Source: Fibrobacter sp. UWR2 (GTDB taxonomy: Bacteria > Fibrobacterota > Fibrobacteria > Fibrobacterales > Fibrobacteraceae). From it: a DNA stretch of 64,000 nucleotides. Made by a program: the position numbers and the translations under genes. Below are positions 1 through 64,000 of this stretch, one piece after another (the stretch's first letter is position 1; every line of letters starts with the position of its first letter). Below the pieces are notes generated by a model, which saw nothing but the letters and a program-made list of their open reading frames with translations, searched no databases and was not told where the DNA came from. The stretch spans positions 1 through 64,000 of the forward strand of contig NZ_MWQE01000009.1 in the NCBI RefSeq assembly GCF_002210285.1, written 5' to 3'.

Positions 1-14
1 AGTAAGGTTTTGGG

Positions 15-1187
15 TTATTGGGGGTGGATTGTGACACAGTTTATTTTACAGCCTCGTTTATAATTTTCATCTAACGCAAAATTTGTCGTTTCATCCTTCA
101 CATAGGGTATTATAACAACAAAAACAAAAAATAAAAAATGAAATTCTAACACAAATTTTGGCAAAGATTGATTCTCATTTTTTCGAATATAACATATAGC
201 CCAAGGATGATCTTTTGCTAGAGGGTGTTGACACGAAAGTGCAATTTTCGGCAACTCGTTTTCATCGGCCCACCCACCCTTTAGCCAACTTATGGTATCT
301 ACCAATTCATCTCTAAAACCATTCCCTATCAACGAAATCGCAAATTTAACCAAGGCTTTGTACAATTTTTGTGGAACAATTTTTTCAGGAACATCACTCA
401 CTATTGATAATGTATTATCTGTTTGAGTCCAAATAGAACCGTTAAAGGTAAATTCATTATCAGACACTCCAAAATGACCTTCTTTTTGAGGCACCCCATT
501 TTTTCCTTTTACTTTAAACATGCATCGGAAGAACGCAAGGAATTTTGCAAATTCTGCCTCGATGTCACTGCCAAAGAAATTATTGCACGAATCACATTCT
601 TCATTTTGCACAAGATTCTTGTTTCCCAAACTCTCTGAAATAGCATGAGCCTTCTGCTTATAATTTGCCGGATTATCGCAATCACAAAAGATACATTTTC
701 TTTTACTCTTATCAGATTCTCCTATCGGCAATGTTTTCTCGTCAAACATTCGAATTTCATAATTTTCCTCTATAGCGGACTTCATTATTTTCACATCTTT
801 TTCATTATCTATAAAACCTTTTAAATTTTCACGCAAAAGCTGTTCTTTCAACTTTTCCAATATTTCTGGCTTTTGCAGACGAGGGAGGAAATAAAAGACG
901 TCACCATTTTCAACAAGATGCAACCATCTCCCCAAAGATTGAAGTTGCGGATACGCAAAAATGTTATTTTTTATAAATAACGATATGTTATCTCGCATCT
1001 CAGAATTCATTCGAAATTCGCATTTTGTTTTAAACGAAGTCAGCGCATTCTTTTTGTCTATTTCAACCTCACAAAATAGGCAAAAGAAATCATATAACAT
1101 TTTTGTTTGAGCCATAACGGTAATCGTTATGGCAGAATATGTTCCCATTAGAATATATTGATGACCGGGAAGAACTTTATCAATCAT
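15..1187 (-). CDS. HNH endonuclease-like protein
   Basis: A 390-residue protein with a central zinc-finger HNH-type module. CIFC sits near residue 165, followed by an AHAISESLGN segment and then ECDSCNNFFG, which is the C-x2-C / H / C-x2-C layout of HNH_5-like nucleases. The flanks match nothing I recognise. The ATG at 1187 is preceded by GAGGATG, so this start is well supported. The gene is AT-rich and heads the defence-rich left end. I infer a DNA nuclease role, possibly in defence; the substrate is unknown. The C-terminus contains a hydrophobic stretch (FHFLFFVFVVII). Confidence 0.6.
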   Translation of the reverse strand: MIDKVLPGHQYILMGTYSAITITVMAQTKMLYDFFCLFCEVEIDKKNALTSFKTKCEFRMNSEMRDNISLFIKNNIFAYPQLQSLGRWLHLVENGDVFYFLPRLQKPEILEKLKEQLLRENLKGFIDNEKDVKIMKSAIEENYEIRMFDEKTLPIGESDKSKRKCIFCDCDNPANYKQKAHAISESLGNKNLVQNEECDSCNNFFGSDIEAEFAKFLAFFRCMFKVKGKNGVPQKEGHFGVSDNEFTFNGSIWTQTDNTLSIVSDVPEKIVPQKLYKALVKFAISLIGNGFRDELVDTISWLKGGWADENELPKIALSCQHPLAKDHPWAICYIRKNENQSLPKFVLEFHFLFFVFVVIIPYVKDETTNFALDENYKRGCKINCVTIHPQ

Positions 1188-1240
1188 TTCATCCTCACAA
1201 AATATGGCTTTTTGCTATTTATATCAAAAAATGTCATCTA

Positions 1241-1546
1241 TCATCCTAATTTAAGGTAGATACCTATTAACTGACAAATGACTCCAACACTAATCATCAA
1301 AAATCCCAAAACAAGAAGAATTTGACCGGTCGTCTTATTTATTCGTTCTAAATGTTCCGTCATTCCATTTATGACCGGCGTACTATTGGTACCTCTTTCA
1401 ATAAGATCCGTTAGTGCAACAATACTCATTTCATGAGCATCGAGAACAAGACCAATCCATTTTAGCAGCATTTTCACTCTTACTGCAAGCAGAACCGATC
1501 CAATTACATTAAGCACAGTTCCTATACTCATTATACCTATATCCAT
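1241..1546 (-). CDS. small two-helix membrane protein
   Basis: A 101-residue protein with hydrophobic helices near its start (IGTVLNVIGSVLLAV) and end (GQILLVLGFLMISVGVICQLIGIYL), joined by a polar linker. I chose the ATG at 1546 because GGAAGAAG lies just upstream; longer readings run back into the preceding gene. It starts 14 nt after the stop of the YiiX-like gene and is almost certainly cotranscribed with it. The two may form an enzyme and membrane partner pair, but that is only inferred from position. I recognise no family. Confidence 0.6.
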   Translation of the reverse strand: MDIGIMSIGTVLNVIGSVLLAVRVKMLLKWIGLVLDAHEMSIVALTDLIERGTNSTPVINGMTEHLERINKTTGQILLVLGFLMISVGVICQLIGIYLKLG

Positions 1547-1560
1547 AACTTCTTCCTTTT

Positions 1561-2769
1561 TTACTTTATTTTGATAATTTTGACAAGACCATATCCACAT
1601 GAAGAGGTTTGCGTCACTTCCGCGCAAACACAAGAACCTTCTCTTATACCATCATTTACCAGGTCCTGATATTGTTGACGATCAATGTCCACAGTAACAA
1701 CAACTCCATTAAAACAATCTGATAAAGAGATTTCATTTTCATCTTCATCAACATCTTCAACATCAAATAATTTAAAATTACTAGATGTCAGAGTATTTAA
1801 CACCGTGAGCGCGCACAGTTTCCTTCTTTGAGCATGATCAACTAATTTTTCATATAATTTTCTTAAAGCTTCAAAAGTTTTCAACCCATATTGTTTTACA
1901 TATTCAATATAACCTCCCAAACACACATCAAAACGCGATGTATCTTCAACGAGAGAAACCGTCAAACAGTGATGTTTTGAATTTCCTTGAAAATAAGCCA
2001 TATATAGAGTTGGGTCATAAAGATATTGTGTCGCCTCAAAGATCTCATCTTCATGCGTTAAATAACCTGATTCCTCAAAAGCTGTCAAAATCGCATTATC
2101 CTGTTCAGGATTATTGATTAAAAACCAATCAATGTCATTTAATGTTTCAATTTTGGGGTCAATTTTTCGAACGCTTTCTAATAATTTATTGGTTTTATCT
2201 CGCATTTCTTGGTCAAAATCACGGCCATGTTTTTTTACAGATATAAATCCTTCATTAGGAACAATACGCGAAATATCGTGAATTTCTTCCAGCATTGGAG
2301 AATGCAAAAGATCTGCCGGCGTACAATATTGAGAATCCTTTACAAGTTTTATCCCGACAGATTCAAAAGCTTCAGCAACAAGACGAGAGCAAAACATCCC
2401 TTTTTCCTCAGGCCCGTTTTTTATAATTCCTCGTTGTCTCAATCCCGCCATAAAAGCCTGTGAAGTATTGTATCGTTGGCCAATTCGTTCACGTGCAAAA
2501 TTTTCTATTTGCATTTTTTCATCATCTGTAATAGTTTCTTTTAATCGCATTAGATGAATTGAGCATTCATCTTCATATTCAAGCCGTTCAATATTCCTTG
2601 ATTGAATTCCTTCTCCTGTAGAGTCAATTAACACATGAGGATCAACAAGTAATGAAGCATGCGATATATCGCTCCCCGTACCCAATCGAATGACTTTACT
2701 GGGGAAATGAGTTGTTGTCGTCAAAAGAATGTCGCATTTCTGAGTTTTTGAAGTATCCAGGTAATACAT
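1561..2769 (-). CDS. YiiX/YebB-like permuted papain-fold protein
   Basis: The N-terminal 180 residues fit the NlpC/P60-related permuted papain fold (C92, YiiX type). A catalytic His is seen in DISHASLLVD, a DSTGEG segment follows, and the presumed nucleophile Cys lies in MFCSRLVAEAF, followed by TPADLLHSP. Such enzymes hydrolyse amide or thioester bonds in peptides or lipids. The C-terminal 220 residues are unrecognised and end in a small beta-rich part. The ATG at 2769 is preferred over an upstream TTG at 2796; GAGCG is a modest ribosome-binding site. A 101-residue membrane protein follows closely. Confidence 0.6.
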   Translation of the reverse strand: MYYLDTSKTQKCDILLTTTTHFPSKVIRLGTGSDISHASLLVDPHVLIDSTGEGIQSRNIERLEYEDECSIHLMRLKETITDDEKMQIENFARERIGQRYNTSQAFMAGLRQRGIIKNGPEEKGMFCSRLVAEAFESVGIKLVKDSQYCTPADLLHSPMLEEIHDISRIVPNEGFISVKKHGRDFDQEMRDKTNKLLESVRKIDPKIETLNDIDWFLINNPEQDNAILTAFEESGYLTHEDEIFEATQYLYDPTLYMAYFQGNSKHHCLTVSLVEDTSRFDVCLGGYIEYVKQYGLKTFEALRKLYEKLVDHAQRRKLCALTVLNTLTSSNFKLFDVEDVDEDENEISLSDCFNGVVVTVDIDRQQYQDLVNDGIREGSCVCAEVTQTSSCGYGLVKIIKIK

Positions 2770-2889
2770 ATTTTTCGCTCTGTAAAAAAAATACAATCAA
2801 AAGAACCATTTCTTTTGACTACATTTCATTTTAATTTATAAAAAAATTATTTTATCTCAAACTTATTAATTTGTTACATTACAAACATA

Positions 2890-3933
2890 TCAATTTTGTA
2901 TAATTTTTTTTGCAATTTCGTCCAACGGCTTGCGGAGTTCTTCAAAAGGGACATTGAGATCTAGATTCTTAACACTTATCTGGTTCCCGCTCATGCTATA
3001 ATTCTTGTCAAGAGTGATCTCCGAATCAGTTTTTGCATATAGAAGCATGCCGGAAACAACCGTGTCCGAATCTCGCATTTCCCACGCCTTGTTCTTTACA
3101 TAGGCGAAAATTTGATAAAGATTGCCAGACTTGAGCTTATCTTTGCCGTATCGGTTATAAGTTTCTTTGCTATAATATTTCGCATCTATAATTAGAACTT
3201 TAGAATCTTTTTCAAGGGTTACATCTGTAATCATTTTGGGCAATAGACCAGTATCTTCTCCTGAATCTAGTTGCCATTCAATATGAGATGCACTAACGGA
3301 AAATGCTGCTGGATATTCCTGTTTAAAGAACTCGTAGATAAACTTTTCATATAGTTTAGGCAGCTCTTTCTCGTCACTATAATCCTTTGCATATTTATTC
3401 CCAACTTCTTGCGTCTGCAATTTTCTCAAATACAACCAATGACAAACATATATAAGCATTCGATAAATTTGAGTGTTTCTATTAAAACGTTTATTCCAAT
3501 CAACTAAATGCAAATCAATTAAAGAGGCATTAGAAAAATAGACCATTAACTTATGAATTTTTTTCTTCCTGTCCGAATTCACCTCTTTATTGTGCAATAG
3601 TAAAGAGCATGTTGTTTTGATTATACGGTTGAATTCAGAATTTTCAGTATACTCATCATAGCTACAATCAAGTTTCTTATTGAGCCAGCAAGAGGATTTT
3701 ATTGTTGCAGTTATATTTATTTTACCACGCGGAGAGGACAGTTGTTCCGTCAAAGTTTCATAATCCCTAAGCAGGCCTCTTTTGACAAGGGATGCCGTGC
3801 CGATAATAATTATTTCCGCCAACAGATTGTCTATGTTTGAGAAATCCTCACATGCCAAGCGACGAAAAGCCCCCTCTCTCAACGAGTGGAAGGCATAAGC
3901 TAGCATGTAATAGATATTCTTTATAGGAATCAT
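2890..3933 (-). CDS. mcrC: McrC, nuclease subunit of McrBC
   Basis: A 347-residue McrC protein. It starts with the family hallmark IPIKNIYYMLAYAF, and its C-terminal half carries the PD-(D/E)xK nuclease core: D in MITDVTL followed by IIDAKYY. McrC supplies DNA cleavage when driven by the McrB motor. Its ATG overlaps the stop of the upstream GTPase gene (ATGA), so the two are translationally coupled. It is the last gene of the minus-strand operon that begins with the PLD-SNF2 helicase. The nuclease residues look intact, so this half of the system appears functional by sequence. Confidence 0.9.
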   Translation of the reverse strand: MIPIKNIYYMLAYAFHSLREGAFRRLACEDFSNIDNLLAEIIIIGTASLVKRGLLRDYETLTEQLSSPRGKINITATIKSSCWLNKKLDCSYDEYTENSEFNRIIKTTCSLLLHNKEVNSDRKKKIHKLMVYFSNASLIDLHLVDWNKRFNRNTQIYRMLIYVCHWLYLRKLQTQEVGNKYAKDYSDEKELPKLYEKFIYEFFKQEYPAAFSVSASHIEWQLDSGEDTGLLPKMITDVTLEKDSKVLIIDAKYYSKETYNRYGKDKLKSGNLYQIFAYVKNKAWEMRDSDTVVSGMLLYAKTDSEITLDKNYSMSGNQISVKNLDLNVPFEELRKPLDEIAKKIIQN

Positions 3934-4877
3934 TTAATAGCAGCTCTTAACTCTTCACTCCATCTTTTCACTTCATCCTTATTATCAAACCAGTATTCCT
4001 TAAGCAAAGGAATCAAATCAAACTCAACAATCGATTTCAAGCTTTGCGAAACCTGATTCTCGGGAATGTTGCAAAAATAGCTATGACCAATCCGATATCC
4101 TTCCCCAAGGGAATCATCATTAGCAATGGCTTCATTCAGCTCCATAACTTTACGTACAAGATTATTCAGTTTTTCGCTATGAACCTTCTCAATTTCGTTC
4201 CCGAATTTAGCGGAACCAAAAGCGGGCTGAACATCATAAAAAGAGAACCTTCTGCGCAAAGCGTAATCAATCATAGCCAAACTTCTGTCGGCCGTATTCA
4301 TCATCCCAATAATATGCACATTAGACGGAATGAAAAATTCGTCATTTTCATAAGTAAGTGTAACAGTATTCTTGGGGCCACGCTTGTCATTCTCAACAAG
4401 CATGAACATTTCACCAAAAATCTTACTGATATTTCCTCTATTTATTTCATCAATAATAAAGAAATATGGCCGGTCGGCATCGTCATCTATAGCTTCTTTG
4501 CAGAACCTGTAAAAAGGTCCATAATGCGGTTCAAACCCAGTTTTTGTAGGTTTATAACCCATCACAAAATCTTCATAGCTATAACTCTGATGGAATTGAA
4601 TTAATTTAACACGTTCCTCATCCACCTCACCCATAATTGAATAGGCCAGGCGCTTTGCCATATATGTTTTTCCAACTCCAGGAGCTCCCTGCAATATGAT
4701 ATTCTTTTTTTGAAGGAGGAGATCCTTCAGCATATCATAATCTTCTTCTGATATGAAAACCTCATTCAAAAAGGAAGTCTTGTCATAAGTCACCTTGGCG
4801 ATTTCCTTTGTTTCGTCCTTTGAAGAGTCTTCCGTAGAATCGGAATCCTTAAAACTCTTTACCAAAAGATTAACCAA
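3930..4877 (-). CDS. mcrB: McrB AAA+ GTPase domain, separated from its N-terminal half
   Basis: This frame encodes the McrB-type AAA+ motor: Walker A GAPGVGKT (residues 64-71), Walker B FFIIDEINRG, the McrB NTADRSLAMID segment, and an arginine-finger region ALRRRF. The listed start is a TTG at 4877 with only a weak GGGAT upstream. The frame is open further back to a TGA at 4914-4916. The extra codons encode GVDITEYRDL, which resembles the segment linking EVE and AAA+ domains in fused McrB proteins. I therefore read this and the next gene as one protein split by a -1 shift. Translation may still occur by reinitiation. Confidence 0.8.
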   Translation of the reverse strand: MVNLLVKSFKDSDSTEDSSKDETKEIAKVTYDKTSFLNEVFISEEDYDMLKDLLLQKKNIILQGAPGVGKTYMAKRLAYSIMGEVDEERVKLIQFHQSYSYEDFVMGYKPTKTGFEPHYGPFYRFCKEAIDDDADRPYFFIIDEINRGNISKIFGEMFMLVENDKRGPKNTVTLTYENDEFFIPSNVHIIGMMNTADRSLAMIDYALRRRFSFYDVQPAFGSAKFGNEIEKVHSEKLNNLVRKVMELNEAIANDDSLGEGYRIGHSYFCNIPENQVSQSLKSIVEFDLIPLLKEYWFDNKDEVKRWSEELRAAIK

Positions 4878-4891
4878 ATCCCGATATTCAG

Positions 4892-6211
4892 TTATATCAA
4901 CGCCTTTTCCAATTCAACAACTATATCGGTATCAAGCCACTTTACCTTACAACAATGCCTATAAGCGTCTTTTATTTCTGGTGATATTGATTCATCATAA
5001 AAATATCCCCCTTCAACAATTCCGCAACCAATAACTTTGTACATGCCTTTCTTCGCAAAAACGACATCCCCTGGTTTTATTTCGTTCCCCATTTGCCATA
5101 GGCATAAAGTGTCATTTTTGTAGCTTTTTGTTTGGTTACCCCAAAAATTTCGCACCGCAGCGCGGATTTCTTCTCTATTATGGAAACGCCTCAAATCTCC
5201 AACATCACCCCAACCAACAGACATCACACCTTTTTTCTTGTCATTCTCAAAATTTGAGGCCTTTCGTCCAGGTGAAAAAATCCAATATTGAGCGTCCTTA
5301 TTTGTGAGGAGATTTTCAATAGATTCATCATCTTCTAAATCATTTTTAGAATCTTCGTCTTCTATTTTCTGAATCTCTTTCTTTGCACTATCATCCGCTT
5401 CTTGCGCTTTTTTCCAGGCAATTGCAGACAGTTCTACAAAAGATTTTGCAATGCTATCATCAATTTTTAGATACTCCCGCACGATATCAATTATGTCAAA
5501 GTACTGGTTGGCGGATATTTTTCCTTTTAATTTAGGGAGACGACTAACATAGTCCTGGGGCATTATTTTTGACTTATATAAAAACCATCGAAGATTTGCA
5601 TCAAGATTCAGAAATAAAGCAGGCGCAATCCAAAAAAGGGCCATTGTAATTTTTGACGTACCATTCCCTTTTTTCTTGATTGCAAGATCAAAGTATTTCT
5701 TTACACCATTTTTTTCCGGCTCACCCTGTTTTTCAATGTAACCAAGAGCATTCTCAAATAATCTCCACAACTGGTTAATATCATCCGCTCCACGTTCATC
5801 AATGAACTTATAGAACGCTGCTCCAAAATTATTTACAGTGGGAATTCCATCAAAGTTCGTGGGAATGGTTCCTTCTACCTCCAATTGAGCAGCTAAACTA
5901 GATATAATTTTACGCTTATTATCAGGAGTCATAGAGTTCTTATTAAAAAGCCCCATAACAGTAAACGGGTCTATGTCAAAAAGCTGCGAACCGCTAGTGG
6001 GCGGAGTAACCAAAGCTCCGGGGTAAAGCGCATTTATACGTTCTACAACAACATTATGGTCTGGGTTTTCTAATGTGGGCAAATCAATACCCGCATCGTT
6101 AAATGCAGATTTAACCTTTCGGACTAATTCATTATGATTCTCTTTGTAAGGAAGGAGCTTTTTAGCAAACGCTCCATAAAATGGGATCCAATCAAATTGA
6201 TTTTCTGCCAT
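4892..6211 (-). CDS. McrB N-terminal part with EVE-like domain
   Basis: A 439-residue protein made of an alpha-helical N-terminal domain (residues 1-270), a charged linker, and an EVE/PUA-like C-terminal domain. The EVE-like part starts at IFSPGRKASNF and includes GVMSVGWGDVGDLRRF and KPGDVVFAKKG. EVE-like domains bind modified bases, and in many McrB proteins this arrangement is fused to the GTPase. Here the frame ends in ELEKALI and a stop, 14 nt before the first usable start of the GTPase. The split looks like a recent frameshift, a sequencing error, or a programmed shift. Confidence 0.8.
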   Translation of the reverse strand: MAENQFDWIPFYGAFAKKLLPYKENHNELVRKVKSAFNDAGIDLPTLENPDHNVVVERINALYPGALVTPPTSGSQLFDIDPFTVMGLFNKNSMTPDNKRKIISSLAAQLEVEGTIPTNFDGIPTVNNFGAAFYKFIDERGADDINQLWRLFENALGYIEKQGEPEKNGVKKYFDLAIKKKGNGTSKITMALFWIAPALFLNLDANLRWFLYKSKIMPQDYVSRLPKLKGKISANQYFDIIDIVREYLKIDDSIAKSFVELSAIAWKKAQEADDSAKKEIQKIEDEDSKNDLEDDESIENLLTNKDAQYWIFSPGRKASNFENDKKKGVMSVGWGDVGDLRRFHNREEIRAAVRNFWGNQTKSYKNDTLCLWQMGNEIKPGDVVFAKKGMYKVIGCGIVEGGYFYDESISPEIKDAYRHCCKVKWLDTDIVVELEKALI

Positions 6212-6273
6212 AAATTATTCCTCATCGGTGTTAGGTTCATTGCCCATTGGATTTTTAAAATTGCAATTAAAGA

Positions 6274-6747
6274 CTATTTTTGCGCTGTTAATTCTTCCAG
6301 CAAGTAGAACGAGAGCTCGTTGTCTCTCATTGCAGCATCAAAATCATTATCGGAAGATTTTTCAATAAGTATCTTTTCAAGATCAATCGCGCATGGTTCG
6401 GTGATTTTGACCAAATCTACCACATGGTCATCTTCCTTTTTTACTTTGTATAATTCAAAACCATCGGCACAAGGAACAGTATGACCATTATATATGCATA
6501 TTATTAGGTATTTTATCCGGCTCCATTTCTTTTTTAATTCGCTATATACTCTGGGCCCACCCGATTTTGTAGTGTAAACATGCCCAAACTCATCTTCATG
6601 ATGTTCTTCAATAAAGACTTTAGGATTGTTGATTTGATTTTCAAGGGCAATTCGAACATCATGATATTCGCCGTCTGCTACATTAGAATGTATTCCTACT
6701 GCAATTCTTGAGTAATCAATAGAAAGGGTTAGTTGATTTTCAGGCAT
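6274..6747 (-). CDS. uncharacterised protein of the defence operon
   Basis: A 157-residue acidic, soluble protein. The ATG at 6747 is chosen because AAGGAG lies just upstream; it begins 19 nt after the methyltransferase stop and is followed 62 nt later by the McrB N-terminal gene. It has predicted beta-strands (TLSIDYSRIAVGIHSN, YLIICIYNGHTVP) and a charged helical tail. I recognise no family. Its place between the methyltransferase and McrBC suggests an accessory or regulatory subunit, which is inference from position only. Confidence 0.7.
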   Translation of the reverse strand: MPENQLTLSIDYSRIAVGIHSNVADGEYHDVRIALENQINNPKVFIEEHHEDEFGHVYTTKSGGPRVYSELKKKWSRIKYLIICIYNGHTVPCADGFELYKVKKEDDHVVDLVKITEPCAIDLEKILIEKSSDNDFDAAMRDNELSFYLLEELTAQK

Positions 6748-6766
6748 GATTTTGCTCCTTTGTTGA

Positions 6767-9700
6767 TTATTCCTCGTCTTGGGAGAGTTCGTCGCCCATG
6801 CGGTATTTAATGTCGTAATTAATGATGAAGTCGAGTTCTTCTTCGGTAAATCCGTAATGTTTGGCAAGCACCTTGTCTATTTCGTCTATAATGGGTTTTG
6901 ATTTTGAAGGGTAGTATTCCTCATAAAAAACCTGCGATTGACCATAAAAGCGATTTTTTATCAATTTGTTCTTCTGATAAGAATCTGTTAATTTTTTATT
7001 TAAATCTATCAATTCTTTTATTTTTAGTGGACAAGGAAATTCCTTCCATTCTCTCTCAGAAAAATCACGACAGTTACTATACATTTTATAATACCAATAG
7101 TATAGCGAACTATTTAGTACATTTGCCACACATTCTGAAATTTCTTTTGAGCCACATGCAATTGTTTTGTAATGACTAGACTCTTTCATTCCTTTGTTTG
7201 GTTGAAAAGACATTGCTCGGATAAAATATGTAGGGGCATTGTGAAAGTAAACATAATGCTTGTTAGTCTTCAAATTAAGGAAACCGATTTTATCATCCTT
7301 TCTTTTTGACAATTTCAACTTTATGTCTTCTTCACATTTTGACCCTATTTTAGACAAGCCTATATCAAATGCATCTAATGTATTTTCAGCAAAATACAGC
7401 GTCGTAAACAAATTCACTCGCTCTTCGGTATACCAATGCTTGTAAGAAGAAGAGAAATACGATGTAAAACAATTATTGTTTTTATATCCTGTAAAAATTG
7501 TAAGCCTTTGTTCAACGTCAAATAGTTTTCCAGGTCGATTCGAATAAGACGACACCCAAAATTTCATATTTTTTTTCAGAGTATCAACTAGTGGATTAAA
7601 TTGGGGACTAGATACTGATGATATGGGAATAATCATTCCCATAAAACCATTATCACGAACCATTTTATTTGATCTCTCTAAAACAAACGCATAAAGATTA
7701 TTACAACTAATCGTTTCATATTCTTTTAAAGAATAAATATCGGATACAGCCACTTTTGAAATAGAGTTCTTCTTTGTATAAACAACATACGGCGGGTTTC
7801 CGATAATCACATCAAATCCACCATTGCCATGAATTATCTGGTAAAATTCCGAAAGCCAGTGGAAAGGTTGGGCATCGTGTTTCCATTCGTCAAAAGGTTT
7901 ACCCATACCATTGGTGGCGTACAGTTTTTTATCAAGCGTCTTGTTAAGTTTCTTGAGAGATGTCTGCAGCGTCTTCTTGGATTCCTTGAATGTCGCAAGG
8001 TCGCCACCATCCAATTGGATTTGCCTGAATTCATCATATATCTTGGCAACATCGGCCATCTCTGCATCAATTTCAGGCTTCTTTCCCGCTTCTATCCAAT
8101 CGCCCTCAAAACTACGTTCCAGTTCCCTTTCATTCGCAAAACCAACAAGAGTGTTTCCACAACGCACATTAAAGTCAATATCGGGCAACGGGTCAAGTCC
8201 TAGATTATCGGCACGCTTATCAACTTCTACTACGGCAACCATCTTCAAGAACAACCGCAATTTTGCGATTTCCGTGGCTTCGTGCATTATATCCACGCCA
8301 TAGAGGTTTCGCAGTATTATGCTCTTGTATATAAAGTACTGGATATTGCTACGATACTTGTCCTTGATTTCGTCCAATTCTTTTTTGAAGGATCCGTCCT
8401 TCTCGTTGAATTCCTCCATGCGGTCGATGCAGCGTTCATACAGCGGCTCCATTATGTTCATGGCTGCAAACAGGAATGCACCCGAACCGCATGTGGGGTC
8501 AAGGACTGTCACGTTTTGTAATGTATCAAAGGTCTGCGCTATAAAATTTTCGCTGGGCGTCTTTTCAATCAAATCTTCGGCAAACTTGCGAATATCCAGA
8601 TTGTAAGTAACAAAATCGTTTATGTCGTTTATCTCGTGAGACGATATCTTTTTCCGCAACGACATACAGCGTTCACGACGCTCAACGGTTTCGCGCCAAA
8701 TTTCGGTAGGCAGGGCAAGTTCGTCATCGGCCTTTTCGTTCCAGCGGGCACGACGTTCCAACAAGTTCGGCTTCGTGGTATCTATGCCCTTTTCTATGTA
8801 ATCGGGCAAGGGCAAATCAACGCCCTTCTTGACGGCATCATAAATGTAGGTGTCGCCACTTTGGGCAAGGGAGTCCCAAATAAAAGCCTTTTCCTTTTCA
8901 TCCAGGGATTCCTGCACCTTGTTCATCACATAGGGCACAATGCAGTTCTTGCCTATGTACTCGGTAATGTCTTCCTTGGTGTAGTAGGCGCCCATTTGGG
9001 CACGGTCATTGATATACTGTTCAAAAATGTAACCCAGCACATCGGGGTTGATGTCCTTGCCACTGGCAGAAATTCGCGTATCCAAGTGCCAGTTCCACTT
9101 GTCAAAGAAGTCGAACAAGGCTTCGAATGCTTCGTCCTTGATGTCAATATCCTTGTAGTCGCGCTCTATCTGGTGTTCGTCGAACATACCTCCGTTCAGG
9201 TAAGGAATCTTGCCGTATGTCTTTTCAAATTCGGCCAAACGCTTTTTACTCGGAGCGTTAAGTCCACCATGGAACAAAGCCTTCAGGAATCCCTTGTAGA
9301 AAGTGAAATACTTGTCTTCGCCCTTATGTTCCTTGCACCATTCCAATTTATGCCGCAGATAGTGCGGGTCAAAATCCAGAAAGCCCTTCTTCTGGATGAA
9401 ATAGCAGAACATGAGGCGATTCAGCATCACCGACACATACCACTGGCGGTCCCCTTCAACATCTATTCCGCTTATAAATTTTGCGAAGGAGTCATGCTGC
9501 TTGCGGAACCCCGTGTAGAAATCCTTGGTAATCTTTTCGGAGTTTACCGCAAATTCCTTCTGCACACGGCTTGTCACATCGGTAATGGTAACCTCTTCGT
9601 CAACGCCGAAGGAGAGATTATCCATTTTCTGGGCCAGGAATTCAGCCTTGCCAGCATCCTCGTACTCAATGCTTACCAATGTCCGCTTTTCGACAGTCTT

Positions 9701-10009
9701 TACGGGGATAATCCACAGGTGGTGTGAACCCATGGTAAATATGGCGATATAGTTTTCGCCATACTTGCGGAGCCTGTGGTCAATCTTTTTGCAAAGGGAA
9801 TTCGTCGGAATCTGCTCGACATCGGCACGGTAAATCTTGAAACTGCTCTTTTGGGCGATTTCTTCGAAATCAAAGGAAAGCTCATCTTCGCCTTCCACAA
9901 TATTCAGGGGAAGCGGCATGCGATTAGACGGATTGTCATAACCCATTTCCGAAAACAGGGCGGCAAAATCGTTGTCCTTGAGATAAGCAATAAATTCTTT
10001 CTTGTTCAT
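6767..10009 (-). CDS. large N6-adenine DNA methyltransferase (Eco57I-like)
   Basis: A 1080-residue class I methyltransferase. SAM-binding motif I DPTCGSGAF lies near residue 501, and catalytic motif IV NPPY near residue 735 is typical of adenine-N6 enzymes. The 500-residue N-terminal part has no clear PD-(D/E)xK site; the C-terminal 250 residues are likely target recognition. Size and layout match the methylases paired with SNF2 helicases in DISARM-like or type IIG/ISP-like systems. It starts 4 nt after the PLD-helicase stop, which argues for a shared complex. Likely role: marking host DNA, with the helicase partner acting on unmarked DNA (inference). Confidence 0.85.
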   Translation of the reverse strand: MNKKEFIAYLKDNDFAALFSEMGYDNPSNRMPLPLNIVEGEDELSFDFEEIAQKSSFKIYRADVEQIPTNSLCKKIDHRLRKYGENYIAIFTMGSHHLWIIPVKTVEKRTLVSIEYEDAGKAEFLAQKMDNLSFGVDEEVTITDVTSRVQKEFAVNSEKITKDFYTGFRKQHDSFAKFISGIDVEGDRQWYVSVMLNRLMFCYFIQKKGFLDFDPHYLRHKLEWCKEHKGEDKYFTFYKGFLKALFHGGLNAPSKKRLAEFEKTYGKIPYLNGGMFDEHQIERDYKDIDIKDEAFEALFDFFDKWNWHLDTRISASGKDINPDVLGYIFEQYINDRAQMGAYYTKEDITEYIGKNCIVPYVMNKVQESLDEKEKAFIWDSLAQSGDTYIYDAVKKGVDLPLPDYIEKGIDTTKPNLLERRARWNEKADDELALPTEIWRETVERRERCMSLRKKISSHEINDINDFVTYNLDIRKFAEDLIEKTPSENFIAQTFDTLQNVTVLDPTCGSGAFLFAAMNIMEPLYERCIDRMEEFNEKDGSFKKELDEIKDKYRSNIQYFIYKSIILRNLYGVDIMHEATEIAKLRLFLKMVAVVEVDKRADNLGLDPLPDIDFNVRCGNTLVGFANERELERSFEGDWIEAGKKPEIDAEMADVAKIYDEFRQIQLDGGDLATFKESKKTLQTSLKKLNKTLDKKLYATNGMGKPFDEWKHDAQPFHWLSEFYQIIHGNGGFDVIIGNPPYVVYTKKNSISKVAVSDIYSLKEYETISCNNLYAFVLERSNKMVRDNGFMGMIIPISSVSSPQFNPLVDTLKKNMKFWVSSYSNRPGKLFDVEQRLTIFTGYKNNNCFTSYFSSSYKHWYTEERVNLFTTLYFAENTLDAFDIGLSKIGSKCEEDIKLKLSKRKDDKIGFLNLKTNKHYVYFHNAPTYFIRAMSFQPNKGMKESSHYKTIACGSKEISECVANVLNSSLYYWYYKMYSNCRDFSEREWKEFPCPLKIKELIDLNKKLTDSYQKNKLIKNRFYGQSQVFYEEYYPSKSKPIIDEIDKVLAKHYGFTEEELDFIINYDIKYRMGDELSQDEE

Positions 10010-10013
10010 GGTG

Positions 10014-13000
10014 TTACCGTGACTTGTTCTTTAGTCCCATAGAGCAAATAATTTGCGGTTCCTTGATGGCTGCATTTTCTTCGCCCCTGATAACGAGCCT
10101 GTCCTCATTCCGGAAATCAACGACCGTCGCGATGATTTCTTCGGGGCTAGCATTCCTGCGCAGCATCTGGCCAAGAATGTACTTGGCTTCTTCGTACATG
10201 GGATAGTTGTAGATATCGTCAACGGAGAGCTTCAAATCATCCGTGACAAAGAACGTTCCTTCATGATCCTTGCAGTAAGTATCGAGTAAGGTAAACAGGC
10301 GATTCTTGGTGCTGAATCGCGGTCCAAGAATACCTCCCTGCGGAATCTTGACCGATTGCATTTCCTTGATGGAACGCTTGACGAGTTCATGATGGTTGTC
10401 AAGCGCGGGATTCACTGCAGGAGTGTCGTAATCACAGGCCAACGCATCCAAAATGGTCTTTTGCGACTGCGTAACGATATTCTTCTTTATGTCCATCCAC
10501 ATGAGCATATCGCTTCCGCTCGGAGTCTTTGCGTAAGTGATAACACCCTGCTTCGATTCGTCTTCGGAGTTTTCCTTGGTCGAATAGATGACATTGCTCA
10601 AATTCGGGATAATGTTTTTCAATCCCGGATATTCTTCCGTTGCAGATTTCCAAATCTGGTAAGCATAACTTGCCAAATCGACTTCGCCATCTTCCTCTTC
10701 GTCAAGGACACCCTTCTTTTCGGTATAAAGGTCCTTGATGTTTGTCTCGTCGCCCTCGAAGAAAACTTCATCGGAACCAACCACATCGGCGTTTTCCTTG
10801 ATTCGATTAGAAAGGCGCTCCTTAAGCCTGATGAGCTTTTCCACACCTTCCGACGGGAAGAAACTGCAACAGTAAATCACTTCGGATTTCTGACCGATAC
10901 GGTCCACTCGACCCGCACGCTGAATCAAGCGGATAATTGCCCACGGCAAATCAAAGTTAATAATGATATGGGCATCTTGAAGGTTCTGGCCTTCACTCAG
11001 CACATCCGTTGCAACAAGGACTCGATATTGCTGATCTATAGGCAATGGGTTTTCAACCTTGTTACTGATTGGCGAGAACTTGCCCACTTCTGCTGTGGGG
11101 TCTTCGGAATCACCTGTAACGCAACCAACGTTCTCTATACCACGATTTTGCAGTTGCTTTGCGATGTATGCAGCCGTGTCACTGAACTGGGTGAATATAA
11201 TTGCTTTTTCGCCCTTGAATTCGCCTGTCAGCAGCTTATGCAATTCGTTGAGTTTTTCATCTAATTCCGGTTCCCAACCACCGCAGTATTCCAGCATGTT
11301 CATCAATGTTGTACAGTCGGCCTTTAAATCCCTCTTCAAGGTTGGCGTAAAGTAGCCGGAATCAATCCAGGAAACACTACTGGACTTGTCGGCAACAATG
11401 CGTTCGTAAATCTGCTGAGCAGCCTTCTTGTATTTTTCTTCAGTTACAGTTCCCGCAAAATTTAGACTATCTCCAAAAATGGAACCCGATTCATCAAACA
11501 AATCGTTGGTATGGTTTTCCACATCCTCGTCATCAAGGAAATTATCCGCCAAGGCATTCTCTGCTCCAATAGGGAACGGGAGCTTTTTCTCAATAGCATA
11601 GAGATAAACTGCATTTCGGAGAATGTGCCTATGGATAGAAATCAGGAACACAAGGCCGGAACTGTCCATTCTCTTGAAGAAGTTAGTCCGACAGAAGCCC
11701 ATCATTCTGACGCCAGCCTTGCTCAAGTTGGCAAGAATTTGCTGCTCAGTTCCGTTCGCATTCTTTTGTTTCGTCGGCGAGATATATTTGCTTAGGCCAT
11801 AACGAGGGAGTTTCAGTTGCCCCATCATATCCATCATCTCGTCAGAATAAAGACGACTGAACTGGTCGTTATCTACTGTCTTGAACTTGATTGCTCTCGG
11901 AATGCGTTCCGGGAAATAGGACTTCGTTCCATCCGGAAATTCCAGATACTTGCGGCCGTAATCATCAGTCTTTGCGTAATTATCCTTGATGAACGTGCGG
12001 GTGCGACGCACAAGGAACAAACGCATGAGTTCTTGCCAGTCTTCAGGTTCGTAACTCTTTTCAAAGGCGCCAACACCGCGAATGAATGTTTCTGGATGCT
12101 TGACAGAAAATTCCCTATCGCCCTGCAATGTGCGGATATAAGCCTCGGGCTTAATGCCCAAATCATATTCTTCCGGCAAGAACAACCTTAACTGGTTACT
12201 TAAATCCTTATATTCTTTGTTGTACGGCGTTGCAGTAAGAAGCAAGACTTTGCTGTTCTGGTACTGAATAAAGTCCTTTAGATTCTTGTAGCGCGCACCA
12301 TCGCTATTACGCAAGTTATGGCTTTCATCTACAATGATTAAGCGATAATACTTCAGGTTTTTGTAATCAAGATGTTTGGCATTAGAATATACATCGGCCT
12401 TTAAATCGTAATCCTTGATGTACCCCTTCCACATCGGGATAAGGTTTGCTGGGCAAATGATAGCGGTGCTGCAGGAATTACGCATCTCATAGACTTTGGC
12501 GATGGCACATGCAGTAATCGTCTTTCCAAGACCCACGACGTCGCCAATCATGGCTCCGCCATATTTGTCCAAATGCTTTGCTGCAAGTTTGACCGCCGTT
12601 GCCTGGAAATCGAACAAGGTATGCTTGAACTCCGGCGGAATCACATATTCCTTGATGCCGTCACGAGCTTCCTGGCTAAGGTGGTAAGCTGTTTTCAAAT
12701 AGATATAGTAAGGCGGAATATCTTCTTCACTAGCCCAGCTTTCATCGATAATCTTTATAAGCTCTTCGGTGATATCTACACAGAAGTTGTCTTCCCAGCG
12801 TTTATCAAACCAATCAGCAAATTTCTTTGCATCGTCGCGATCTGCAAATTCGGCATCTAGTTCACCATTTGCATTCAAGCCGGCATAGGTCAAGTTACTA
12901 GAACCCATCATCGCCATAATGGGATTGAACGAATCGTCAGGACGGTGAGCCAGATACAATTTCGCATGCAGGGGATACCTTGCAAACAGCTTTACGCAGA

Positions 13001-13409
13001 CCTTGCCCTCTTTCATCTGCTTGGACAATTTCTGCAGGGCGGCCTCGTCTGCACTTGTCGGCACGCCCATTACAAGTTGCTTTTTAAACTCAGCAGCCAT
13101 CTGACGCTTACACTTGCGGACCAATTCAGTATCAGCAGGAATTTGGCCCGATGCAGAATACATGCCCTGAACAAGTTCCTCGGGAGTCCGTTGCATCCCG
13201 ATAAGCAAACGACAAATTCTATTTACAGGTTCATCTTTTTCGTAAACTTCGCACCCCGGAAGTTTGTCTATCAAATCGGCGATAGAACCCCAACCCCTTA
13301 GATTGAAATAGCCCACGCAAAAATCAACTCGCTTGACTCCTGAATTAGAAACAAGCTGTTTTAAGCCTTCAGCGAACTTCAGGTCGATGTTATCATAAAT
13401 ACGCGACAT
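10014..13409 (-). CDS. SNF2-type helicase with N-terminal PLD nuclease domain
   Basis: A 1131-residue fusion. The N-terminal 190 residues form a phospholipase D-like nuclease: HAKLYL near residue 145 and GSSNLT near 170. The SNF2/RapA-like helicase follows with GLGKT near 288, DESH near 358, LLTATPYN, and the motif V/VI block ending QRAGRVDRIGQ. Related PLD-helicases act as nuclease-translocases in DISARM and NgoFVII-like restriction systems. It is the first gene of the operon; AAGGAAAG lies before the ATG at 13409. Only one copy of the PLD motif is visible, so an active nuclease would need dimerisation. Known for related families, inferred here. Confidence 0.85.
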   Translation of the reverse strand: MSRIYDNIDLKFAEGLKQLVSNSGVKRVDFCVGYFNLRGWGSIADLIDKLPGCEVYEKDEPVNRICRLLIGMQRTPEELVQGMYSASGQIPADTELVRKCKRQMAAEFKKQLVMGVPTSADEAALQKLSKQMKEGKVCVKLFARYPLHAKLYLAHRPDDSFNPIMAMMGSSNLTYAGLNANGELDAEFADRDDAKKFADWFDKRWEDNFCVDITEELIKIIDESWASEEDIPPYYIYLKTAYHLSQEARDGIKEYVIPPEFKHTLFDFQATAVKLAAKHLDKYGGAMIGDVVGLGKTITACAIAKVYEMRNSCSTAIICPANLIPMWKGYIKDYDLKADVYSNAKHLDYKNLKYYRLIIVDESHNLRNSDGARYKNLKDFIQYQNSKVLLLTATPYNKEYKDLSNQLRLFLPEEYDLGIKPEAYIRTLQGDREFSVKHPETFIRGVGAFEKSYEPEDWQELMRLFLVRRTRTFIKDNYAKTDDYGRKYLEFPDGTKSYFPERIPRAIKFKTVDNDQFSRLYSDEMMDMMGQLKLPRYGLSKYISPTKQKNANGTEQQILANLSKAGVRMMGFCRTNFFKRMDSSGLVFLISIHRHILRNAVYLYAIEKKLPFPIGAENALADNFLDDEDVENHTNDLFDESGSIFGDSLNFAGTVTEEKYKKAAQQIYERIVADKSSSVSWIDSGYFTPTLKRDLKADCTTLMNMLEYCGGWEPELDEKLNELHKLLTGEFKGEKAIIFTQFSDTAAYIAKQLQNRGIENVGCVTGDSEDPTAEVGKFSPISNKVENPLPIDQQYRVLVATDVLSEGQNLQDAHIIINFDLPWAIIRLIQRAGRVDRIGQKSEVIYCCSFFPSEGVEKLIRLKERLSNRIKENADVVGSDEVFFEGDETNIKDLYTEKKGVLDEEEDGEVDLASYAYQIWKSATEEYPGLKNIIPNLSNVIYSTKENSEDESKQGVITYAKTPSGSDMLMWMDIKKNIVTQSQKTILDALACDYDTPAVNPALDNHHELVKRSIKEMQSVKIPQGGILGPRFSTKNRLFTLLDTYCKDHEGTFFVTDDLKLSVDDIYNYPMYEEAKYILGQMLRRNASPEEIIATVVDFRNEDRLVIRGEENAAIKEPQIICSMGLKNKSR

Positions 13410-13496
13410 GTCTTTCCTTGATAACTGAAATATACCCTATTTTATTGACATCAAATTGCCAACGGATAGCCTTTTTTTTGCTTTTTGGGGGAAGTA

Positions 13497-13525
13497 TTGA
13501 CAAACAAGATTTTTGAATTTATATT
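13497..13525 (+). promoter_or_regulatory. sigma70-like promoter for the ATPase/TOPRIM operon
   Basis: TTGACA at 13497-13502 and TATATT at 13520-13525 are separated by exactly 17 bases. The start would fall near 13533, about 50 nt before the leader micro-ORF. The helicase operon is read the other way from 13409. Confidence 0.6.
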
Positions 13526-13584
13526 TAGTGCACAAGTGTGTAGTCTTTGGCATTTTTGACGCTTGTATGCCAGAGGAGTTGACG

Positions 13585-13683
13585 ATGCCTTTAGGAACTT
13601 ACTCGCCCAATTTTAGCACAACCAAACCAATTTTCGATATTTTTTATATCGTTTTTATGTTTGATATTGACTTTTTCAGCTAA
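13585..13683 (+). CDS. leader micro-ORF (32 residues) upstream of the ATPase gene
   Basis: ATG at 13585 follows a strong AGGAG (13574-13578). The 32 codons run to TAA at 13681, only 12 nt before the ATPase ATG, which itself has no ribosome-binding site. The peptide starts MPLGTYSPNFST and has a hydrophobic aromatic tail (FDIFYIVFMFDIDFF). The arrangement suggests translational coupling or a sensing leader peptide. It could also be a chance ORF; the good Shine-Dalgarno is the main support. Confidence 0.45.
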   Translation: MPLGTYSPNFSTTKPIFDIFYIVFMFDIDFFS

Positions 13684-13695
13684 TTAAACTATTTT

Positions 13696-15075
13696 ATGGA
13701 TATGATGAACGCTACTGTCATATTGAAAAGAATTCTCCTCGAGAACTTCAAAAACGTCAAAAGGGGAGAAATTTCCCTGGTTCGCAAGGACGAAACCGGG
13801 GCCTGCATTGCCGGTATTTACGGCCAAAACGGTTCCGGCAAAACGGCGATTATCGAAGCCCTGGTTATGTTGAAACACTGCCTTATGGGATACCCGTTAG
13901 AGCCAGGTGACGGAAACTATATCGCATCCTGCATCAATGTCGATAGCGAGTCCGCCCGACTTGAATTCGAATTCGCCATCGAAGACAACGATAACGAAAC
14001 TAGCTATAAAGTTGTCTATGGTTTTTCAATAAAAAAAGGCAATAGCGAAAATTACGCCAAGTTAGTCATTTACAATGAAAAAATTTCTTATTCGAGCAAG
14101 AGCAAAGATACCGCAACAAAGTTTGTCGACTACATAGATACCAACAGCGAATCCCCCTTTGTCCCCAAGGCAAAATACGACATGCTCATGGGCAAAGACA
14201 AAAACAAAAAAAACGCCCTGCTTGTTGCAAAAAAAATGGCCGAAGCAAATACCGCCTCCTTTATTTTCTCAAAAGAAATGAACGATGCCATTATGCCTGG
14301 AGAAACTAATTCTATTCTGGCACGTTTGGCATGGTATGGCGCACGTGAACTTTTTGCAATTAGAACGGCAGTCACAGGACGTATCAGTTTAAACGATATG
14401 CCTCTCCACATCTCTCTGGACCATGCCACTAATCACAAATCTGCAAGTTTGCTGATTCCATTAAACCGGCCTACCACAATTGCGATAGATATTTTGCAAG
14501 TTCTGGAAAGAACCATCAAAAGTATGAACATCGTCCTACCGCAGATTGTCCCCAATCTCAAGGTTGGTTTAAAGATTCTCGGCAGAGAACTGATGCGCGA
14601 TGGTTTACCGGGCCATATCGTGCAATTGACATCTTGCAAGGAAGGCCATGAATTCCCGCTCGTGATGGAATCCGATGGCATCAAAAAAATCATATCCATA
14701 CTCTCCCTGCTTATCGACGTCTATAACAACCGCTCCATCACGGTCGCCATAGACGAGCTCGATTCCGGCATCTTTGAATACCTGCTGGGCGAAATTCTCC
14801 GAGTTATTTCCGAAAAGGGCAAGGGGCAGCTGCTGTTCACGTCGCACAATCTGCGCCCCCTTGAAACGCTGGACAAAAACTTCATCGTATTCACTACAAC
14901 AAATCCGATGAACAGGTATATTCGTTTCAGCGGTGTGAAAACAACCAACAACCTGCGCGACTTCTATTATCGCGACATTATCCTGGGCGAACAGAGCGAA
15001 CCCGTTTACGAATCAACCAACAATTCCGAAATTGCACTAGCCTTCAAACTTGCCGGAGGTTCCAATGCCTCGTAA
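13696..15075 (+). CDS. AAA/ABC-type ATPase of an ATPase-TOPRIM defence pair
   Basis: A 459-residue SMC/ABC-like ATPase of the AAA_15/21 class: Walker A GQNGSGKT at residues 43-50, and Walker B with the D-loop in VAIDELDSGIFEYLL near residue 352, followed by the switch region LLFTSHNLRPLE. The following gene overlaps its stop and encodes a TOPRIM protein, as in the PARIS (AriA/AriB) and AbiL-type abortive systems. ATGs at 13696, 13702 and 13705 are all possible, none with a Shine-Dalgarno. Likely role: phage sensor that holds and releases a toxic TOPRIM effector (known for PARIS, inferred here). Confidence 0.75.
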   Translation: MDMMNATVILKRILLENFKNVKRGEISLVRKDETGACIAGIYGQNGSGKTAIIEALVMLKHCLMGYPLEPGDGNYIASCINVDSESARLEFEFAIEDNDNETSYKVVYGFSIKKGNSENYAKLVIYNEKISYSSKSKDTATKFVDYIDTNSESPFVPKAKYDMLMGKDKNKKNALLVAKKMAEANTASFIFSKEMNDAIMPGETNSILARLAWYGARELFAIRTAVTGRISLNDMPLHISLDHATNHKSASLLIPLNRPTTIAIDILQVLERTIKSMNIVLPQIVPNLKVGLKILGRELMRDGLPGHIVQLTSCKEGHEFPLVMESDGIKKIISILSLLIDVYNNRSITVAIDELDSGIFEYLLGEILRVISEKGKGQLLFTSHNLRPLETLDKNFIVFTTTNPMNRYIRFSGVKTTNNLRDFYYRDIILGEQSEPVYESTNNSEIALAFKLAGGSNAS

Positions 15076-15781
15076 AAAAGTCGTATTCGTCATTGTAGAA
15101 GGTCCCTCCGACGAAACCGCCCTCGGCGTGCTCCTTTCCCGCCATTTTGACAAGGATACCGTCTATACCCACGTGATGCACTGCGATATCACAACGGAGT
15201 TTGACAAGGACACTCACCAGAAAATCGGCGCAGCAGATATCACGAAGAAGATTGCCGAGGTCGTCAAGAAGTGGGCAGATTCCTATCGCTTGAGACCGGA
15301 GCACTTTGAACGCATCATCCACATCGTAGATACCGATGGAGCATTCGTTGCAGAAGACTATGTTGTGCAAGGCGATGTAGATGCCCCCTTCTACACCCTG
15401 GATAAAATCCTGTGCCCTGTTCGGGAAAATATCATCGAGCGCAATTCAAGAAAGGCAAAGAACCTTTTGCGTTTGGCAACTACACCGACGATTTGGAAAG
15501 TTCCATACAATGCCTACTATATGTCCTGCAACTTGGACCACGTACTTTACAACAAGCAGAATTCTAACGACAAGGACAAAGAGAACGACGCCATAAAATT
15601 CGCCTTGCACTACAGGGAAAGCATTCCCGATTTTATCGACTTCATTTCGAAGTCTGATTTCTCGTACAAGATAAAGCCAGAATTATCTCTTGTAGAAAAT
15701 CACAAGGAATCATGGAAAGAAATTCAGATAGGCAGCAACTCTCTAGAAAGACGCACAAACTTCGGATTAGCGTTTATGTAG
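15065..15781 (+). CDS. TOPRIM-fold effector of the ATPase-TOPRIM pair
   Basis: A 238-residue protein with TOPRIM signatures: Glu in VIVEGPSDETAL (E12) and the DxD of HIVDTDGAF (D89, D91). The ATG at 15065 sits inside the 3' end of the ATPase gene and uses GGAGG encoded by that gene, so translation is coupled; a TTG at 15050 was rejected. TOPRIM partners in related systems are nucleases acting on DNA or tRNA. The C-terminal part after residue 100 is unrecognised. I could not decide whether it is closer to RloB, DUF4435 or another branch. Confidence 0.7.
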   Translation: MPRKKVVFVIVEGPSDETALGVLLSRHFDKDTVYTHVMHCDITTEFDKDTHQKIGAADITKKIAEVVKKWADSYRLRPEHFERIIHIVDTDGAFVAEDYVVQGDVDAPFYTLDKILCPVRENIIERNSRKAKNLLRLATTPTIWKVPYNAYYMSCNLDHVLYNKQNSNDKDKENDAIKFALHYRESIPDFIDFISKSDFSYKIKPELSLVENHKESWKEIQIGSNSLERRTNFGLAFM

Positions 15782-15792
15782 TGGATAGAAAC

Positions 15793-16491
15793 ATGGATAA
15801 AAACGAACTAATAAAACTAATCAATAAGAAAGGTCTTCATAATAGCCTTATTACCATTTATTATGACATAGGCAGAGTTTTGCCGTTTCGCGCACAACGA
15901 TATCCTGATGGAAGAATATCCGATTGGTACAAATCACAATATGTAGAGGTGCATGAAGTAAAGCCCGGCGGTAAAGGTGGAAAATACGGCCACGCCTATG
16001 GTTTCTATTATCGGAATGGAGAAAGAGCCGATGAGATGGAAAATAACCCAGAACAAAGTTGGTGTAGAAAGAATGACACGACTCCCCAATGCATTCCTTG
16101 TGCAGCATGTGGTTCATGGGTATTGTTAGATATTTTAAACGACCCAGCAGCTGAACCCGCAAAATTAATTGGCATCAATGATGTTATAGAAATGGGAGAA
16201 TATAAAGGTAGAACCCTAGCAGAAGTAGTTCATACCGATTGGCAATGGATACAATGGGCAATCAAAAACATTGCCTATTATTTTGCATTCTTTGATACGG
16301 ACGCATTGATAAAGGAAAGATCAAAAAGTCTTGAAAGCCTTCATATTGAAGGCAAACATCCAGATGACATACTAACCTTTGGAAAACATAAAGGAAAAAC
16401 TATAAGATATGTCGCCGAGAACGATATGGACTATCTTAAGTGGGCAACATTGAATATCCGAGATTTTGTTTTTAATTTTAATGAGTTATAA
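15793..16491 (+). CDS. protein with two ExoX C-terminal-like domains
   Basis: A 232-residue protein starting at the ATG 11 nt after the TOPRIM gene; no strong ribosome-binding site. The C-terminal half has two copies of a short module also found at the end of exonuclease X-like proteins: MGEYKGRTLAEVV followed by WIQWAI, then FGKHKGKTIRYVA followed by YLKWAT. The middle holds CIPCAACGSW, possibly a metal site. The N-terminal 100 residues are unknown. The ExoX-C module is thought to bind nucleic acid or partner proteins. Position makes it a possible third component of the ATPase-TOPRIM operon. Confidence 0.6.
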   Translation: MDKNELIKLINKKGLHNSLITIYYDIGRVLPFRAQRYPDGRISDWYKSQYVEVHEVKPGGKGGKYGHAYGFYYRNGERADEMENNPEQSWCRKNDTTPQCIPCAACGSWVLLDILNDPAAEPAKLIGINDVIEMGEYKGRTLAEVVHTDWQWIQWAIKNIAYYFAFFDTDALIKERSKSLESLHIEGKHPDDILTFGKHKGKTIRYVAENDMDYLKWATLNIRDFVFNFNEL

Positions 16492-16497
16492 ACAAAT

Positions 16498-16516
16498 ACG
16501 TCCGCAATGCGGACGT
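16498..16516. repeat. short perfect palindrome after the ExoX-C-like gene
   Basis: ACGTCCGC and GCGGACGT flank a 3-base loop, extended by one T-A pair. There is no T-tract behind it, so it is not a clean intrinsic terminator. It may be a binding site or an RNA-stabilising hairpin. Confidence 0.35.
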
Positions 16517-16546
16517 AATCAGAGTTTTAAGGGTAGAATCCCTATA

Positions 16547-16570
16547 GGGGAAGACATTCCCCTTCATTTT
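16547..16570 (+). terminator. probable intrinsic terminator
   Basis: GGGGAA and TTCCCC (16547-16552, 16557-16562) form a short GC-rich hairpin followed by TTCATTTTT. It lies 55 nt after the end of the ATPase/TOPRIM operon and before the hicB promoter region. Confidence 0.5.
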
Positions 16571-16644
16571 TCAAGGCATCAAAAAACATTAAATTACACT
16601 CGTAAGCCAAACTATTGCGCACACGATTTTAATAGTGTATATTA

Positions 16645-17073
16645 ATGGCAACCATGAATTACGCAGCGAAAATCGAGAAAGACAAGGACATGGGTTTCGT
16701 AGTTTCGTTCCCTGACCTGCCCAACGTGAACGCGTTCGGCGACACGCAGGAGGAGGCCCTCAGGCAGGCGAAGGATGCGCTCGGCGGTGCGATGGAATGC
16801 GACCTGGATCTCGGCAATACGATGATTCTCCCCAAGACAATGCCCGATTCCGACAAGGGGCTCTACCCAGTTGAGCTTTCCCCGCGAATCGAGATTGCAT
16901 ATAAACTATTTGAAGCGCGCAGGGGTCAAAAGAAGAGCGAGGTGGCGCGTCGCGCAAACATCACCCCGCAAGCGTACCAGCGTTTCGAGACTCCGAAGGG
17001 CTCGCCTTCCGTCGAAACACTCTACAAGCTGGCACACGCCCTCGGCAAGCAACTCGTAATCAAGTTCGTGTAA
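16645..17073 (+). CDS. hicB: orphan HicB-type antitoxin with HTH
   Basis: A 142-residue HicB protein. The N-terminal domain has the HicB pattern (DMGFVVSFPDLPNVNAFG, EEALRQAKDAL) and the C-terminal part is an HTH (KKSEVARRANITPQAYQRFE). HicB neutralises the RNase HicA and represses its own operon. No hicA is encoded on either side; the nearest HicA-like gene is 15 kb away (31685-31927) on the other strand. A promoter-like TTGCGC-N17-TATATT ends just before the ATG, so the mRNA might be nearly leaderless and start at the fourth codon (ATG 16654). GC content is core-like. Confidence 0.8.
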   Translation: MATMNYAAKIEKDKDMGFVVSFPDLPNVNAFGDTQEEALRQAKDALGGAMECDLDLGNTMILPKTMPDSDKGLYPVELSPRIEIAYKLFEARRGQKKSEVARRANITPQAYQRFETPKGSPSVETLYKLAHALGKQLVIKFV

Positions 17074-17114
17074 TATTTGTATATTGCTCCCAGCACCAGA
17101 AAAGGTGGTATTAT

Positions 17115-17154
17115 GGATCGCTCCCGCTTAGAAGGCGGAGCGGTCCTTTTTTTT
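17115..17154 (+). terminator. intrinsic terminator after hicB
   Basis: GGATCGCTCCCGC pairs with GCGGAGCGGTCC around a short loop, with one bulge, followed by eight T. The ORF6N gene starts 18 nt later, so this hairpin also lies in its leader. Confidence 0.8.
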
Positions 17155-17172
17155 ATGCAAAAGGAGCCAAAA

Positions 17173-17808
17173 ATGAAGAAAAACGTGACCCTCTCGCCGA
17201 AAAAGCCCGAATTTAGCCTGATAGACGAGAATCTGCTCAAGTCGCGGATATACACTATCCGCGGGGTAAAGGTCATGCTCGATGCCGACTTGGCGGAGAT
17301 TTACGGGTATAGTACGAAGAGATTTAATGAACAGGTCAAGAATAATATCGCCAAATTTGATGAGGATTTTCGGTTTCAATTGAATGAAGCCGAGATATCG
17401 TTATTATCGAGGTCGAAATTTTCGTCCTTGACCACAAAAAAAACTTCGAAAACAGATGAATTTAGCCAAAATGATAACTTGAGGTCGAAAAAATCGGCCT
17501 CAAGTTGGGGCGGTGTTAGGTACGCTCCTTTTGCCTTCACGGAGCAGGGCATCTACATGCTCATGACGGTGCTCAAGGGCGAACAGGCGACTGCACAGAG
17601 CAAGGCCCTTATCCGCCTTTTCAAGCAAATGAAGGACTATATCGCGGCAGAGAATGCACCGGATGTTTCTGCGAGGATGGTCGCCTTGGCGACGCAGACG
17701 AGTCAAAACACGCGGGATATCGCCCACTATTCGAGATGTTGCTGTAAGATGAGAAATGAGGGCGCAAAAACAACTTACAAATTAGTGTCAATATTATATA
17801 TAAATTAA
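17173..17808 (+). CDS. ORF6N-domain protein, shortened C-terminus
   Basis: A 211-residue protein with an ORF6N domain: IYTIRGVKVMLDADLAEIYGYSTKRFNEQVKNN... (residues 21-50), then the conserved PFAFTEQGIYMLMTVLKG. ORF6N proteins are phage-type DNA-binding regulators often found in accessory regions. The start at 17173 has AAGGAG upstream. After NTRDIAHY the tail becomes CCCKMRNEGAK..., unlike the usual coiled tail of the family, so the 3' end may be frameshifted or recombined. Confidence 0.7.
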   Translation: MKKNVTLSPKKPEFSLIDENLLKSRIYTIRGVKVMLDADLAEIYGYSTKRFNEQVKNNIAKFDEDFRFQLNEAEISLLSRSKFSSLTTKKTSKTDEFSQNDNLRSKKSASSWGGVRYAPFAFTEQGIYMLMTVLKGEQATAQSKALIRLFKQMKDYIAAENAPDVSARMVALATQTSQNTRDIAHYSRCCCKMRNEGAKTTYKLVSILYIN

Positions 17809-17859
17809 ATTATTTGTTATAATTAAGTAAAAAAAAGGCCTCATTAAGGATAAAATTTT

Positions 17860-18642
17860 ATGTGCAATAATAAACAAGACGAAGATACACCAGATTACGA
17901 AAAAAAAGCAAAAGTATTTGTTGCATCGCTTTTGTCATTGGGTATCCCCGCCTATATCATGATTAAATTATGGAATACTCAAATAAGCATTCCGAATTTT
18001 GATTATTTGTACTTTTTAAGTACTGTAATGGCAATTTTCGCAATTGTACTATCAATACTGTTCTATTTCAAATCAACCGAACACTCTAACGAATTCTATA
18101 ATAATGTTTTTTCGTTCATAAAGGAAACTTCTACCATACTAGCCGAATTGAAAACCAATATAGGACATATTGAACAGGGCGTATACAAAAGTTTATTTCC
18201 TGACACTAGCAATGCCAAGGAAGAACTAGAAATAATTAGAAATAAGGAACAAACATTAAAAGATCAATTAAAACAGTCCATAGAAAAGAATGCTAAAGAC
18301 AGAGCTGCAATGCAACAATTACAAGAGTATGTTGAAAAAACTTCAATGGAATTGGCTAAATTAGAGAAGGAAAAACAATCTTTGAAAGAAGATAACAAAG
18401 AAATAATTGAACCAAGATTGTTTGATTATTTATATACTCGTTTTCGTCTTCAAGATGAAGAAAGGCGTCGTATGTATCTTGAACGCCCAAGTCGGCTGAA
18501 AATCAGACTAAATCGCTTTTTTGAGGATACTTTCAACACAGAACTCATTCGCGATGCAAAAAAAATAGGATTGATTGATGAAGATAAGAATGTAATGCAT
18601 GAAAAATTCAATGCTTTTATTCAATACATTCAAGACAGATAG
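17860..18642 (+). CDS. two-TM membrane protein with coiled coil, unknown
   Basis: A 260-residue AT-rich gene. Two hydrophobic helices (VFVASLLSLGIPAYIMI and YFLSTVMAIFAIVLSILFYF) are followed by a heptad-like, Lys/Glu-rich coiled coil (about residues 120-190) and a basic C-terminal domain with RRMYLERPSRLKIRL. ATG at 17860 follows AAGGA. No family recognised. The membrane anchor plus coiled coil in a defence-rich region would suit a sensor or effector, but this is a guess from context. Confidence 0.6.
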   Translation: MCNNKQDEDTPDYEKKAKVFVASLLSLGIPAYIMIKLWNTQISIPNFDYLYFLSTVMAIFAIVLSILFYFKSTEHSNEFYNNVFSFIKETSTILAELKTNIGHIEQGVYKSLFPDTSNAKEELEIIRNKEQTLKDQLKQSIEKNAKDRAAMQQLQEYVEKTSMELAKLEKEKQSLKEDNKEIIEPRLFDYLYTRFRLQDEERRRMYLERPSRLKIRLNRFFEDTFNTELIRDAKKIGLIDEDKNVMHEKFNAFIQYIQDR

Positions 18643-18660
18643 TTTTTAAAATGTTTTATT

Positions 18661-19920
18661 TCAAAGCAGCATTAATTGCTGCTTTTTCTGCTTTTTCTCC
18701 AGATACTCGACAAGCATGTCCCTGAACTTCTCGTCGGCATCCTTGATAAAGGCCTTCTCCACTAGATTAGACGGAATATTTTCTTCGGTGATGGGCATAT
18801 CCGTCACGGGGATTCTCAGAACGCCATCCTCAAACAAAATGGCTCCCGCTTTTACATACTTTTCTATCGTCTCGTTCAAGATCCAGGGCAGGCCCGTCCT
18901 GTCGTTAATGAATGTCGCCGCAATGGCTACGGCCGCATCATAGTCGCCCTGGCCCAGAGCCTTTCTAAATACCCTGTTCACGAGCAAGAGCGGCCCATTG
19001 CCTTCCGCAGAGAAGCTTTCGCCTCGCGCAGTCCGGAAACCGAGCCGGTTGAGCTGTTCAGCCAGTTCCCTAAAGGTTGTCGTAGAAAAACTCTTCTGGT
19101 TCTTTAGAGCACGGTCGATAATGAAATCGGTCTTCTGGCCTATTCCGGCATCTTCGGCATTTCTATCCGCGTCGTCACTGTTTATGAGCTTGCGGAGCAT
19201 GTCCACGCTCGACAGAATCGATGTCTCATTAATCCTGGCGGCCCGTTCTTCTATCTGGTCAAGAAGATCGTTCATTTGTTTTTGATTCGGGACCGCCGAG
19301 GTCTTCTCCTGGAAGCCGGCCCTTCGAGAAATCGTAGAAAAAAAGATTCCCTTGTCCGTCAGGAACCTCTCAATGGACTTGTTCTCCACCGGCTTGGTAA
19401 ATGCGCGGCGGGAAACTGTCCTGAGGCAGTCATTCCCAAAGAAGAGTACGTGCGTCGGCTTCAGGATATCGATTACCTTGGGGAATGCCTCGATAGCGTA
19501 ATCAAGATCCGTAGACGACGGGCTTTCTGATGCCCTGAGCAGGCGCAATATGAAATGGTAATGGGCAATGTCTTCGAGCGTTTTACCGGGAGATATCGAC
19601 GCAACGGCCTGCTCGATTTTCTTGCGATTCGACTTTACGGGATTATAGTCGGCATGAAGGGTATAGATATCTTCACTGGAATATGCAGGGTAAGATAGCC
19701 CTTCGCCCCTAGCGGGCTGCACTTTATAAAAATCACTAATGGACAGATCCCTTGCAGCCGTTTCTGACGGTCCATAGGCGCTACAATGAACGACCAGGAT
19801 TCTGCAGTTGGCATCTGAACCGTAGCCCTTCCCTATGTAGGGGGCATTCATAGAAGCAAAAAGTAGACACGGAATCTGCCAGAAGATCTTATCGTAAAGT
19901 TCTTGCTGATGGATTGCCAT
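18661..19920 (-). CDS. uncharacterised 419-residue protein
   Basis: A soluble protein with good start signals (AGAGGT before the ATG at 19920). The first 200 residues look alpha/beta: CRILVVHCSAYGPSE early on and KPTHVLFFGNDC near residue 155, an arrangement faintly like uracil-DNA-glycosylase-fold proteins. I give that at low confidence. Near residue 290 is LAEQLNRLGFRTARGESFS, which resembles the recombinase-domain helix-turn-helix of serine recombinases and also a motif in the small gene at 20012-20278. The C-terminus is a Lys/Gln-rich coiled segment. Function unknown. Confidence 0.6.
   Translation of the reverse strand: MAIHQQELYDKIFWQIPCLLFASMNAPYIGKGYGSDANCRILVVHCSAYGPSETAARDLSISDFYKVQPARGEGLSYPAYSSEDIYTLHADYNPVKSNRKKIEQAVASISPGKTLEDIAHYHFILRLLRASESPSSTDLDYAIEAFPKVIDILKPTHVLFFGNDCLRTVSRRAFTKPVENKSIERFLTDKGIFFSTISRRAGFQEKTSAVPNQKQMNDLLDQIEERAARINETSILSSVDMLRKLINSDDADRNAEDAGIGQKTDFIIDRALKNQKSFSTTTFRELAEQLNRLGFRTARGESFSAEGNGPLLLVNRVFRKALGQGDYDAAVAIAATFINDRTGLPWILNETIEKYVKAGAILFEDGVLRIPVTDMPITEENIPSNLVEKAFIKDADEKFRDMLVEYLEKKQKKQQLMLL
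18663..18688. terminator. terminator between two convergent genes
   Basis: AAAGCAGC and GCTGCTTT flank ATTAATT and are followed by T-tracts on both strands. It sits 20 nt after the membrane protein gene and overlaps the last codons of the converging minus-strand gene. Confidence 0.65.
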
Positions 19921-20011
19921 GTCTACCTCTTGTTCCGCATTTATTTATCAAATATAATTATTATTGTTTTAATCCTAAAAACGAATGTTTTTAAGATTAA
20001 TCATTATTTAG

Positions 20012-20278
20012 CTAGCGTTTCTTCCAGCGGTAATTCCCATTGGAATCCTGGAACTCGAGAATTTTCCAAGCCCCCGGATTTCCGGACCCGTGCATGTACG
20101 CATAGGCATCCGAAACAACGCGGTAAAACCCGCGGCCGCCCACGCAGTAAGGCTGTCCTTTTTTTGACCTGAAGCCCGCGGCATTGGCCAGGGCGGTCAA
20201 GGCAGGGACCCCCATTGGTTTGCCCGAATCCACCCTTTGGTTGGCGACTGAGGCAATGAACTCAAATATGTTTCTCAT
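20012..20278 (-). CDS. small protein sharing a motif with its neighbour
   Basis: An 88-residue protein with AAGGAG before its ATG. Its LTALANAAGFRSKKGQPY matches in pattern the LNRLGFRTARGESFS segment of the 419-residue protein just downstream, followed in both by G-x-G and a valine-rich helix. It is preceded by a 32-residue gene in the same direction. Likely a DNA-binding accessory protein, but unproven. Confidence 0.55.
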   Translation of the reverse strand: MRNIFEFIASVANQRVDSGKPMGVPALTALANAAGFRSKKGQPYCVGGRGFYRVVSDAYAYMHGSGNPGAWKILEFQDSNGNYRWKKR

Positions 20279-20308
20279 ATTTGGATCTCCTTGGTTTGTG
20301 TGATTAGG

Positions 20309-20407
20309 TTAGATTCGACCCGGACCTCTCCTCGCCTCGGAAACAAGCCTGAGGGCACCGATGGCCAGAGAGCCGAAGAAGATAACCGTGTTGATGATTT
20401 TGTCCAT
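20309..20407 (-). CDS. 32-residue single-helix membrane peptide
   Basis: ATG at 20407 follows a strong AAGGAG. The product has one hydrophobic stretch (IINTVIFFGSLAIGAL) and a basic tail (EARRGPGRI). It ends 30 nt before the 88-residue gene. The size and single helix resemble type I toxins or small membrane regulators; no antisense RNA can be proven here. Confidence 0.45.
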   Translation of the reverse strand: MDKIINTVIFFGSLAIGALRLVSEARRGPGRI

Positions 20408-20637
20408 GATTTTACTCCTTTTATTTATTGGTTCCCTCATAATATAGCATCTTTTTTGTGAATGTGGTATATAAAACTTTAGTTTTCTTATCAATACATT
20501 AGTTTTTATACAAAATTTCTCGAAAATCGCCGTTCCGTTTCCAAAATTTTACACGCAGAACGCACGCGCTTTCCAGTTCCGGGATAACCTCATTTACATA
20601 TTATTTTTACGCCGAAGGTTTTATCTATCTTTGGCGC

Positions 20638-21834
20638 ATGCCCGAAAAGTTCACGAAATGGGTTGCCTGCTGGGGCAACGCGACCTCCATTACCGACCGC
20701 AAGGAAGCGACCTACGCGAAGGACCTGACGTTGCGCTACCCGATCCGCGCGTGCTTTTCGGGCAGCAAGTTGCGGTTCCATTTTTCGAACCTCACCGGCA
20801 CGGAGTCCGTTACGATTAGCGAGGCGTATGTCGCTAAAGATTCCGCGGCTAAAGATGCGCCGACTAAAGATGCCGCGCAGGCTGAAAATGCGACGGAAAA
20901 AAATGCGCCGACCCCCATTACATTCGGTGGCCGCACTTCCGGAACAATCCCCGCAGGCGAAGAAATCCTGAGCGACGAAATCGCATTTAACGTCACCGCA
21001 GGCGAAACATTTGACGTGAGCCTCTACTTTGCAGACTTCACGCAGATGAACGCGGGTACGGCAATCACGGGCCCGCTCTCTGGCGGCAAGTACAGCTACG
21101 GCAACTTCGCGAAGGCAGCAAGCCTCCCCGATGACCTCACGCGTAAAACAAACTGGATTTATTTCCTCAATACAGTCGACATCCTCACCGAAGAGAAGAA
21201 CTTCGCGCTCGTCTGTTTTGGCGATTCCATCACGGCGCAGGACTGGCCCGACTATCTCACGCTCCGCTGTGCCCGAGAAGGCTTCAACAACGTGGCGATT
21301 ATCCGGCGCGCCGTAAGTGGCACGCGCATCCTGCGGGAATACAGCTGCATCACGTATGCGGCATACGGCCTGAAGGGCGCCACCCGCTTCCCCATCGAAA
21401 TGAACGTCGCCGGAGCACGCGCCGTCATTGTCCAGCACGGTATAAACGACATTATCCACCCGGTCGGTGTCGAAGTCAACAAGTTCCGCCCCTGGAGCGA
21501 CATGCCCACGGCCGACGACCTCATCAACGGCGTGCGCACGCTCTATATTATGCACGCGCGCAAGCTCGGACTGAAAGTCTACAGCGGCACGCTCCTGCCC
21601 ATTTACGGCTGGCGCACCTACAACGAAAACCGCGACATCATCCGCATCGCGTTCAATACATGGTTAAGGACTTCGCCGGAATTCGACGGCTGTGTAGATT
21701 TCGATATGGCCGTGCGTGGGCACGATGACCCCAAACGGTTCGCGGGCGGTTTTGATTCGGGCGATCACCTGCACCCAAGCGCAAAGGCCTACGAGGCCAT
21801 GGCCGAATGCGTCCCCGAAGAACTGCTCAAATAA
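20638..21834 (+). CDS. SGNH/GDSL hydrolase (esterase)
   Basis: A 398-residue protein. Block I FGDSIT gives the catalytic Ser, block III is VQHGINDI (GxND-like), and block V SGDHLHPS gives the Asp and His. An N-terminal beta domain of about 170 residues precedes the catalytic part, like carbohydrate esterases of the CE family. A low-complexity Ala/Lys/Asp insert (AAKDAPTKDAAQ) sits near residue 75. No signal peptide is visible, so it may act in the cytoplasm on imported oligosaccharides, for example as a deacetylase. Substrate unknown. No clear ribosome-binding site at the ATG. Confidence 0.8.
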   Translation: MPEKFTKWVACWGNATSITDRKEATYAKDLTLRYPIRACFSGSKLRFHFSNLTGTESVTISEAYVAKDSAAKDAPTKDAAQAENATEKNAPTPITFGGRTSGTIPAGEEILSDEIAFNVTAGETFDVSLYFADFTQMNAGTAITGPLSGGKYSYGNFAKAASLPDDLTRKTNWIYFLNTVDILTEEKNFALVCFGDSITAQDWPDYLTLRCAREGFNNVAIIRRAVSGTRILREYSCITYAAYGLKGATRFPIEMNVAGARAVIVQHGINDIIHPVGVEVNKFRPWSDMPTADDLINGVRTLYIMHARKLGLKVYSGTLLPIYGWRTYNENRDIIRIAFNTWLRTSPEFDGCVDFDMAVRGHDDPKRFAGGFDSGDHLHPSAKAYEAMAECVPEELLK

Positions 21835-21852
21835 ACTAATTATATTTTGCCT

Positions 21853-22176
21853 ATGATGCAGTACATTCACCAGTTCGCCAATTTCCTGAGGCTCCACATG
21901 GATTCCATTTCGGTGGGCCTCGTCGCGACACTGCTCATTATCTACGGCGGCCATATAAACGGCTACTTCAAAAAAATTACGAAGAGCCTCCCCTTCCTCG
22001 GGCGTTTCGCATTGTTCGTACTGCTGTGCAGCGCGGGTTACGCGTTCATGTCGTCGCAGTTGGTGAAACTGCTCAAGATGTTCTTGTATGGCCAAGCGGA
22101 CCTAACGCTTATCGGGATTATCGCTAGCGCGTTTATTCTGCTCGCATTTGCGGCGCGCAGCGGCAAGGACATCTAA
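21853..22176 (+). CDS. DUF3392 family inner-membrane protein
   Basis: A 107-residue protein with three predicted membrane helices (SVGLVATLLIIYGG, FALFVLLCSAGYAFM, LIGIIASAFILLAFAA) and the internal pattern of DUF3392, including the GGHING turn. The ATG at 21853 or 21856 is likelier than the TTG at 21847. Its function is not known. It converges with sbcC, only 6 nt apart. Confidence 0.7.
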   Translation: MMQYIHQFANFLRLHMDSISVGLVATLLIIYGGHINGYFKKITKSLPFLGRFALFVLLCSAGYAFMSSQLVKLLKMFLYGQADLTLIGIIASAFILLAFAARSGKDI

Positions 22177-22182
22177 TTTCCG

Positions 22183-25002
22183 CTACACCTCGATTTTCAC
22201 GCGGCTGATATTGTTCGCGTCTTTCTGCACGCGCACGTTCTTGTCTATCCTGTTTTCGAGCCCTTCCACGTGGCTGATGATGCCCACGAGGCGGTTGCTG
22301 CCGGCCAAGTTCTGCAACGTGTCGATGGCAACCCTCAGGATTTCTTCGTCGAGCGAACCAAAACCTTCGTCGATAAACATCGTATCGAGTTCGATTCCGC
22401 CTGCAGAACTCTGCACCTCGTCGGCAAGGCCGAGCGCAAGCGATAGAGAAGCCAAGAAGCTCTCGCCGCCGCTGAGCGTTTTCACCTCGCGCTGCTTGCC
22501 GCAGGTATGGTCGATTACGTTCAGGTCGAGCCCGCTCTGGCTGCGTTTATTGGAGGCCTGCCCGCGACGTACCAGCTCGTATTTCCCGTTGGAGAGCCGC
22601 AAAAAGCGAGTGTTCGCCTTGCGCAGGATGCGGTCCAGGTACGCGCCCTGCACGTAGGTTTCGAGCATCATCTTGTCCTTGCCGGAGAGCGTTCCGTTCA
22701 CCGTATCGGAAAGGTTCTCGACCCACGCGCGCTTTTTCAGGAGTGCACCCAGCTTTTCGGCAACACCGCGAATATCCTTGAGCGCGCGCCTGTTCTGCTC
22801 GAGCCTCCCCGAAACAGTTTTCCACGATTGCGTGAGCGCCTGCTGTTCATCGGCGAGCGCCTTGCACTTGTTTTCCAGTTCTTCGAGGTTGTACTGCGGA
22901 GCATCTTTCAGCTGGCCTTCGAGCGATTTCACCTGGCCTTCGAGTTCCTTCAAGTTCTCCTTGCACCCATTCAGCTTTTCGGTCGCAAGCTTGATTGCGC
23001 TTTGAATGCCGGCAACTGCGTCCTGCTTTTCGCGGATGACCTTCTCCGCATCGGCCTTGCCCGCATACGGGAGCTTTTTCGCCGCATCCTCGGCATGCTT
23101 TTTCTGCGTTACAAGTTCCGCCTCGGCCGCCGCGACATCCTTCGCTAGTTTTTCGTTTTCAGTGCGGCTCCTCTCGTGCTGCTCCTTCATTTCGGGCAGC
23201 GTTTTTTCCAGTTCAGCCTTGCGGGCCGCACGAACATTCTCGGCATTGAGTTTCGCCACGACTTCGGCCAACTGCGATTTTACGCTGTCGAATTCCGCAC
23301 GGATTTTTTCCTTGCATTCTTCAACAGTGCATTCACCAAAGAGTTCCGCAAGTTTTTTCCCGAGTTCTTCGCGCTTGGCATCGCGCGCGGCCTTCGCCTT
23401 GGAAGCTTTGCCCGCCTTAGTATTCCATGCCTCAAGCAATTTTGCGACATTGCGCTTGAGTTCCTCGAGTTCCGCCTGCGTCGGCGCCTCTACCGACTTG
23501 CAAGCCTTATGCGGGTGCGCCGTAGACCCACAAACCGGGCAGGGAGTGCCTTCTTCGAGCGTTTCGGCCAGAATGCCCGCCTGCTCATTCAAGAAAGCAC
23601 GATTCTTCGCTTCGTAAATATCATTACTTTGTCTATACTCCTTGTCGGCATCGAGGTATTCATCTTGAGCATCGCGGAGAGCGGTTTCGGCATCATCGAG
23701 TTCCTTTACCGTACCGCCCACCTGCACAAGCTGGTTCTTGCGATTCTTAAGAGATTCCAGTTGCGCATCGAGTTTCGCCTTGTTCTCGCCCGCATCCGAA
23801 AGCCCCTTGAATTCTTCTTCGAGCTTCTGGATTTCGCTGTTCCTTTTTTCGAAATCCTCCTTTCTGGATTCAAGCGATTCCTTGGCCCTCGCAAACTCGC
23901 GCTCCTTGACCTTTATATTACTGCGGGCTTCTTCGAGCTGGCCGTATTCCGGCAACGAGTTCCTTAAAGTCGTGACCTCTTCCTGCAATTTTTCGCATTC
24001 GGGCCTACGCGCCTCAGCCGCCGTGAGTGCCGCCGTAAGCGGCTCAAGATCCGGCAAACGCTCAGCGTGATTCTTTTTCGCCTCGTCAAGCGACTTGCGT
24101 GCATTCTCTATATTCTGCGCCTTGCCGAGTTCCTGATTCATCGCAGTCATACGCGCCGCGTAACCGTCGAGCCCATTCTTCATCGCATCGACAGCGGCAG
24201 AATCTTCGTTCACGACCTTCTCAAGCAAATCGCAGAATTCGCTCCAGTCAGCAATGCGCCTTTCCGCAGCGAGATTCTTGGCAGCCTCGATGTCAGAGGC
24301 AAAAGCAGACTTCTCGTCACATGATACATGCGACACCGTTACACAGGCAAACGATTCGCTTTCGCCGCACATGTTCTTCAATTCCAGCGCCTGCCTCTTG
24401 ATGGCTTCCTGCAACTTCTCGAACTTGTCTGTCTTGAAAAGCTGGCGGAAAATATCGATGCGTTCGTCCGTCGTCGTGAGCAGCAACTTCAAGAAGTCGC
24501 CCTGCGCAATCATCGCAATCTGTGAGAACTGTTCGGCATTCACCCTGATGATATCGCGCACCGCATCCGTCACCGCCTTGTCACCGCTTACCGTACGGCT
24601 CGCAGGGCCAACCTTTCCGCTGCCCTCGGGGTAATAGAAAGTCGCCGAAGCGCTCTCCTTCGTCATGCCATCGCCGCGCATCTTGGGCCGTTCGTATTCC
24701 GGATTGCGCACCACACGGTATTCCCTGCCCGCATAGGCAAACGTCAAGTCCACAAACGTCGGCGTATCAGGCGTCGCATTCAGACAACGGAAATGCTTGG
24801 CATAGTCACCGCTCGCATTGCGGCTGCTCCCGCTCGCCGTCCCGAAAAGCGCAAAAGAAATCGCATCGAAAATCGTCGTCTTGCCGGCACCCGTATCGCC
24901 CGAAATCAAAAAGAGCCCGCTCGTCCCGAGCTTGTCCAGCTCGATCACAGTCTTTTCGGCATACGGGCCAAATGCAGAAATCACAAGCCTGGTAGGTCTC
25001 AT
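22183..25002 (-). CDS. sbcC: SbcC nuclease ATPase subunit
   Basis: A 939-residue SMC-like ATPase. It starts MRPTRLVISAFGPY with Walker A GDTGAGKTT near residue 35, a long coiled coil, a zinc hook CPVCG near residue 484, the signature KTLSGGESF near residue 840, then the Walker B/D-loop TMFIDEGFGSLDE. SbcCD opens and trims hairpins and blocked DNA ends. Its ATG overlaps the sbcD stop (ATGA). Length is within the family range and all motifs are intact. Confidence 0.95.
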   Translation of the reverse strand: MRPTRLVISAFGPYAEKTVIELDKLGTSGLFLISGDTGAGKTTIFDAISFALFGTASGSSRNASGDYAKHFRCLNATPDTPTFVDLTFAYAGREYRVVRNPEYERPKMRGDGMTKESASATFYYPEGSGKVGPASRTVSGDKAVTDAVRDIIRVNAEQFSQIAMIAQGDFLKLLLTTTDERIDIFRQLFKTDKFEKLQEAIKRQALELKNMCGESESFACVTVSHVSCDEKSAFASDIEAAKNLAAERRIADWSEFCDLLEKVVNEDSAAVDAMKNGLDGYAARMTAMNQELGKAQNIENARKSLDEAKKNHAERLPDLEPLTAALTAAEARRPECEKLQEEVTTLRNSLPEYGQLEEARSNIKVKEREFARAKESLESRKEDFEKRNSEIQKLEEEFKGLSDAGENKAKLDAQLESLKNRKNQLVQVGGTVKELDDAETALRDAQDEYLDADKEYRQSNDIYEAKNRAFLNEQAGILAETLEEGTPCPVCGSTAHPHKACKSVEAPTQAELEELKRNVAKLLEAWNTKAGKASKAKAARDAKREELGKKLAELFGECTVEECKEKIRAEFDSVKSQLAEVVAKLNAENVRAARKAELEKTLPEMKEQHERSRTENEKLAKDVAAAEAELVTQKKHAEDAAKKLPYAGKADAEKVIREKQDAVAGIQSAIKLATEKLNGCKENLKELEGQVKSLEGQLKDAPQYNLEELENKCKALADEQQALTQSWKTVSGRLEQNRRALKDIRGVAEKLGALLKKRAWVENLSDTVNGTLSGKDKMMLETYVQGAYLDRILRKANTRFLRLSNGKYELVRRGQASNKRSQSGLDLNVIDHTCGKQREVKTLSGGESFLASLSLALGLADEVQSSAGGIELDTMFIDEGFGSLDEEILRVAIDTLQNLAGSNRLVGIISHVEGLENRIDKNVRVQKDANNISRVKIEV

Positions 25003-26171
25003 GCGTTACCTCCCCAGATGCTGCTGATTAAATCTTGAACAAATTCACTTTCTTCCGGTTTCATCGGGCGGCCGTTGCGGCCCTCGAAAAACTCACCGAA
25101 AAGTTCCATCGGTTTCTTTTCGTCGACAGATTCCGCAACGCCGACATCCGCATGGTTGCGCGTACGCTCGTTGTCGTAGGCGAGCATCATCAAGTTCGGG
25201 TAAATACCGCGCAGCTTCTGCGCCGCATCGGGCACGTCGTTTTCGTCGGTGAGTTTGATGTACACAAAATCATCAAGCTTGTTGCCCGCGGCAACCTGCG
25301 CATTCCGGAATTCCGGAGAAACGATTTCGGCAAAAGTCCCGCGAATTTCACGCACATCGTGCAACGGCACCAGCGGGATTTCTCGAATCAAATTCTTGCC
25401 CGCGCTCAGTTCCACCACCGTGAGCGACTTCTTGTGAACCGCCTCCGAAAGCGAATACTTGAGTGGAGTGCCGCTGTAACGCGCACGCACCGTGCCATCA
25501 TCGCCCTTCAGCACATTCTGCGGCTTGTGTATGTGGCCGAGCGCCACGTAATCAAACGCGGCAAAAACCGTAGCATCCACATTGTCGAGCCCGCCCACGT
25601 TTTCTTCGGACTCGCTGCGTTCCGCGCCCGTCACGAACTGGTGAGCCAGCAGCACATTCCTGCGCCCCGGCGTAAAATGCACCTGCGCGAGGGCAGCCTT
25701 CACGGCCGATGTATAATCCTTCACCGCATCGCGCTCCTCGTCGGTCACAAGATTCGCGCGCACTGTCACCGGCCGCACGAACGGCAACATCCAAACGTCC
25801 ACCTCGCCTTCACTGTCGCTGAGCGTGACCGGCACAAATTTCCCGTCGTAAACCTGAGACACGTGTACGCCGCTCTTTTCCATGAGCCGCCCGCCAAACG
25901 CAATACGCTCCGCCGAATCGTGGTTTCCGCTCAGCACGAACGTGCGCACCTTCCTCGCGGCAAGCTCCACCAGAAAGTCGTCAAGCACCGCGACCGCCTC
26001 GGCCGACGGCACCGGCTTGTCGTAAACGTCGCCCGCAATCAGCACCGCATCGGGCTTCTCGCTATCCACGGCCTCCAAAATGCGCGCCAGTATATGCCGC
26101 TGCTCGTCGAGCATCGAATGCTCGCACACGATTTTACCAATGTGCAGGTCGGCCGTGTGGATAAACTTCAT
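24999..26171 (-). CDS. sbcD: SbcD nuclease subunit
   Basis: A 390-residue Mre11/SbcD phosphoesterase with all metal-binding motifs: HTADLHIGK, AGDVYD, SGNHD, ALGHIHKPQ. The ATG at 26171 is preceded by AAGGA; a GTG at 26189 is less likely. It forms the nuclease half of SbcCD and is coupled to sbcC by a 4-nt overlap. The C-terminal capping region is typical. Confidence 0.95.
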   Translation of the reverse strand: MKFIHTADLHIGKIVCEHSMLDEQRHILARILEAVDSEKPDAVLIAGDVYDKPVPSAEAVAVLDDFLVELAARKVRTFVLSGNHDSAERIAFGGRLMEKSGVHVSQVYDGKFVPVTLSDSEGEVDVWMLPFVRPVTVRANLVTDEERDAVKDYTSAVKAALAQVHFTPGRRNVLLAHQFVTGAERSESEENVGGLDNVDATVFAAFDYVALGHIHKPQNVLKGDDGTVRARYSGTPLKYSLSEAVHKKSLTVVELSAGKNLIREIPLVPLHDVREIRGTFAEIVSPEFRNAQVAAGNKLDDFVYIKLTDENDVPDAAQKLRGIYPNLMMLAYDNERTRNHADVGVAESVDEKKPMELFGEFFEGRNGRPMKPEESEFVQDLISSIWGGNA

Positions 26172-26209
26172 CTTTTTGTCCTTTACCACTACAATTTAAA
26201 TAATTGCAG

Positions 26210-29200
26210 CTACCCTTCTTGATGATTATACTCCTCATACAGGCGCTCCCATGTAGGGGAAATTACTTCTCTAAACGAGTCCTTTTCACAGCGAGGTAGA
26301 AAATCGCCATGAGAATTGGAATAATGCTTGAAATTTCCGCATAACCTGCAGTATTTTTCGAAGTGCTCCTTTATAACGGATTCCGTCAATTCTGCAAGCG
26401 ATTTCACGCCCTCTCCATCACCTAAGACTCTCGAAATTCCTCCACAAACGGAACAACCATAATATCCGTTCTTATTCAATCCTATTCCACAATACGACGC
26501 GACCCAACATGCCTTCTGGTAATCCTCGTCTTTGAAATTAGGATCGTCTATAGGGGCATCGGCAAACGGGGTGAAATATCCGATTTCATTGTCATCTTTT
26601 GAAGATTCATAATCTATACGAACATTCTTAAAGGACTTAATCTCTTCACAGATATTTCGAGACTGTACTGTATAACGGTTTGATACGACTTGGATGACAA
26701 CATCGTTATTGAACGCATCGGCGTATTCCGTCTGCAAAATTCCTAGAATATCCTTGAGTTGGGGGTGCAGCGTCGGCTCTCCACCAAGAATGTTTATCAA
26801 TTTCCATTTGATATTGAGTCGTATACTTTCTTCGACAAATCTCTTGATATCCTGAAGACCCATACGTTCCCTTGATGGAGCCTTCCCGCAAGACCTGTTG
26901 CATCCCTTGCATTTCAAGTTGCAATCAAAGGTGATGTCTATTTCAATTTTGTCCATCTGCGGGAAAAATGTCTTACGCTTCTTGTATACGTTTTGAGGCG
27001 AAAGCTTATCCTTTCTAAGTATTTCCTTGATGCAGCGTTCCTTTATATCTCTATTCGCATCCCTATTCTCGTAATCCCTTTCGTAATAGTAGTTTATGAA
27101 GTCCATCTGATATGGGGATTCGCTCATCTCTACGATGGGTACCATAATCGCATAGTCGTCACATTTCTCAAACCATTTTCGCTGCGAAAACTTAGTTTCG
27201 CCATTGTTATACATAAAGTACGATAAAGGAATTGAATCAAAGAGGTATTTCCTGAACGTCTTCAAATGCTGCCATACATTGCCCCCATACTTTCGCGGAT
27301 CCATAAAGTCTACGGGATAACGGTAATGAGGCTGGATTCTGTAAGTCTGGTGGACTCGACCACAGGTTGTATCCACGCCCCACATGGCATATTTCTTGTA
27401 AACATCATATAGGGCGTCTTTCCCAATCAAGGCATCATCGGCATCTACCATGACGATTATAGAATCAGGATTACTGCAGTAGTTGTGCAGTGCGAGGTAC
27501 TCGCATTGCAGTTTCTCTAGCCTAGTACGTCCCTTTATGAAGGTTATTCTGTCTGAATAAGGCTTAATCAAGTAGTCGATAAAATACTGAATCCCATTGT
27601 CGGAACAGTCATCATAAAGAATAATGCTAAAATCCTGAAAACGCTGGCTCATTAACGAGCACCAAAAACGAAGGAACCTCTCGATAGAAACATTCCTAAG
27701 ACAAGAGAGAACAACCATTTTCTCATTGCGTTTGGGGAAACTCCAATCAAAGAAGGATCCCTCGCAATCAAAGTGATTTATCTGTTTGTCCAGAATATAA
27801 CCCTGCTCAATCCTGTCCAGTATATTCATCCAGCTATAGGGCTTTGTTTTCCTGTAGTTTTGGGGATGAATGTAGAAGCTTCTCTTGTCCCCACCACGAA
27901 TGGAACAATATCCCGTTTGCTTTTGATACTGCTCCATGGACCTATACCAGGTTAGCCTCAATTTGCCGTTTTCATCTGTACTATTAGGGTAAGGGCGTAA
28001 GCCGAACATTCGCTTCTTATCAAATAAACCCATTCTTACTTCTGGCACAAAGCCACCCTCTTCAAAACCAAAATACGGATTGCTTTGGGAAACCGGTATG
28101 TTGAACCCGACTGAAATGACTTTTTCGTTTGATTCCAGTTCGTTTAACATATCATTCATGAACGAATGACCATAATCGGATCGACCTATCATTACATCAC
28201 TATCCATTTGCAGGATGTAATCGCCTTCGCAGTTCTCGAAAGCATACAGCTGTGACGCAATCGGAACACCTTTTATGGAATGAGTCTCCTTTGTCGCTAT
28301 TCCGAACCACCGTTGGTTTATCGCCTCGGCCTGATTAGCATCAAAGAGAACTATCCTGTCGATAACGCCTTCATTCCTTAGCTTTTCTGTAATTGCAATG
28401 ACATCGTTCAGGTTTCCTTCTGCAGTATATTGACGTACAAAATCACATTCGCGGCAATCAATAGAAACGACCACCTCATGGAAGTAGTTTGGACAGGATA
28501 ACTGGCGTACGATATGGCGAATATTGGATTCAATCGTGAACACATCCTGGGCACACGTCTTGATTAGCAGGGAAACCTTTTTGCGAAGAGGGGTGATTTT
28601 TCTAAAGCCAAGAGCAATTCTTTGGGGAACAAAGGTGTTGTTGCTACTTAATTTCGGTTCGTCAACCTGAATATCCGATAAGTACAGATGTTCCCGGATT
28701 TTTGAAAAGAACAGATAATCAAGATTGCAAATTTCAGCGCAGCTGTATATCTCGTAAATTAATCCTGATTGCTGGTTAATCTTGAGAGAATGTATTACCG
28801 GGCCAGACTCCTCGTAAATGATGTTGGAGAAAATCTTGTTGACGAATTCCCTAAAACCATCTAATTCCGGCAAATCGAAGTTGTTAATCGCACTCCGCTG
28901 CAATTTCTTTAATCGGGGATTATCCTGCTCATGAATGAAGATAAACATGCGCGCACAGGCATTTAAGAAAAAGTCGTCATTGTAATACTTGCACCCATCA
29001 AGATCTATTAGCTTTATGGTTCCATTTACTCGAATGAAATTTTCCCGCTTGCAATCCTGAATAATCACCTTCTTCTGCCAGCATTCCGTCAAGAACTGGA
29101 TTGCGTCTTTTTCTGAGAAATACCCAACAGGTTCTGAGGCCTCATAGGGATACTTTTCAATAAACAGACCTTCAAACTCTAAGACCTCATCCAAATGGTA

Positions 29201-29416
29201 AAAGGACTTGTATTCTTTTTTGTCAAAGAAGAAGGTCAAATGACGGTAGGTATACCACTTGTCACCGCCCTCAAAGAACGGAAGGATTACCTTGTATACA
29301 TAGTTCGCATCATGAAAGACGACTCCTTCATAGCCTTGGCCTAAATATTCCAAATCGTCTAGGCCCATTTTTTTCAAAATTTCTAGTGCACGCTGCTTTC
29401 TTTCTTCATTTTGCAT
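26210..29416 (-). CDS. kinase-like / GT2 / GT2 / radical SAM fusion protein
   Basis: A 1068-residue fusion. Residues 17-160 look kinase-like: glycine loop GQGYEGVVF, catalytic-loop-like IIQDCKRENF, and LIDLDG. Residues 278-470 form a GT2 glycosyltransferase-like domain with YILQMDSDV. Residues about 565-700 form a second one with IILYDDCSDNG and VMVDADDA. From about 820 there is a radical SAM domain with CNLKCKGC (CX3CX2C) and NILGGEPTL, then extra cysteines CSVCGG and CRLC for an auxiliary cluster. The ATG at 29416 lies inside the upstream GT gene (34-nt overlap). Role unknown; probably makes a modified glycan or glycopeptide. Confidence 0.75.
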   Translation of the reverse strand: MQNEERKQRALEILKKMGLDDLEYLGQGYEGVVFHDANYVYKVILPFFEGGDKWYTYRHLTFFFDKKEYKSFYHLDEVLEFEGLFIEKYPYEASEPVGYFSEKDAIQFLTECWQKKVIIQDCKRENFIRVNGTIKLIDLDGCKYYNDDFFLNACARMFIFIHEQDNPRLKKLQRSAINNFDLPELDGFREFVNKIFSNIIYEESGPVIHSLKINQQSGLIYEIYSCAEICNLDYLFFSKIREHLYLSDIQVDEPKLSSNNTFVPQRIALGFRKITPLRKKVSLLIKTCAQDVFTIESNIRHIVRQLSCPNYFHEVVVSIDCRECDFVRQYTAEGNLNDVIAITEKLRNEGVIDRIVLFDANQAEAINQRWFGIATKETHSIKGVPIASQLYAFENCEGDYILQMDSDVMIGRSDYGHSFMNDMLNELESNEKVISVGFNIPVSQSNPYFGFEEGGFVPEVRMGLFDKKRMFGLRPYPNSTDENGKLRLTWYRSMEQYQKQTGYCSIRGGDKRSFYIHPQNYRKTKPYSWMNILDRIEQGYILDKQINHFDCEGSFFDWSFPKRNEKMVVLSCLRNVSIERFLRFWCSLMSQRFQDFSIILYDDCSDNGIQYFIDYLIKPYSDRITFIKGRTRLEKLQCEYLALHNYCSNPDSIIVMVDADDALIGKDALYDVYKKYAMWGVDTTCGRVHQTYRIQPHYRYPVDFMDPRKYGGNVWQHLKTFRKYLFDSIPLSYFMYNNGETKFSQRKWFEKCDDYAIMVPIVEMSESPYQMDFINYYYERDYENRDANRDIKERCIKEILRKDKLSPQNVYKKRKTFFPQMDKIEIDITFDCNLKCKGCNRSCGKAPSRERMGLQDIKRFVEESIRLNIKWKLINILGGEPTLHPQLKDILGILQTEYADAFNNDVVIQVVSNRYTVQSRNICEEIKSFKNVRIDYESSKDDNEIGYFTPFADAPIDDPNFKDEDYQKACWVASYCGIGLNKNGYYGCSVCGGISRVLGDGEGVKSLAELTESVIKEHFEKYCRLCGNFKHYSNSHGDFLPRCEKDSFREVISPTWERLYEEYNHQEG

Positions 29417-31011
29417 AAGCCTAAGCCTCGTTGATAAAGTTCCTTTCGTGTTTCCAGATAGAGAGCGAGTCTCTTGTTGTCTGCGGTTATCTTACCATTC
29501 AAATTGTAAATCGTCAGTAGCACATCCTCTGCAATAGCGATTTTATAATCGTTATCGCCAAGTAGCAAATCAACTAGAAGAAAATGGTCCTCGGCACTAT
29601 TCTTTGCAGGATAGTCGCGCAGGCATCTTTTCGACATGAATACATTACACGACGGTAGTTCTGCTTCGGCAATACCATTCGACATATCCCTCAGCCGGTT
29701 TATTAAATAATCACTGTCAAGGAGATCCTTCGTAGCGCGATTCACCCGACTTATCACCTCTTCATTCAAACGCAAGTAGTTACCGGCTAGTACGACATCA
29801 GCACCGCTCTGTTCTTGAACCTGTTCGATTCTTGACAGAACGAGATTACCTGAATACACGTCATCGCAATCAAGCCGTCCAATCAGTTCTACATTACCGA
29901 AGTATTTCCTAATATAGGCATGAATATCATTTCGTGTCTTGTACGTAGCATTGTTCTTTACACGGATTACCATCACGTTTGTCAAAGCCAAAAGGTCCGA
30001 GACTTCTTCTTCCCAGCCATCGTTAGAATCATCGTCCGCAATCAATACCCATAGATGGCTAGAAAGATTTTCTTGATTGAGAACGGACCGAAGGCTCCGT
30101 CTGATGGTTTTGCGCCCATTGTGAAGCGCAATTCCTATCACAATCTTCTTTTCATCAGCCTTCCCATGAACCAAATTGAACAACTTATATATGTTGCTGG
30201 AGTCATTATAGTCAAAAAGCTTCTCGGCGCGATGAACCGCCTTTTCGAGCAATTCAGGAGTATAGAGGTGAATGTACTTTTCAAAGAATCGTGTAATGCC
30301 GAGACATTTCTTGCCCTTGTCGTAGGTAATGCTACCTTTCCACGCAAAATGGTTCACAAGGACCATCGGTGTAATTGCAAACTGGATCTTTGGAGATAAT
30401 TGCAAAAGCCGAATAAGCATATCCCGGTCGGTACAAGAGGGTAGCATTTCATCAAAGCCATTAACCCTCTTTAATGTACCCAAACTAAAGAACATATTGC
30501 TTCCTTGTATTCCGATATTGCCGCAAAGGAAGTTTTCGATTGTTATGTCGGACTGTTTAAAAATATGCGGTGAAGGGCAATCACTACGTTTTAGATATGC
30601 GCAGCAGGCTTCGGGAAGGCGGCCATTCTTATTGAAAAAGGCGTCAATGGTATTACATTGACGTTCCAGATATGTCGATTCCCAGGAATCATCGTCATCA
30701 AGGAAAGCGATATAGTCGCAATCAATGAATTGACTTGCATACCATTCTATTCCCGAATTCCAAGCCCCAGTACCAGAACAGCCATGTGTATGGCAATTTT
30801 TCAAGTAATGTAGATTCGGATTGTGGTAGGAATTGAGCTTTGCCACTAATTCATCGCTAAAATGAGTATTATCGTTGTCATCAACGACGAGGACGCAGTC
30901 TGGTTTGACGGATTGCGACAAAACGGATGCCAGGGAACGACCGAACAACAGATCGTTCCTGCACATTGATGTGCTTATAAGGACTCCTATTCTATATTTC
31001 TTGGCAATCAA
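29383..31011 (-). CDS. tandem GT2 glycosyltransferase
   Basis: A 542-residue protein with two family 2 glycosyltransferase domains: the first with VLVVDDNDNTHF and AFLDDDDSWE, the second (from about residue 285) with VLIADDDSNDGWEE and GRLDCDDVY. These DxD-type motifs bind nucleotide sugars and metal. The start is a TTG at 31011 with AGGA upstream; no ATG fits. It overlaps both neighbours, so the three genes form one translation-coupled unit. No membrane helices are visible, so it is probably cytoplasmic. Confidence 0.8.
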   Translation of the reverse strand: MIAKKYRIGVLISTSMCRNDLLFGRSLASVLSQSVKPDCVLVVDDNDNTHFSDELVAKLNSYHNPNLHYLKNCHTHGCSGTGAWNSGIEWYASQFIDCDYIAFLDDDDSWESTYLERQCNTIDAFFNKNGRLPEACCAYLKRSDCPSPHIFKQSDITIENFLCGNIGIQGSNMFFSLGTLKRVNGFDEMLPSCTDRDMLIRLLQLSPKIQFAITPMVLVNHFAWKGSITYDKGKKCLGITRFFEKYIHLYTPELLEKAVHRAEKLFDYNDSSNIYKLFNLVHGKADEKKIVIGIALHNGRKTIRRSLRSVLNQENLSSHLWVLIADDDSNDGWEEEVSDLLALTNVMVIRVKNNATYKTRNDIHAYIRKYFGNVELIGRLDCDDVYSGNLVLSRIEQVQEQSGADVVLAGNYLRLNEEVISRVNRATKDLLDSDYLINRLRDMSNGIAEAELPSCNVFMSKRCLRDYPAKNSAEDHFLLVDLLLGDNDYKIAIAEDVLLTIYNLNGKITADNKRLALYLETRKELYQRGLGLCKMKKESSVH

Positions 31012-31621
31012 TTCTGTTCCTGGTTAGAAGGTAGAAGAACGGAGTATCGCATAGGGCAAGCACGACTTTTGCAATAAAGACGCCCAGAACCATGCTCCAG
31101 ATGTTGGGAACAACGCCATAAAACGCGATAAAGGAAAAGATAATCGTATCTAGAAATTGGCTAATAATTGTACTGACATTGTTTCGAATAAATTTGAATC
31201 TTGGGGAATAGTTCCTTATTTTGTGGAAAATGTACACGTCGGTACTTTGGCTTATTATATATGCGACAATGCTTGCAATAAAGATTCTTGTTGACGTGGA
31301 AAAAACTTGGCTGAAAGCACTGGAGTCATAAGGTGATGGCAAAAGGAGTGCCAGGCGGGTTAATACACAGGCCACAATTAGGCAAATGAACCCGAACTGG
31401 ACGATCCTGTTCGCGACCTTCCTTCCATATAGTTCTCCTATAACGTCGGTCATCAAGTATGTTAAGGCATAGCCGACCGTTGCTGAGGGCATTTCTAGGC
31501 CGCATACGCAGATGACTTTCGACGCAAGAAAGTTCGACGAAAGCAAGCCTGCCGTAAATAGGCATGAGCAGGCGATGAGGAAATAGATTTGGCGATTTTG
31601 GGATGGATTGAGTTGAAGCAT
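30992..31621 (-). CDS. yhhQ: YhhQ/VUT-family queuosine precursor transporter
   Basis: A 209-residue polytopic membrane protein with the YhhQ (COG1738) pattern: SNFLASKVI, YALTYLMTDVIGELYGRKVA, IASIVAYIISQSTDVYIFHKI, and FIRNNVSTIISQFLDTIIFSFIAF (read in two pieces). This family imports queuosine precursors. Its 3' end overlaps the glycosyltransferase start by 20 nt, an unexpected partnership. No preQ1-type aptamer was seen upstream. Start ATG at 31621 has a weak ribosome-binding site. Confidence 0.85.
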   Translation of the reverse strand: MLQLNPSQNRQIYFLIACSCLFTAGLLSSNFLASKVICVCGLEMPSATVGYALTYLMTDVIGELYGRKVANRIVQFGFICLIVACVLTRLALLLPSPYDSSAFSQVFSTSTRIFIASIVAYIISQSTDVYIFHKIRNYSPRFKFIRNNVSTIISQFLDTIIFSFIAFYGVVPNIWSMVLGVFIAKVVLALCDTPFFYLLTRNRIDCQEI

Positions 31622-31684
31622 ATGTCAATAGGGTAAAAAGGTTATTTTTTTGTAATATATATTTACATTCAGAAAAGTGGAAGT

Positions 31685-31927
31685 TTAGGCGATGATTACG
31701 CCCGTCTGGATGAGGAACGCACGAATATAGTGGTTATATTCGCGTTCGAGCACCTTGAAGGTGTTTCCGTTGCTCGGTGTTATCGCGACAACCAGCGCCT
31801 TACGGCTAGTTGGGGCCTTGTGCTTCAGGATGGAATGCTTGCCACCCCGATAGTAGTTCCAGCGTCCGCTCCTGATGAGGGCGTTGCAGAAATCGTTAAT
31901 TCGCTTGTCGGCTGAGATGTAGATCAT
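31685..31927 (-). CDS. HicA-like small protein (possible toxin)
   Basis: An 80-residue basic protein starting at the ATG with GAGGTA upstream. The middle RGGKHSILKHK resembles the HicA G-x-H core that carries the catalytic His, and the spacing of strand and helices fits the dsRBD-like HicA fold. No hicB lies next to it; an orphan hicB is at 16645. The frame is open upstream to 32053 through GTG, but the extra residues are not supported. The family call is tentative. Confidence 0.45.
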   Translation of the reverse strand: MIYISADKRINDFCNALIRSGRWNYYRGGKHSILKHKAPTSRKALVVAITPSNGNTFKVLEREYNHYIRAFLIQTGVIIA

Positions 31928-32244
31928 TGGGTACCTCGCTTGGGTAAAATTTTGCGTTGAAGATGTGTTTGGAAACATCCCGTCCGGTTGGAACGGAATT
32001 CTAGGCGTTTGGAGAGGCAGAAATGCAGCTACAGACAAAACGCCAAAAACCACGTCGGTGCTACACCTACGTGACTATCCCCTGGTGAGGTCTAAGACTG
32101 GTTTTTCATCATTTTGAACTCCTTGCTGGCTGTTACGAAAAAAAAGCAGAGAGTTACAACTAACAGCAGTTCAATGATGTATTCGTAATATATAAAAACT
32201 TTTTCGGAAAAGCAATAGGGGAAAGAAAAAAAATCCGACTCGCG
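31928..32244. other. gene-poor stretch with a micro-ORF signal
   Basis: This 317-nt stretch lies between the 1069-residue gene and the HicA-like gene. On the minus strand a strong AAGGAG (near 32120) precedes an ATG-ATG that stops after six codons (MMKNQS). It may be a leader peptide or a remnant start. Nothing else is recognised. Confidence 0.3.
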
Positions 32245-35200
32245 CTATTTATTGGTCAAATCGACTTCTGCCATCTGTATCAGCACCTTTATCAAGTACA
32301 GTTTACTTTCATAGCCATAAAGGTCAAAAAAGTTGACATCGTCATCTATAACATTCTCTACATTAACTGCATTAGGCTCCGTCCCTATTTTTACACGACA
32401 GATATTGGCAACGCCGAACATCGTATTTAAAAAGTTCCGCAGTTCCTCTTCAAAAGGATAATTCTCTATGCACTTGCCTATTTTTTTCAGAATCGGCCTG
32501 TCAATGAGCAATTCGCCCTGATCATTGATTATCTCCTTATTTCCCTTTCTTAACTCATTGGTTTTATTTATCACTTCTTCTAGTATTTGGGGATTATTAA
32601 TTTCTTTCGAAATATTTTCACTAAATTTGTCAAGTACCTTTGACTGCACTATATGGTCTTTCAATCTCGAAAAATACTTGTCACACAACCTAACCCATGA
32701 AAGTGAGTCTGTATCTATGTTACAATCGTATTTGATATTCAGTTTCCTAGATGACGAATAATAAATATCACTTAAAGAATCCGCAAAGGCAAAATATTCT
32801 TCGAGGGAAAAATCGTCCTTCTTCAATACCTCAAGGGCTTCCGCTATTTTATTCTGCAATTCCTCGTCATTACTTTCAATATCTTTCAGTAATTTTGAAA
32901 TCGTTGTTAATACGGCCGATAGTTCGGTAAGGAATTCCTTTGAAAGGGAAGGCGTATTCTTGGCATAGAATGATTTCCACTCATCAGGGACATCATTAAG
33001 AGGAACCTGGTACACTGTATAAGGTGGTGGACCTTCCCTTTTTACCTTTGAATTGACATCCATTTCATAAAATAACTTAACAATCTCGTCCAAAGGAGTT
33101 TCAGTATCCATGTTGTACATTTGTTCTTTCCAATACATTCTTTCTGCCAAGGATATCGACCTATCAGAGTTGGAAGTTTTTATCATCAGCATCACTCTAC
33201 CAAGTATGTAACACTGGTTTGAGAAGGAAACTTTATTTCGCACTATATTAATAAAGTTAATACGATTTAAGCAATCAATAAAGGATGACAGTTTTTCAAG
33301 ATTTAGTCTTATTTCTTGCTCATTTGTATTTTTTGATTTCAAGTCGAACAAGAGTAGCAGCAAATCAATGCAATAGTCCTTCTTCAGCAAGCCTTCTGTA
33401 AACTTGAATTTCGAGTAATGAGTAGCCATGTTTCGTTCTTCATTCAAGTATACACTGCTTGTAAAATTTGAATAAAGTTGCCTATAATAGTTGTCATAGG
33501 AGAATATTATTTTACCGCATTCCAATTGCAATAGCTTCGTATCGGTCTCTGGGAATACTTTACATGTAACTGTTCTAGAAAAGAACTGGTTTTCAAATGT
33601 TGGACTTTTTTGCGCAAGGCTAATTGAGAAACCGTTGTCAATATTTTCCATCAACTCCGTTTCTTTTAATAACTTTTTATCCCTCCTCTTCGCTAGGGAT
33701 TCCAGTTCCTTGAAATCCTTGGAATAATAGCCAAATGTCTTATCTCGCTGCGCATCTATAAAGTTGATTATTTGGATCAAGGTTGTATACCGAGGTTCTC
33801 TTGCATAGGAATTAATGCTATGTATTAAGAATAGAGCCGTCTCGGTCGGATGGAAAGCGGTTTTCTGAAATTTTTCAAAATCAATGGTTACAGAACTCTT
33901 TGGAAGTGATTTAGACAAGATTTCATTGAATATGACAGTCTGTTTTTTTGTCGATTTCCACGAACCATCATAGAGTGCTTCATACAATAAATCCTTAATT
34001 CTAAGGGTATAAAAAGAATCATTTGGAGGAAATGTCGTCTTTTGATCAATGTCCTTGACAAAATCAAATAACGCGAAGAAGAACATCTTCTGCAACCGTA
34101 GTAAAGCCTCCCTCTCTATATACTTCTTTTGTATAACCTCCTGAAAATCAGTATTCTTCCATGTAGCCACAACAACAGACGCACTAGGAGAAATATTAAT
34201 CTGCTTTGTTGCAGCCTTTGGAGTGTTTGCTTCTTCTAGAAACAGCTTGCAATACTTTTTATATTCAAAGAAATGAGACGTCCAATAAAGTAAGAACGAA
34301 ATACACGGCCATTTTTGAAATAAGGTTTTGTCAAAAGAAAAAACGTTTCTGAAAACTTTGCCCAATGCGACAGGATTGACGTTTTTCTCTATTCCATATG
34401 CCGCCTTCACTAGTGAAATAAAGTTCATCAACTTATTTCGTTTGCCTTTATTATAATCTGTATCAACAATTCTACTTCTGTCCTTACTTAAATATATAGG
34501 ATAATTGATAGCGGCGCATATAACCGTTATATTTATTATTTCATTCACGCTTTCAATGGTTGAATAAAAAGCACTTCTTTTTTCTTCATATTTCAAATGC
34601 CGGAAAGCTCCATGCTTTTCACTATTGAGTTGAGCAAATTCCGCCTGTGTCCTGTTTGACTTTCTCATGAAATCAAAAAAATACGCAATTATATAGTCAT
34701 TTATATTCTTGAATAGATATTCCTCGTTACAAACATAAGCACAGTATGTTTCTAGTTCAGATACATTTAGATGATTTTTGCGACGGTCAGATCTATGATT
34801 TTGCTTGTTATATAGCCATAATTCAAAAGGGTAATATTCTTCGGTGCATTCTCCAGTCAATACAAAATTCTTATACTCCTGTAGCCTAGCGTTATACCAG
34901 GGGTCATCAAAAGTCAATGGCGTGTGAATGACATCGAAATCTTCGTCAGAGTCTATTCCAAATTCGAAAAATGCAAAATTAATAAAGTTTCTTTTTTCAT
35001 ATTCAGAAATTGTCAAAATGCACTGGGCAATTATTTTCTTTACCTCGTTTATTGCGTTTCTTATTTTGTCGTTCAGCAATGAATTTGAGTGATGATGTTT
35101 GGTAATAAAAATAAGCAAACTATATAGGCAGAAGAACAAATCTGAAGCAAAGTCATAGTATTCTCGGAAGAGAAGTCTGTTGTCATCTTCGCTAACGTTA

Positions 35201-35454
35201 TCATCCCATTGCGGGAATGCGACTTTCTTTATCTTTTTAAGAGATTGCAATGTTGCTATGTAGAAAAGATTAAAGAAATTAACTGAATACCCAAATCCAT
35301 CTGCAATCAAGATCCTATTACGGATTTTTAAATCGCCACAATTCTTGTGAATCTCGATAATATGACGGTAGCACTCCAGAAGGTCACTATGCGCCTTGCC
35401 GATGATCTCTAAAGATAGATCGATAGCGTCTTTGCCTTGATTTTGCCCATCCAT
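32245..35454 (-). CDS. very large uncharacterised protein next to the RiPP-like locus
   Basis: A 1069-residue AT-rich gene with no recognisable motif, signal peptide or clear membrane helices. It is predicted to be largely helical, rich in Lys, Asn, Phe and Tyr, with an acidic start (MDGQNQGKDAIDLSLEII) and coiled stretches near residues 860-960. No ATPase, protease or nuclease signature is visible. It lies 146 nt downstream of the Cys-repeat gene, in the same direction but after a strong terminator. Base use matches the radical SAM gene, so a common transfer is plausible. It could be a maturation partner or an unrelated cargo gene. Confidence 0.7.
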   Translation of the reverse strand: MDGQNQGKDAIDLSLEIIGKAHSDLLECYRHIIEIHKNCGDLKIRNRILIADGFGYSVNFFNLFYIATLQSLKKIKKVAFPQWDDNVSEDDNRLLFREYYDFASDLFFCLYSLLIFITKHHHSNSLLNDKIRNAINEVKKIIAQCILTISEYEKRNFINFAFFEFGIDSDEDFDVIHTPLTFDDPWYNARLQEYKNFVLTGECTEEYYPFELWLYNKQNHRSDRRKNHLNVSELETYCAYVCNEEYLFKNINDYIIAYFFDFMRKSNRTQAEFAQLNSEKHGAFRHLKYEEKRSAFYSTIESVNEIINITVICAAINYPIYLSKDRSRIVDTDYNKGKRNKLMNFISLVKAAYGIEKNVNPVALGKVFRNVFSFDKTLFQKWPCISFLLYWTSHFFEYKKYCKLFLEEANTPKAATKQINISPSASVVVATWKNTDFQEVIQKKYIEREALLRLQKMFFFALFDFVKDIDQKTTFPPNDSFYTLRIKDLLYEALYDGSWKSTKKQTVIFNEILSKSLPKSSVTIDFEKFQKTAFHPTETALFLIHSINSYAREPRYTTLIQIINFIDAQRDKTFGYYSKDFKELESLAKRRDKKLLKETELMENIDNGFSISLAQKSPTFENQFFSRTVTCKVFPETDTKLLQLECGKIIFSYDNYYRQLYSNFTSSVYLNEERNMATHYSKFKFTEGLLKKDYCIDLLLLLFDLKSKNTNEQEIRLNLEKLSSFIDCLNRINFINIVRNKVSFSNQCYILGRVMLMIKTSNSDRSISLAERMYWKEQMYNMDTETPLDEIVKLFYEMDVNSKVKREGPPPYTVYQVPLNDVPDEWKSFYAKNTPSLSKEFLTELSAVLTTISKLLKDIESNDEELQNKIAEALEVLKKDDFSLEEYFAFADSLSDIYYSSSRKLNIKYDCNIDTDSLSWVRLCDKYFSRLKDHIVQSKVLDKFSENISKEINNPQILEEVINKTNELRKGNKEIINDQGELLIDRPILKKIGKCIENYPFEEELRNFLNTMFGVANICRVKIGTEPNAVNVENVIDDDVNFFDLYGYESKLYLIKVLIQMAEVDLTNK

Positions 35455-35534
35455 AATTCATTTCCCTTACATTTACTGTTTAACCATAGACTTACACTTG
35501 TAAATCTATCCTTTTTTGCCTAGGAATGGAGAGC

Positions 35535-35569
35535 AAAAAAACGCATTTCTCCATTCAACGGAGAAATGC
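35535..35569 (-). terminator. strong terminator after the Cys-repeat gene
   Basis: On the minus strand GCATTTCTCC and GGAGAAATGC pair perfectly around a 7-nt loop and are followed by G and seven T. It separates the precursor from the 1069-residue gene and would make the precursor the last gene of its main transcript. Confidence 0.85.
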
Positions 35570-35600
35570 ATCGTTCTTTATTGCACCTATCTAGCTACAA

Positions 35601-36347
35601 CTAAAGAATGAACGGGCAATAGGGAACGTTCACCAGGCAGGGACCAAGCTGGCCATCGGCGGCACATGGCCCAACATCAAGCGCACAGGCGTTTCCGAGG
35701 CAGCCCTTTGCTGCACACGCTCCAGTAGCGGCTGCGCATGCATCTCCAACGCAGCCTGCGCCAGCACACACATCTGCTTTTGCTCCACAGGCATCCCCCG
35801 TACAACCTGTTCCCGTCCCGGCCCCTGCATGGCCGCCACAGCCCTCGACAGCGCACGCTTCTGCAGCACAGGCATTCGCGTCTGCAGCGCATGCCGCGCC
35901 TCCACATGCATCGCCACCACAAGCGCTTGCTTTCGCTCCACATGCAGCACCGCCACACGCATCGGCAGCGCAAGCACCTGCATATCCACCGCAGACATAG
36001 CCACCACACACGTTAGTCGGGCAAGCCGTCGCATCGGCTGCGCAACCCGCGCCAGCGCACGATCCGCGAAGAAGTGTCCGGGACTTCTTTTGGAAAGGTA
36101 TCACGACCACCTTGTTACCGTCCAAATCGATCTGGACATTTTTCAGAACAGAAATCAAATCAACAATCTTATTGATTTCCTTCAGCTGTTCCACCAAGAC
36201 GACAGGCGAACCCTTGCAGGTAGCCGTTGTTCCATCCGGAGTTACCGAAAAGCAGATGATTTCGTTTTTGCGGGTACGTGCGCGAAGGGTCAAATCTAGC
36301 CCCTGCGTGATGTAGCCGTTTCTGTCTACTTGATTGATTTCCTTCAT
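35601..36347 (-). CDS. Cys/Ala/Gly-repeat peptide, probable radical SAM substrate
   Basis: A 248-residue protein. Residues 1-95 are an ordinary, leader-like domain with two Cys (32, 44). Residues 97-248 carry 25 Cys spaced 5-5-7 over and over, a 17-residue repeat such as CGGAACGAKASA, almost otherwise Ala, Gly, Asp. One unit lacks a Cys (170 to 182) and the pattern loosens at the end. AAGGAG precedes the ATG, 16 nt after the radical SAM gene. This fits a ribosomally made, post-translationally modified peptide of the ranthipeptide/sactipeptide kind, or a metal-binding repeat protein. The core is much GC-richer than its surroundings. Confidence 0.75.
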   Translation of the reverse strand: MKEINQVDRNGYITQGLDLTLRARTRKNEIICFSVTPDGTTATCKGSPVVLVEQLKEINKIVDLISVLKNVQIDLDGNKVVVIPFQKKSRTLLRGSCAGAGCAADATACPTNVCGGYVCGGYAGACAADACGGAACGAKASACGGDACGGAACAADANACAAEACAVEGCGGHAGAGTGTGCTGDACGAKADVCAGAGCVGDACAAATGACAAKGCLGNACALDVGPCAADGQLGPCLVNVPYCPFIL

Positions 36348-36363
36348 ATCATGACTCCTTTTA

Positions 36364-37701
36364 TTAATGGTGAAATTTTTTTAGATAGAGGCGCAGTCTA
36401 TTTTCCAAATCGAACTTGATCGATGGGCATGGCGTAAGGGCCGAGTTTCCCGAATAGTTTTCCTTGAACAAGAAACGGTACGTACACATTCCCATGCAAT
36501 TTGGCATAATCCTGCAATCCAGGCATTCCTGTTCTACAAAAGGAGACCAAGACGTCCAATCCTTCCCTGCGTCCCTTAGATTGAATTTCTCGTCAGCTAT
36601 GTTCCCAATTTTGTACTTGTCTACAGAAACAGTTTCCCAACATTTGTGAATATCGCCGTTCGGGCAGATTACAAGGCCGTTCTCCTTGGCCGCCCCACAG
36701 ACTCCCATTAAATGAGGCGGCAGCGTAATGTTGCACAAGCCATTCTTATAGGCATACTCAATGAGCTTGGTTTCGATTTCTGCATAATGAAGCGCCTCCA
36801 AGGTATAAGCCGAAACATGCTTACACATTGTTGTCGACGCATGAATCGGGGCAAAGTACATCGAAATATTTTTAACGCCCTTCAGTTCACGGGCGACTTC
36901 ATCAATCAGCCTATAGCATTGCGCTTCGTTGCGGGAATCCACATTCACGCGGAATGTCGTCGCAATAGGTGATTCTGATTGATATTTCCTTACGTTCTCC
37001 ATTATCACATCAAAAGACCCACGATTATCCGACTTGAAGAAGCGGACCTTATCGTGAACATCCTTAGGCCCATCAAGCGTTATCTGAATCCAGGAAATTC
37101 GGCATTCCCTAAAGGCGTCCATATTTTCGGACTTGAGCAGGGATCCATTGGTGATTATGGAGGCCTTGTACGCGATACCCTTCTTTGTACACAGGTCAAT
37201 CATTCGCCTAGATAAGCCCCTTATAACGTCCATTCCAAGCGTAGGCTCGCCACCAAACCAGGTCACATTCAGATTTTGAAGTTCCGTACAGTTAGATTCC
37301 AGCCAATGCATAACGCCATCCTGCGTTTTTGCATTCATAATGGAACTTTTCTTGTCGGCACCTTCGAAGCAGTAATTGCAATTAAAGTTGCACGAAAGAG
37401 TCGGAAGAATTGTCATTGTCAATGACTGCTTCCCTGTTTTCACCGACAAAAACTTCTCTTTTATTCGTTCGCGCTCATCGGCATCGACAGGAATTATGAA
37501 ATTATTGATTAGGCACCTATCCAAGAAATCAAGCTTTGAAGCCTCCAAGTCAGCAGGGACGCCCTCACTAACAATTTTCTCCAGAAAGTCATACTCGTCG
37601 TGCGATAAAACCGCAAGGGAGTTGCCCAAAGTATTATACACTGCAATGTCATCGCCTTCGGCGATAAGGATATTGTATCTTGAAAAGTTGTATTTGGTCA
37701 T
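36364..37701 (-). CDS. radical SAM/SPASM peptide maturase
   Basis: A 445-residue enzyme. The N-terminal 90 residues resemble the peptide-recognition region of peptide maturases (YNTLGNSLAVL). The radical SAM core has CNFNCNYC (C104, C108, C111) and WFGGEPTL. The SPASM-type C-terminus has CGAAKENGLVICPNGDIHKC and then CLDCRIMPNCMGMC with a final Cys in LTPCPS, enough for two auxiliary [4Fe-4S] clusters. Such enzymes form thioether or C-C links in Cys-rich peptides. The Cys-repeat gene follows directly and is the obvious substrate. It recalls the FibroRumin-type maturases known from Fibrobacter, but I could not test this. Confidence 0.85.
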   Translation of the reverse strand: MTKYNFSRYNILIAEGDDIAVYNTLGNSLAVLSHDEYDFLEKIVSEGVPADLEASKLDFLDRCLINNFIIPVDADERERIKEKFLSVKTGKQSLTMTILPTLSCNFNCNYCFEGADKKSSIMNAKTQDGVMHWLESNCTELQNLNVTWFGGEPTLGMDVIRGLSRRMIDLCTKKGIAYKASIITNGSLLKSENMDAFRECRISWIQITLDGPKDVHDKVRFFKSDNRGSFDVIMENVRKYQSESPIATTFRVNVDSRNEAQCYRLIDEVARELKGVKNISMYFAPIHASTTMCKHVSAYTLEALHYAEIETKLIEYAYKNGLCNITLPPHLMGVCGAAKENGLVICPNGDIHKCWETVSVDKYKIGNIADEKFNLRDAGKDWTSWSPFVEQECLDCRIMPNCMGMCTYRFLFKENYSGNSALTPCPSIKFDLENRLRLYLKKFHH

Positions 37702-37973
37702 AATAAGTTTAGATGAAAAATTTCGTACAAACTTAATAATATTTTTGTAACGTATTATGACACGGCAAGTAAGCCCATTTTTGCCAAAAGTTTATCATAA
37801 CCAAACAATGTTCAACGCCAATTGAATATGGGCAAGCAATTGTAATTTGTATGTATTACTTTAGATAAGTTAATTTTCGCCCGTATTTTTTTGTAATTTT
37901 TTCAACACATTGGTTTTTAGGCGAATTTGAAGGTCAGAATGCCGTATTTTTTGTATTCGGATATTCCATCGGC

Positions 37974-38777
37974 CTACTTAAAAACATACCCCACGCCGAA
38001 TTTTGCGGCATAGTGGCGGTAGTCGGGGTTCACGAGGGTCATCGCAACGCCCCCGCTCACTTCCCAGTGGGTGTTGAATCGATACCCGGCCATAATGTAA
38101 TGCGTGTCTATCGACGGTGTGGCAAGGCCCTCATCGCCAGCCTCGACGGCCGGGGAATACGAGCTCAGGCTATAGCTCAAGAAAAAGTCCTCGATCATGA
38201 TAGTCGCATACAAGCCCATGAATAGCGAGGCGTAAAAATCGGTATCCGTCCCGCCGATAGATTTCCAGTCATCACTGTCGGAGCACGGGTAAACATCGCA
38301 CTCTTCGCCGTCCACGGTTATCGTGGTATACTGGTGGAATGTGCCCATAAATATGCCGGCTTCGAAAAATCTCGTGTTGAAACCAAGTTTCAGGTGGTGG
38401 TAAATTCCGTCATCGTAACCGACGCCCAGGCCCCAAATAAAAAAACTCGTTTTCTGGAACCATTCGAACGATGCGTTCAGATCACTGCCGCCCAATTCGT
38501 AGATTCCTTTCGCGGTGAATTCCCGAGTGGGCTGCATCAGCGAATCGGCGCTGTAGTTCGAATACGACCCGCTCACCACCATGGTTTCCTTCGGGCTGAA
38601 AAGGTACGACCCGGAAAAACGGAATGTCGAGGAATGGGGTTCGAGGTACCCGCGTACGCCTTCGACTTCGGGAGCCTCGGCTGCATCGACGTGGAAACTG
38701 GTAATACGCGTACGCGTACACCCCGTGGCAAGTAGGCACAGGGCAAGACATACGGATATGTACACCATTCGTCTCAT
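37974..38777 (-). CDS. lipoprotein with outer-membrane barrel-like body
   Basis: A 267-residue protein with a lipobox (LLATGC) after a short hydrophobic signal, and alternating beta-strands with aromatic ends closing in FGVGYVFK. AAGGAG precedes the ATG. It is likely an outer-membrane-associated lipoprotein of unknown role. The 270 nt between it and the radical SAM gene hold no recognisable gene. Confidence 0.7.
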   Translation of the reverse strand: MRRMVYISVCLALCLLATGCTRTRITSFHVDAAEAPEVEGVRGYLEPHSSTFRFSGSYLFSPKETMVVSGSYSNYSADSLMQPTREFTAKGIYELGGSDLNASFEWFQKTSFFIWGLGVGYDDGIYHHLKLGFNTRFFEAGIFMGTFHQYTTITVDGEECDVYPCSDSDDWKSIGGTDTDFYASLFMGLYATIMIEDFFLSYSLSSYSPAVEAGDEGLATPSIDTHYIMAGYRFNTHWEVSGGVAMTLVNPDYRHYAAKFGVGYVFK

Positions 38778-38866
38778 GGGAGCTCCTTCTAATACTATAT
38801 CTAATATTATATAATTTTTTTATGACATTGGATAGCCCAAGCGCATTTTCTATATTTTAGTCCACT

Positions 38867-39883
38867 ATGACCGCGGACGAACTCTTCAACAGATTGAACA
38901 AGATCCAGCCGGGTGCGGTGCTCTGCCACTACACCCGTGAAAAAGTCGAACAGATGCTCCCGCTGATCAACGAGATCAACGAGCGCAAGAAAGACCAGGA
39001 TACTGTCATCCTCGCGCACAGCTACTGCGCACCGGAAATCGTGCTCGGTGTCGCCGACTACACGGGCGACAGCTACAAGCTGAGCGAAGACGCCACGAAG
39101 GTCCCACAGAAGACAATCCTCTTCTCCGCAGTCCGCTTCATGGGCGAGACGGCCAAGATCCTGAGCCCCGAAAAAGACGTGCTCATCCCGGGCAAGCTCA
39201 CGGGCTGCAGCCTCGCCGATTCCATTACCGGCAAGGACGTGCAGGCGCTGCGCGAAAAGTACCCGGAACACGCCTTCATCTGCTACATCAACACCACGGC
39301 CGACGTGAAGGCGGCCTGCGACGTGTGTGTCACGAGCGGCAACGTGATGAAGATCGTGGAAGCCTACCCCAACGACAAGATTTGCTTTGTGCCCGACAAG
39401 CTCATGGGCCAAAACATCAAGAACGAGATGGAAAGCCGCGGCGTCAAGAAGGACATCGTACTCTACAACGGCAGCTGCTACGTGCACGAGACGTACGATG
39501 CCGAACTCATCCAGTTCTTCCGCAGCCAGAATCCGGGCCTCAAGGTGGTGAGCCACCCCGAATGCAACCCCTCTGCGGCGTTCTACAGCGACTTCGTGGG
39601 CAGTACCGGCCAGATGGTCAAGTACATCGATGGCCTGCCGCCCAAGAGCAAGGTCCTGCTCCTTACGGAATGCGGGCTCAATGCACGCATGCACTACGAG
39701 CACCCCGACATGGAATTCATCGGGAGCTGCAGCATGTGCAAGTACATGAAGTCTAACTCCCTCGAGAACATCCTCGAGACACTCCGCCACCCCGAACAGG
39801 CGAACCGCGTGGAACTCGACGAAGATACGCGCGTGAAGGCGAAGAAGTGCATCGACGCGATGTTCCACTACGCGAACCTCTAG
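38867..39883 (+). CDS. nadA: quinolinate synthase NadA
   Basis: A 338-residue quinolinate synthase, which condenses iminoaspartate and dihydroxyacetone phosphate to quinolinate for NAD synthesis using a [4Fe-4S] cluster. Seen motifs: VILAHSYCAPEI, VRFMGETAKIL, GCSLADSI, MESRG region, SHPECNP, and GSCSMCKYM. It ends 11 nt before mnmA, so the two are probably cotranscribed. GC and codon use are core-like. Confidence 0.95.
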   Translation: MTADELFNRLNKIQPGAVLCHYTREKVEQMLPLINEINERKKDQDTVILAHSYCAPEIVLGVADYTGDSYKLSEDATKVPQKTILFSAVRFMGETAKILSPEKDVLIPGKLTGCSLADSITGKDVQALREKYPEHAFICYINTTADVKAACDVCVTSGNVMKIVEAYPNDKICFVPDKLMGQNIKNEMESRGVKKDIVLYNGSCYVHETYDAELIQFFRSQNPGLKVVSHPECNPSAAFYSDFVGSTGQMVKYIDGLPPKSKVLLLTECGLNARMHYEHPDMEFIGSCSMCKYMKSNSLENILETLRHPEQANRVELDEDTRVKAKKCIDAMFHYANL

Positions 39884-39894
39884 GCGGTAAACAC

Positions 39895-40986
39895 ATGGCA
39901 AAGAAGGTAGCAGTCGGGCTTTCCGGCGGTGTCGATTCGGCACTCGCGGCTTACCTACTAAAACAGCAGGGATATGAAGTCGTCGGCGTTACCATGGCCA
40001 CATGGGACGGTTCCCTCAACATACCGCACGTAGAAGGCCGCGAGGGCTGCTTCGGCCCTGGCGAGGACATAAGCATCGCCGAAGCGAAGACCGTCGCCGA
40101 CCGTCTGGGCGTGCCGCATTACGTTGTCCGTGTTTCCGAGGAATACAAGCGCCAGGTGCTCGACTACTTCCGCGCCGAATACCGCGCGGGCCGCACGCCG
40201 AACCCGTGCGTGCGTTGCAACCAGAATATCAAATTCGGCGCACTCCACATGGCAGCCCGCCGCATGGGCATTGCCTTCGACTACTTTGCCACCGGGCACT
40301 ACGCCCGCCTCGATTTCAAGAACCCCGACGAGCCGTTCCTGTATGCGGCGCTCGACCACAGCAAAGACCAGACGTACTTCCTCTCGCGCCTTACCGCAGA
40401 GCAACTCTCCACGGTAATCTTCCCGCTGGGCGGCATGACGAAGGTACAGGTCAAAGAACTCGCGAAAGAAATCGGCTGGGACGACTATGCCACCAAAAAA
40501 GAAAGCCAGGACTTCTTGGAATGCGGCGACTACTCCGTACTCTTCGACGAATCCGACAACGTGCCGGGTGACTTCGTAGACATGCAGGGAAAGGTGCTCG
40601 GCCAGCACAAGGGCATAGTGCACTACACCATCGGGCAGCGCAAGGGCCTGAACATCGGTGGCCAGCCGGAACCGCTCTTCGTGGTGTCCATCGATGCGAA
40701 GAAGAACCAGGTGGTGCTCGGCCCCCGCAGCGCTCTCAGCTGCACCGAAGTCTCGGGCGTGGAACTCAACCTGATGGTATCCGAAACCTCGCCGCTCTTG
40801 AAGGGCGAACTGACGGCGCACATCAGGCTCGGCCACAGGGGCGCCGTCGCGCGGATTGTCGCGCTCGACACTGCCGCCGGTACCATCCGCGTGCGGTTCG
40901 ACGAACCGCAGTTCGCCTCCGCACCGGGCCAGATTCTGGTGCTCTACGCCGGCGACGGCATCGTCGCATCGGCAATTATCGCCTAA
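39895..40986 (+). CDS. mnmA: tRNA 2-thiouridylase MnmA
   Basis: A 363-residue PP-loop enzyme that thiolates U34 of tRNA. It starts with the PP-loop GLSGGVDSALAAYLL and has NPCVRCNQNIKF, FATGHYARL and HYTIGQRKGLNIGG. The second conserved Cys of the E. coli type (in SxxxCF) is replaced by ESQDFLECGDY, a variant seen in other groups where sulfur transfer relies on different cysteines. Start ATG at 39895 with GGCGG upstream, chosen over an upstream overlapping start. Confidence 0.92.
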   Translation: MAKKVAVGLSGGVDSALAAYLLKQQGYEVVGVTMATWDGSLNIPHVEGREGCFGPGEDISIAEAKTVADRLGVPHYVVRVSEEYKRQVLDYFRAEYRAGRTPNPCVRCNQNIKFGALHMAARRMGIAFDYFATGHYARLDFKNPDEPFLYAALDHSKDQTYFLSRLTAEQLSTVIFPLGGMTKVQVKELAKEIGWDDYATKKESQDFLECGDYSVLFDESDNVPGDFVDMQGKVLGQHKGIVHYTIGQRKGLNIGGQPEPLFVVSIDAKKNQVVLGPRSALSCTEVSGVELNLMVSETSPLLKGELTAHIRLGHRGAVARIVALDTAAGTIRVRFDEPQFASAPGQILVLYAGDGIVASAIIA

Positions 40987-41100
40987 AAACACGAAGTTTT
41001 CTGTTTTTTTTCGTACGTTTCGGTCAATTTCATAATAAATTTTATACAACGGAACATTCTATACGGAATTTCCCGTTTATGTGTATGCCAGAGGTTGTTG

Positions 41101-43266
41101 ATGAAATGGACTTCGATTTCTAAGTCGAGACAGATTCTATGGGCCATGGGGCTCATTCTTGTCGGTATTCTCATCAATATCATCCCTTCGAAAATAGTCC
41201 TCTTTTTTGATATCCCTATTTTCGCGGATTCCATCGGAACCATTCTCGCCGCCATGCTGGGCGGTACGCTCCCCGCCGTAATTGTCGGGTTCTTCTCCAA
41301 TGCGTTCAACGGCATTTCCGACCTCACCACCCTCTATTACGGTATCATCAGCATCCTCATAGGCGTCGCCGCTACGCAGTTCCAACAAAGGGGCTACTTC
41401 CGTAGCGCACTCAAGGCGTGCATCACCGTAATCGCGTTCGCCGCCCTGGGCGGCATCCTCGGTTCCATCCTCACCTACTTCCTGTACGGCTACGATTTCG
41501 GCGAGGGCATCTCGGCGCCATTCTCCATCGCCATCCACAACAACCTCGGATTCAGCAAGTTCTTCGCTCAGCTCACGGCCGACTTCGTCATCGACATCAT
41601 CGACAAGTCCATCGTCGTCGCCATCGCGATTATCGCGCACAGGAAGATTCCTCTCAAGCTTAAACACCTCTACAGCCACGTATTCCTGTTCGACCCGAAC
41701 CTGGCCGAACACATGCGCCAGATCGGCAGCTACCACATCAAGCGCTCGTTGCTCCGCAAGGTCGTCTTCATCGTCATCATCGCCGAGATCCTCCTGGGCG
41801 CGCTCGCGAGCATTACAGGGTTCGTCCTCTACAGGCAGGTTTCCATAGGCAAGTTCGTGGATATCGCACACGGCCTTACCGAAGCCGCCTCGGTAGCGAT
41901 AGACGCAGACCGCGTAGACGAGTTCATTGCGGAAGGCTAAAAGGCTCCGGGCTATACCGAAATAGAATCGAAACTGTACAAGATAAGGAACGGGTTCCCG
42001 CAGGCGCTCTACCTGTACGTGTACAAGATTCTCGAAGACGGCTGCCACGTGGTATTCGACCTCGATGCGACCGACGGCGAGGAGGGTGGCGAGCCGGGTG
42101 CAGTCATCCCCTTCGACCCGACATTCGTGCCCTACCTGCCTAAACTGCTCAACGGCGAATCCATCGAGCCGATTATCTCCGACGACCAGTACGGCTGGCT
42201 ACTCACCGTATACAAGCCGCTCAAGAATTCCGCGGGCAAGACGGTCGCCTATGTCGCCGCCGACATCTCCATGGGCGAAATCCTCATCGACCAGGCGAAG
42301 TTCTTCATCAAGCTCCTCTCGATGTTCTTCGGGCTTTCAATTATCATCATGAGTATCGTGCTCGAACTCGTGCACCGCGGAATCGTGAACCCCGTAAACC
42401 GCATGGCATCGGGCGCCATACACTTCGCCTACAACTTGGAACAGAGCCGCGTGAGCAGCGTCCAGGAACTCGATTCCCTCAACATTACCACGGACGACGA
42501 AATCGAATACCTGTACAAGGCGCTCATCAAGACCTGCAAGGACTCGGTGGAATTCATCGAAAGACTCGAGAAGGCAGCCGAGCGCATCACCCGCATGCAG
42601 GACGAAATTATTATCAACTTCGCAGAAATGGTCGAAGCGCGCGATACCAGTACGGGTAACCACATTAAGAAAACTGCATTCTACGTGGAGGCCATCGCGA
42701 AGGAGCTGCAGCGCGAAGGCAAGTTCAGCGAAATTCTCGACGACGCGTACATCGCAAAGCTCAAGCGTTCCGCGCCTCTCCACGACATCGGCAAGATCGC
42801 CGTGTCCGACCTCATTCTGAATAAGCCGGGCAAGCTTACCGACGAAGAATTCGCCATCATGAAGAGCCATACCACCGAAGGCTGGCATATTCTCGAAAAG
42901 ATCGAAGAAAACGCAAGCGATTCCATGGATGACGATTACCTCAAGGAAGCTACCGAGATGGCGCACTACCACCACGAAAAGTGGGACGGCACAGGGTACC
43001 CCACCGGAATCAAGGGCAACGGAATCCCGCTGTCGGCGCGCATCATGGCGGTGGCCGACGTGTTCGACGCGCTCGTGGCCGAACGCATCTACAAGAAGCC
43101 CTTCACCTACGAGAAGGCGATGGCCATCATCACCGAGGGCGCAGGCAAGCACTTCGACCCTGTGGTAGTCGAGGCCTTCAGCCACATCTCCGAGGAACTC
43201 TACGCCCAGCGCACCGTGCTCGACGATATAGTTACGCACAAGCACGATGATGCCGCAAAGGGCTAG
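41101..43266 (+). pseudogene. membrane HD-GYP phosphodiesterase gene with in-frame stop
   Basis: One reading frame runs from ATG 41101 (GAGG upstream) to 43266 but is broken by TAA at 41938-41940. The first part has about six membrane helices resembling ECF-type or sensor membrane domains (VGILINIIPSKIVLFF, AMLGGTLPAVIVGFF). After the stop the frame resumes with a periplasmic-like sensor region, another helix, and an HD-GYP domain: HDIGKIAVSDLIL, HTTEGW, HHEKWDGTGYP. HD-GYP enzymes degrade cyclic di-GMP. The stop could be a nonsense mutation (one base from Tyr), a sequencing error, or read through. Confidence 0.85.
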
Positions 43267-43307
43267 ACCGCAACGCCCTGCGGTTATCGCCGAATCAAAT
43301 TAAAACA

Positions 43308-43337
43308 CCGACCGCTCCTGCGGCCGGTGAATTTTTT
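43308..43337 (+). terminator. terminator after the HD-GYP gene
   Basis: CCGACCGC and GCGGCCGG pair with one mismatch around TCCT, followed by TGAATTTTTT. It lies between the HD-GYP gene and the convergent patatin gene. Confidence 0.6.
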
Positions 43338-43353
43338 CAATCGGAAGTGTCGA

Positions 43354-44253
43354 CTACATCGTGGACTTCACGAACTTGAGGACATCCTTCTTGACCCTCT
43401 TGTATTCGTCTTCCCAGATCTTGGCAACCTTGTCGACGAGAGTAAGGTCATCCATCGCATACTTCTTGTCCACCTTCGGCGCGACACGGTAAACATTGTC
43501 TTCACCGATGTTCGCGCAGGCTTCGAAGTAGTTCGAGTTGCCCGTACGTGCAATCCAGTCATCCATGATGTATTCGAGCCAGCCCAGAGCGTTCTTTTTC
43601 GCGGGGGCCTTGTTCGGGGTAATCATGCCGGTATTGAACGTGAGGATCTTGATACCGTCGGCAAAGAGGTCGCGGTACTTCTTCTTGCTTGCGCAGAGAT
43701 TCTTGAGGCCGGACTGCAGCACCATGATGGGGTCGTTCGCCCACATGCCGCCATCGCAGAAGACCTTGCCATCAAGAGTCAGCGTGTCGAAATAGGTCGG
43801 CGCGGAGCAACTCGAAAGGATGGCGTAGGCGCGGTCCATCCAGGTGTCGGTGCGGTCCCACACCTTCTCTACGCTTTCACCGTTCATGTAGGTGGTCGGG
43901 ATGTAGATGGGCTTGTTGAACTTGTCCATCTTGCCCGGGAAGTTCTCGTACAGGAGCTTCTTGAGGCCGGAATTGTCGTAGCGGTAGTAGTTCGAACGGG
44001 CAATCGGCGGAAGCGTACCGGATTTCTTCTTGAAAATCTTCTCGAGATTCGCCTTGTACAGGTCAAAGAGCGTCTGGGCCGTCATGCCCTCACAAAGTCC
44101 ACTCGCAATAATCGAGCCGGTAGAAGTGCCCGCGAATGCTTCGCTCACATCGGCGAGGTTTGCACCCAGATCCTTTTCGAGCAGGCTCATGAACTTGAGG
44201 GGACCAATACCGAGGGCGCCGCCGCCACAAACGGAAATGACGAGTTTCTTCAC
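43354..44253 (-). CDS. patatin-like phospholipase
   Basis: A 299-residue patatin-fold lipid acyl hydrolase. The oxyanion loop GGGALG is near the start, the nucleophile elbow is GTSTG (Ser about residue 46), and the catalytic Asp is in FCDGGMWANDP. The start is a GTG at 44253 with AGGAGG upstream. No signal peptide, so cytoplasmic or a cargo. Lys-rich C-terminus. Patatins sometimes act in defence, but the core-like base use suggests housekeeping here. Confidence 0.85.
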   Translation of the reverse strand: MKKLVISVCGGGALGIGPLKFMSLLEKDLGANLADVSEAFAGTSTGSIIASGLCEGMTAQTLFDLYKANLEKIFKKKSGTLPPIARSNYYRYDNSGLKKLLYENFPGKMDKFNKPIYIPTTYMNGESVEKVWDRTDTWMDRAYAILSSCSAPTYFDTLTLDGKVFCDGGMWANDPIMVLQSGLKNLCASKKKYRDLFADGIKILTFNTGMITPNKAPAKKNALGWLEYIMDDWIARTGNSNYFEACANIGEDNVYRVAPKVDKKYAMDDLTLVDKVAKIWEDEYKRVKKDVLKFVKSTM

Positions 44254-44385
44254 TAGTGTTGCCTCCTTTTATTTTATCGGGAACTTTCCCTTGTTTGCAA
44301 CTCCGTATAAAATAAATACTACGGATAAACGAGGCAATTAGTTTTTTGTAAACAAATACAAACTAAAATGTAATATACACCAAAC

Positions 44386-44414
44386 AAAAAAGCAGGGAGC
44401 GGTCGGCTTCCTGC
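44386..44414 (-). terminator. terminator after the FecR-like gene
   Basis: On the minus strand GCAGG and CCTGC close a GC-rich hairpin with inner pairs (AAGC region), followed by six T. It lies 25 nt after the stop of the FecR-domain gene. Confidence 0.7.
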
Positions 44415-44438
44415 TTAAAGTTCTTGGCAACCTAGGGG

Positions 44439-45953
44439 CTAGCGGAACTCGTAGACCTTCGTCGCGAGCACGACCTCGCCGCTACGCATGTTGACCTTGA
44501 TCTTGACCGTGGTCATCTTGCCGCGCGGAATCTGGACCGTCGCACTGTAGCCGATACCCGTTTCCGAAGGCACGTACTTCGTCTCGAACTTCTGGCCGGC
44601 GACGACAACGTCTACGGACCGGATCTGGGACGGGTCGTTGTTGAGGACCTTCTCAACATCGAATATAAGTTCCGGGTACATCGACGCACCCTGCGAAACC
44701 TTCTTCTTGATAACTTCCTTGGCGCCACCGCGCACGCTCACGTGTACGCCCGTCTTGGGGTAGCACTGCAGTTCGCGCTCGATGACTCCATTGAATTCCG
44801 GGCTGTTCTCGGGCACAAACTTGTACTTGTGAGTTCCCGGGACAAGCTTGAGGACCGCCGCCGGATTATCCCTCTCGAGCATGAGTTCCTTCACGAGGCT
44901 ATCGCGCACATAGATCGAGAGCTTGCCCTCGTTGTCGGTATAGCCGCTAGTGGTGTACAGCGCCTCGCACTTGTTTATGTCGGACTTCATGATCTTCACG
45001 GTGCGGTCAAGCCTGTAGTTGAACGCGATGCTGCCGCATTCGAACGTCGTATGTTCCACGGAGCAAAGCGCATCGAACTTCTTTGCGCCAAGCGCGCCAC
45101 GGCTCCACCTGGGCACGAAGCGCATACGCTTGCCGTCGGAGGTGTGGCGTTCGGAACCGATGGCCACCTGCATGCCGTCGGTACAGGTCGCGAAGATCTC
45201 TATGCTGTCGGCGCCCACCACTTCCGGCACACGCTCGAACTTGCATTCGAACTTGGACTTCATTTCCTGATTACGCTTCTCGATCTTTGCATCGAGTTCC
45301 CTGGCCTGCGACTGGATTTCGGCATCGGACTTGTTGGGATCGTCAATTGCAGCCGCAATCTTCTTCGCGAAGTCTGGGTCGCCGGCGTTCTTGGCCTCGA
45401 CAACTACGGGCGGTTTGCCCTTACGGAAGGCAACATACTGCTTCGCCTTCACCGAGACCTGCTGGCCATTCTCTTCCATCACCATCTCGCCCGAGTTCAA
45501 GGCACCGAACGACTGTCCGCCTTCCGTCATGCCCACCGTACCGTCCGTACCGCGAATCGATGCGGTCATGGTCCCGGTCCTGAACTTGAACTGGCTCTTC
45601 TTGCCGGTCTGCTTCTGCGCGTTGAACCGGAGGAGGCCCTTCTTGATGTTGATTTCGGAAATCTGCGAATCCTTGATGAACATGACCTGCGTGAACTCGA
45701 CAAGCGCGTTCTCCTCGATGGAGATCGTGCTGCCTTCGGGCATCGAGATGAGCACACCGGATTCAAGGTCCGTCTGGATAAGGTCCTTTTCCTGGACCTT
45801 CGCGCCTACACGCAGGCTGGCCCAGTCTCCCTGGCCCTTTTTCTTGAACGACACGTCGCCAAGAACGGAACGCACCTTGGCGCTCTGCGGCGCCGCCATG
45901 GACAGGGTGACAGCCAGGAGCACCCACACAGCTAGACTTTTATTTAGCGTCAT
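44439..45953 (-). CDS. FecR-domain secreted protein
   Basis: A 504-residue protein with a signal peptide (SLAVWVLLAVTLSMAAPQ) and an N-terminal FecR domain: GDVSFKKKGQGDWASLRVG, DLIQTDLESGV, and GTMTASIRGTDGTV. FecR domains often sit next to sigma factors or sense periplasmic signals, but no sigma-factor gene lies nearby. The middle is charged and coiled (KSDAEIQSQARELDAKIEKR), and the C-terminal half holds Cys-containing beta-rich repeats that may be Ig-like. The ATG at 45953 has AGAGG upstream. Confidence 0.75.
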   Translation of the reverse strand: MTLNKSLAVWVLLAVTLSMAAPQSAKVRSVLGDVSFKKKGQGDWASLRVGAKVQEKDLIQTDLESGVLISMPEGSTISIEENALVEFTQVMFIKDSQISEINIKKGLLRFNAQKQTGKKSQFKFRTGTMTASIRGTDGTVGMTEGGQSFGALNSGEMVMEENGQQVSVKAKQYVAFRKGKPPVVVEAKNAGDPDFAKKIAAAIDDPNKSDAEIQSQARELDAKIEKRNQEMKSKFECKFERVPEVVGADSIEIFATCTDGMQVAIGSERHTSDGKRMRFVPRWSRGALGAKKFDALCSVEHTTFECGSIAFNYRLDRTVKIMKSDINKCEALYTTSGYTDNEGKLSIYVRDSLVKELMLERDNPAAVLKLVPGTHKYKFVPENSPEFNGVIERELQCYPKTGVHVSVRGGAKEVIKKKVSQGASMYPELIFDVEKVLNNDPSQIRSVDVVVAGQKFETKYVPSETGIGYSATVQIPRGKMTTVKIKVNMRSGEVVLATKVYEFR

Positions 45954-46063
45954 TTAATACCTCTATAACTACGCGCGCTTGGCGCGACACACACGTAATA
46001 AAATCACATCAATAAAATATAATCTGAAAAAGCAAAAAAAACACGGGGGAGATTACTCCAACA

Positions 46064-46094
46064 GGGCATAATGTGATAATGCCCAACATTTTTT
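46064..46094. promoter_or_regulatory. terminator-like hairpin upstream of a promoter
   Basis: GGGCAT and ATGCCC flank a 9-base loop and are followed by AACATTTTTTT on the plus strand. No plus-strand gene ends here, so it may isolate the next promoter from upstream transcription or be a protein-binding site. Only a few bases separate it from the promoter at 46119. Confidence 0.35.
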
Positions 46095-46118
46095 TCTAAA
46101 AAAAAATCCCGTCATGGC

Positions 46119-46146
46119 TTGTATTACATTATTAATTTGCTATAAT
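46119..46146 (+). promoter_or_regulatory. promoter of the outer-membrane protein gene
   Basis: TTGTAT (46119-46124), a 16-base spacer and a perfect TATAAT (46141-46146) lie 30 nt upstream of the ATG at 46176. Confidence 0.6.
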
Positions 46147-46175
46147 TCCATCCATTCATACAAGGAGGAAATCCA

Positions 46176-46829
46176 ATGATACGCAAGCTCTTACTTATCA
46201 CCGCCATCTCTCTGGGCATGGCATTCGCACAGAACCCCTACGAAAGCACCGAAGCTTCGCAGTCCACCAGCGCTCCGGCACCGGTAGCACCGGCCGACGA
46301 TCCGGCATGGAACATCAGCATCCACCCGGTGAGCCTCGTCGTGATGACGGCCCTCGGCCTCAAGACCCTGTTCGTGACCGTCGAACGCTCCGTCACGCCG
46401 CACACGTCTGTCATTATCCGCCCGGAAGTCATGTACGTGAGCAGCGACTACTACGATATCGACGAAGATGACGCCAGCTTCGACATGCTCGCCCTGGGAA
46501 TCATCGGCGGCTTCCGCTACTACGTGAACCCCGGCCACAAGGGTCTCTACGTCGAAGCCGAACTCCAGTACGCCCACGTCGGTCTCGACTACGACGATGA
46601 CGATGTCGAGGCAAGCGCAAGCGCCAACGCCTTTGGCCCCTATGTCCTGGTCGGTTGGAAGTTCCGCACTGGTCGCGCAACGTTCTCCATCGACCTCGGT
46701 GTCGGCTACAACATCATGTCTGCAAGCGCCGAAGGCAAGAACAAGGACAACGCCGAAGAAGATGCCGAAAATCTCGTTTCCAATGGTTTCGGCACCGACA
46801 TCAACCTGACCTTCGGTCTCGCTTTCTAG
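46176..46829 (+). CDS. small outer-membrane beta-barrel protein
   Basis: A 217-residue protein with a signal peptide cut after SLGMAFA, a Pro/Ala-rich segment, and a barrel with alternating strands ending in INLTFGLAF, the usual C-terminal Phe of outer-membrane proteins. Two acidic loops (DDDDVEAS and KDNAEEDAEN) look surface-exposed. GGAGG precedes the ATG. Its own promoter and terminator make it a single-gene unit. Role unknown. Confidence 0.75.
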   Translation: MIRKLLLITAISLGMAFAQNPYESTEASQSTSAPAPVAPADDPAWNISIHPVSLVVMTALGLKTLFVTVERSVTPHTSVIIRPEVMYVSSDYYDIDEDDASFDMLALGIIGGFRYYVNPGHKGLYVEAELQYAHVGLDYDDDDVEASASANAFGPYVLVGWKFRTGRATFSIDLGVGYNIMSASAEGKNKDNAEEDAENLVSNGFGTDINLTFGLAF

Positions 46830-46862
46830 TCTAGTCGCGAAACAGAACTAACGGTTTTAAAA

Positions 46863-46890
46863 GGATCCGCTGCAAAAGCGGGTCTTTTTT
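46863..46890 (+). terminator. terminator after the outer-membrane protein gene
   Basis: GATCCGCT and AGCGGGTC pair (one G-T wobble) around GCAAA, followed by seven T. Confidence 0.85.
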
Positions 46891-46920
46891 TACGAATTTA
46901 GCGCCATTCAGTTGTTAGTA

Positions 46921-47163
46921 TAATTGTTACTAGGATGTTATTAAAGTGTTGATTGAATAATTAGCCGATACATCCTGTTATCACCACAGTTCACCCGTTA
47001 TCCACAGATGGGATAAATTGTTTCACGTGAAACATTTCTTTAAAGGGCACTTTGTGAAAAAGTCGGGGAATTTGTTCAGAGATTATTCACATCGCTTTCG
47101 CAGGAAATTATACGCCCGACCATTTTGTTAATAGAATGTTTACAAAAATATCAACACGGACAC
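46921..47163. other. DnaA-box-rich AT-rich region, possible oriC part
   Basis: This gene-free stretch carries TTATCCACA at 46998-47006 and TTATTCACA at 47083-47091, both perfect to TTATNCACA, plus a near-match TGTGAAAAA at 47053-47061 on the other strand. A perfect parS lies between them. It is close to rsmG-parA-parB, as expected for a chromosomal origin region, though dnaA itself is not in the window. Confidence 0.45.
47019..47034. other. parS: parS site (perfect)
   Basis: TGTTTCACGTGAAACA, the 16-bp ParB-binding palindrome, with no mismatch. It is 4.9 kb from parB. Confidence 0.9.
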
Positions 47164-47179
47164 GGGTTTCCCGCAATGA

Positions 47180-47216
47180 AAAAAGCCCCGACGGCATTCC
47201 GTCGAGGCAATTTTTT
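47180..47216. terminator. bidirectional terminator
   Basis: GCCCCGACGG and CCGTCGAGGC form a strong hairpin with one mismatch. A run of A precedes it and a run of T follows, so it can stop transcription from either side; it ends the PPOX-like gene on the minus strand. Confidence 0.75.
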
Positions 47217-47244
47217 CATCAATGAGATTCCGGGTCAAGCCCAA

Positions 47245-47260
47245 AATTTCACGTGAAACA
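47245..47260. other. parS-like site (14 of 16)
   Basis: The 16-mer starting AATTTCACGTG differs from the consensus parS only at its first two bases. It lies just beyond the 3' end of the PPOX-like gene. Confidence 0.65.
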
Positions 47261-47265
47261 ATCGA

Positions 47266-47664
47266 CTAGAACTTCACGGTGCGGGGAGCCGCCGTAAAGC
47301 TGTAGAACGTAGCGGTCGCTTCCTTGAAGTAGAGCGTCTCGGTGTTGTCGTCGTCGGGGGAGTACATCGACTTGAGTTCCGGGTAGTGCTCGAGCATGTC
47401 GACCTTCGGTTCGCGGCGGTCGTCGCGGACCAGGGTACCGGCGACGCGGACCCACTCGTTACCCGCGGCGTTCATCGCGCAGATTTCGACCTTGCCGTTC
47501 TTCTGGATCTGCTTGGAGCAGTCCTTCGACTTGCCGGTCTGGATATAGAGTTTGCCCTCGAAAATGTTGGCGGTTCCGAACGGGCGGACGCGCGGCTGGT
47601 CGCCGTCGGCCGTCGCGAGGAAATACGCACCACATGCCTTGAGAAATTTTACGACTTCTTCCAT
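47266..47664 (-). CDS. pyridoxamine 5'-phosphate oxidase-fold protein
   Basis: A 132-residue small split-barrel flavoprotein. It has the family pattern YFLATADGDQPRVRPFG near the start, then KLYIQTGKSKDCSKQI and VRVAGTLVRDD. Related proteins bind FMN or F420-like cofactors; the substrate is not predictable. The ATG at 47664 has AAGGAAC upstream, better than the ATG at 47694. Confidence 0.8.
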   Translation of the reverse strand: MEEVVKFLKACGAYFLATADGDQPRVRPFGTANIFEGKLYIQTGKSKDCSKQIQKNGKVEICAMNAAGNEWVRVAGTLVRDDRREPKVDMLEHYPELKSMYSPDDDNTETLYFKEATATFYSFTAAPRTVKF

Positions 47665-47719
47665 AAGATGTTCCTTTTTTTTGAAAAAATTCAATACTTG
47701 TCTGCTAAAATATAGATTA

Positions 47720-48268
47720 TTATACCCACATACTAATGCCTACCGGCAAGTTAAACAATATATGGAAATAAGGACTCTTCGTCCGTACCAGATAGCCCAC
47801 CCTGACATTGAACATGTCGATGATTGTCCCGATACAGAGCGAAAAGCCGTAATCAAAGCCAGTCTCGTTAATGTAGCCCAGTTCTGGACCTAGGGAAAAC
47901 TTGAACGAGATGCCCCTTTCGTAGAAATATAGGATATTTGGCTGCAGCAAGAAGTTAAACCCGTCCGCATAAAAAGCATGCGTCCCAATAGTCCACAACC
48001 AAATGTGACTTGGTATAAAACTGGAATCATCACCTTTAACGTATATATAATTCCAATCACCAAAAACCCAATCTGCTCCAAAAGCGAAACCTGTGCCGCC
48101 TCCCAGGTACATATTCCAAGGAACCAATTCCCGAAAGAAAGTTTTTCCAGAGTTCTGCTGCACCCTAGCGGAATCCTGCGCTACATTGGGGTCCTGTTCC
48201 TCGTTGGCAAATGAGATGCCCGCCATCACGAGCACTATAAAAAAAGACAAAAAAAAGCGCGATTTCAT
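47720..48268 (-). CDS. secreted or outer-membrane protein, unknown
   Basis: A 182-residue protein with a signal peptide (FFLSFFIVLVMAGISFA) and a body of short aromatic, Gly-rich beta-strands (MYLGGGTGFAFGADWVFGD) like small barrel proteins. No family recognised. It precedes the PPOX-like gene in the same direction. Likely an outer-membrane protein of unknown role. Confidence 0.6.
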   Translation of the reverse strand: MKSRFFLSFFIVLVMAGISFANEEQDPNVAQDSARVQQNSGKTFFRELVPWNMYLGGGTGFAFGADWVFGDWNYIYVKGDDSSFIPSHIWLWTIGTHAFYADGFNFLLQPNILYFYERGISFKFSLGPELGYINETGFDYGFSLCIGTIIDMFNVRVGYLVRTKSPYFHILFNLPVGISMWV

Positions 48269-48278
48269 GTCAATAAAT

Positions 48279-48788
48279 TCAGAATGACGCCTTCGCTACC
48301 TCTTCGCGGTAGATTGCCGCCATATCGGCGGAGAAGCAGCAAAAGATGACTTTCTTGACGGTTTTTGCCGGGAATTCGCGGACGGTATTTACCGCAATCT
48401 CGGTCGCCTCGTGCCAGGGGTAACCGTAGACGCCGGTCGAAATAGCGGGGAAGGCGACCGTCTCGCAGCCGTTCTGTTCAGCCAGATCGAGGCAGCTTTT
48501 GTAGCAGGATTCCAGCAGTTCGGGTTCGCCGTGCAGGCCATCCCGGTAGATGGGACCCGGAGTATGGATGACGAACTTTGCCGGCAACTTGAACCCGGGG
48601 GTAATCCTGGCCTCGCCGGTCTTGCACCCGCCGAACGGAATGCACGCCTGCAATAGCTCCGGGCCCGCCGCCCGGTGGATGGCGCCGTCCACGCCACCGC
48701 CACCCAGCAGCGAACAGTTCGCCGCATTCACGATGGCATCCACTGCAAGCTTGGTGATGTCGCCCTGGATAATCTCGATTTCTACCAT
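48279..48788 (-). CDS. macrodomain O-acetyl-ADP-ribose deacetylase
   Basis: A 169-residue macrodomain of the YmdB type. Diagnostic segments: [40 protein letters not shown], and [13 protein letters not shown]. These remove ADP-ribose or hydrolyse O-acetyl-ADP-ribose. The ATG at 48788 has GGAGG upstream. The gene lies just after an unrelated secreted-protein gene. All active-site residues appear present. Confidence 0.9.
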
Positions 48789-48898
48789 TTAGGCCTCCGG
48801 CATAAATATACTATTTATACCACATGATAAGCAGCACCATTATGAAAATGACCGCGAAATTATATATATTATCTACGGGAGAATAATTTGGGGTTATC

Positions 48899-49219
48899 AT
48901 GAGATTTTACGGTATTGCAATTCTTTTACTGGCGAGCGCGTCACTGTCGTTCGCCCAGCTACTGCCACAGAAACAGACCGGGGACTTGCCTAAAATCGAC
49001 CGCGCCCTGATATTCAAGGTGGACTATAACGACAAGGCCGAGGCTTCGGATTCGAACTCCGGGAAAATCAATCCCTCCATAAAAGAGCAAGAAAAAGGAA
49101 ATTACCTGAAAAATTCACTCATTTGGACGGGGCTCTGCGTCACGGGAGCAGCCCTCTCGGCAGCATTCGGTGGACACGGCCCCATCTGGTGCGACCCAAA
49201 TTCACCAGCAAGGTTCTAG
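48899..49219 (+). CDS. small exported protein, unknown
   Basis: A 106-residue protein with a signal peptide (IAILLLASASLSFAQ), a charged middle, and a hydrophobic segment near the end (LIWTGLCVTGAALSAAF). Start ATG 48899; the ribosome-binding site GGGGTT is weak. No family recognised. Confidence 0.6.
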   Translation: MRFYGIAILLLASASLSFAQLLPQKQTGDLPKIDRALIFKVDYNDKAEASDSNSGKINPSIKEQEKGNYLKNSLIWTGLCVTGAALSAAFGGHGPIWCDPNSPARF

Positions 49220-49263
49220 AAATATATTTGCGGACTAATGTTGAAAGTTTTGAATTATATAAA

Positions 49264-49279
49264 TGTTTCACGTGGAACG
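49264..49279. other. parS-like site (14 of 16)
   Basis: TGTTTCACGTGGAACG differs from the consensus at two positions in the right half. It lies in the 178-nt gap between two exported-protein genes. Confidence 0.6.
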
Positions 49280-49397
49280 TTTGCAAACCGAGGAAGCGGC
49301 GACAAACTTGTTTGTCGACATTTCCGAGGTGCAGCATGTAGGCTCCGAAGGAAACCGGGTAGAGATAACAGTCTAACTTTTTTCTATATTTACCGAC

Positions 49398-50216
49398 ATG
49401 AGAAGGACACTATTTATACTGACATTCCTGGCGTTAAACGCATTCGCATCCGATTGCATCCAAACCATATTCGACCTCTATATCGGAAAAGAGTACGGTA
49501 TATACGACAAGAGCTACGAGGGCTATGTTCCCGACAGTATCTATTATGAGGAAAAAGGCGCCGACATTGGCCTCCTCGACCAGATTCGGATCACTAAATA
49601 CTACAGGACCGGGCGCCATCTGGACAGCACCATGGAGTATTTTATAAAACCGGACACGACTATACAGGAACTGACTGTCTATAACGATACCACGATAATC
49701 GAGAAAGACGGGAACATGAAGTACATTTCCATCTACAAGGACGGGTACCTGTTTAAAAAGAGGGATGTCTTTCTGAACGAAAAAGAAAATAAATTTCAAT
49801 TTAGCGAGATGACCTACTCCAGCGATAATGGCAGCGTGGTCAGCGATCATGGGTCATGCGGTATCCTTCGCGACACCCTCTACAGCAAGAGTAGCTGCGT
49901 TTATGCTTTTAGCATCTTAGTCCATGACCCTGAGGACGAAGGCAGGTGCATCGATCCGTATCAGCCGGATTCAACATACCCTTTCATGTCGAAATACGAA
50001 TACGAGATACGGGGAGACACACTTATCCAGACATGGACAAGCATGGTATTTCCGGCAATCGAAAAGTCATTCTATGTTTATGTCGGCGCGGAGGAGGAAC
50101 CCGTCCGCATTGCACCCAAGAAAATATACCCGCTCGCGGACTGGCGAAAGTTCAAACAGTTCGACCTCCTCGGTCGCCCCGCGAAGGGGAAGTACACCGT
50201 AAAACTTTCAAGGTAA
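49398..50216 (+). CDS. exported protein, unknown
   Basis: A 272-residue protein with a signal peptide (TLFILTFLALNAFAS) and a body rich in beta-strands and charged residues. It has KYEYEIRGDTLIQTW near the end and a basic C-terminus. Six Cys are visible, perhaps forming disulfides. It resembles secreted proteins known only as hypothetical in Fibrobacter-like genomes. Function unknown. Confidence 0.6.
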   Translation: MRRTLFILTFLALNAFASDCIQTIFDLYIGKEYGIYDKSYEGYVPDSIYYEEKGADIGLLDQIRITKYYRTGRHLDSTMEYFIKPDTTIQELTVYNDTTIIEKDGNMKYISIYKDGYLFKKRDVFLNEKENKFQFSEMTYSSDNGSVVSDHGSCGILRDTLYSKSSCVYAFSILVHDPEDEGRCIDPYQPDSTYPFMSKYEYEIRGDTLIQTWTSMVFPAIEKSFYVYVGAEEEPVRIAPKKIYPLADWRKFKQFDLLGRPAKGKYTVKLSR

Positions 50217-50276
50217 GTTCACACTATTTCAACATTTATCAAAAAGTTATTCACGGATATTTTTAAAAAATGAAAG

Positions 50277-50309
50277 GACGCCAACCTCGGCGCCCTCTTT
50301 TTTTTGTGA
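50277..50309 (+). terminator. terminator after the exported-protein gene
   Basis: GGACGCC and GGCGCCC pair around AACCTC with one mismatch, followed by CTC and eight T. Confidence 0.65.
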
Positions 50310-50320
50310 GATATACTAAA

Positions 50321-50424
50321 TTGTGTGGGAACGCGAAACCAACATGTTGAACATGTTGGGCCTCTGGCTTCGCCATAGGCCAACACCCTGCGGTTCCCAA
50401 ATAAAAATGTGCAAGCACATTTTT
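50321..50424. repeat. nested inverted-repeat element upstream of rsmG
   Basis: A folded block: an outer stem (TGGGAAC at 50326 with GTTCCCA at 50393), an inner stem (TGTTGGGCCT at 50354 with AGGCCAACA at 50377), and a separate perfect hairpin AAAAATGTGC/GCACATTTTT at 50403-50424. It also has a tandem ACATGTTGA/ACATGTTGG. It lies between an intrinsic terminator and a parS. It may be a repeat element or a structured RNA leader. Confidence 0.45.
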
Positions 50425-50442
50425 GCTTGGTCACCTTGGCTG

Positions 50443-50458
50443 TGTTTCACGTGAAACA
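50443..50458. other. parS: parS site (perfect)
   Basis: A second exact TGTTTCACGTGAAACA, 47 nt before the rsmG start and 709 nt before parA. Confidence 0.9.
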
Positions 50459-50467
50459 CCAACATAA

Positions 50468-50493
50468 AAGATCCCCGCCTGCGCGGGGATGAC
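50468..50493. repeat. palindromic repeat, copy 1
   Basis: ATCCCCGC and GCGGGGAT flank a 4-base loop inside a 26-nt unit that recurs with a one-base loop change at 50733-50758. This core (CCCCGCCTxCGCGGGG) is a common bacterial REP-type palindrome. Confidence 0.7.
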
Positions 50494-50504
50494 GTTAGGA
50501 AAAA

Positions 50505-51170
50505 TTGAGCTACAGAACAAACATAGAGCAGCAGAATCTCCTGAACCAGTTCCTGAAGGAACATGGCGTGCAGCTGTCCGGAGAGACGCTGGGCAAGCTC
50601 TATGACTTTGCCGACCTGGTGGTAGAAACCAAGCAATTCGGCAACCTGATTTCGGCAAAGGATTCCGAGAAGTTCCTGAGCCGGCACATCGCCGACTCGC
50701 TCGTTCCCTATATATATATAGTGAAGGAAATGAAGATCCCCGCCTCCGCGGGGATGACAGCTGGAAAAAAATGGGCCGACATGGGTGCCGGCGCAGGGTG
50801 CCCGGTCTTCCCGCTCGCCATCGCGATGCCCGAGGTGCAGTTCTATGCGGTGGAGCCCCGCCACATGCGCGTGGAGTTCATGAACTACGCGAAAGAAAAG
50901 CTCGGGCTCAAGAACCTGACCGTGGTGGGCAAGCGCTTCGAGACTTCGGGCCTTGCCGACCTGGACTTCATCAGCTGCCGCGCCCTCTCGACTTTCGAAA
51001 ACGACTGGGAACGTGCACAGCCCGCCCTCAAGAAGGGCGGACTATTCCTCACATTAAAAAGTTTCAATAGCATTTCACACCTGGAAAACGACCCGGCAGT
51101 CAACATCTGGAAATACAAACTGCCGAACGAAGAACAGGATTACGCCTTAGTCACTCGAGGTAATAAATGA
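50505..51170 (+). CDS. rsmG: 16S rRNA m7G527 methyltransferase RsmG
   Basis: A 221-residue RsmG (GidB), which methylates G527 of 16S rRNA. Recognised by NLISAKDSEKFLSRHIADSLV and the SAM-binding DMGAGAGCPVFPLAIAMP region. Between these, residues KIPASAGMTAG are encoded by a palindromic repeat and are not part of the normal family sequence. Start is TTG with AGGA upstream. The stop overlaps the parA ATG (ATGA). Some binding residues differ from the usual GSGAGFPG, so activity may be altered. Confidence 0.88.
   Translation: MSYRTNIEQQNLLNQFLKEHGVQLSGETLGKLYDFADLVVETKQFGNLISAKDSEKFLSRHIADSLVPYIYIVKEMKIPASAGMTAGKKWADMGAGAGCPVFPLAIAMPEVQFYAVEPRHMRVEFMNYAKEKLGLKNLTVVGKRFETSGLADLDFISCRALSTFENDWERAQPALKKGGLFLTLKSFNSISHLENDPAVNIWKYKLPNEEQDYALVTRGNK
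50733..50758. repeat. palindromic repeat, copy 2, inside rsmG
   Basis: ATCCCCGC and GCGGGGAT (50736-50743 and 50748-50755) flank CTCC. The unit keeps the rsmG frame and adds MKIPASAGMT to the protein. Confidence 0.7.
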
Positions 51171-51949
51171 GTAAAGTGATAGCAGTATGCAACCAGAAGG
51201 GCGGCGTGGGCAAGACCACGACGGCCGTGAACTTGGCTGCAAGTTTTGCCGCTCTCGAAAAAAAGACACTCCTTATCGACATGGACCCGCAGGGTAACGC
51301 CTCGCAGGGTCTGGGATTCATGGAATCGCAAGAAACCGATATCCATGAAATTCTCGACATGGCCGATAATCCGGACAACATGACGTTCGAAAACCTGAAG
51401 CCGGCCATAGCCGATACGACCCTCGACTACCTGAAGGTCATCACCTCCGGCCCGGACCTCGCCGTCATGGAAATCGAACTGGTGAACGCGATGAGCCGCG
51501 AACACCGCCTCGAACGCATCATCAAGGTGCTGAAGGACGAATTCGAGTTCATCATCATCGACGCGCCCCCGAGCCTGAACCTTTTGACACTGAACGTGCT
51601 CACGGCGGCGACGAGCGTGCTCATCCCGGTGCAGTGCGAATACTACGCCCTGCAGGGTATGACCGAACTCTTCAAGACTATCCGCGAAGTGCAGAAGAAC
51701 CTGAACGCGAACCTCAAGATCGAAGGTGCGCTCCTCACCATGTTCGCGAACAACAACCTCTCGAAACAGGTGGCCGAAGAAGTCCGCGAAAACCTGGCCG
51801 ACACGGTTTTCCAGACGGTCATCCCGAGGAACGTCCGCCTGAGCGAAGCGCCCTCCCACGGCAAGCCGGTCATTTTGTACGACGTGCAGAGCTCCGGTTC
51901 GCAATCCTACATGAAACTCGCCGAAGAAATCCTGAACAAGGACAGGTAA
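51167..51949 (+). CDS. parA: chromosome partitioning ATPase ParA (Soj)
   Basis: A 260-residue Walker-type ATPase: deviant Walker A KGGVGKTT near residue 12, LLIDMDPQGNAS, IIIDAPPSLN, and the ParA C-terminal end. It drives ParB-parS origin separation. The ATG overlaps the rsmG stop, and parB starts 6 nt after its stop, so the three genes are one operon. All catalytic residues are intact. Confidence 0.95.
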   Translation: MSKVIAVCNQKGGVGKTTTAVNLAASFAALEKKTLLIDMDPQGNASQGLGFMESQETDIHEILDMADNPDNMTFENLKPAIADTTLDYLKVITSGPDLAVMEIELVNAMSREHRLERIIKVLKDEFEFIIIDAPPSLNLLTLNVLTAATSVLIPVQCEYYALQGMTELFKTIREVQKNLNANLKIEGALLTMFANNNLSKQVAEEVRENLADTVFQTVIPRNVRLSEAPSHGKPVILYDVQSSGSQSYMKLAEEILNKDR

Positions 51950-51955
51950 TATAAT

Positions 51956-52933
51956 ATGGGTAAAAAAGCATTAGGACGCGGTCTTTCCGACATTCTCAGA
52001 TTCCACAACGTGGCGGCGCCTGTCAGTGCGCCCGAATCGGTCAGCAATCCTGCCGCCAGCGAACCCGAAGTCGACAGCAGCGAGAAGATTGTTGAAATCG
52101 CTATCGACCTCATCGACAGGAACCCCTACCAGCCGCGCACGGTTTTCAACGAAGAAGAACTCACCGAACTTGCGAACTCCATCAAGCAGCAGGGGCTTAT
52201 TCAGCCCATCGTGCTCCGCAAGGTGGGCGACCGCTACCAGATTATCAGCGGTGAACGCCGTACCCGCGCAAGCAAGCTCGCCGGTTTTTCGACCATCAAG
52301 GCACAGGTCTACGAAAACCTCGACGACAAGGTGATGAGCGAATGGGCCCTCATCGAGAACATCCAGCGCGTGGACCTGAACCCGGTCGAAATCGCCAGGT
52401 CGTACCAGAAACTTATCGACAATTATAATTACACGCACGAAGACCTCGCGAAGGCTGTGGGCAAATCCCGTTCGGCAATCACGAATGCGCTTCGCCTGCT
52501 CAAGCTCCCCGAAATAGTGCTCACTTGGATAGAAGAGGGCAAGATTGCCGGCGGTGCCGCACGCGCCCTCTGCAGCGACAAGATTGCCAACCCGGAAGCG
52601 CTGGCCCGCCGCATTATCGAAGAAGGCCTGAACGTCCGCCAGATCGAGGCGATTTCCCGCGGTGAAGATATCAACAAGCCGAAGGAAGAAACTACAGAAC
52701 CGGTAGAAAATGTGGATACGCAGCCTGCAGGCGAGAAGCCCGAGGCCCCCGCGAAGCCCAAGCCGGAACTCAGCGCCGACATGAAGAATTTCGAGTCCAG
52801 GCTCGAGACGTTCTTCGGTACCAAGGTCCAGCTGAACCCGAGCGCCGCCGGCAAGCCCGAAGGCACGATCGTCATCAAGTACTACAGTATGGACGACCTG
52901 ACCCGAATCCAGGAAATCATGGAAAACCGCTAA
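51956..52933 (+). CDS. parB: chromosome partitioning protein ParB (Spo0J)
   Basis: A 325-residue ParB. It starts MGKKALGRGLSDIL, has the CTP-binding region with ERRTRASKLAG, and the HTH with VGKSRSAITNALRLLKLP. A Pro/Lys/Glu-rich linker precedes the C-terminal dimerisation domain. It binds the parS sites listed in this window, two perfect and two near-perfect. The family's key motifs appear unbroken. Confidence 0.95.
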   Translation: MGKKALGRGLSDILRFHNVAAPVSAPESVSNPAASEPEVDSSEKIVEIAIDLIDRNPYQPRTVFNEEELTELANSIKQQGLIQPIVLRKVGDRYQIISGERRTRASKLAGFSTIKAQVYENLDDKVMSEWALIENIQRVDLNPVEIARSYQKLIDNYNYTHEDLAKAVGKSRSAITNALRLLKLPEIVLTWIEEGKIAGGAARALCSDKIANPEALARRIIEEGLNVRQIEAISRGEDINKPKEETTEPVENVDTQPAGEKPEAPAKPKPELSADMKNFESRLETFFGTKVQLNPSAAGKPEGTIVIKYYSMDDLTRIQEIMENR

Positions 52934-52944
52934 GGGAGTGAACC

Positions 52945-53739
52945 GTGAAGAAGTACTATACAGTACAGATTATCCCGGAGGATTCTCACGAGATCAAGAA
53001 GTTCAGGATATCCACAAAGTGGTTCACCTTCCTGAAGATTTTTCTCGCATTGTTTATAGTTGTACTCGGTGTTTTTGCCTTCCACCTGGCAAAAATCAAC
53101 GTTATTGTCGCAAAATATGAGAAAATCCGCGTCATGAACGCGCAGCTCATCAAGAAGGACAAGAACTACGAGGAAATGTTCATGCGTCTCGATTCCCTGT
53201 GGGTAATGGAAGAACGCATCCAGAACATCTTCGAGACTTTCATCGAGAACGACTCCAACAAGATCAATTCCATCATTGACCGCAACAGGTTCGCTCACAC
53301 TCCCTCCGAGAAGAACAACATCGACTTTGACGCTCACGGCTGGAAGACCCTCGAGGAAAAGCTCCGCGTGGAACACATTCCCGACCTGATCCCCGTAGTC
53401 GGTATCGTGAGCAAGAAGTTCTCGGAAGACGCCTCGCACCTCGGTACGGATTTCTCGGCCCAGCCCGGGAACCCGGTTTTTGCTACCGGAAGCGGTACTG
53501 TCGAATCGGCAGGGAAGATGGAGGAACTGGGCAACACCATCGTCATCAACCATGGGAACGGGTACGTGACCACGTATTCACACCTGATGAATATCAAGAC
53601 GAAAAAGGGGAGCCCGGTCCACAAGGGTGATATCATCGGATCCGTGGGGAATACGGGCAATACGAACGGTCCCCATCTACACTATACAATTACAAAGGAC
53701 GGAGTCCCCCAGGACCCAGAAAGTTTTATAAATTACTAG
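52945..53739 (+). CDS. membrane-anchored M23 peptidase (LytM domain)
   Basis: A 264-residue protein with an N-terminal membrane anchor (FLKIFLALFIVVLGVFAF), a coiled stretch, and a C-terminal M23 domain with HLGTDFSA (HxxxD) and PHLHYTI (HxH), the zinc-binding set. It probably cuts or binds peptidoglycan cross-links in growth or division. The start is a GTG at 52945 with AAGGGAG upstream, 11 nt after parB; it is followed by the bactofilin gene, a common pairing. Confidence 0.9.
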   Translation: MKKYYTVQIIPEDSHEIKKFRISTKWFTFLKIFLALFIVVLGVFAFHLAKINVIVAKYEKIRVMNAQLIKKDKNYEEMFMRLDSLWVMEERIQNIFETFIENDSNKINSIIDRNRFAHTPSEKNNIDFDAHGWKTLEEKLRVEHIPDLIPVVGIVSKKFSEDASHLGTDFSAQPGNPVFATGSGTVESAGKMEELGNTIVINHGNGYVTTYSHLMNIKTKKGSPVHKGDIIGSVGNTGNTNGPHLHYTITKDGVPQDPESFINY

Positions 53740-53766
53740 ACATAGTTTTTCAATCAGGAGCATAGC

Positions 53767-54150
53767 ATGGCTACAAAAGAACAGGAAATTACCCAGATCG
53801 GCAGCACCGTCAGCATCAAGGGCGATATCAGCGGCAAGAGTGACGTCCGTGTCGCCGGAACAGTGAACGGCAGCATCAACATCGAAGGCGAGCTCATTAT
53901 CGAGCGCAGCGGCTTTATCGAGGGCGAAATCAAGTCCACCAATACCGTAGTCGCCGGTAGCGTCAAGGGTAACATCGACTGCAGCGAAAAGCTCATCCTC
54001 GAGAACACTTCCAAGTTCGTCGGCAACATCAAGACCAAGCACCTTATTATCCAGGAAGGCGCAATTTTCCAGGGTAACTGCCAGATGGGTGTACCTGCAC
54101 AGTCTGCAGCACAGGTCCAGCCTGCTCCCCAGGTCAAGAAGGAGGCCTAA
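53767..54150 (+). CDS. bactofilin
   Basis: A 127-residue bactofilin (DUF583/PF04519). The central beta-helix repeats are clear: TVSIKGDISGKSDVRVAGTV, NGSINIEGELIIERSGFIEG and GNIKTKHLIIQEG. Bactofilins form membrane-linked filaments that shape or position cell-wall enzymes, such as the adjacent M23 peptidase. The C-terminus is Gln/Ala/Pro-rich. AGGAG precedes the ATG. Strong operon link to the upstream peptidase. Confidence 0.92.
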   Translation: MATKEQEITQIGSTVSIKGDISGKSDVRVAGTVNGSINIEGELIIERSGFIEGEIKSTNTVVAGSVKGNIDCSEKLILENTSKFVGNIKTKHLIIQEGAIFQGNCQMGVPAQSAAQVQPAPQVKKEA

Positions 54151-54229
54151 TTCACTCCTATATCATAATTATCTTTCTATTTATATATAGGAAAATGATT
54201 ATGGTGCAGTGAATAGTGGATATAATTTG

Positions 54230-54375
54230 TGGGTTTTATACACAAGTCCATGAGAGTCAAAAACATACAAGTTCAATAACCTTGTGGACAAATGTTGAAA
54301 ACTTACGAATGAATCCACGACCTTCAACGTGGACAGATGTTGAAAGATAGTTTTCAATGACTGTGAACAATAAAA
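54230..54375. other. second DnaA-box-like cluster, possible origin
   Basis: Within a 365-nt gene-free stretch there is TTATACACA at 54236-54244 (perfect), TGTGGACAA at 54283-54291, CGTGGACAG at 54328-54336 and TGTGAACAA at 54362-54370 (all one to three mismatches, opposite strand). Two of them belong to a direct repeat GTGGACAxATGTTGAAA. Together these resemble an origin unwinding region. Confidence 0.45.
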
Positions 54376-54515
54376 GCACAGAAAGGCATTGAAAAAATAC
54401 GGTTTTCTCGTCAGGAATATGAGCAATATCACACTCGTCTAGGTAAAATTGTTTTTTTCTTGATTAGAGCAAATCCATATTTTATATATTAAATGAACTA
54501 TTGCAAGGTGTTAAG

Positions 54516-55238
54516 TTGTTGAAGATAGGACAGATATCGGATATCCATATTGGCGAAGATGAAAGTCTTGTGCAGGATATCGACGTGCGCAAAAACTTTT
54601 TGGATGCACTGAATTCTGATTCCATGCAGGAACTAGACCTGCTTGTCCTGTCTGGTGACCTTGCAAACGAGGATGCCGAACCGGGAGCGTACAAGTTTAT
54701 CGCCGACCAGATCAAGTCGGTGAGCTGCCCTGTGTGCATCATTCCCGGAAATCACGACAATATTGACGTGATGGCGCAGTATTTCGACCTTCCCGTAAAG
54801 AACGGCAAGTGCTACTACCGCTTTGACCTCCAGGGCAGGTCTATCTTTTTCCTGGACAGTGCATGCGGTGAAGTTTCGCGGGACCAGCTCGACTGGCTAG
54901 AGACCGAGATTCCGAAGGTGAAGAACGAGGTCCTGCTGTTCATGCACCATCCGCCCTGCTTCTGTGACCACAAGTTCATGGACCTTCACTACCACCTGAA
55001 GAACATGCTGGAAGTTCAGGAAGTACTTGCGAAGTACAAGAACCTGAAGCATGTTTTCTGTGGGCATTACCACTGCGAATTCGAAGAAAGCTTCGGAGAC
55101 ATCACCGTGCATGTCGCTCCGGCAACGCAGATGCAGATTGCTCCCGACAGGCCGTACTTCAAGCTCAAGAGCGACAAGCCCGGCTGGCAGGTGATAAAGT
55201 GGGGCGAGAATTCTGTGGAAACTAAAGTCCATTATTAG
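54516..55238 (+). CDS. calcineurin-like metallophosphoesterase
   Basis: A 240-residue phosphoesterase with the family metal motifs: GQISDIHIG, LSGDLAN, PGNHDN, MHHPP, and CGHYHCEF. It resembles CpdA-like cyclic-nucleotide phosphodiesterases, but the substrate is unproven. Start is a TTG at 54516 or 54519, with AAGGTG upstream; no ATG fits. The gene precedes the tRNA by 58 nt. Confidence 0.85.
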   Translation: MLKIGQISDIHIGEDESLVQDIDVRKNFLDALNSDSMQELDLLVLSGDLANEDAEPGAYKFIADQIKSVSCPVCIIPGNHDNIDVMAQYFDLPVKNGKCYYRFDLQGRSIFFLDSACGEVSRDQLDWLETEIPKVKNEVLLFMHHPPCFCDHKFMDLHYHLKNMLEVQEVLAKYKNLKHVFCGHYHCEFEESFGDITVHVAPATQMQIAPDRPYFKLKSDKPGWQVIKWGENSVETKVHY

Positions 55239-55257
55239 TTTTTTTTGAGGAAATACC

Positions 55258-55286
55258 TTGAAAATGCTCGATTACTATGCTATATT
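55258..55286 (+). promoter_or_regulatory. promoter of the tRNA gene
   Basis: TTGAAA at 55258-55263 and TATATT at 55281-55286 with a 17-base spacer, 10 nt before the tRNA. Confidence 0.65.
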
Positions 55287-55296
55287 TGCCACACAT

Positions 55297-55368
55297 GGCG
55301 GTTTAGCTCAGTGGTAGAGCACTGGAATCATAATCCATTGGTCCGGGGTTCAAATCCCTGAACCGCTA
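55297..55368 (+). tRNA. tRNA with CAT anticodon (Met or lysidine-modified Ile)
   Basis: A 72-nt cloverleaf: 7-bp acceptor stem with G1-U72 wobble, D-arm AGCTCAGTGGTAGAGC, anticodon arm with CAT at 55329-55331, T-arm CGGGG-TTCAAAT-CCCTG, discriminator A73. No CCA is encoded. The absence of a C1-A72 mismatch excludes an initiator. Whether it is elongator Met or Ile(k2C34) cannot be decided here. Confidence 0.9.
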
Positions 55369-55386
55369 TTAAAAAAAGAGGCGCAT

Positions 55387-55812
55387 ATGTCGAAACGAAT
55401 TCTTGCAATTTCAATTCTGGCTATCGCCTCTTTTTTTGTTGCCTGTAACGACGATGCCGACGTGAAGCCCAATATGGATCAGGTTCAGTCCGCATTGCCG
55501 AAGAGTGTCCCGATTGTCAGCGTGGATGCTTTCGTAGCCCCGGCAGAACCGGTTATCACGCAGGACCAGGCGCACAAGTACGTGAAGGCGAGCGCCGCCC
55601 TCGTGGAACTCGGCGTGAGCTGGTCCAAGAAGATCGAAGAAGCCAAGGAAGGCGAGAAGGTCCAGATTCTGGATGCGTACAACGTTGCACGCGACCAGCT
55701 CTGCGCACGTATCGGACTTGCCGGTATCGCGGAATACAACTGGATTACCGAAGTCGCACTCCCGAACCCGAGAAACATTCCTTTCTTCGAGGCTGCCGGC
55801 CTCAAGAAATAG
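55387..55812 (+). CDS. small lipoprotein
   Basis: A 141-residue lipoprotein with a signal and lipobox (IASFFVAC). The body is helical and acidic with KYVKASAALVELGVSWSKK. It begins 18 nt after the tRNA and likely shares its transcript; GAGG precedes the ATG. No family recognised. Confidence 0.7.
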   Translation: MSKRILAISILAIASFFVACNDDADVKPNMDQVQSALPKSVPIVSVDAFVAPAEPVITQDQAHKYVKASAALVELGVSWSKKIEEAKEGEKVQILDAYNVARDQLCARIGLAGIAEYNWITEVALPNPRNIPFFEAAGLKK

Positions 55813-57585
55813 ATGCCTATCCGCATCAATATCAAGCCCGATTCAAAGTCCACTGCAGAGTGGGCTATTTTTCGTATTGCACAGACGCTTGGCCCCGCAT
55901 GGGATGTGTGGATGAACCGCCATCTCGTATTTACCAGTCGCACGGGCGGTGCGATAAACCACGAGGTGGACTGTATTCTATACCACCGCGACTACGGCAT
56001 GCTTATAGTGGAATGCAAGGGCGCAAGGATATGGACAAAGTATAACGAGGAGACGCGCGAGACGGAATGGTATAGCGGAAAGAACCGCCTGAACCGTTCT
56101 CCGGGCGAGCAGGTGAGTGCCCTCATCGCGCCGCTGCACGAATACATGAAGGAAATCCTCGAGCCCGCGAGAGAAGGGCGCATGCGCAAGGTACGCGTGC
56201 AGTGGGCGGTATGCTTCAGCGACATGGACAGCATGGAAGGGATCCCCTCGTCGGAAATCCCGAGGAAGCGCGCATTGCTCAGGCCCGATGTCATCAACGC
56301 GAAACGTTTCGAGAAGCGGCTTATCGAGATTCTCGAGACGCCTGTGCAGGCGAACGGAAACATGCCGTTCATGAACGAGTACCTCGACGAGGATTCGCTG
56401 TTCAGGCTCAGGAACTTTTTGGACGGGCAAGGCGAAAAGCCCGATGCCGGCGAAATCATCAAGTCATCTTACGAGAACTGCTTCCAGGAAGCGACCGAGA
56501 TGCAGCAGATGATGATGGAATCTATTTCGCGCAACCCGCGCATGCGTATAGAGGGCGTGGCCGGTTCCGGAAAGTCGCACATGGTAGTGTGGGATGCTCT
56601 ACGGCTTTCGCGCATAGGCAAGAACGTGGCCATCGCCTGCTACAACGATTTGCTTGCGACCGAACTCAAGCAGGATGTAGACAAGGTAATAAGCAATGAC
56701 CGTATTGGTGTCGAGAAAAAATACGCACAGGATGGTGGCGTGAGCTACGGGCGCGTAGACGTGTACGCGTATTCCGAATGGTGCGAGAAGTACGTGCGCG
56801 CTGCGAAGCTGAAGGTTGACAAGAGTGGCGACAGGTCGCAGTACTACGACAGGGAACTCCCGCAGGCGTTCGTGAAGGCGCAGAAGATTCTGGCGAAAGA
56901 CAAGAAGAAGCGCGAGAAGTTCTTTTACGATGCGGTGATTATCGACGAGGGTCAGGATTTCGCAAGCGAGTGGGTGGACGGATTTATCGGGCTTTTGCAC
57001 AACGAGGAGCACGGTATAGTGAGGTTCTTTTACGACCCGGCGCAGCGCCTGTATGCAAGCCGCAACGGTATCGACAACGCACAGGTAGATGCGATGCCAG
57101 TGATGGTATTGAACCGCGGGTTCCGTAGCACGAAGCGCATTCTAGAATGGGTGCGCAAGAATACCGGATTCAGATTGCAGGCTTTCGACAACATCGTGCT
57201 CGGCGAAGCTGTGAAGGAAATCCAGTATCGCGATGGCAGTGAACAAGTGCAGATGCTCAGCGCCCGCATAGATGAACTGATGGAAAAGAAGAAGCTCTCG
57301 GTATCGGATATTTTAGTGGTATCGATGAAGAGCGACAGGAATTCCGCCCTCAGGAACTTAACCGACGAACGGCTGGTGTGGAACACCAGCGGTGACAAGT
57401 CGCTGGTCAAGGACAAGATAAACATCGTGAGCGTTTACCGCATCAAGGGGCTCGACGCTACTGCAGTGATGCTGACCGACCTCGAGGAGCCCGCCGAAGC
57501 GAGCAAGCACGAGGACTGGATCCGCTGTATGCTTGTCGGCGCCACCCGCGCGAAAGCATTGCTAACAGTTTTCAGAAAGAAGTAG
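55813..57585 (+). CDS. NERD-domain superfamily 1 helicase
   Basis: A 590-residue protein. Residues 10-130 match a NERD nuclease-related domain (AEWAIFRIAQ, INHEVDCIL, LIVECKG: the E...VD...ExK set). From about residue 230 there is a UvrD-like helicase: Walker A GVAGSGKSH, DEGQD with Asp-Glu, DPAQRLY, and VYRIKGLDATAV. NERD-helicases are believed to process DNA ends or RNA. Its ATG directly follows the lipoprotein stop (TAGATG), so translation is coupled. Possibly a defence-type protein. Confidence 0.8.
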   Translation: MPIRINIKPDSKSTAEWAIFRIAQTLGPAWDVWMNRHLVFTSRTGGAINHEVDCILYHRDYGMLIVECKGARIWTKYNEETRETEWYSGKNRLNRSPGEQVSALIAPLHEYMKEILEPAREGRMRKVRVQWAVCFSDMDSMEGIPSSEIPRKRALLRPDVINAKRFEKRLIEILETPVQANGNMPFMNEYLDEDSLFRLRNFLDGQGEKPDAGEIIKSSYENCFQEATEMQQMMMESISRNPRMRIEGVAGSGKSHMVVWDALRLSRIGKNVAIACYNDLLATELKQDVDKVISNDRIGVEKKYAQDGGVSYGRVDVYAYSEWCEKYVRAAKLKVDKSGDRSQYYDRELPQAFVKAQKILAKDKKKREKFFYDAVIIDEGQDFASEWVDGFIGLLHNEEHGIVRFFYDPAQRLYASRNGIDNAQVDAMPVMVLNRGFRSTKRILEWVRKNTGFRLQAFDNIVLGEAVKEIQYRDGSEQVQMLSARIDELMEKKKLSVSDILVVSMKSDRNSALRNLTDERLVWNTSGDKSLVKDKINIVSVYRIKGLDATAVMLTDLEEPAEASKHEDWIRCMLVGATRAKALLTVFRKK

Positions 57586-59364
57586 TTACCACGCGAAGTC
57601 GGCGACGATACGCCAGTAGTCGTCTTCGACATACTTGTGCGCATGCCCGATGGTCGCTACACCGAAGTTCATCTGGTATTCCACCGAGAAGTGGCGCGTA
57701 ATCTGCACGCCGAACCCGAGCCACACGGAGAACGTGAGGTCTTTCGCCGCATTGAATCGGGTCTTCACGTCGTCGAACATGTCGAAATCGATTCCGGTCG
57801 CATCGCTTGCGAGCGACTTCATCATGGCATCTTCATCCATCTCGTCTTCCGGAGGAGTCTCTATCTTGTACACCTCGAATATGGGCTTGTGGAAGTTGAA
57901 TGTCTGGCTGATGAACGGCTTCAGGATAGGAATGTAGGGAACGCCGAGCCTGAAGGAGATCGGGATGTCCGCGCCGATGTTGTGGTAGTATATGCCATAT
58001 TTTTCGTCGGGTGTGAACTCGTAGTTGAATTTCTTGTAGTGGTAGAACGTACCGAGACCGATGCTGAAGGCACCGCCATCGTAGAAGTACCAGCGGAACA
58101 GGTAGCTGACGCCGGCTTCGTAACCGGTTTCTTCGTCGAGGTTCTTGATGCGGCCGTAGTCCTTCGCGTAGTAGCTGCGTTCACCGAAGTTGCCGTAGGT
58201 GATTTCAGTTACCTTATAGAATATGCGGTCCTTCTTCTTTTCCTTCTCGGAATCCTTTTCGGCAGTGTCTGCCGGTGCCTCGATTTGCGGGCATGCCTCT
58301 ACGGCAGGCTCTGCCGCGGGTGCAACTGGTTCGGGAGCGGGTTCCGGTTTTGCCACTTCTGCGGGTGCTTGCGTCGGCGTAGGGGCTGCCGCGGCCGGCG
58401 CGGGTTCCGGCTTGTCTTCCTCGATGCGGATTTCGAGCAGGGCGAGTTCCTTGCTCGTATACGTTATGCTGTAGCGGCACTTGCCCTGCGTGTTGCAGCG
58501 CGCCTGTACGGAATCGGCGATGGCGCGGGCCATGTCTTCGCGTAGGAGCGCGGGCTTGATCTTTACGAGGCTATCGGCGATGGCGGTCTTCTCGGCAATC
58601 TCCTTGTCGAGCGCGATGAGTGCCGCCGTGTTCTCTTCGTGCGCCTTGCACTGGCATGTGGTTTCGGTTACGCGGCAGAACGCCTTGCGCAGTGAATCCG
58701 CCTTGGCGATGGAATCTTCGCGGGCTTTAGCAAGTGCGACTGTATCGACGGGAGCCTGGGCCGAATCGGCCGGTGATGTGGTCGGTGTGGTGGCCGGCGC
58801 CGCGGCCTGTGCAGCCCTGAGGGAATCGGCGGGTGTCATCGTGGCAGGTTCTTTCTTGAGCTTGCCCGCACAGTCATCGCAGCGCTCGGTGCATTCCATG
58901 GACATTGGCGCGATAGGCAAGAAGCTCCTGCGGCGCGTGAGCGAGTCGACGGTCGCATTTGCCGCCTTGATGGCGCTGGGCTGCATGCTGAGTGCACGCT
59001 GTTCGGCATCTCCGGACTTGGAGATGAGTTCGAACCTGGTAAGCGTGGTGCGCCCCTTCTCGATATTCTTGTAGAAGCCGTCCTGGAATGTCACGGTGCG
59101 CGCGCATACGGATTTGTCGCAGCCTGCGATAAGGTCGTCGATGAGCTTGCGCTTGCTTATCTCAATGCCCATGTTCTTGGATTTTGCGCTATCGATGACG
59201 AAGGGGCAGTTGCAGGTGGTCTCTATCTTGTTGCAGTTCTCGGCCCTTTCGGCATTGCGGCACGACATGCAGAGGTCGTAGCATATCGCATCGGCGAAGG
59301 AGAACGTGGACGCGAATGCGGTGATGATTGCGATTGCGGAGATGGACTTGAATATATTACGCAT
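57586..59364 (-). CDS. exported Cys-rich protein with outer-membrane barrel
   Basis: A 592-residue protein. A signal peptide (ISAIAIITAFASTFSFA) leads into a Cys-rich region (CYDLCMSCRNAE, CSTTCNC-like CNKIETTCNC, CDKSVC, CTERCDDCAG). A Pro/Ala-rich linker (PEPAPAAAAPTPTQAP) separates it from a C-terminal beta-barrel with aromatic-rich strands ending in WRIVADFAW. The Cys-rich part may bind metal or form disulfides. The ATG at 59364 has AGGAGGTG upstream; it lies 9 nt after the small exported-protein gene at 59374-59712. Confidence 0.7.
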   Translation of the reverse strand: MRNIFKSISAIAIITAFASTFSFADAICYDLCMSCRNAERAENCNKIETTCNCPFVIDSAKSKNMGIEISKRKLIDDLIAGCDKSVCARTVTFQDGFYKNIEKGRTTLTRFELISKSGDAEQRALSMQPSAIKAANATVDSLTRRRSFLPIAPMSMECTERCDDCAGKLKKEPATMTPADSLRAAQAAAPATTPTTSPADSAQAPVDTVALAKAREDSIAKADSLRKAFCRVTETTCQCKAHEENTAALIALDKEIAEKTAIADSLVKIKPALLREDMARAIADSVQARCNTQGKCRYSITYTSKELALLEIRIEEDKPEPAPAAAAPTPTQAPAEVAKPEPAPEPVAPAAEPAVEACPQIEAPADTAEKDSEKEKKKDRIFYKVTEITYGNFGERSYYAKDYGRIKNLDEETGYEAGVSYLFRWYFYDGGAFSIGLGTFYHYKKFNYEFTPDEKYGIYYHNIGADIPISFRLGVPYIPILKPFISQTFNFHKPIFEVYKIETPPEDEMDEDAMMKSLASDATGIDFDMFDDVKTRFNAAKDLTFSVWLGFGVQITRHFSVEYQMNFGVATIGHAHKYVEDDYWRIVADFAW

Positions 59365-59373
59365 AGTCACCTC

Positions 59374-59712
59374 CTAGAAAAGAATGGCGAGGACAATGAA
59401 GGCAATTGTCCCGATGGAAGAAATCACGATGGGGAAGATCGGGATGTCGCTCTTCTTTTCGGGAGCGGCATGCTCGCATGCGGCCTGGTTCTGCGCTGCG
59501 GTTGCGGCCTGGCTGTTCGTAGGCTCCTCGGCCTTTTTGCTGGCTTCGGACTTTGCCGCGGGTTCCCCGCTGGCTGTGGGGGTCGCCTCGTCGATAAGGG
59601 TTGCCTTTTCTTTTGTGCCTGCATTCTGGGCGGGAGCCGCATTTGCGAATCCCGCGAATAAACCCACCGCTATTGTCAAAGCGAAAAGGTTGTGGAGAAT
59701 TTTTAATTTCAT
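59374..59712 (-). CDS. small exported protein with C-terminal membrane helix
   Basis: A 112-residue protein with a signal peptide (LFALTIAVGLFAGFANA), an Ala/Glu/Lys/Thr-rich disordered middle, and a C-terminal hydrophobic helix (IFPIVISSIGTIAFIVLAILF). It is 9 nt from the Cys-rich barrel gene in the same direction and probably cotranscribed. It may tether or assist that barrel. No family recognised. Confidence 0.65.
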   Translation of the reverse strand: MKLKILHNLFALTIAVGLFAGFANAAPAQNAGTKEKATLIDEATPTASGEPAAKSEASKKAEEPTNSQAATAAQNQAACEHAAPEKKSDIPIFPIVISSIGTIAFIVLAILF

Positions 59713-59782
59713 GACATCCTCGCCGCGCTACAAGTAACGCTCATTGCAACTTAATATAATTTATACCTGTTTTAGCGCCGTG

Positions 59783-60484
59783 TCAATCATCTCCGCTCAT
59801 TATTTTTTCGAAACGTTCGAAAAACGGCGTGTAGTACGGGACTTCGTCGAGGACTTCGAGTTCTCCCTTCTTGTTGTATCCGAGTACGAACCTGTCATTC
59901 ACGACAAAGAGCGGTTCGACCATCTTGAAGGGAGTGAATTTGGAGATGATGTCCATTTCGTCGGTGCTGATGGCGCGGATCTTTATTTCGGCGGGTTCCT
60001 CGGCTGAATCGCCCGGGGTGCGGATCATGGATTTTACGATGCCCCATGCCTTGCGGGCGGACTTGGCGTCTCTCGGGATGGCGTAGCGGAAGGTGAACTT
60101 CTCCTTGCCGACCTTGACCTTGTACTTGTCCTTCTGCTTCTTGAATTTTTTCTGGAGTTCCTCGTCATCCTTGAAATTTTCCCAGGTACCCGGCATCAGG
60201 AACAGGTACTGCGCAATCTTCAGGTTGTCTTCTTCGGCTGCGAGGGCTTCCTTGAGCTCATTGAAGGCGGCAATGACGAGCGAGTCGCTTGCGCGTACGT
60301 ACTGCACGTGGTCGGGGAGCGGCTGGTACTTGATTTCGTCGGGCCTGTTGTTATCGGCCTTGCCCGTGTATTCGCCACCGGGGATAAGCTTGTGGTTTGC
60401 CAGTTCGCGGGGAGAAGATGCGCAGCCGGCGAGGAGGGCCGTCGTCACGATGGCGAGCAGGGCGGTCAGGATAGTGTGTTTCAT
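59783..60484 (-). CDS. lipoprotein, unknown
   Basis: A 233-residue lipoprotein with lipobox LLAGC and a soluble Lys-rich body (KKFKKQKDKYKVKVGKEK). The C-terminus has FVVNDRFVLGYNKKGEL. No family recognised. Its start has AAGGAG upstream (TAAGGAG). Confidence 0.7.
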   Translation of the reverse strand: MKHTILTALLAIVTTALLAGCASSPRELANHKLIPGGEYTGKADNNRPDEIKYQPLPDHVQYVRASDSLVIAAFNELKEALAAEEDNLKIAQYLFLMPGTWENFKDDEELQKKFKKQKDKYKVKVGKEKFTFRYAIPRDAKSARKAWGIVKSMIRTPGDSAEEPAEIKIRAISTDEMDIISKFTPFKMVEPLFVVNDRFVLGYNKKGELEVLDEVPYYTPFFERFEKIMSGDD

Positions 60485-60735
60485 ATGAGACTCCTTATGT
60501 AAAAGAAAATATACTATTGAGCGCCTAAACGCCCCTTCTTTACGTAACTTTTCGTTTACATTATGGCGATTTCACGGATTTTTCGCAAAAATTTGAGGGA
60601 TAATTTTTACAGAATCCGCCGGTTCCATGTTCCTGGTGTCGGTATGCGTGTCTATTATAAATTGCTTACGAGTTTGTATGTGGTGAATTACTTTGTTACC
60701 TTTGTGTCTCACATCTTTTTTAGGAGAAAATACAT

Positions 60736-61578
60736 ATGAAGCGTATAGCTCTTCTCTTTTCTTGTGCCGCGCTCCTTTGTTCTTGCGCCGGCATCAACGT
60801 CAAACAGCCCGATATCGGAAACGTCAAGAAGGTCGCCATCCTGAGCGTTACCGGTACCGAAGATTTCGAGGATATCGAAGTCGCAGAAGGCAAGAAGGAA
60901 ACCCTTCTTTCTGTCGTCGGCAACATCATCAAGGACAACGTCGAGATGATCAACGAGCCGCAGGTGAATATCGTCACCCACGGTGCAAATGCTCTTTTCC
61001 AGGCCCTCAACGGCATCGAAGGCTGGAGCGTGATTCCGTTTGAAGAAGTGAACAACAACGAAGAAGTCAAGGCTTACTTCGAAAACAAGGACACCTTCGG
61101 CAAGATTGAAGATTTCGCCAACAAGGTTGCTCCCCGTGACGGCAAGCGTCTCGTCCCTGCAAGGGGCATGTACGAACTCTCCTTTGACAAGGTTTCTCCG
61201 TCTGGCGCCCACTGGGTGAACGGCGAACGCGTTGAAGCCCCGGTGCTCCGCGCCCTCGGCAAGATGTGCCAGTCCCTGAACGTCGACGCCATCGCAGTTG
61301 CTGAATATGCCTTCTTCTACGAAACCGGCATGATGACGAACATTACGAGGAACGTGACCCCGATCGTGTTCGTGAACGTGGTGCTGGTCGACAAGAACGG
61401 CGAGAAGATTCTGTACACCGACCGCGGCTGGACCAAGGTCGAAGGCAAGGAAAATGCCAAGGTTAATGGTGACTATGTGAACCTCCGCGAAGACAAGTCC
61501 GTGAAGGCCTACAATGCCGCCATCGACCAGATCATGGATGAGTTCCGCAAGGAAGCCGCAGGCAAGCTCGCCAAGTAA
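60736..61578 (+). CDS. lipoprotein, unknown
   Basis: A 280-residue lipoprotein with lipobox LLCSC. The body begins VKKVAILSVTGTEDF and has ALGKMCQSLNVDAIAVAEYA, a pattern like periplasmic ligand-binding lipoproteins but not assignable. The ATG at 60736 has AGGAG upstream. A 58-codon frame upstream (60563-60739) overlaps it but is not supported. Confidence 0.7.
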   Translation: MKRIALLFSCAALLCSCAGINVKQPDIGNVKKVAILSVTGTEDFEDIEVAEGKKETLLSVVGNIIKDNVEMINEPQVNIVTHGANALFQALNGIEGWSVIPFEEVNNNEEVKAYFENKDTFGKIEDFANKVAPRDGKRLVPARGMYELSFDKVSPSGAHWVNGERVEAPVLRALGKMCQSLNVDAIAVAEYAFFYETGMMTNITRNVTPIVFVNVVLVDKNGEKILYTDRGWTKVEGKENAKVNGDYVNLREDKSVKAYNAAIDQIMDEFRKEAAGKLAK

Positions 61579-61625
61579 TCCGGTTCGAACAAACTCACAA
61601 AATTTTTTTTCATCTCCCAAAAAAG

Positions 61626-61657
61626 TGGGAAGCTCGCTCTGCGAGTTTCCCATTTTT
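61626..61657. terminator. strong terminator after the lipoprotein gene
   Basis: TGGGAAGCTCGC and GCGAGTTTCCCA form a 12-bp stem (one G-T pair) around TCT, with runs of A before and T after. It works on the plus strand and could on the minus. Confidence 0.9.
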
Positions 61658-61811
61658 GCATTTAGGAGCACTGTTTAATAAGTTTTTGTTCGTGAAAGTA
61701 GTCTTTTTTCTTACTCCCCATTTTTTTCTTGACTGCGCGTATGCCCTGTGCTTATATTTGGCTCGGTTTTGGATGTTTGTTGGTTTGTTACTAACGTTTT
61801 TGGGGGTTAGA

Positions 61812-62018
61812 ATGAATCCGCTTAATGAATTCGATGTGACGCTGCTTGTCGTCAAGCTTTTGTGTGTCGCGAGCGTCGCAGCGATTGCGTTTGGCTTTGC
61901 GTGCTGGCGGCTTTCCCGCCGTAAGGACGGTGTTGTTCCTGCACGCCGCAGGAAGCCGTGGGATGCCGCTTTCGACAAGTGGCTGAATCACGGCCACCAC
62001 GACCTGAGCCATTCCTGA
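61812..62018 (+). CDS. small membrane protein
   Basis: A 68-residue protein with one hydrophobic helix (LLVVKLLCVASVAAIAFGFA), a basic stretch (WRLSRRKDGVVPARRRK) and a His-rich tail (HGHHDLSHS). The ATG at 61812 has GGGG upstream and is likelier than the longer frame starting at 61656. No family recognised; secA follows 157 nt on. Confidence 0.55.
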   Translation: MNPLNEFDVTLLVVKLLCVASVAAIAFGFACWRLSRRKDGVVPARRRKPWDAAFDKWLNHGHHDLSHS

Positions 62019-62175
62019 TAGGCATTCCTGCAAGGTTTTAAAACGCCTGTCATGGGCTTTTTTGCCACGTTTTTGCGTGCGTCGGGGCAACTTGCCACCC
62101 GATAATTTGCTAAATTCGCATGCGTTAAATTATCATTGTAGCCGGGCCCGCGCTCGGCTGTTATAAAGGAACGTT

Positions 62176-64000
<1,825 letters not shown>

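Follow-up and report, generated by a model that had tools for sequence, protein, structure and literature searches.

Radical SAM enzymes that form thioethers are known mostly from short peptides carrying few links. The known substrates of the SCIFF/ranthipeptide enzymes CteB and PapB are Cys-rich short peptides, and the enzymes themselves have an RRE-radical SAM-SPASM layout. CteB leaves one site of its Aux I cluster open, and a substrate Cys was bound there (PMC6231123). Freyrasin contains six Cys–Asp links, its acceptors all being Asp, and in streptosactin the Cys links are unnested and include the Cys31–Gly34 link to an alpha carbon, from residue i to i+3 (PMC8172795). A SPASM enzyme can also modify a repeated motif many times: TvgB acts on the many copies of a short repeat in TvgA, where it converts the Val of TVGG to cyclopropylglycine with no Cys involved (PMC9062424).

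Clo7bot maturases (TIGR04334) adjoin several Cys-rich peptides of 41–53 residues, many of them C-x3-C spaced, together with an ABC transporter. On the Methylomagnum ishizawai plasmid pRS11DPr1 (NZ_AP019784.1) RefSeq names a "Cys-every-fifth RiPP peptide CefA" (NF038108) and a "TIGR04463 family radical SAM/SPASM RiPP maturase" beside a RiPP C-methyltransferase; thus, the TIGR04463/CefA kind is already familiar to annotators. In the literature searched we found no published chemistry for TIGR04463, CefB or Clo7bot members, and no paper referring to TIGR04463, Clo7bot or "Cys-every-fifth" by name. The Cys array described here is not among the pathways featured in the text of PMC9062424.

In this work we analyzed a two-gene cassette of the rumen bacterium Fibrobacter sp. 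UWR2 lying in a window of 64,000 bp (positions 1–64,000 of contig NZ_MWQE01000009.1; all coordinates without a locus name refer to it). It is probably a RiPP-type cassette of the TIGR04463/CefA kind, in which the maturase would form thioethers from the Cys residues of the precursor tail, plausibly to the residue at +3, and so produce a stapled tail. The features of the cassette are as follows.

36364–37701, minus strand: radical SAM/SPASM peptide maturase, TIGR04463-like, 445 aa (NCBIfam, Pfam, AF2).
37480–37701, minus strand: N-terminal region of the maturase, residues ~1–74, predicted strands then helices, putatively RRE-like.
37369–37392, minus strand: CX3CX2C motif for the SAM-binding [4Fe-4S] cluster, C104/C108/C111, invariant in 11 homologues.
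36427–36699, minus strand: SPASM region CX13GX4C ... CX2CX5CX3C ... C, with C335, C354, C393, C396, C402, C406 and C425.
36355–36361, minus strand: Shine-Dalgarno sequence AAAGGAG of the precursor gene (from the sequence).
35601–36347, minus strand: precursor protein, 248 aa, 27 Cys (ORF, dN below dS).
36093–36323, minus strand: beta-rich N-terminal domain of the precursor, residues ~9–85 (predicted structure).
35616–36059, minus strand: cysteine array, residues 97–244, C-x-x-[D/N/K/E/Y/A] units, 25 Cys on a 5-5-7 lattice.
35805–35837, minus strand: Gly177, at a vacant Cys site within the Gly-rich gap of 12 residues (171–181).
35540–35572, minus strand: intrinsic terminator downstream of the precursor gene (hairpin stem, T run and folding z score).

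The precursor ORF starts 16 nt past the maturase stop, with AAAGGAG placed 7 nt ahead of its ATG. It is followed at 35572–35540 (minus strand) by a terminator with a 15-pair stem and a T run (fold z = -4.15). An Rfam search of 31000–39000 gave no match, and no protease or exporter was seen adjoining the cassette.

Several other genes of the minus strand lie on the downstream side of the cassette. It is followed by the gene for a 1069-aa protein of unknown family (32245–35454), a homologue of which (25% identical, orientation relative to the cassette reversed) is encoded at 7312–10164 (minus strand) of locus L009. A 122-aa ORF with a HicA-like match (31685–32053) adjoins a Vut_1 transporter gene. 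A 542-aa protein with two glycosyltransferase matches (29383–31011) adjoins a 1068-aa protein (26210–29416) in which a family 2 glycosyltransferase domain is joined to a radical SAM domain (residues ~828–938).

The best NCBIfam family for the maturase is TIGR04463 "rSAM_vs_C_rich" (462.8 bits, E 9.8e-139, profile positions 1–427 of 438). The score is short of the curated cut-off of 525, as it also is for the maturases of loci L010 and L015–L018, and the enzyme can be regarded as a close TIGR04463 relative by score but no member by cut-off. The adjacent Cys-rich target implied by the family name is present as the 25-Cys array. The second-best family is that of the Clo7bot maturases (TIGR04334; 272.5 bits, cut-off 600), followed by CefB (NF038107; 219.3 bits, cut-off 600). 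The initial annotation had proposed a comparison with ranthipeptide, SCIFF and FibroRumin maturases; their profiles all scored below the cut-offs (PapB NF047865, 118.5 bits against 340; TIGR03974, 102.4 against 425; TIGR04136, 70.2 against 400). The SPASM profile TIGR04085 gave 53.4 bits, above its cut-off of 27, and Pfam Radical_SAM also matches. The CX3CX2C motif plus the seven-Cys SPASM motif mark the enzyme as a radical SAM/SPASM peptide maturase, and all these Cys are invariant in 11 homologues.

The solved structure nearest to the AF2 model of the maturase (pLDDT 83.8) is CteB, a thioether-forming SCIFF maturase (Z 26.3, 395 residues aligned, rmsd 5.2). CteB is also the best PDB match by sequence, and 8VPO (TigE) is another close fold. 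Residues ~1–74 are modelled as strands followed by helices (pLDDT ~90), and the alignment begins at maturase residue 7 with CteB (5WHY/5WGG) and at residue 1 with 8VPO; the model thus suggests that this region is RRE-like. In some SPASM enzymes an eighth Cys completes an auxiliary cluster. It is not conserved in this maturase group, which would be compatible with an open Aux I site as in CteB. Since CteB is its closest solved relative, Cys thioether chemistry by the Fibrobacter enzyme is plausible.

In the precursor, 25 of the 27 Cys fall within residues 97–244, with gaps of 5, 7, 5, 5, 7, 5, 5, 7, 5, 5, 7, 5, 5, 12, 5, 7, 5, 5, 7, 5, 5, 7, 9 and 7 residues in order. All but two of the 24 gaps equal 5 or 7, a result matched by none of 200,000 shuffles in which 25 Cys were placed randomly (best random score 13). 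The commonest distances between Cys pairs are 17 and 34; therefore the array repeats every 17 residues, with Cys at lattice positions 0, 7 and 12. The gap of 12 equals 7+5, Gly177 occupying the expected Cys site, and because a 12-residue gap is also found at the aligned place of the Bacteroidales precursor L010, the vacant site is conserved. The final spacings (7, 9, 7) fall off the lattice. The main points made about this gene in the initial annotation, namely its start 16 nt after the maturase gene, the 25 Cys in repeated 5-5-7 units of 17 residues, the one missing Cys, the irregular last spacings and the strong terminator, are all confirmed.

When UWR2 is compared with Fibrobacter sp. RGIG5144, all 25 Cys codons of the array still encode Cys (21 identical, 4 synonymous), and 23 of the 128 other array codons carry nonsynonymous changes. 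The comparison gives dN 0.07 and dS 0.32, values that point to a coding ORF under purifying selection in which no Cys has been lost. The array might be a thiol-rich tail that binds metal or an Fe-S cluster, the maturase acting at another site or on few residues. As many as 25 free thiols would be available to a metal, the host lives anaerobically, and the tails of some relatives hold only 2–6 Cys. However, there are no metallothionein-like CxC or CxxC clusters in the array, Cys stand 5 or 7 apart with Asp or Asn at +3 in all arrays, and the loci have the Cys tail in common but not the N-terminal domain. We consider a metal-binding tail unlikely. The metal-binding solenoid that the initial annotation offered as an option is neither favoured nor disfavoured by these data.

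The part preceding the array had been described as a 95-residue leader-like domain. It is predicted to hold a small folded domain, beta-rich with strands from residue 10 and two helices, modelled by AlphaFold at pLDDT ~73–84 for residues 21–80 and lower at the edges. The domain is common to the Fibrobacter and Bacteroidales precursors; it gave no Pfam match, no PDB sequence match and no Foldseek match at E <= 0.001, and its best Z against PDB folds was 3.1 (VIA). Elsewhere its position is taken by crystallin, ricin-type and fascin domains (L013), by a B-lectin domain (L014) or by regions ending in double-glycine motifs (L012, L016). Across the family it is the Cys tail of the precursors, unlike the N-terminal domain, that is conserved.

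Related maturases were detected in Bacteroidales, Okeania, a beta-proteobacterium, Methanothrix, Saprospiraceae, Chitinophagales, Synergistaceae and Rhodobacteraceae, as well as on the Methylomagnum plasmid. Of 19 related loci, spread from archaea to cyanobacteria, 17 encode a Cys-tailed protein next to the maturase (the window, L009–L019, L054–L057 and L083). No such neighbour was seen in the 11.3 kb of L058, nor in L059, whose contig is 4.4 kb long. The double C-x-x-[DNK] motif is absent from the more distant radical SAM loci L008, L020, L060, L079–L081, L084 and L085. Relatives reach 41–45 Cys in proteins of 480–870 residues, some with lectin, crystallin or fascin domains, and in L054–L057 a Gly-Asp/Asn-Glu repeat protein ends in a tail with only two to four Cys. 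The CefA profile NF038108 recognizes L011 (54.4 bits) and L013 (91.1 bits), both of which also adjoin a RiPP C-methyltransferase; the Fibrobacter precursor scores 16.6 bits, below the cut-off of 30.

It should be mentioned that some of these loci have other features of interest. The archaeal precursors of Methanothrix are encoded at 2116–4728 of L013, where crystallin, ricin-type lectin and fascin matches stand ahead of the Cys array and the C-methyltransferase gene follows, and at 879–3332 of L019. In the Bacteroidota precursors L014 and L015 a B-lectin-like domain is combined with Cys at every tenth residue; L014 is weakly similar to putidacin lectin-like bacteriocins, and its cluster includes EryCIII-like glycosyltransferase and FAD-binding genes. 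The Rhodobacteraceae proteins adjoining maturases of the same family (L054 434–3502, L056 6526–8922, L057 6739–9306) are 800–1020 aa long and consist almost entirely of Gly-Asp-Glu and Gly-Asn-Glu triplets, with a short C-x-x-D tail at the end. L055 has a similar C-x-x-D tail and a C39 peptidase nearby. A type I restriction hsdR gene (L010 1764–4898) is located directly upstream of the Bacteroidales maturase.

Among 168 Fibrobacterota genomes, a maturase of this group was found in two and the array in the same two only; no 5-5-7 Cys array was found in the other 166. Together with the 17 paired loci this strongly supports the initially proposed pairing of maturase and array. A third, distant maturase match in Fibrobacterota (G074, 214.5 bits) is not accompanied by the motif. 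Pattern matches in Fibrobacterota loci L025, L026, L028, L030 and L031 were rejected as arrays, being out-of-frame simple-repeat sequence. In 393 Bacteroidales genomes we found, besides that of L010 itself, one weaker match without the motif. Viral contigs contained relatives of 26–29% identity only, three of them with long matches and without the motif. The UWR2 cassette (35480–37927) is 92% identical to that of RGIG5144. Beyond it, the two genomes differ on the side of the maturase, and the gene that follows downstream is a distant homologue in reversed orientation. Therefore, the cassette has a patchy distribution and is probably mobile. A search of the flanks in the genus Fibrobacter revealed no empty insertion site.

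Most relatives carry Cys on multiples of 5 (Rayleigh R(5) 0.75–1.00), while the arrays of the window, L009 and L010 follow 5-5-7 (R(17/3) 0.64–0.79). In two Rhodobacteraceae precursors the gaps are 17, 10+7 and 9+7. The maturase tree, in which deep nodes are weak, sets the 5-5-7 and Rhodobacteraceae groups apart (two changes are needed, and a single one suffices in 0% of bootstrap trees), so the 16/17-residue period arose at least twice or was repeatedly lost. This recurrence in two separate maturase clades (Fibrobacter/Bacteroidales and Rhodobacteraceae) is what one would expect if the array were linked by the maturase into a covalent solenoid, in which a repeat of 17 residues forms one coil, Cys stack in three ladders and the links run across the coil instead of from i to i+3. 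In addition, the vacant Cys site leaves the lattice in phase, and Ala/Gly with regularly placed Asp/Asn resembles solenoid repeats. On the other hand, in most relatives the Cys follow a lattice of 5 or 10 residues and no longer period is fixed, and AlphaFold models the unmodified array as disordered (pLDDT ~30), though from a 3-row alignment and with links that cannot be modelled. A covalent solenoid therefore seems unlikely to us.

Asp or Asn occupies +3 of 30–100% of Cys per array and only 0–5% of positions +1, +2 and +4 (14 arrays). The Methylomagnum array has 57% at +3 against 0, and the window array 44% of units, the others having Lys, Glu, Tyr, His or Ala. As +3 is the other conserved position, the enzyme could modify this residue itself, by epimerisation or a C-C bond, Cys being a hydrogen donor, a ligand or a disulfide partner. 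Related SPASM enzymes perform non-thioether chemistry (TvgB, PMC9062424), and TigE (8VPO) is also close in fold, but Cys is more constant than the +3 residue and the closest structure by sequence is that of a thioether-forming enzyme. Modification of +3 in place of Cys linkage is therefore very improbable.

In the preferred reading, that of thioethers formed from the tail Cys, the maturase would dock the precursor through its RRE-like N-terminal region, reductively cleave SAM and convert the Cys thiols of the tail into thioether links. The favoured acceptor would be the residue at +3 of each Cys (C-x-x-[D/N...]), an assignment that, taken alone, we make tentatively: since Asp/Asn occurs in just 44% of the window units, this residue may shape the fold instead of accepting sulfur. 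The variety at +3 (D, N, K, E, Y, H, A) makes the alpha carbon preferable to a side-chain carbon as acceptor. This would give a series of small 4-residue rings, unnested and placed one to each 5-residue step, with the 7-residue step closing the 17-residue repeat; a small folded domain would thus carry a stapled tail rich in Ala and Gly. Release of a peptide by a C39 route is unlikely because the cassette has neither a protease nor an exporter gene next to it and no Peptidase_C39 was found in the host genome; the protein is expected to stay whole or to leave by another route. Our guess is that it functions as a stapled, protease-resistant scaffold.

Comparison with the described systems shows that: (i) the Fibrobacter cassette shares with the CefA system of Methylomagnum the maturase family that scores best over the full length, a long protein with an N-terminal domain, a C-terminal Cys array and the C-x-x-[D/N] motif, but has a 17-residue 5-5-7 lattice instead of Cys at multiples of 5, a different N-terminal domain and no C-methyltransferase; (ii) it resembles Clo7bot in the Cys-rich substrate adjoining the maturase but not in peptide number, size, spacing or transporter; (iii) its maturase resembles CteB and PapB in layout and Cys-rich substrate, while its precursor, at 248 aa, is no short peptide; (iv) its +3 residue varies, unlike the acceptors of freyrasin; and (v) action on many copies of a short repeat is proposed as for TvgB, on a Cys-based array. 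The cassette is thus a variant of the known predicted TIGR04463/CefA kind, not a new class, and the substrate, initially called unusual, is so in part only: a Cys-array system was already named, while the combination of a 5-5-7 lattice and a particular N-terminal domain, seen in two Fibrobacter and one Bacteroidales, is new. The separately arisen 16/17-residue lattice of Rhodobacteraceae and the C-x-x-[Asp/Asn] motif in every array are new as well.

In this system a single maturase is paired with a protein whose 25 Cys are evenly spaced. Radical stapling on the scale of a protein, with one maturase installing some 25 thioethers per chain to yield a covalent ladder of repeats, the 17-residue coil of which would have evolved on two or more occasions, is an attractive but doubtful extension of these data. 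If the links form, the cassette would offer a genetically encoded route to stapled repeat proteins. From the C-x-x-[D/N] rule the acceptor can be predicted directly, for a family that has so far been named in databases, with no chemistry found for it in the literature searched.
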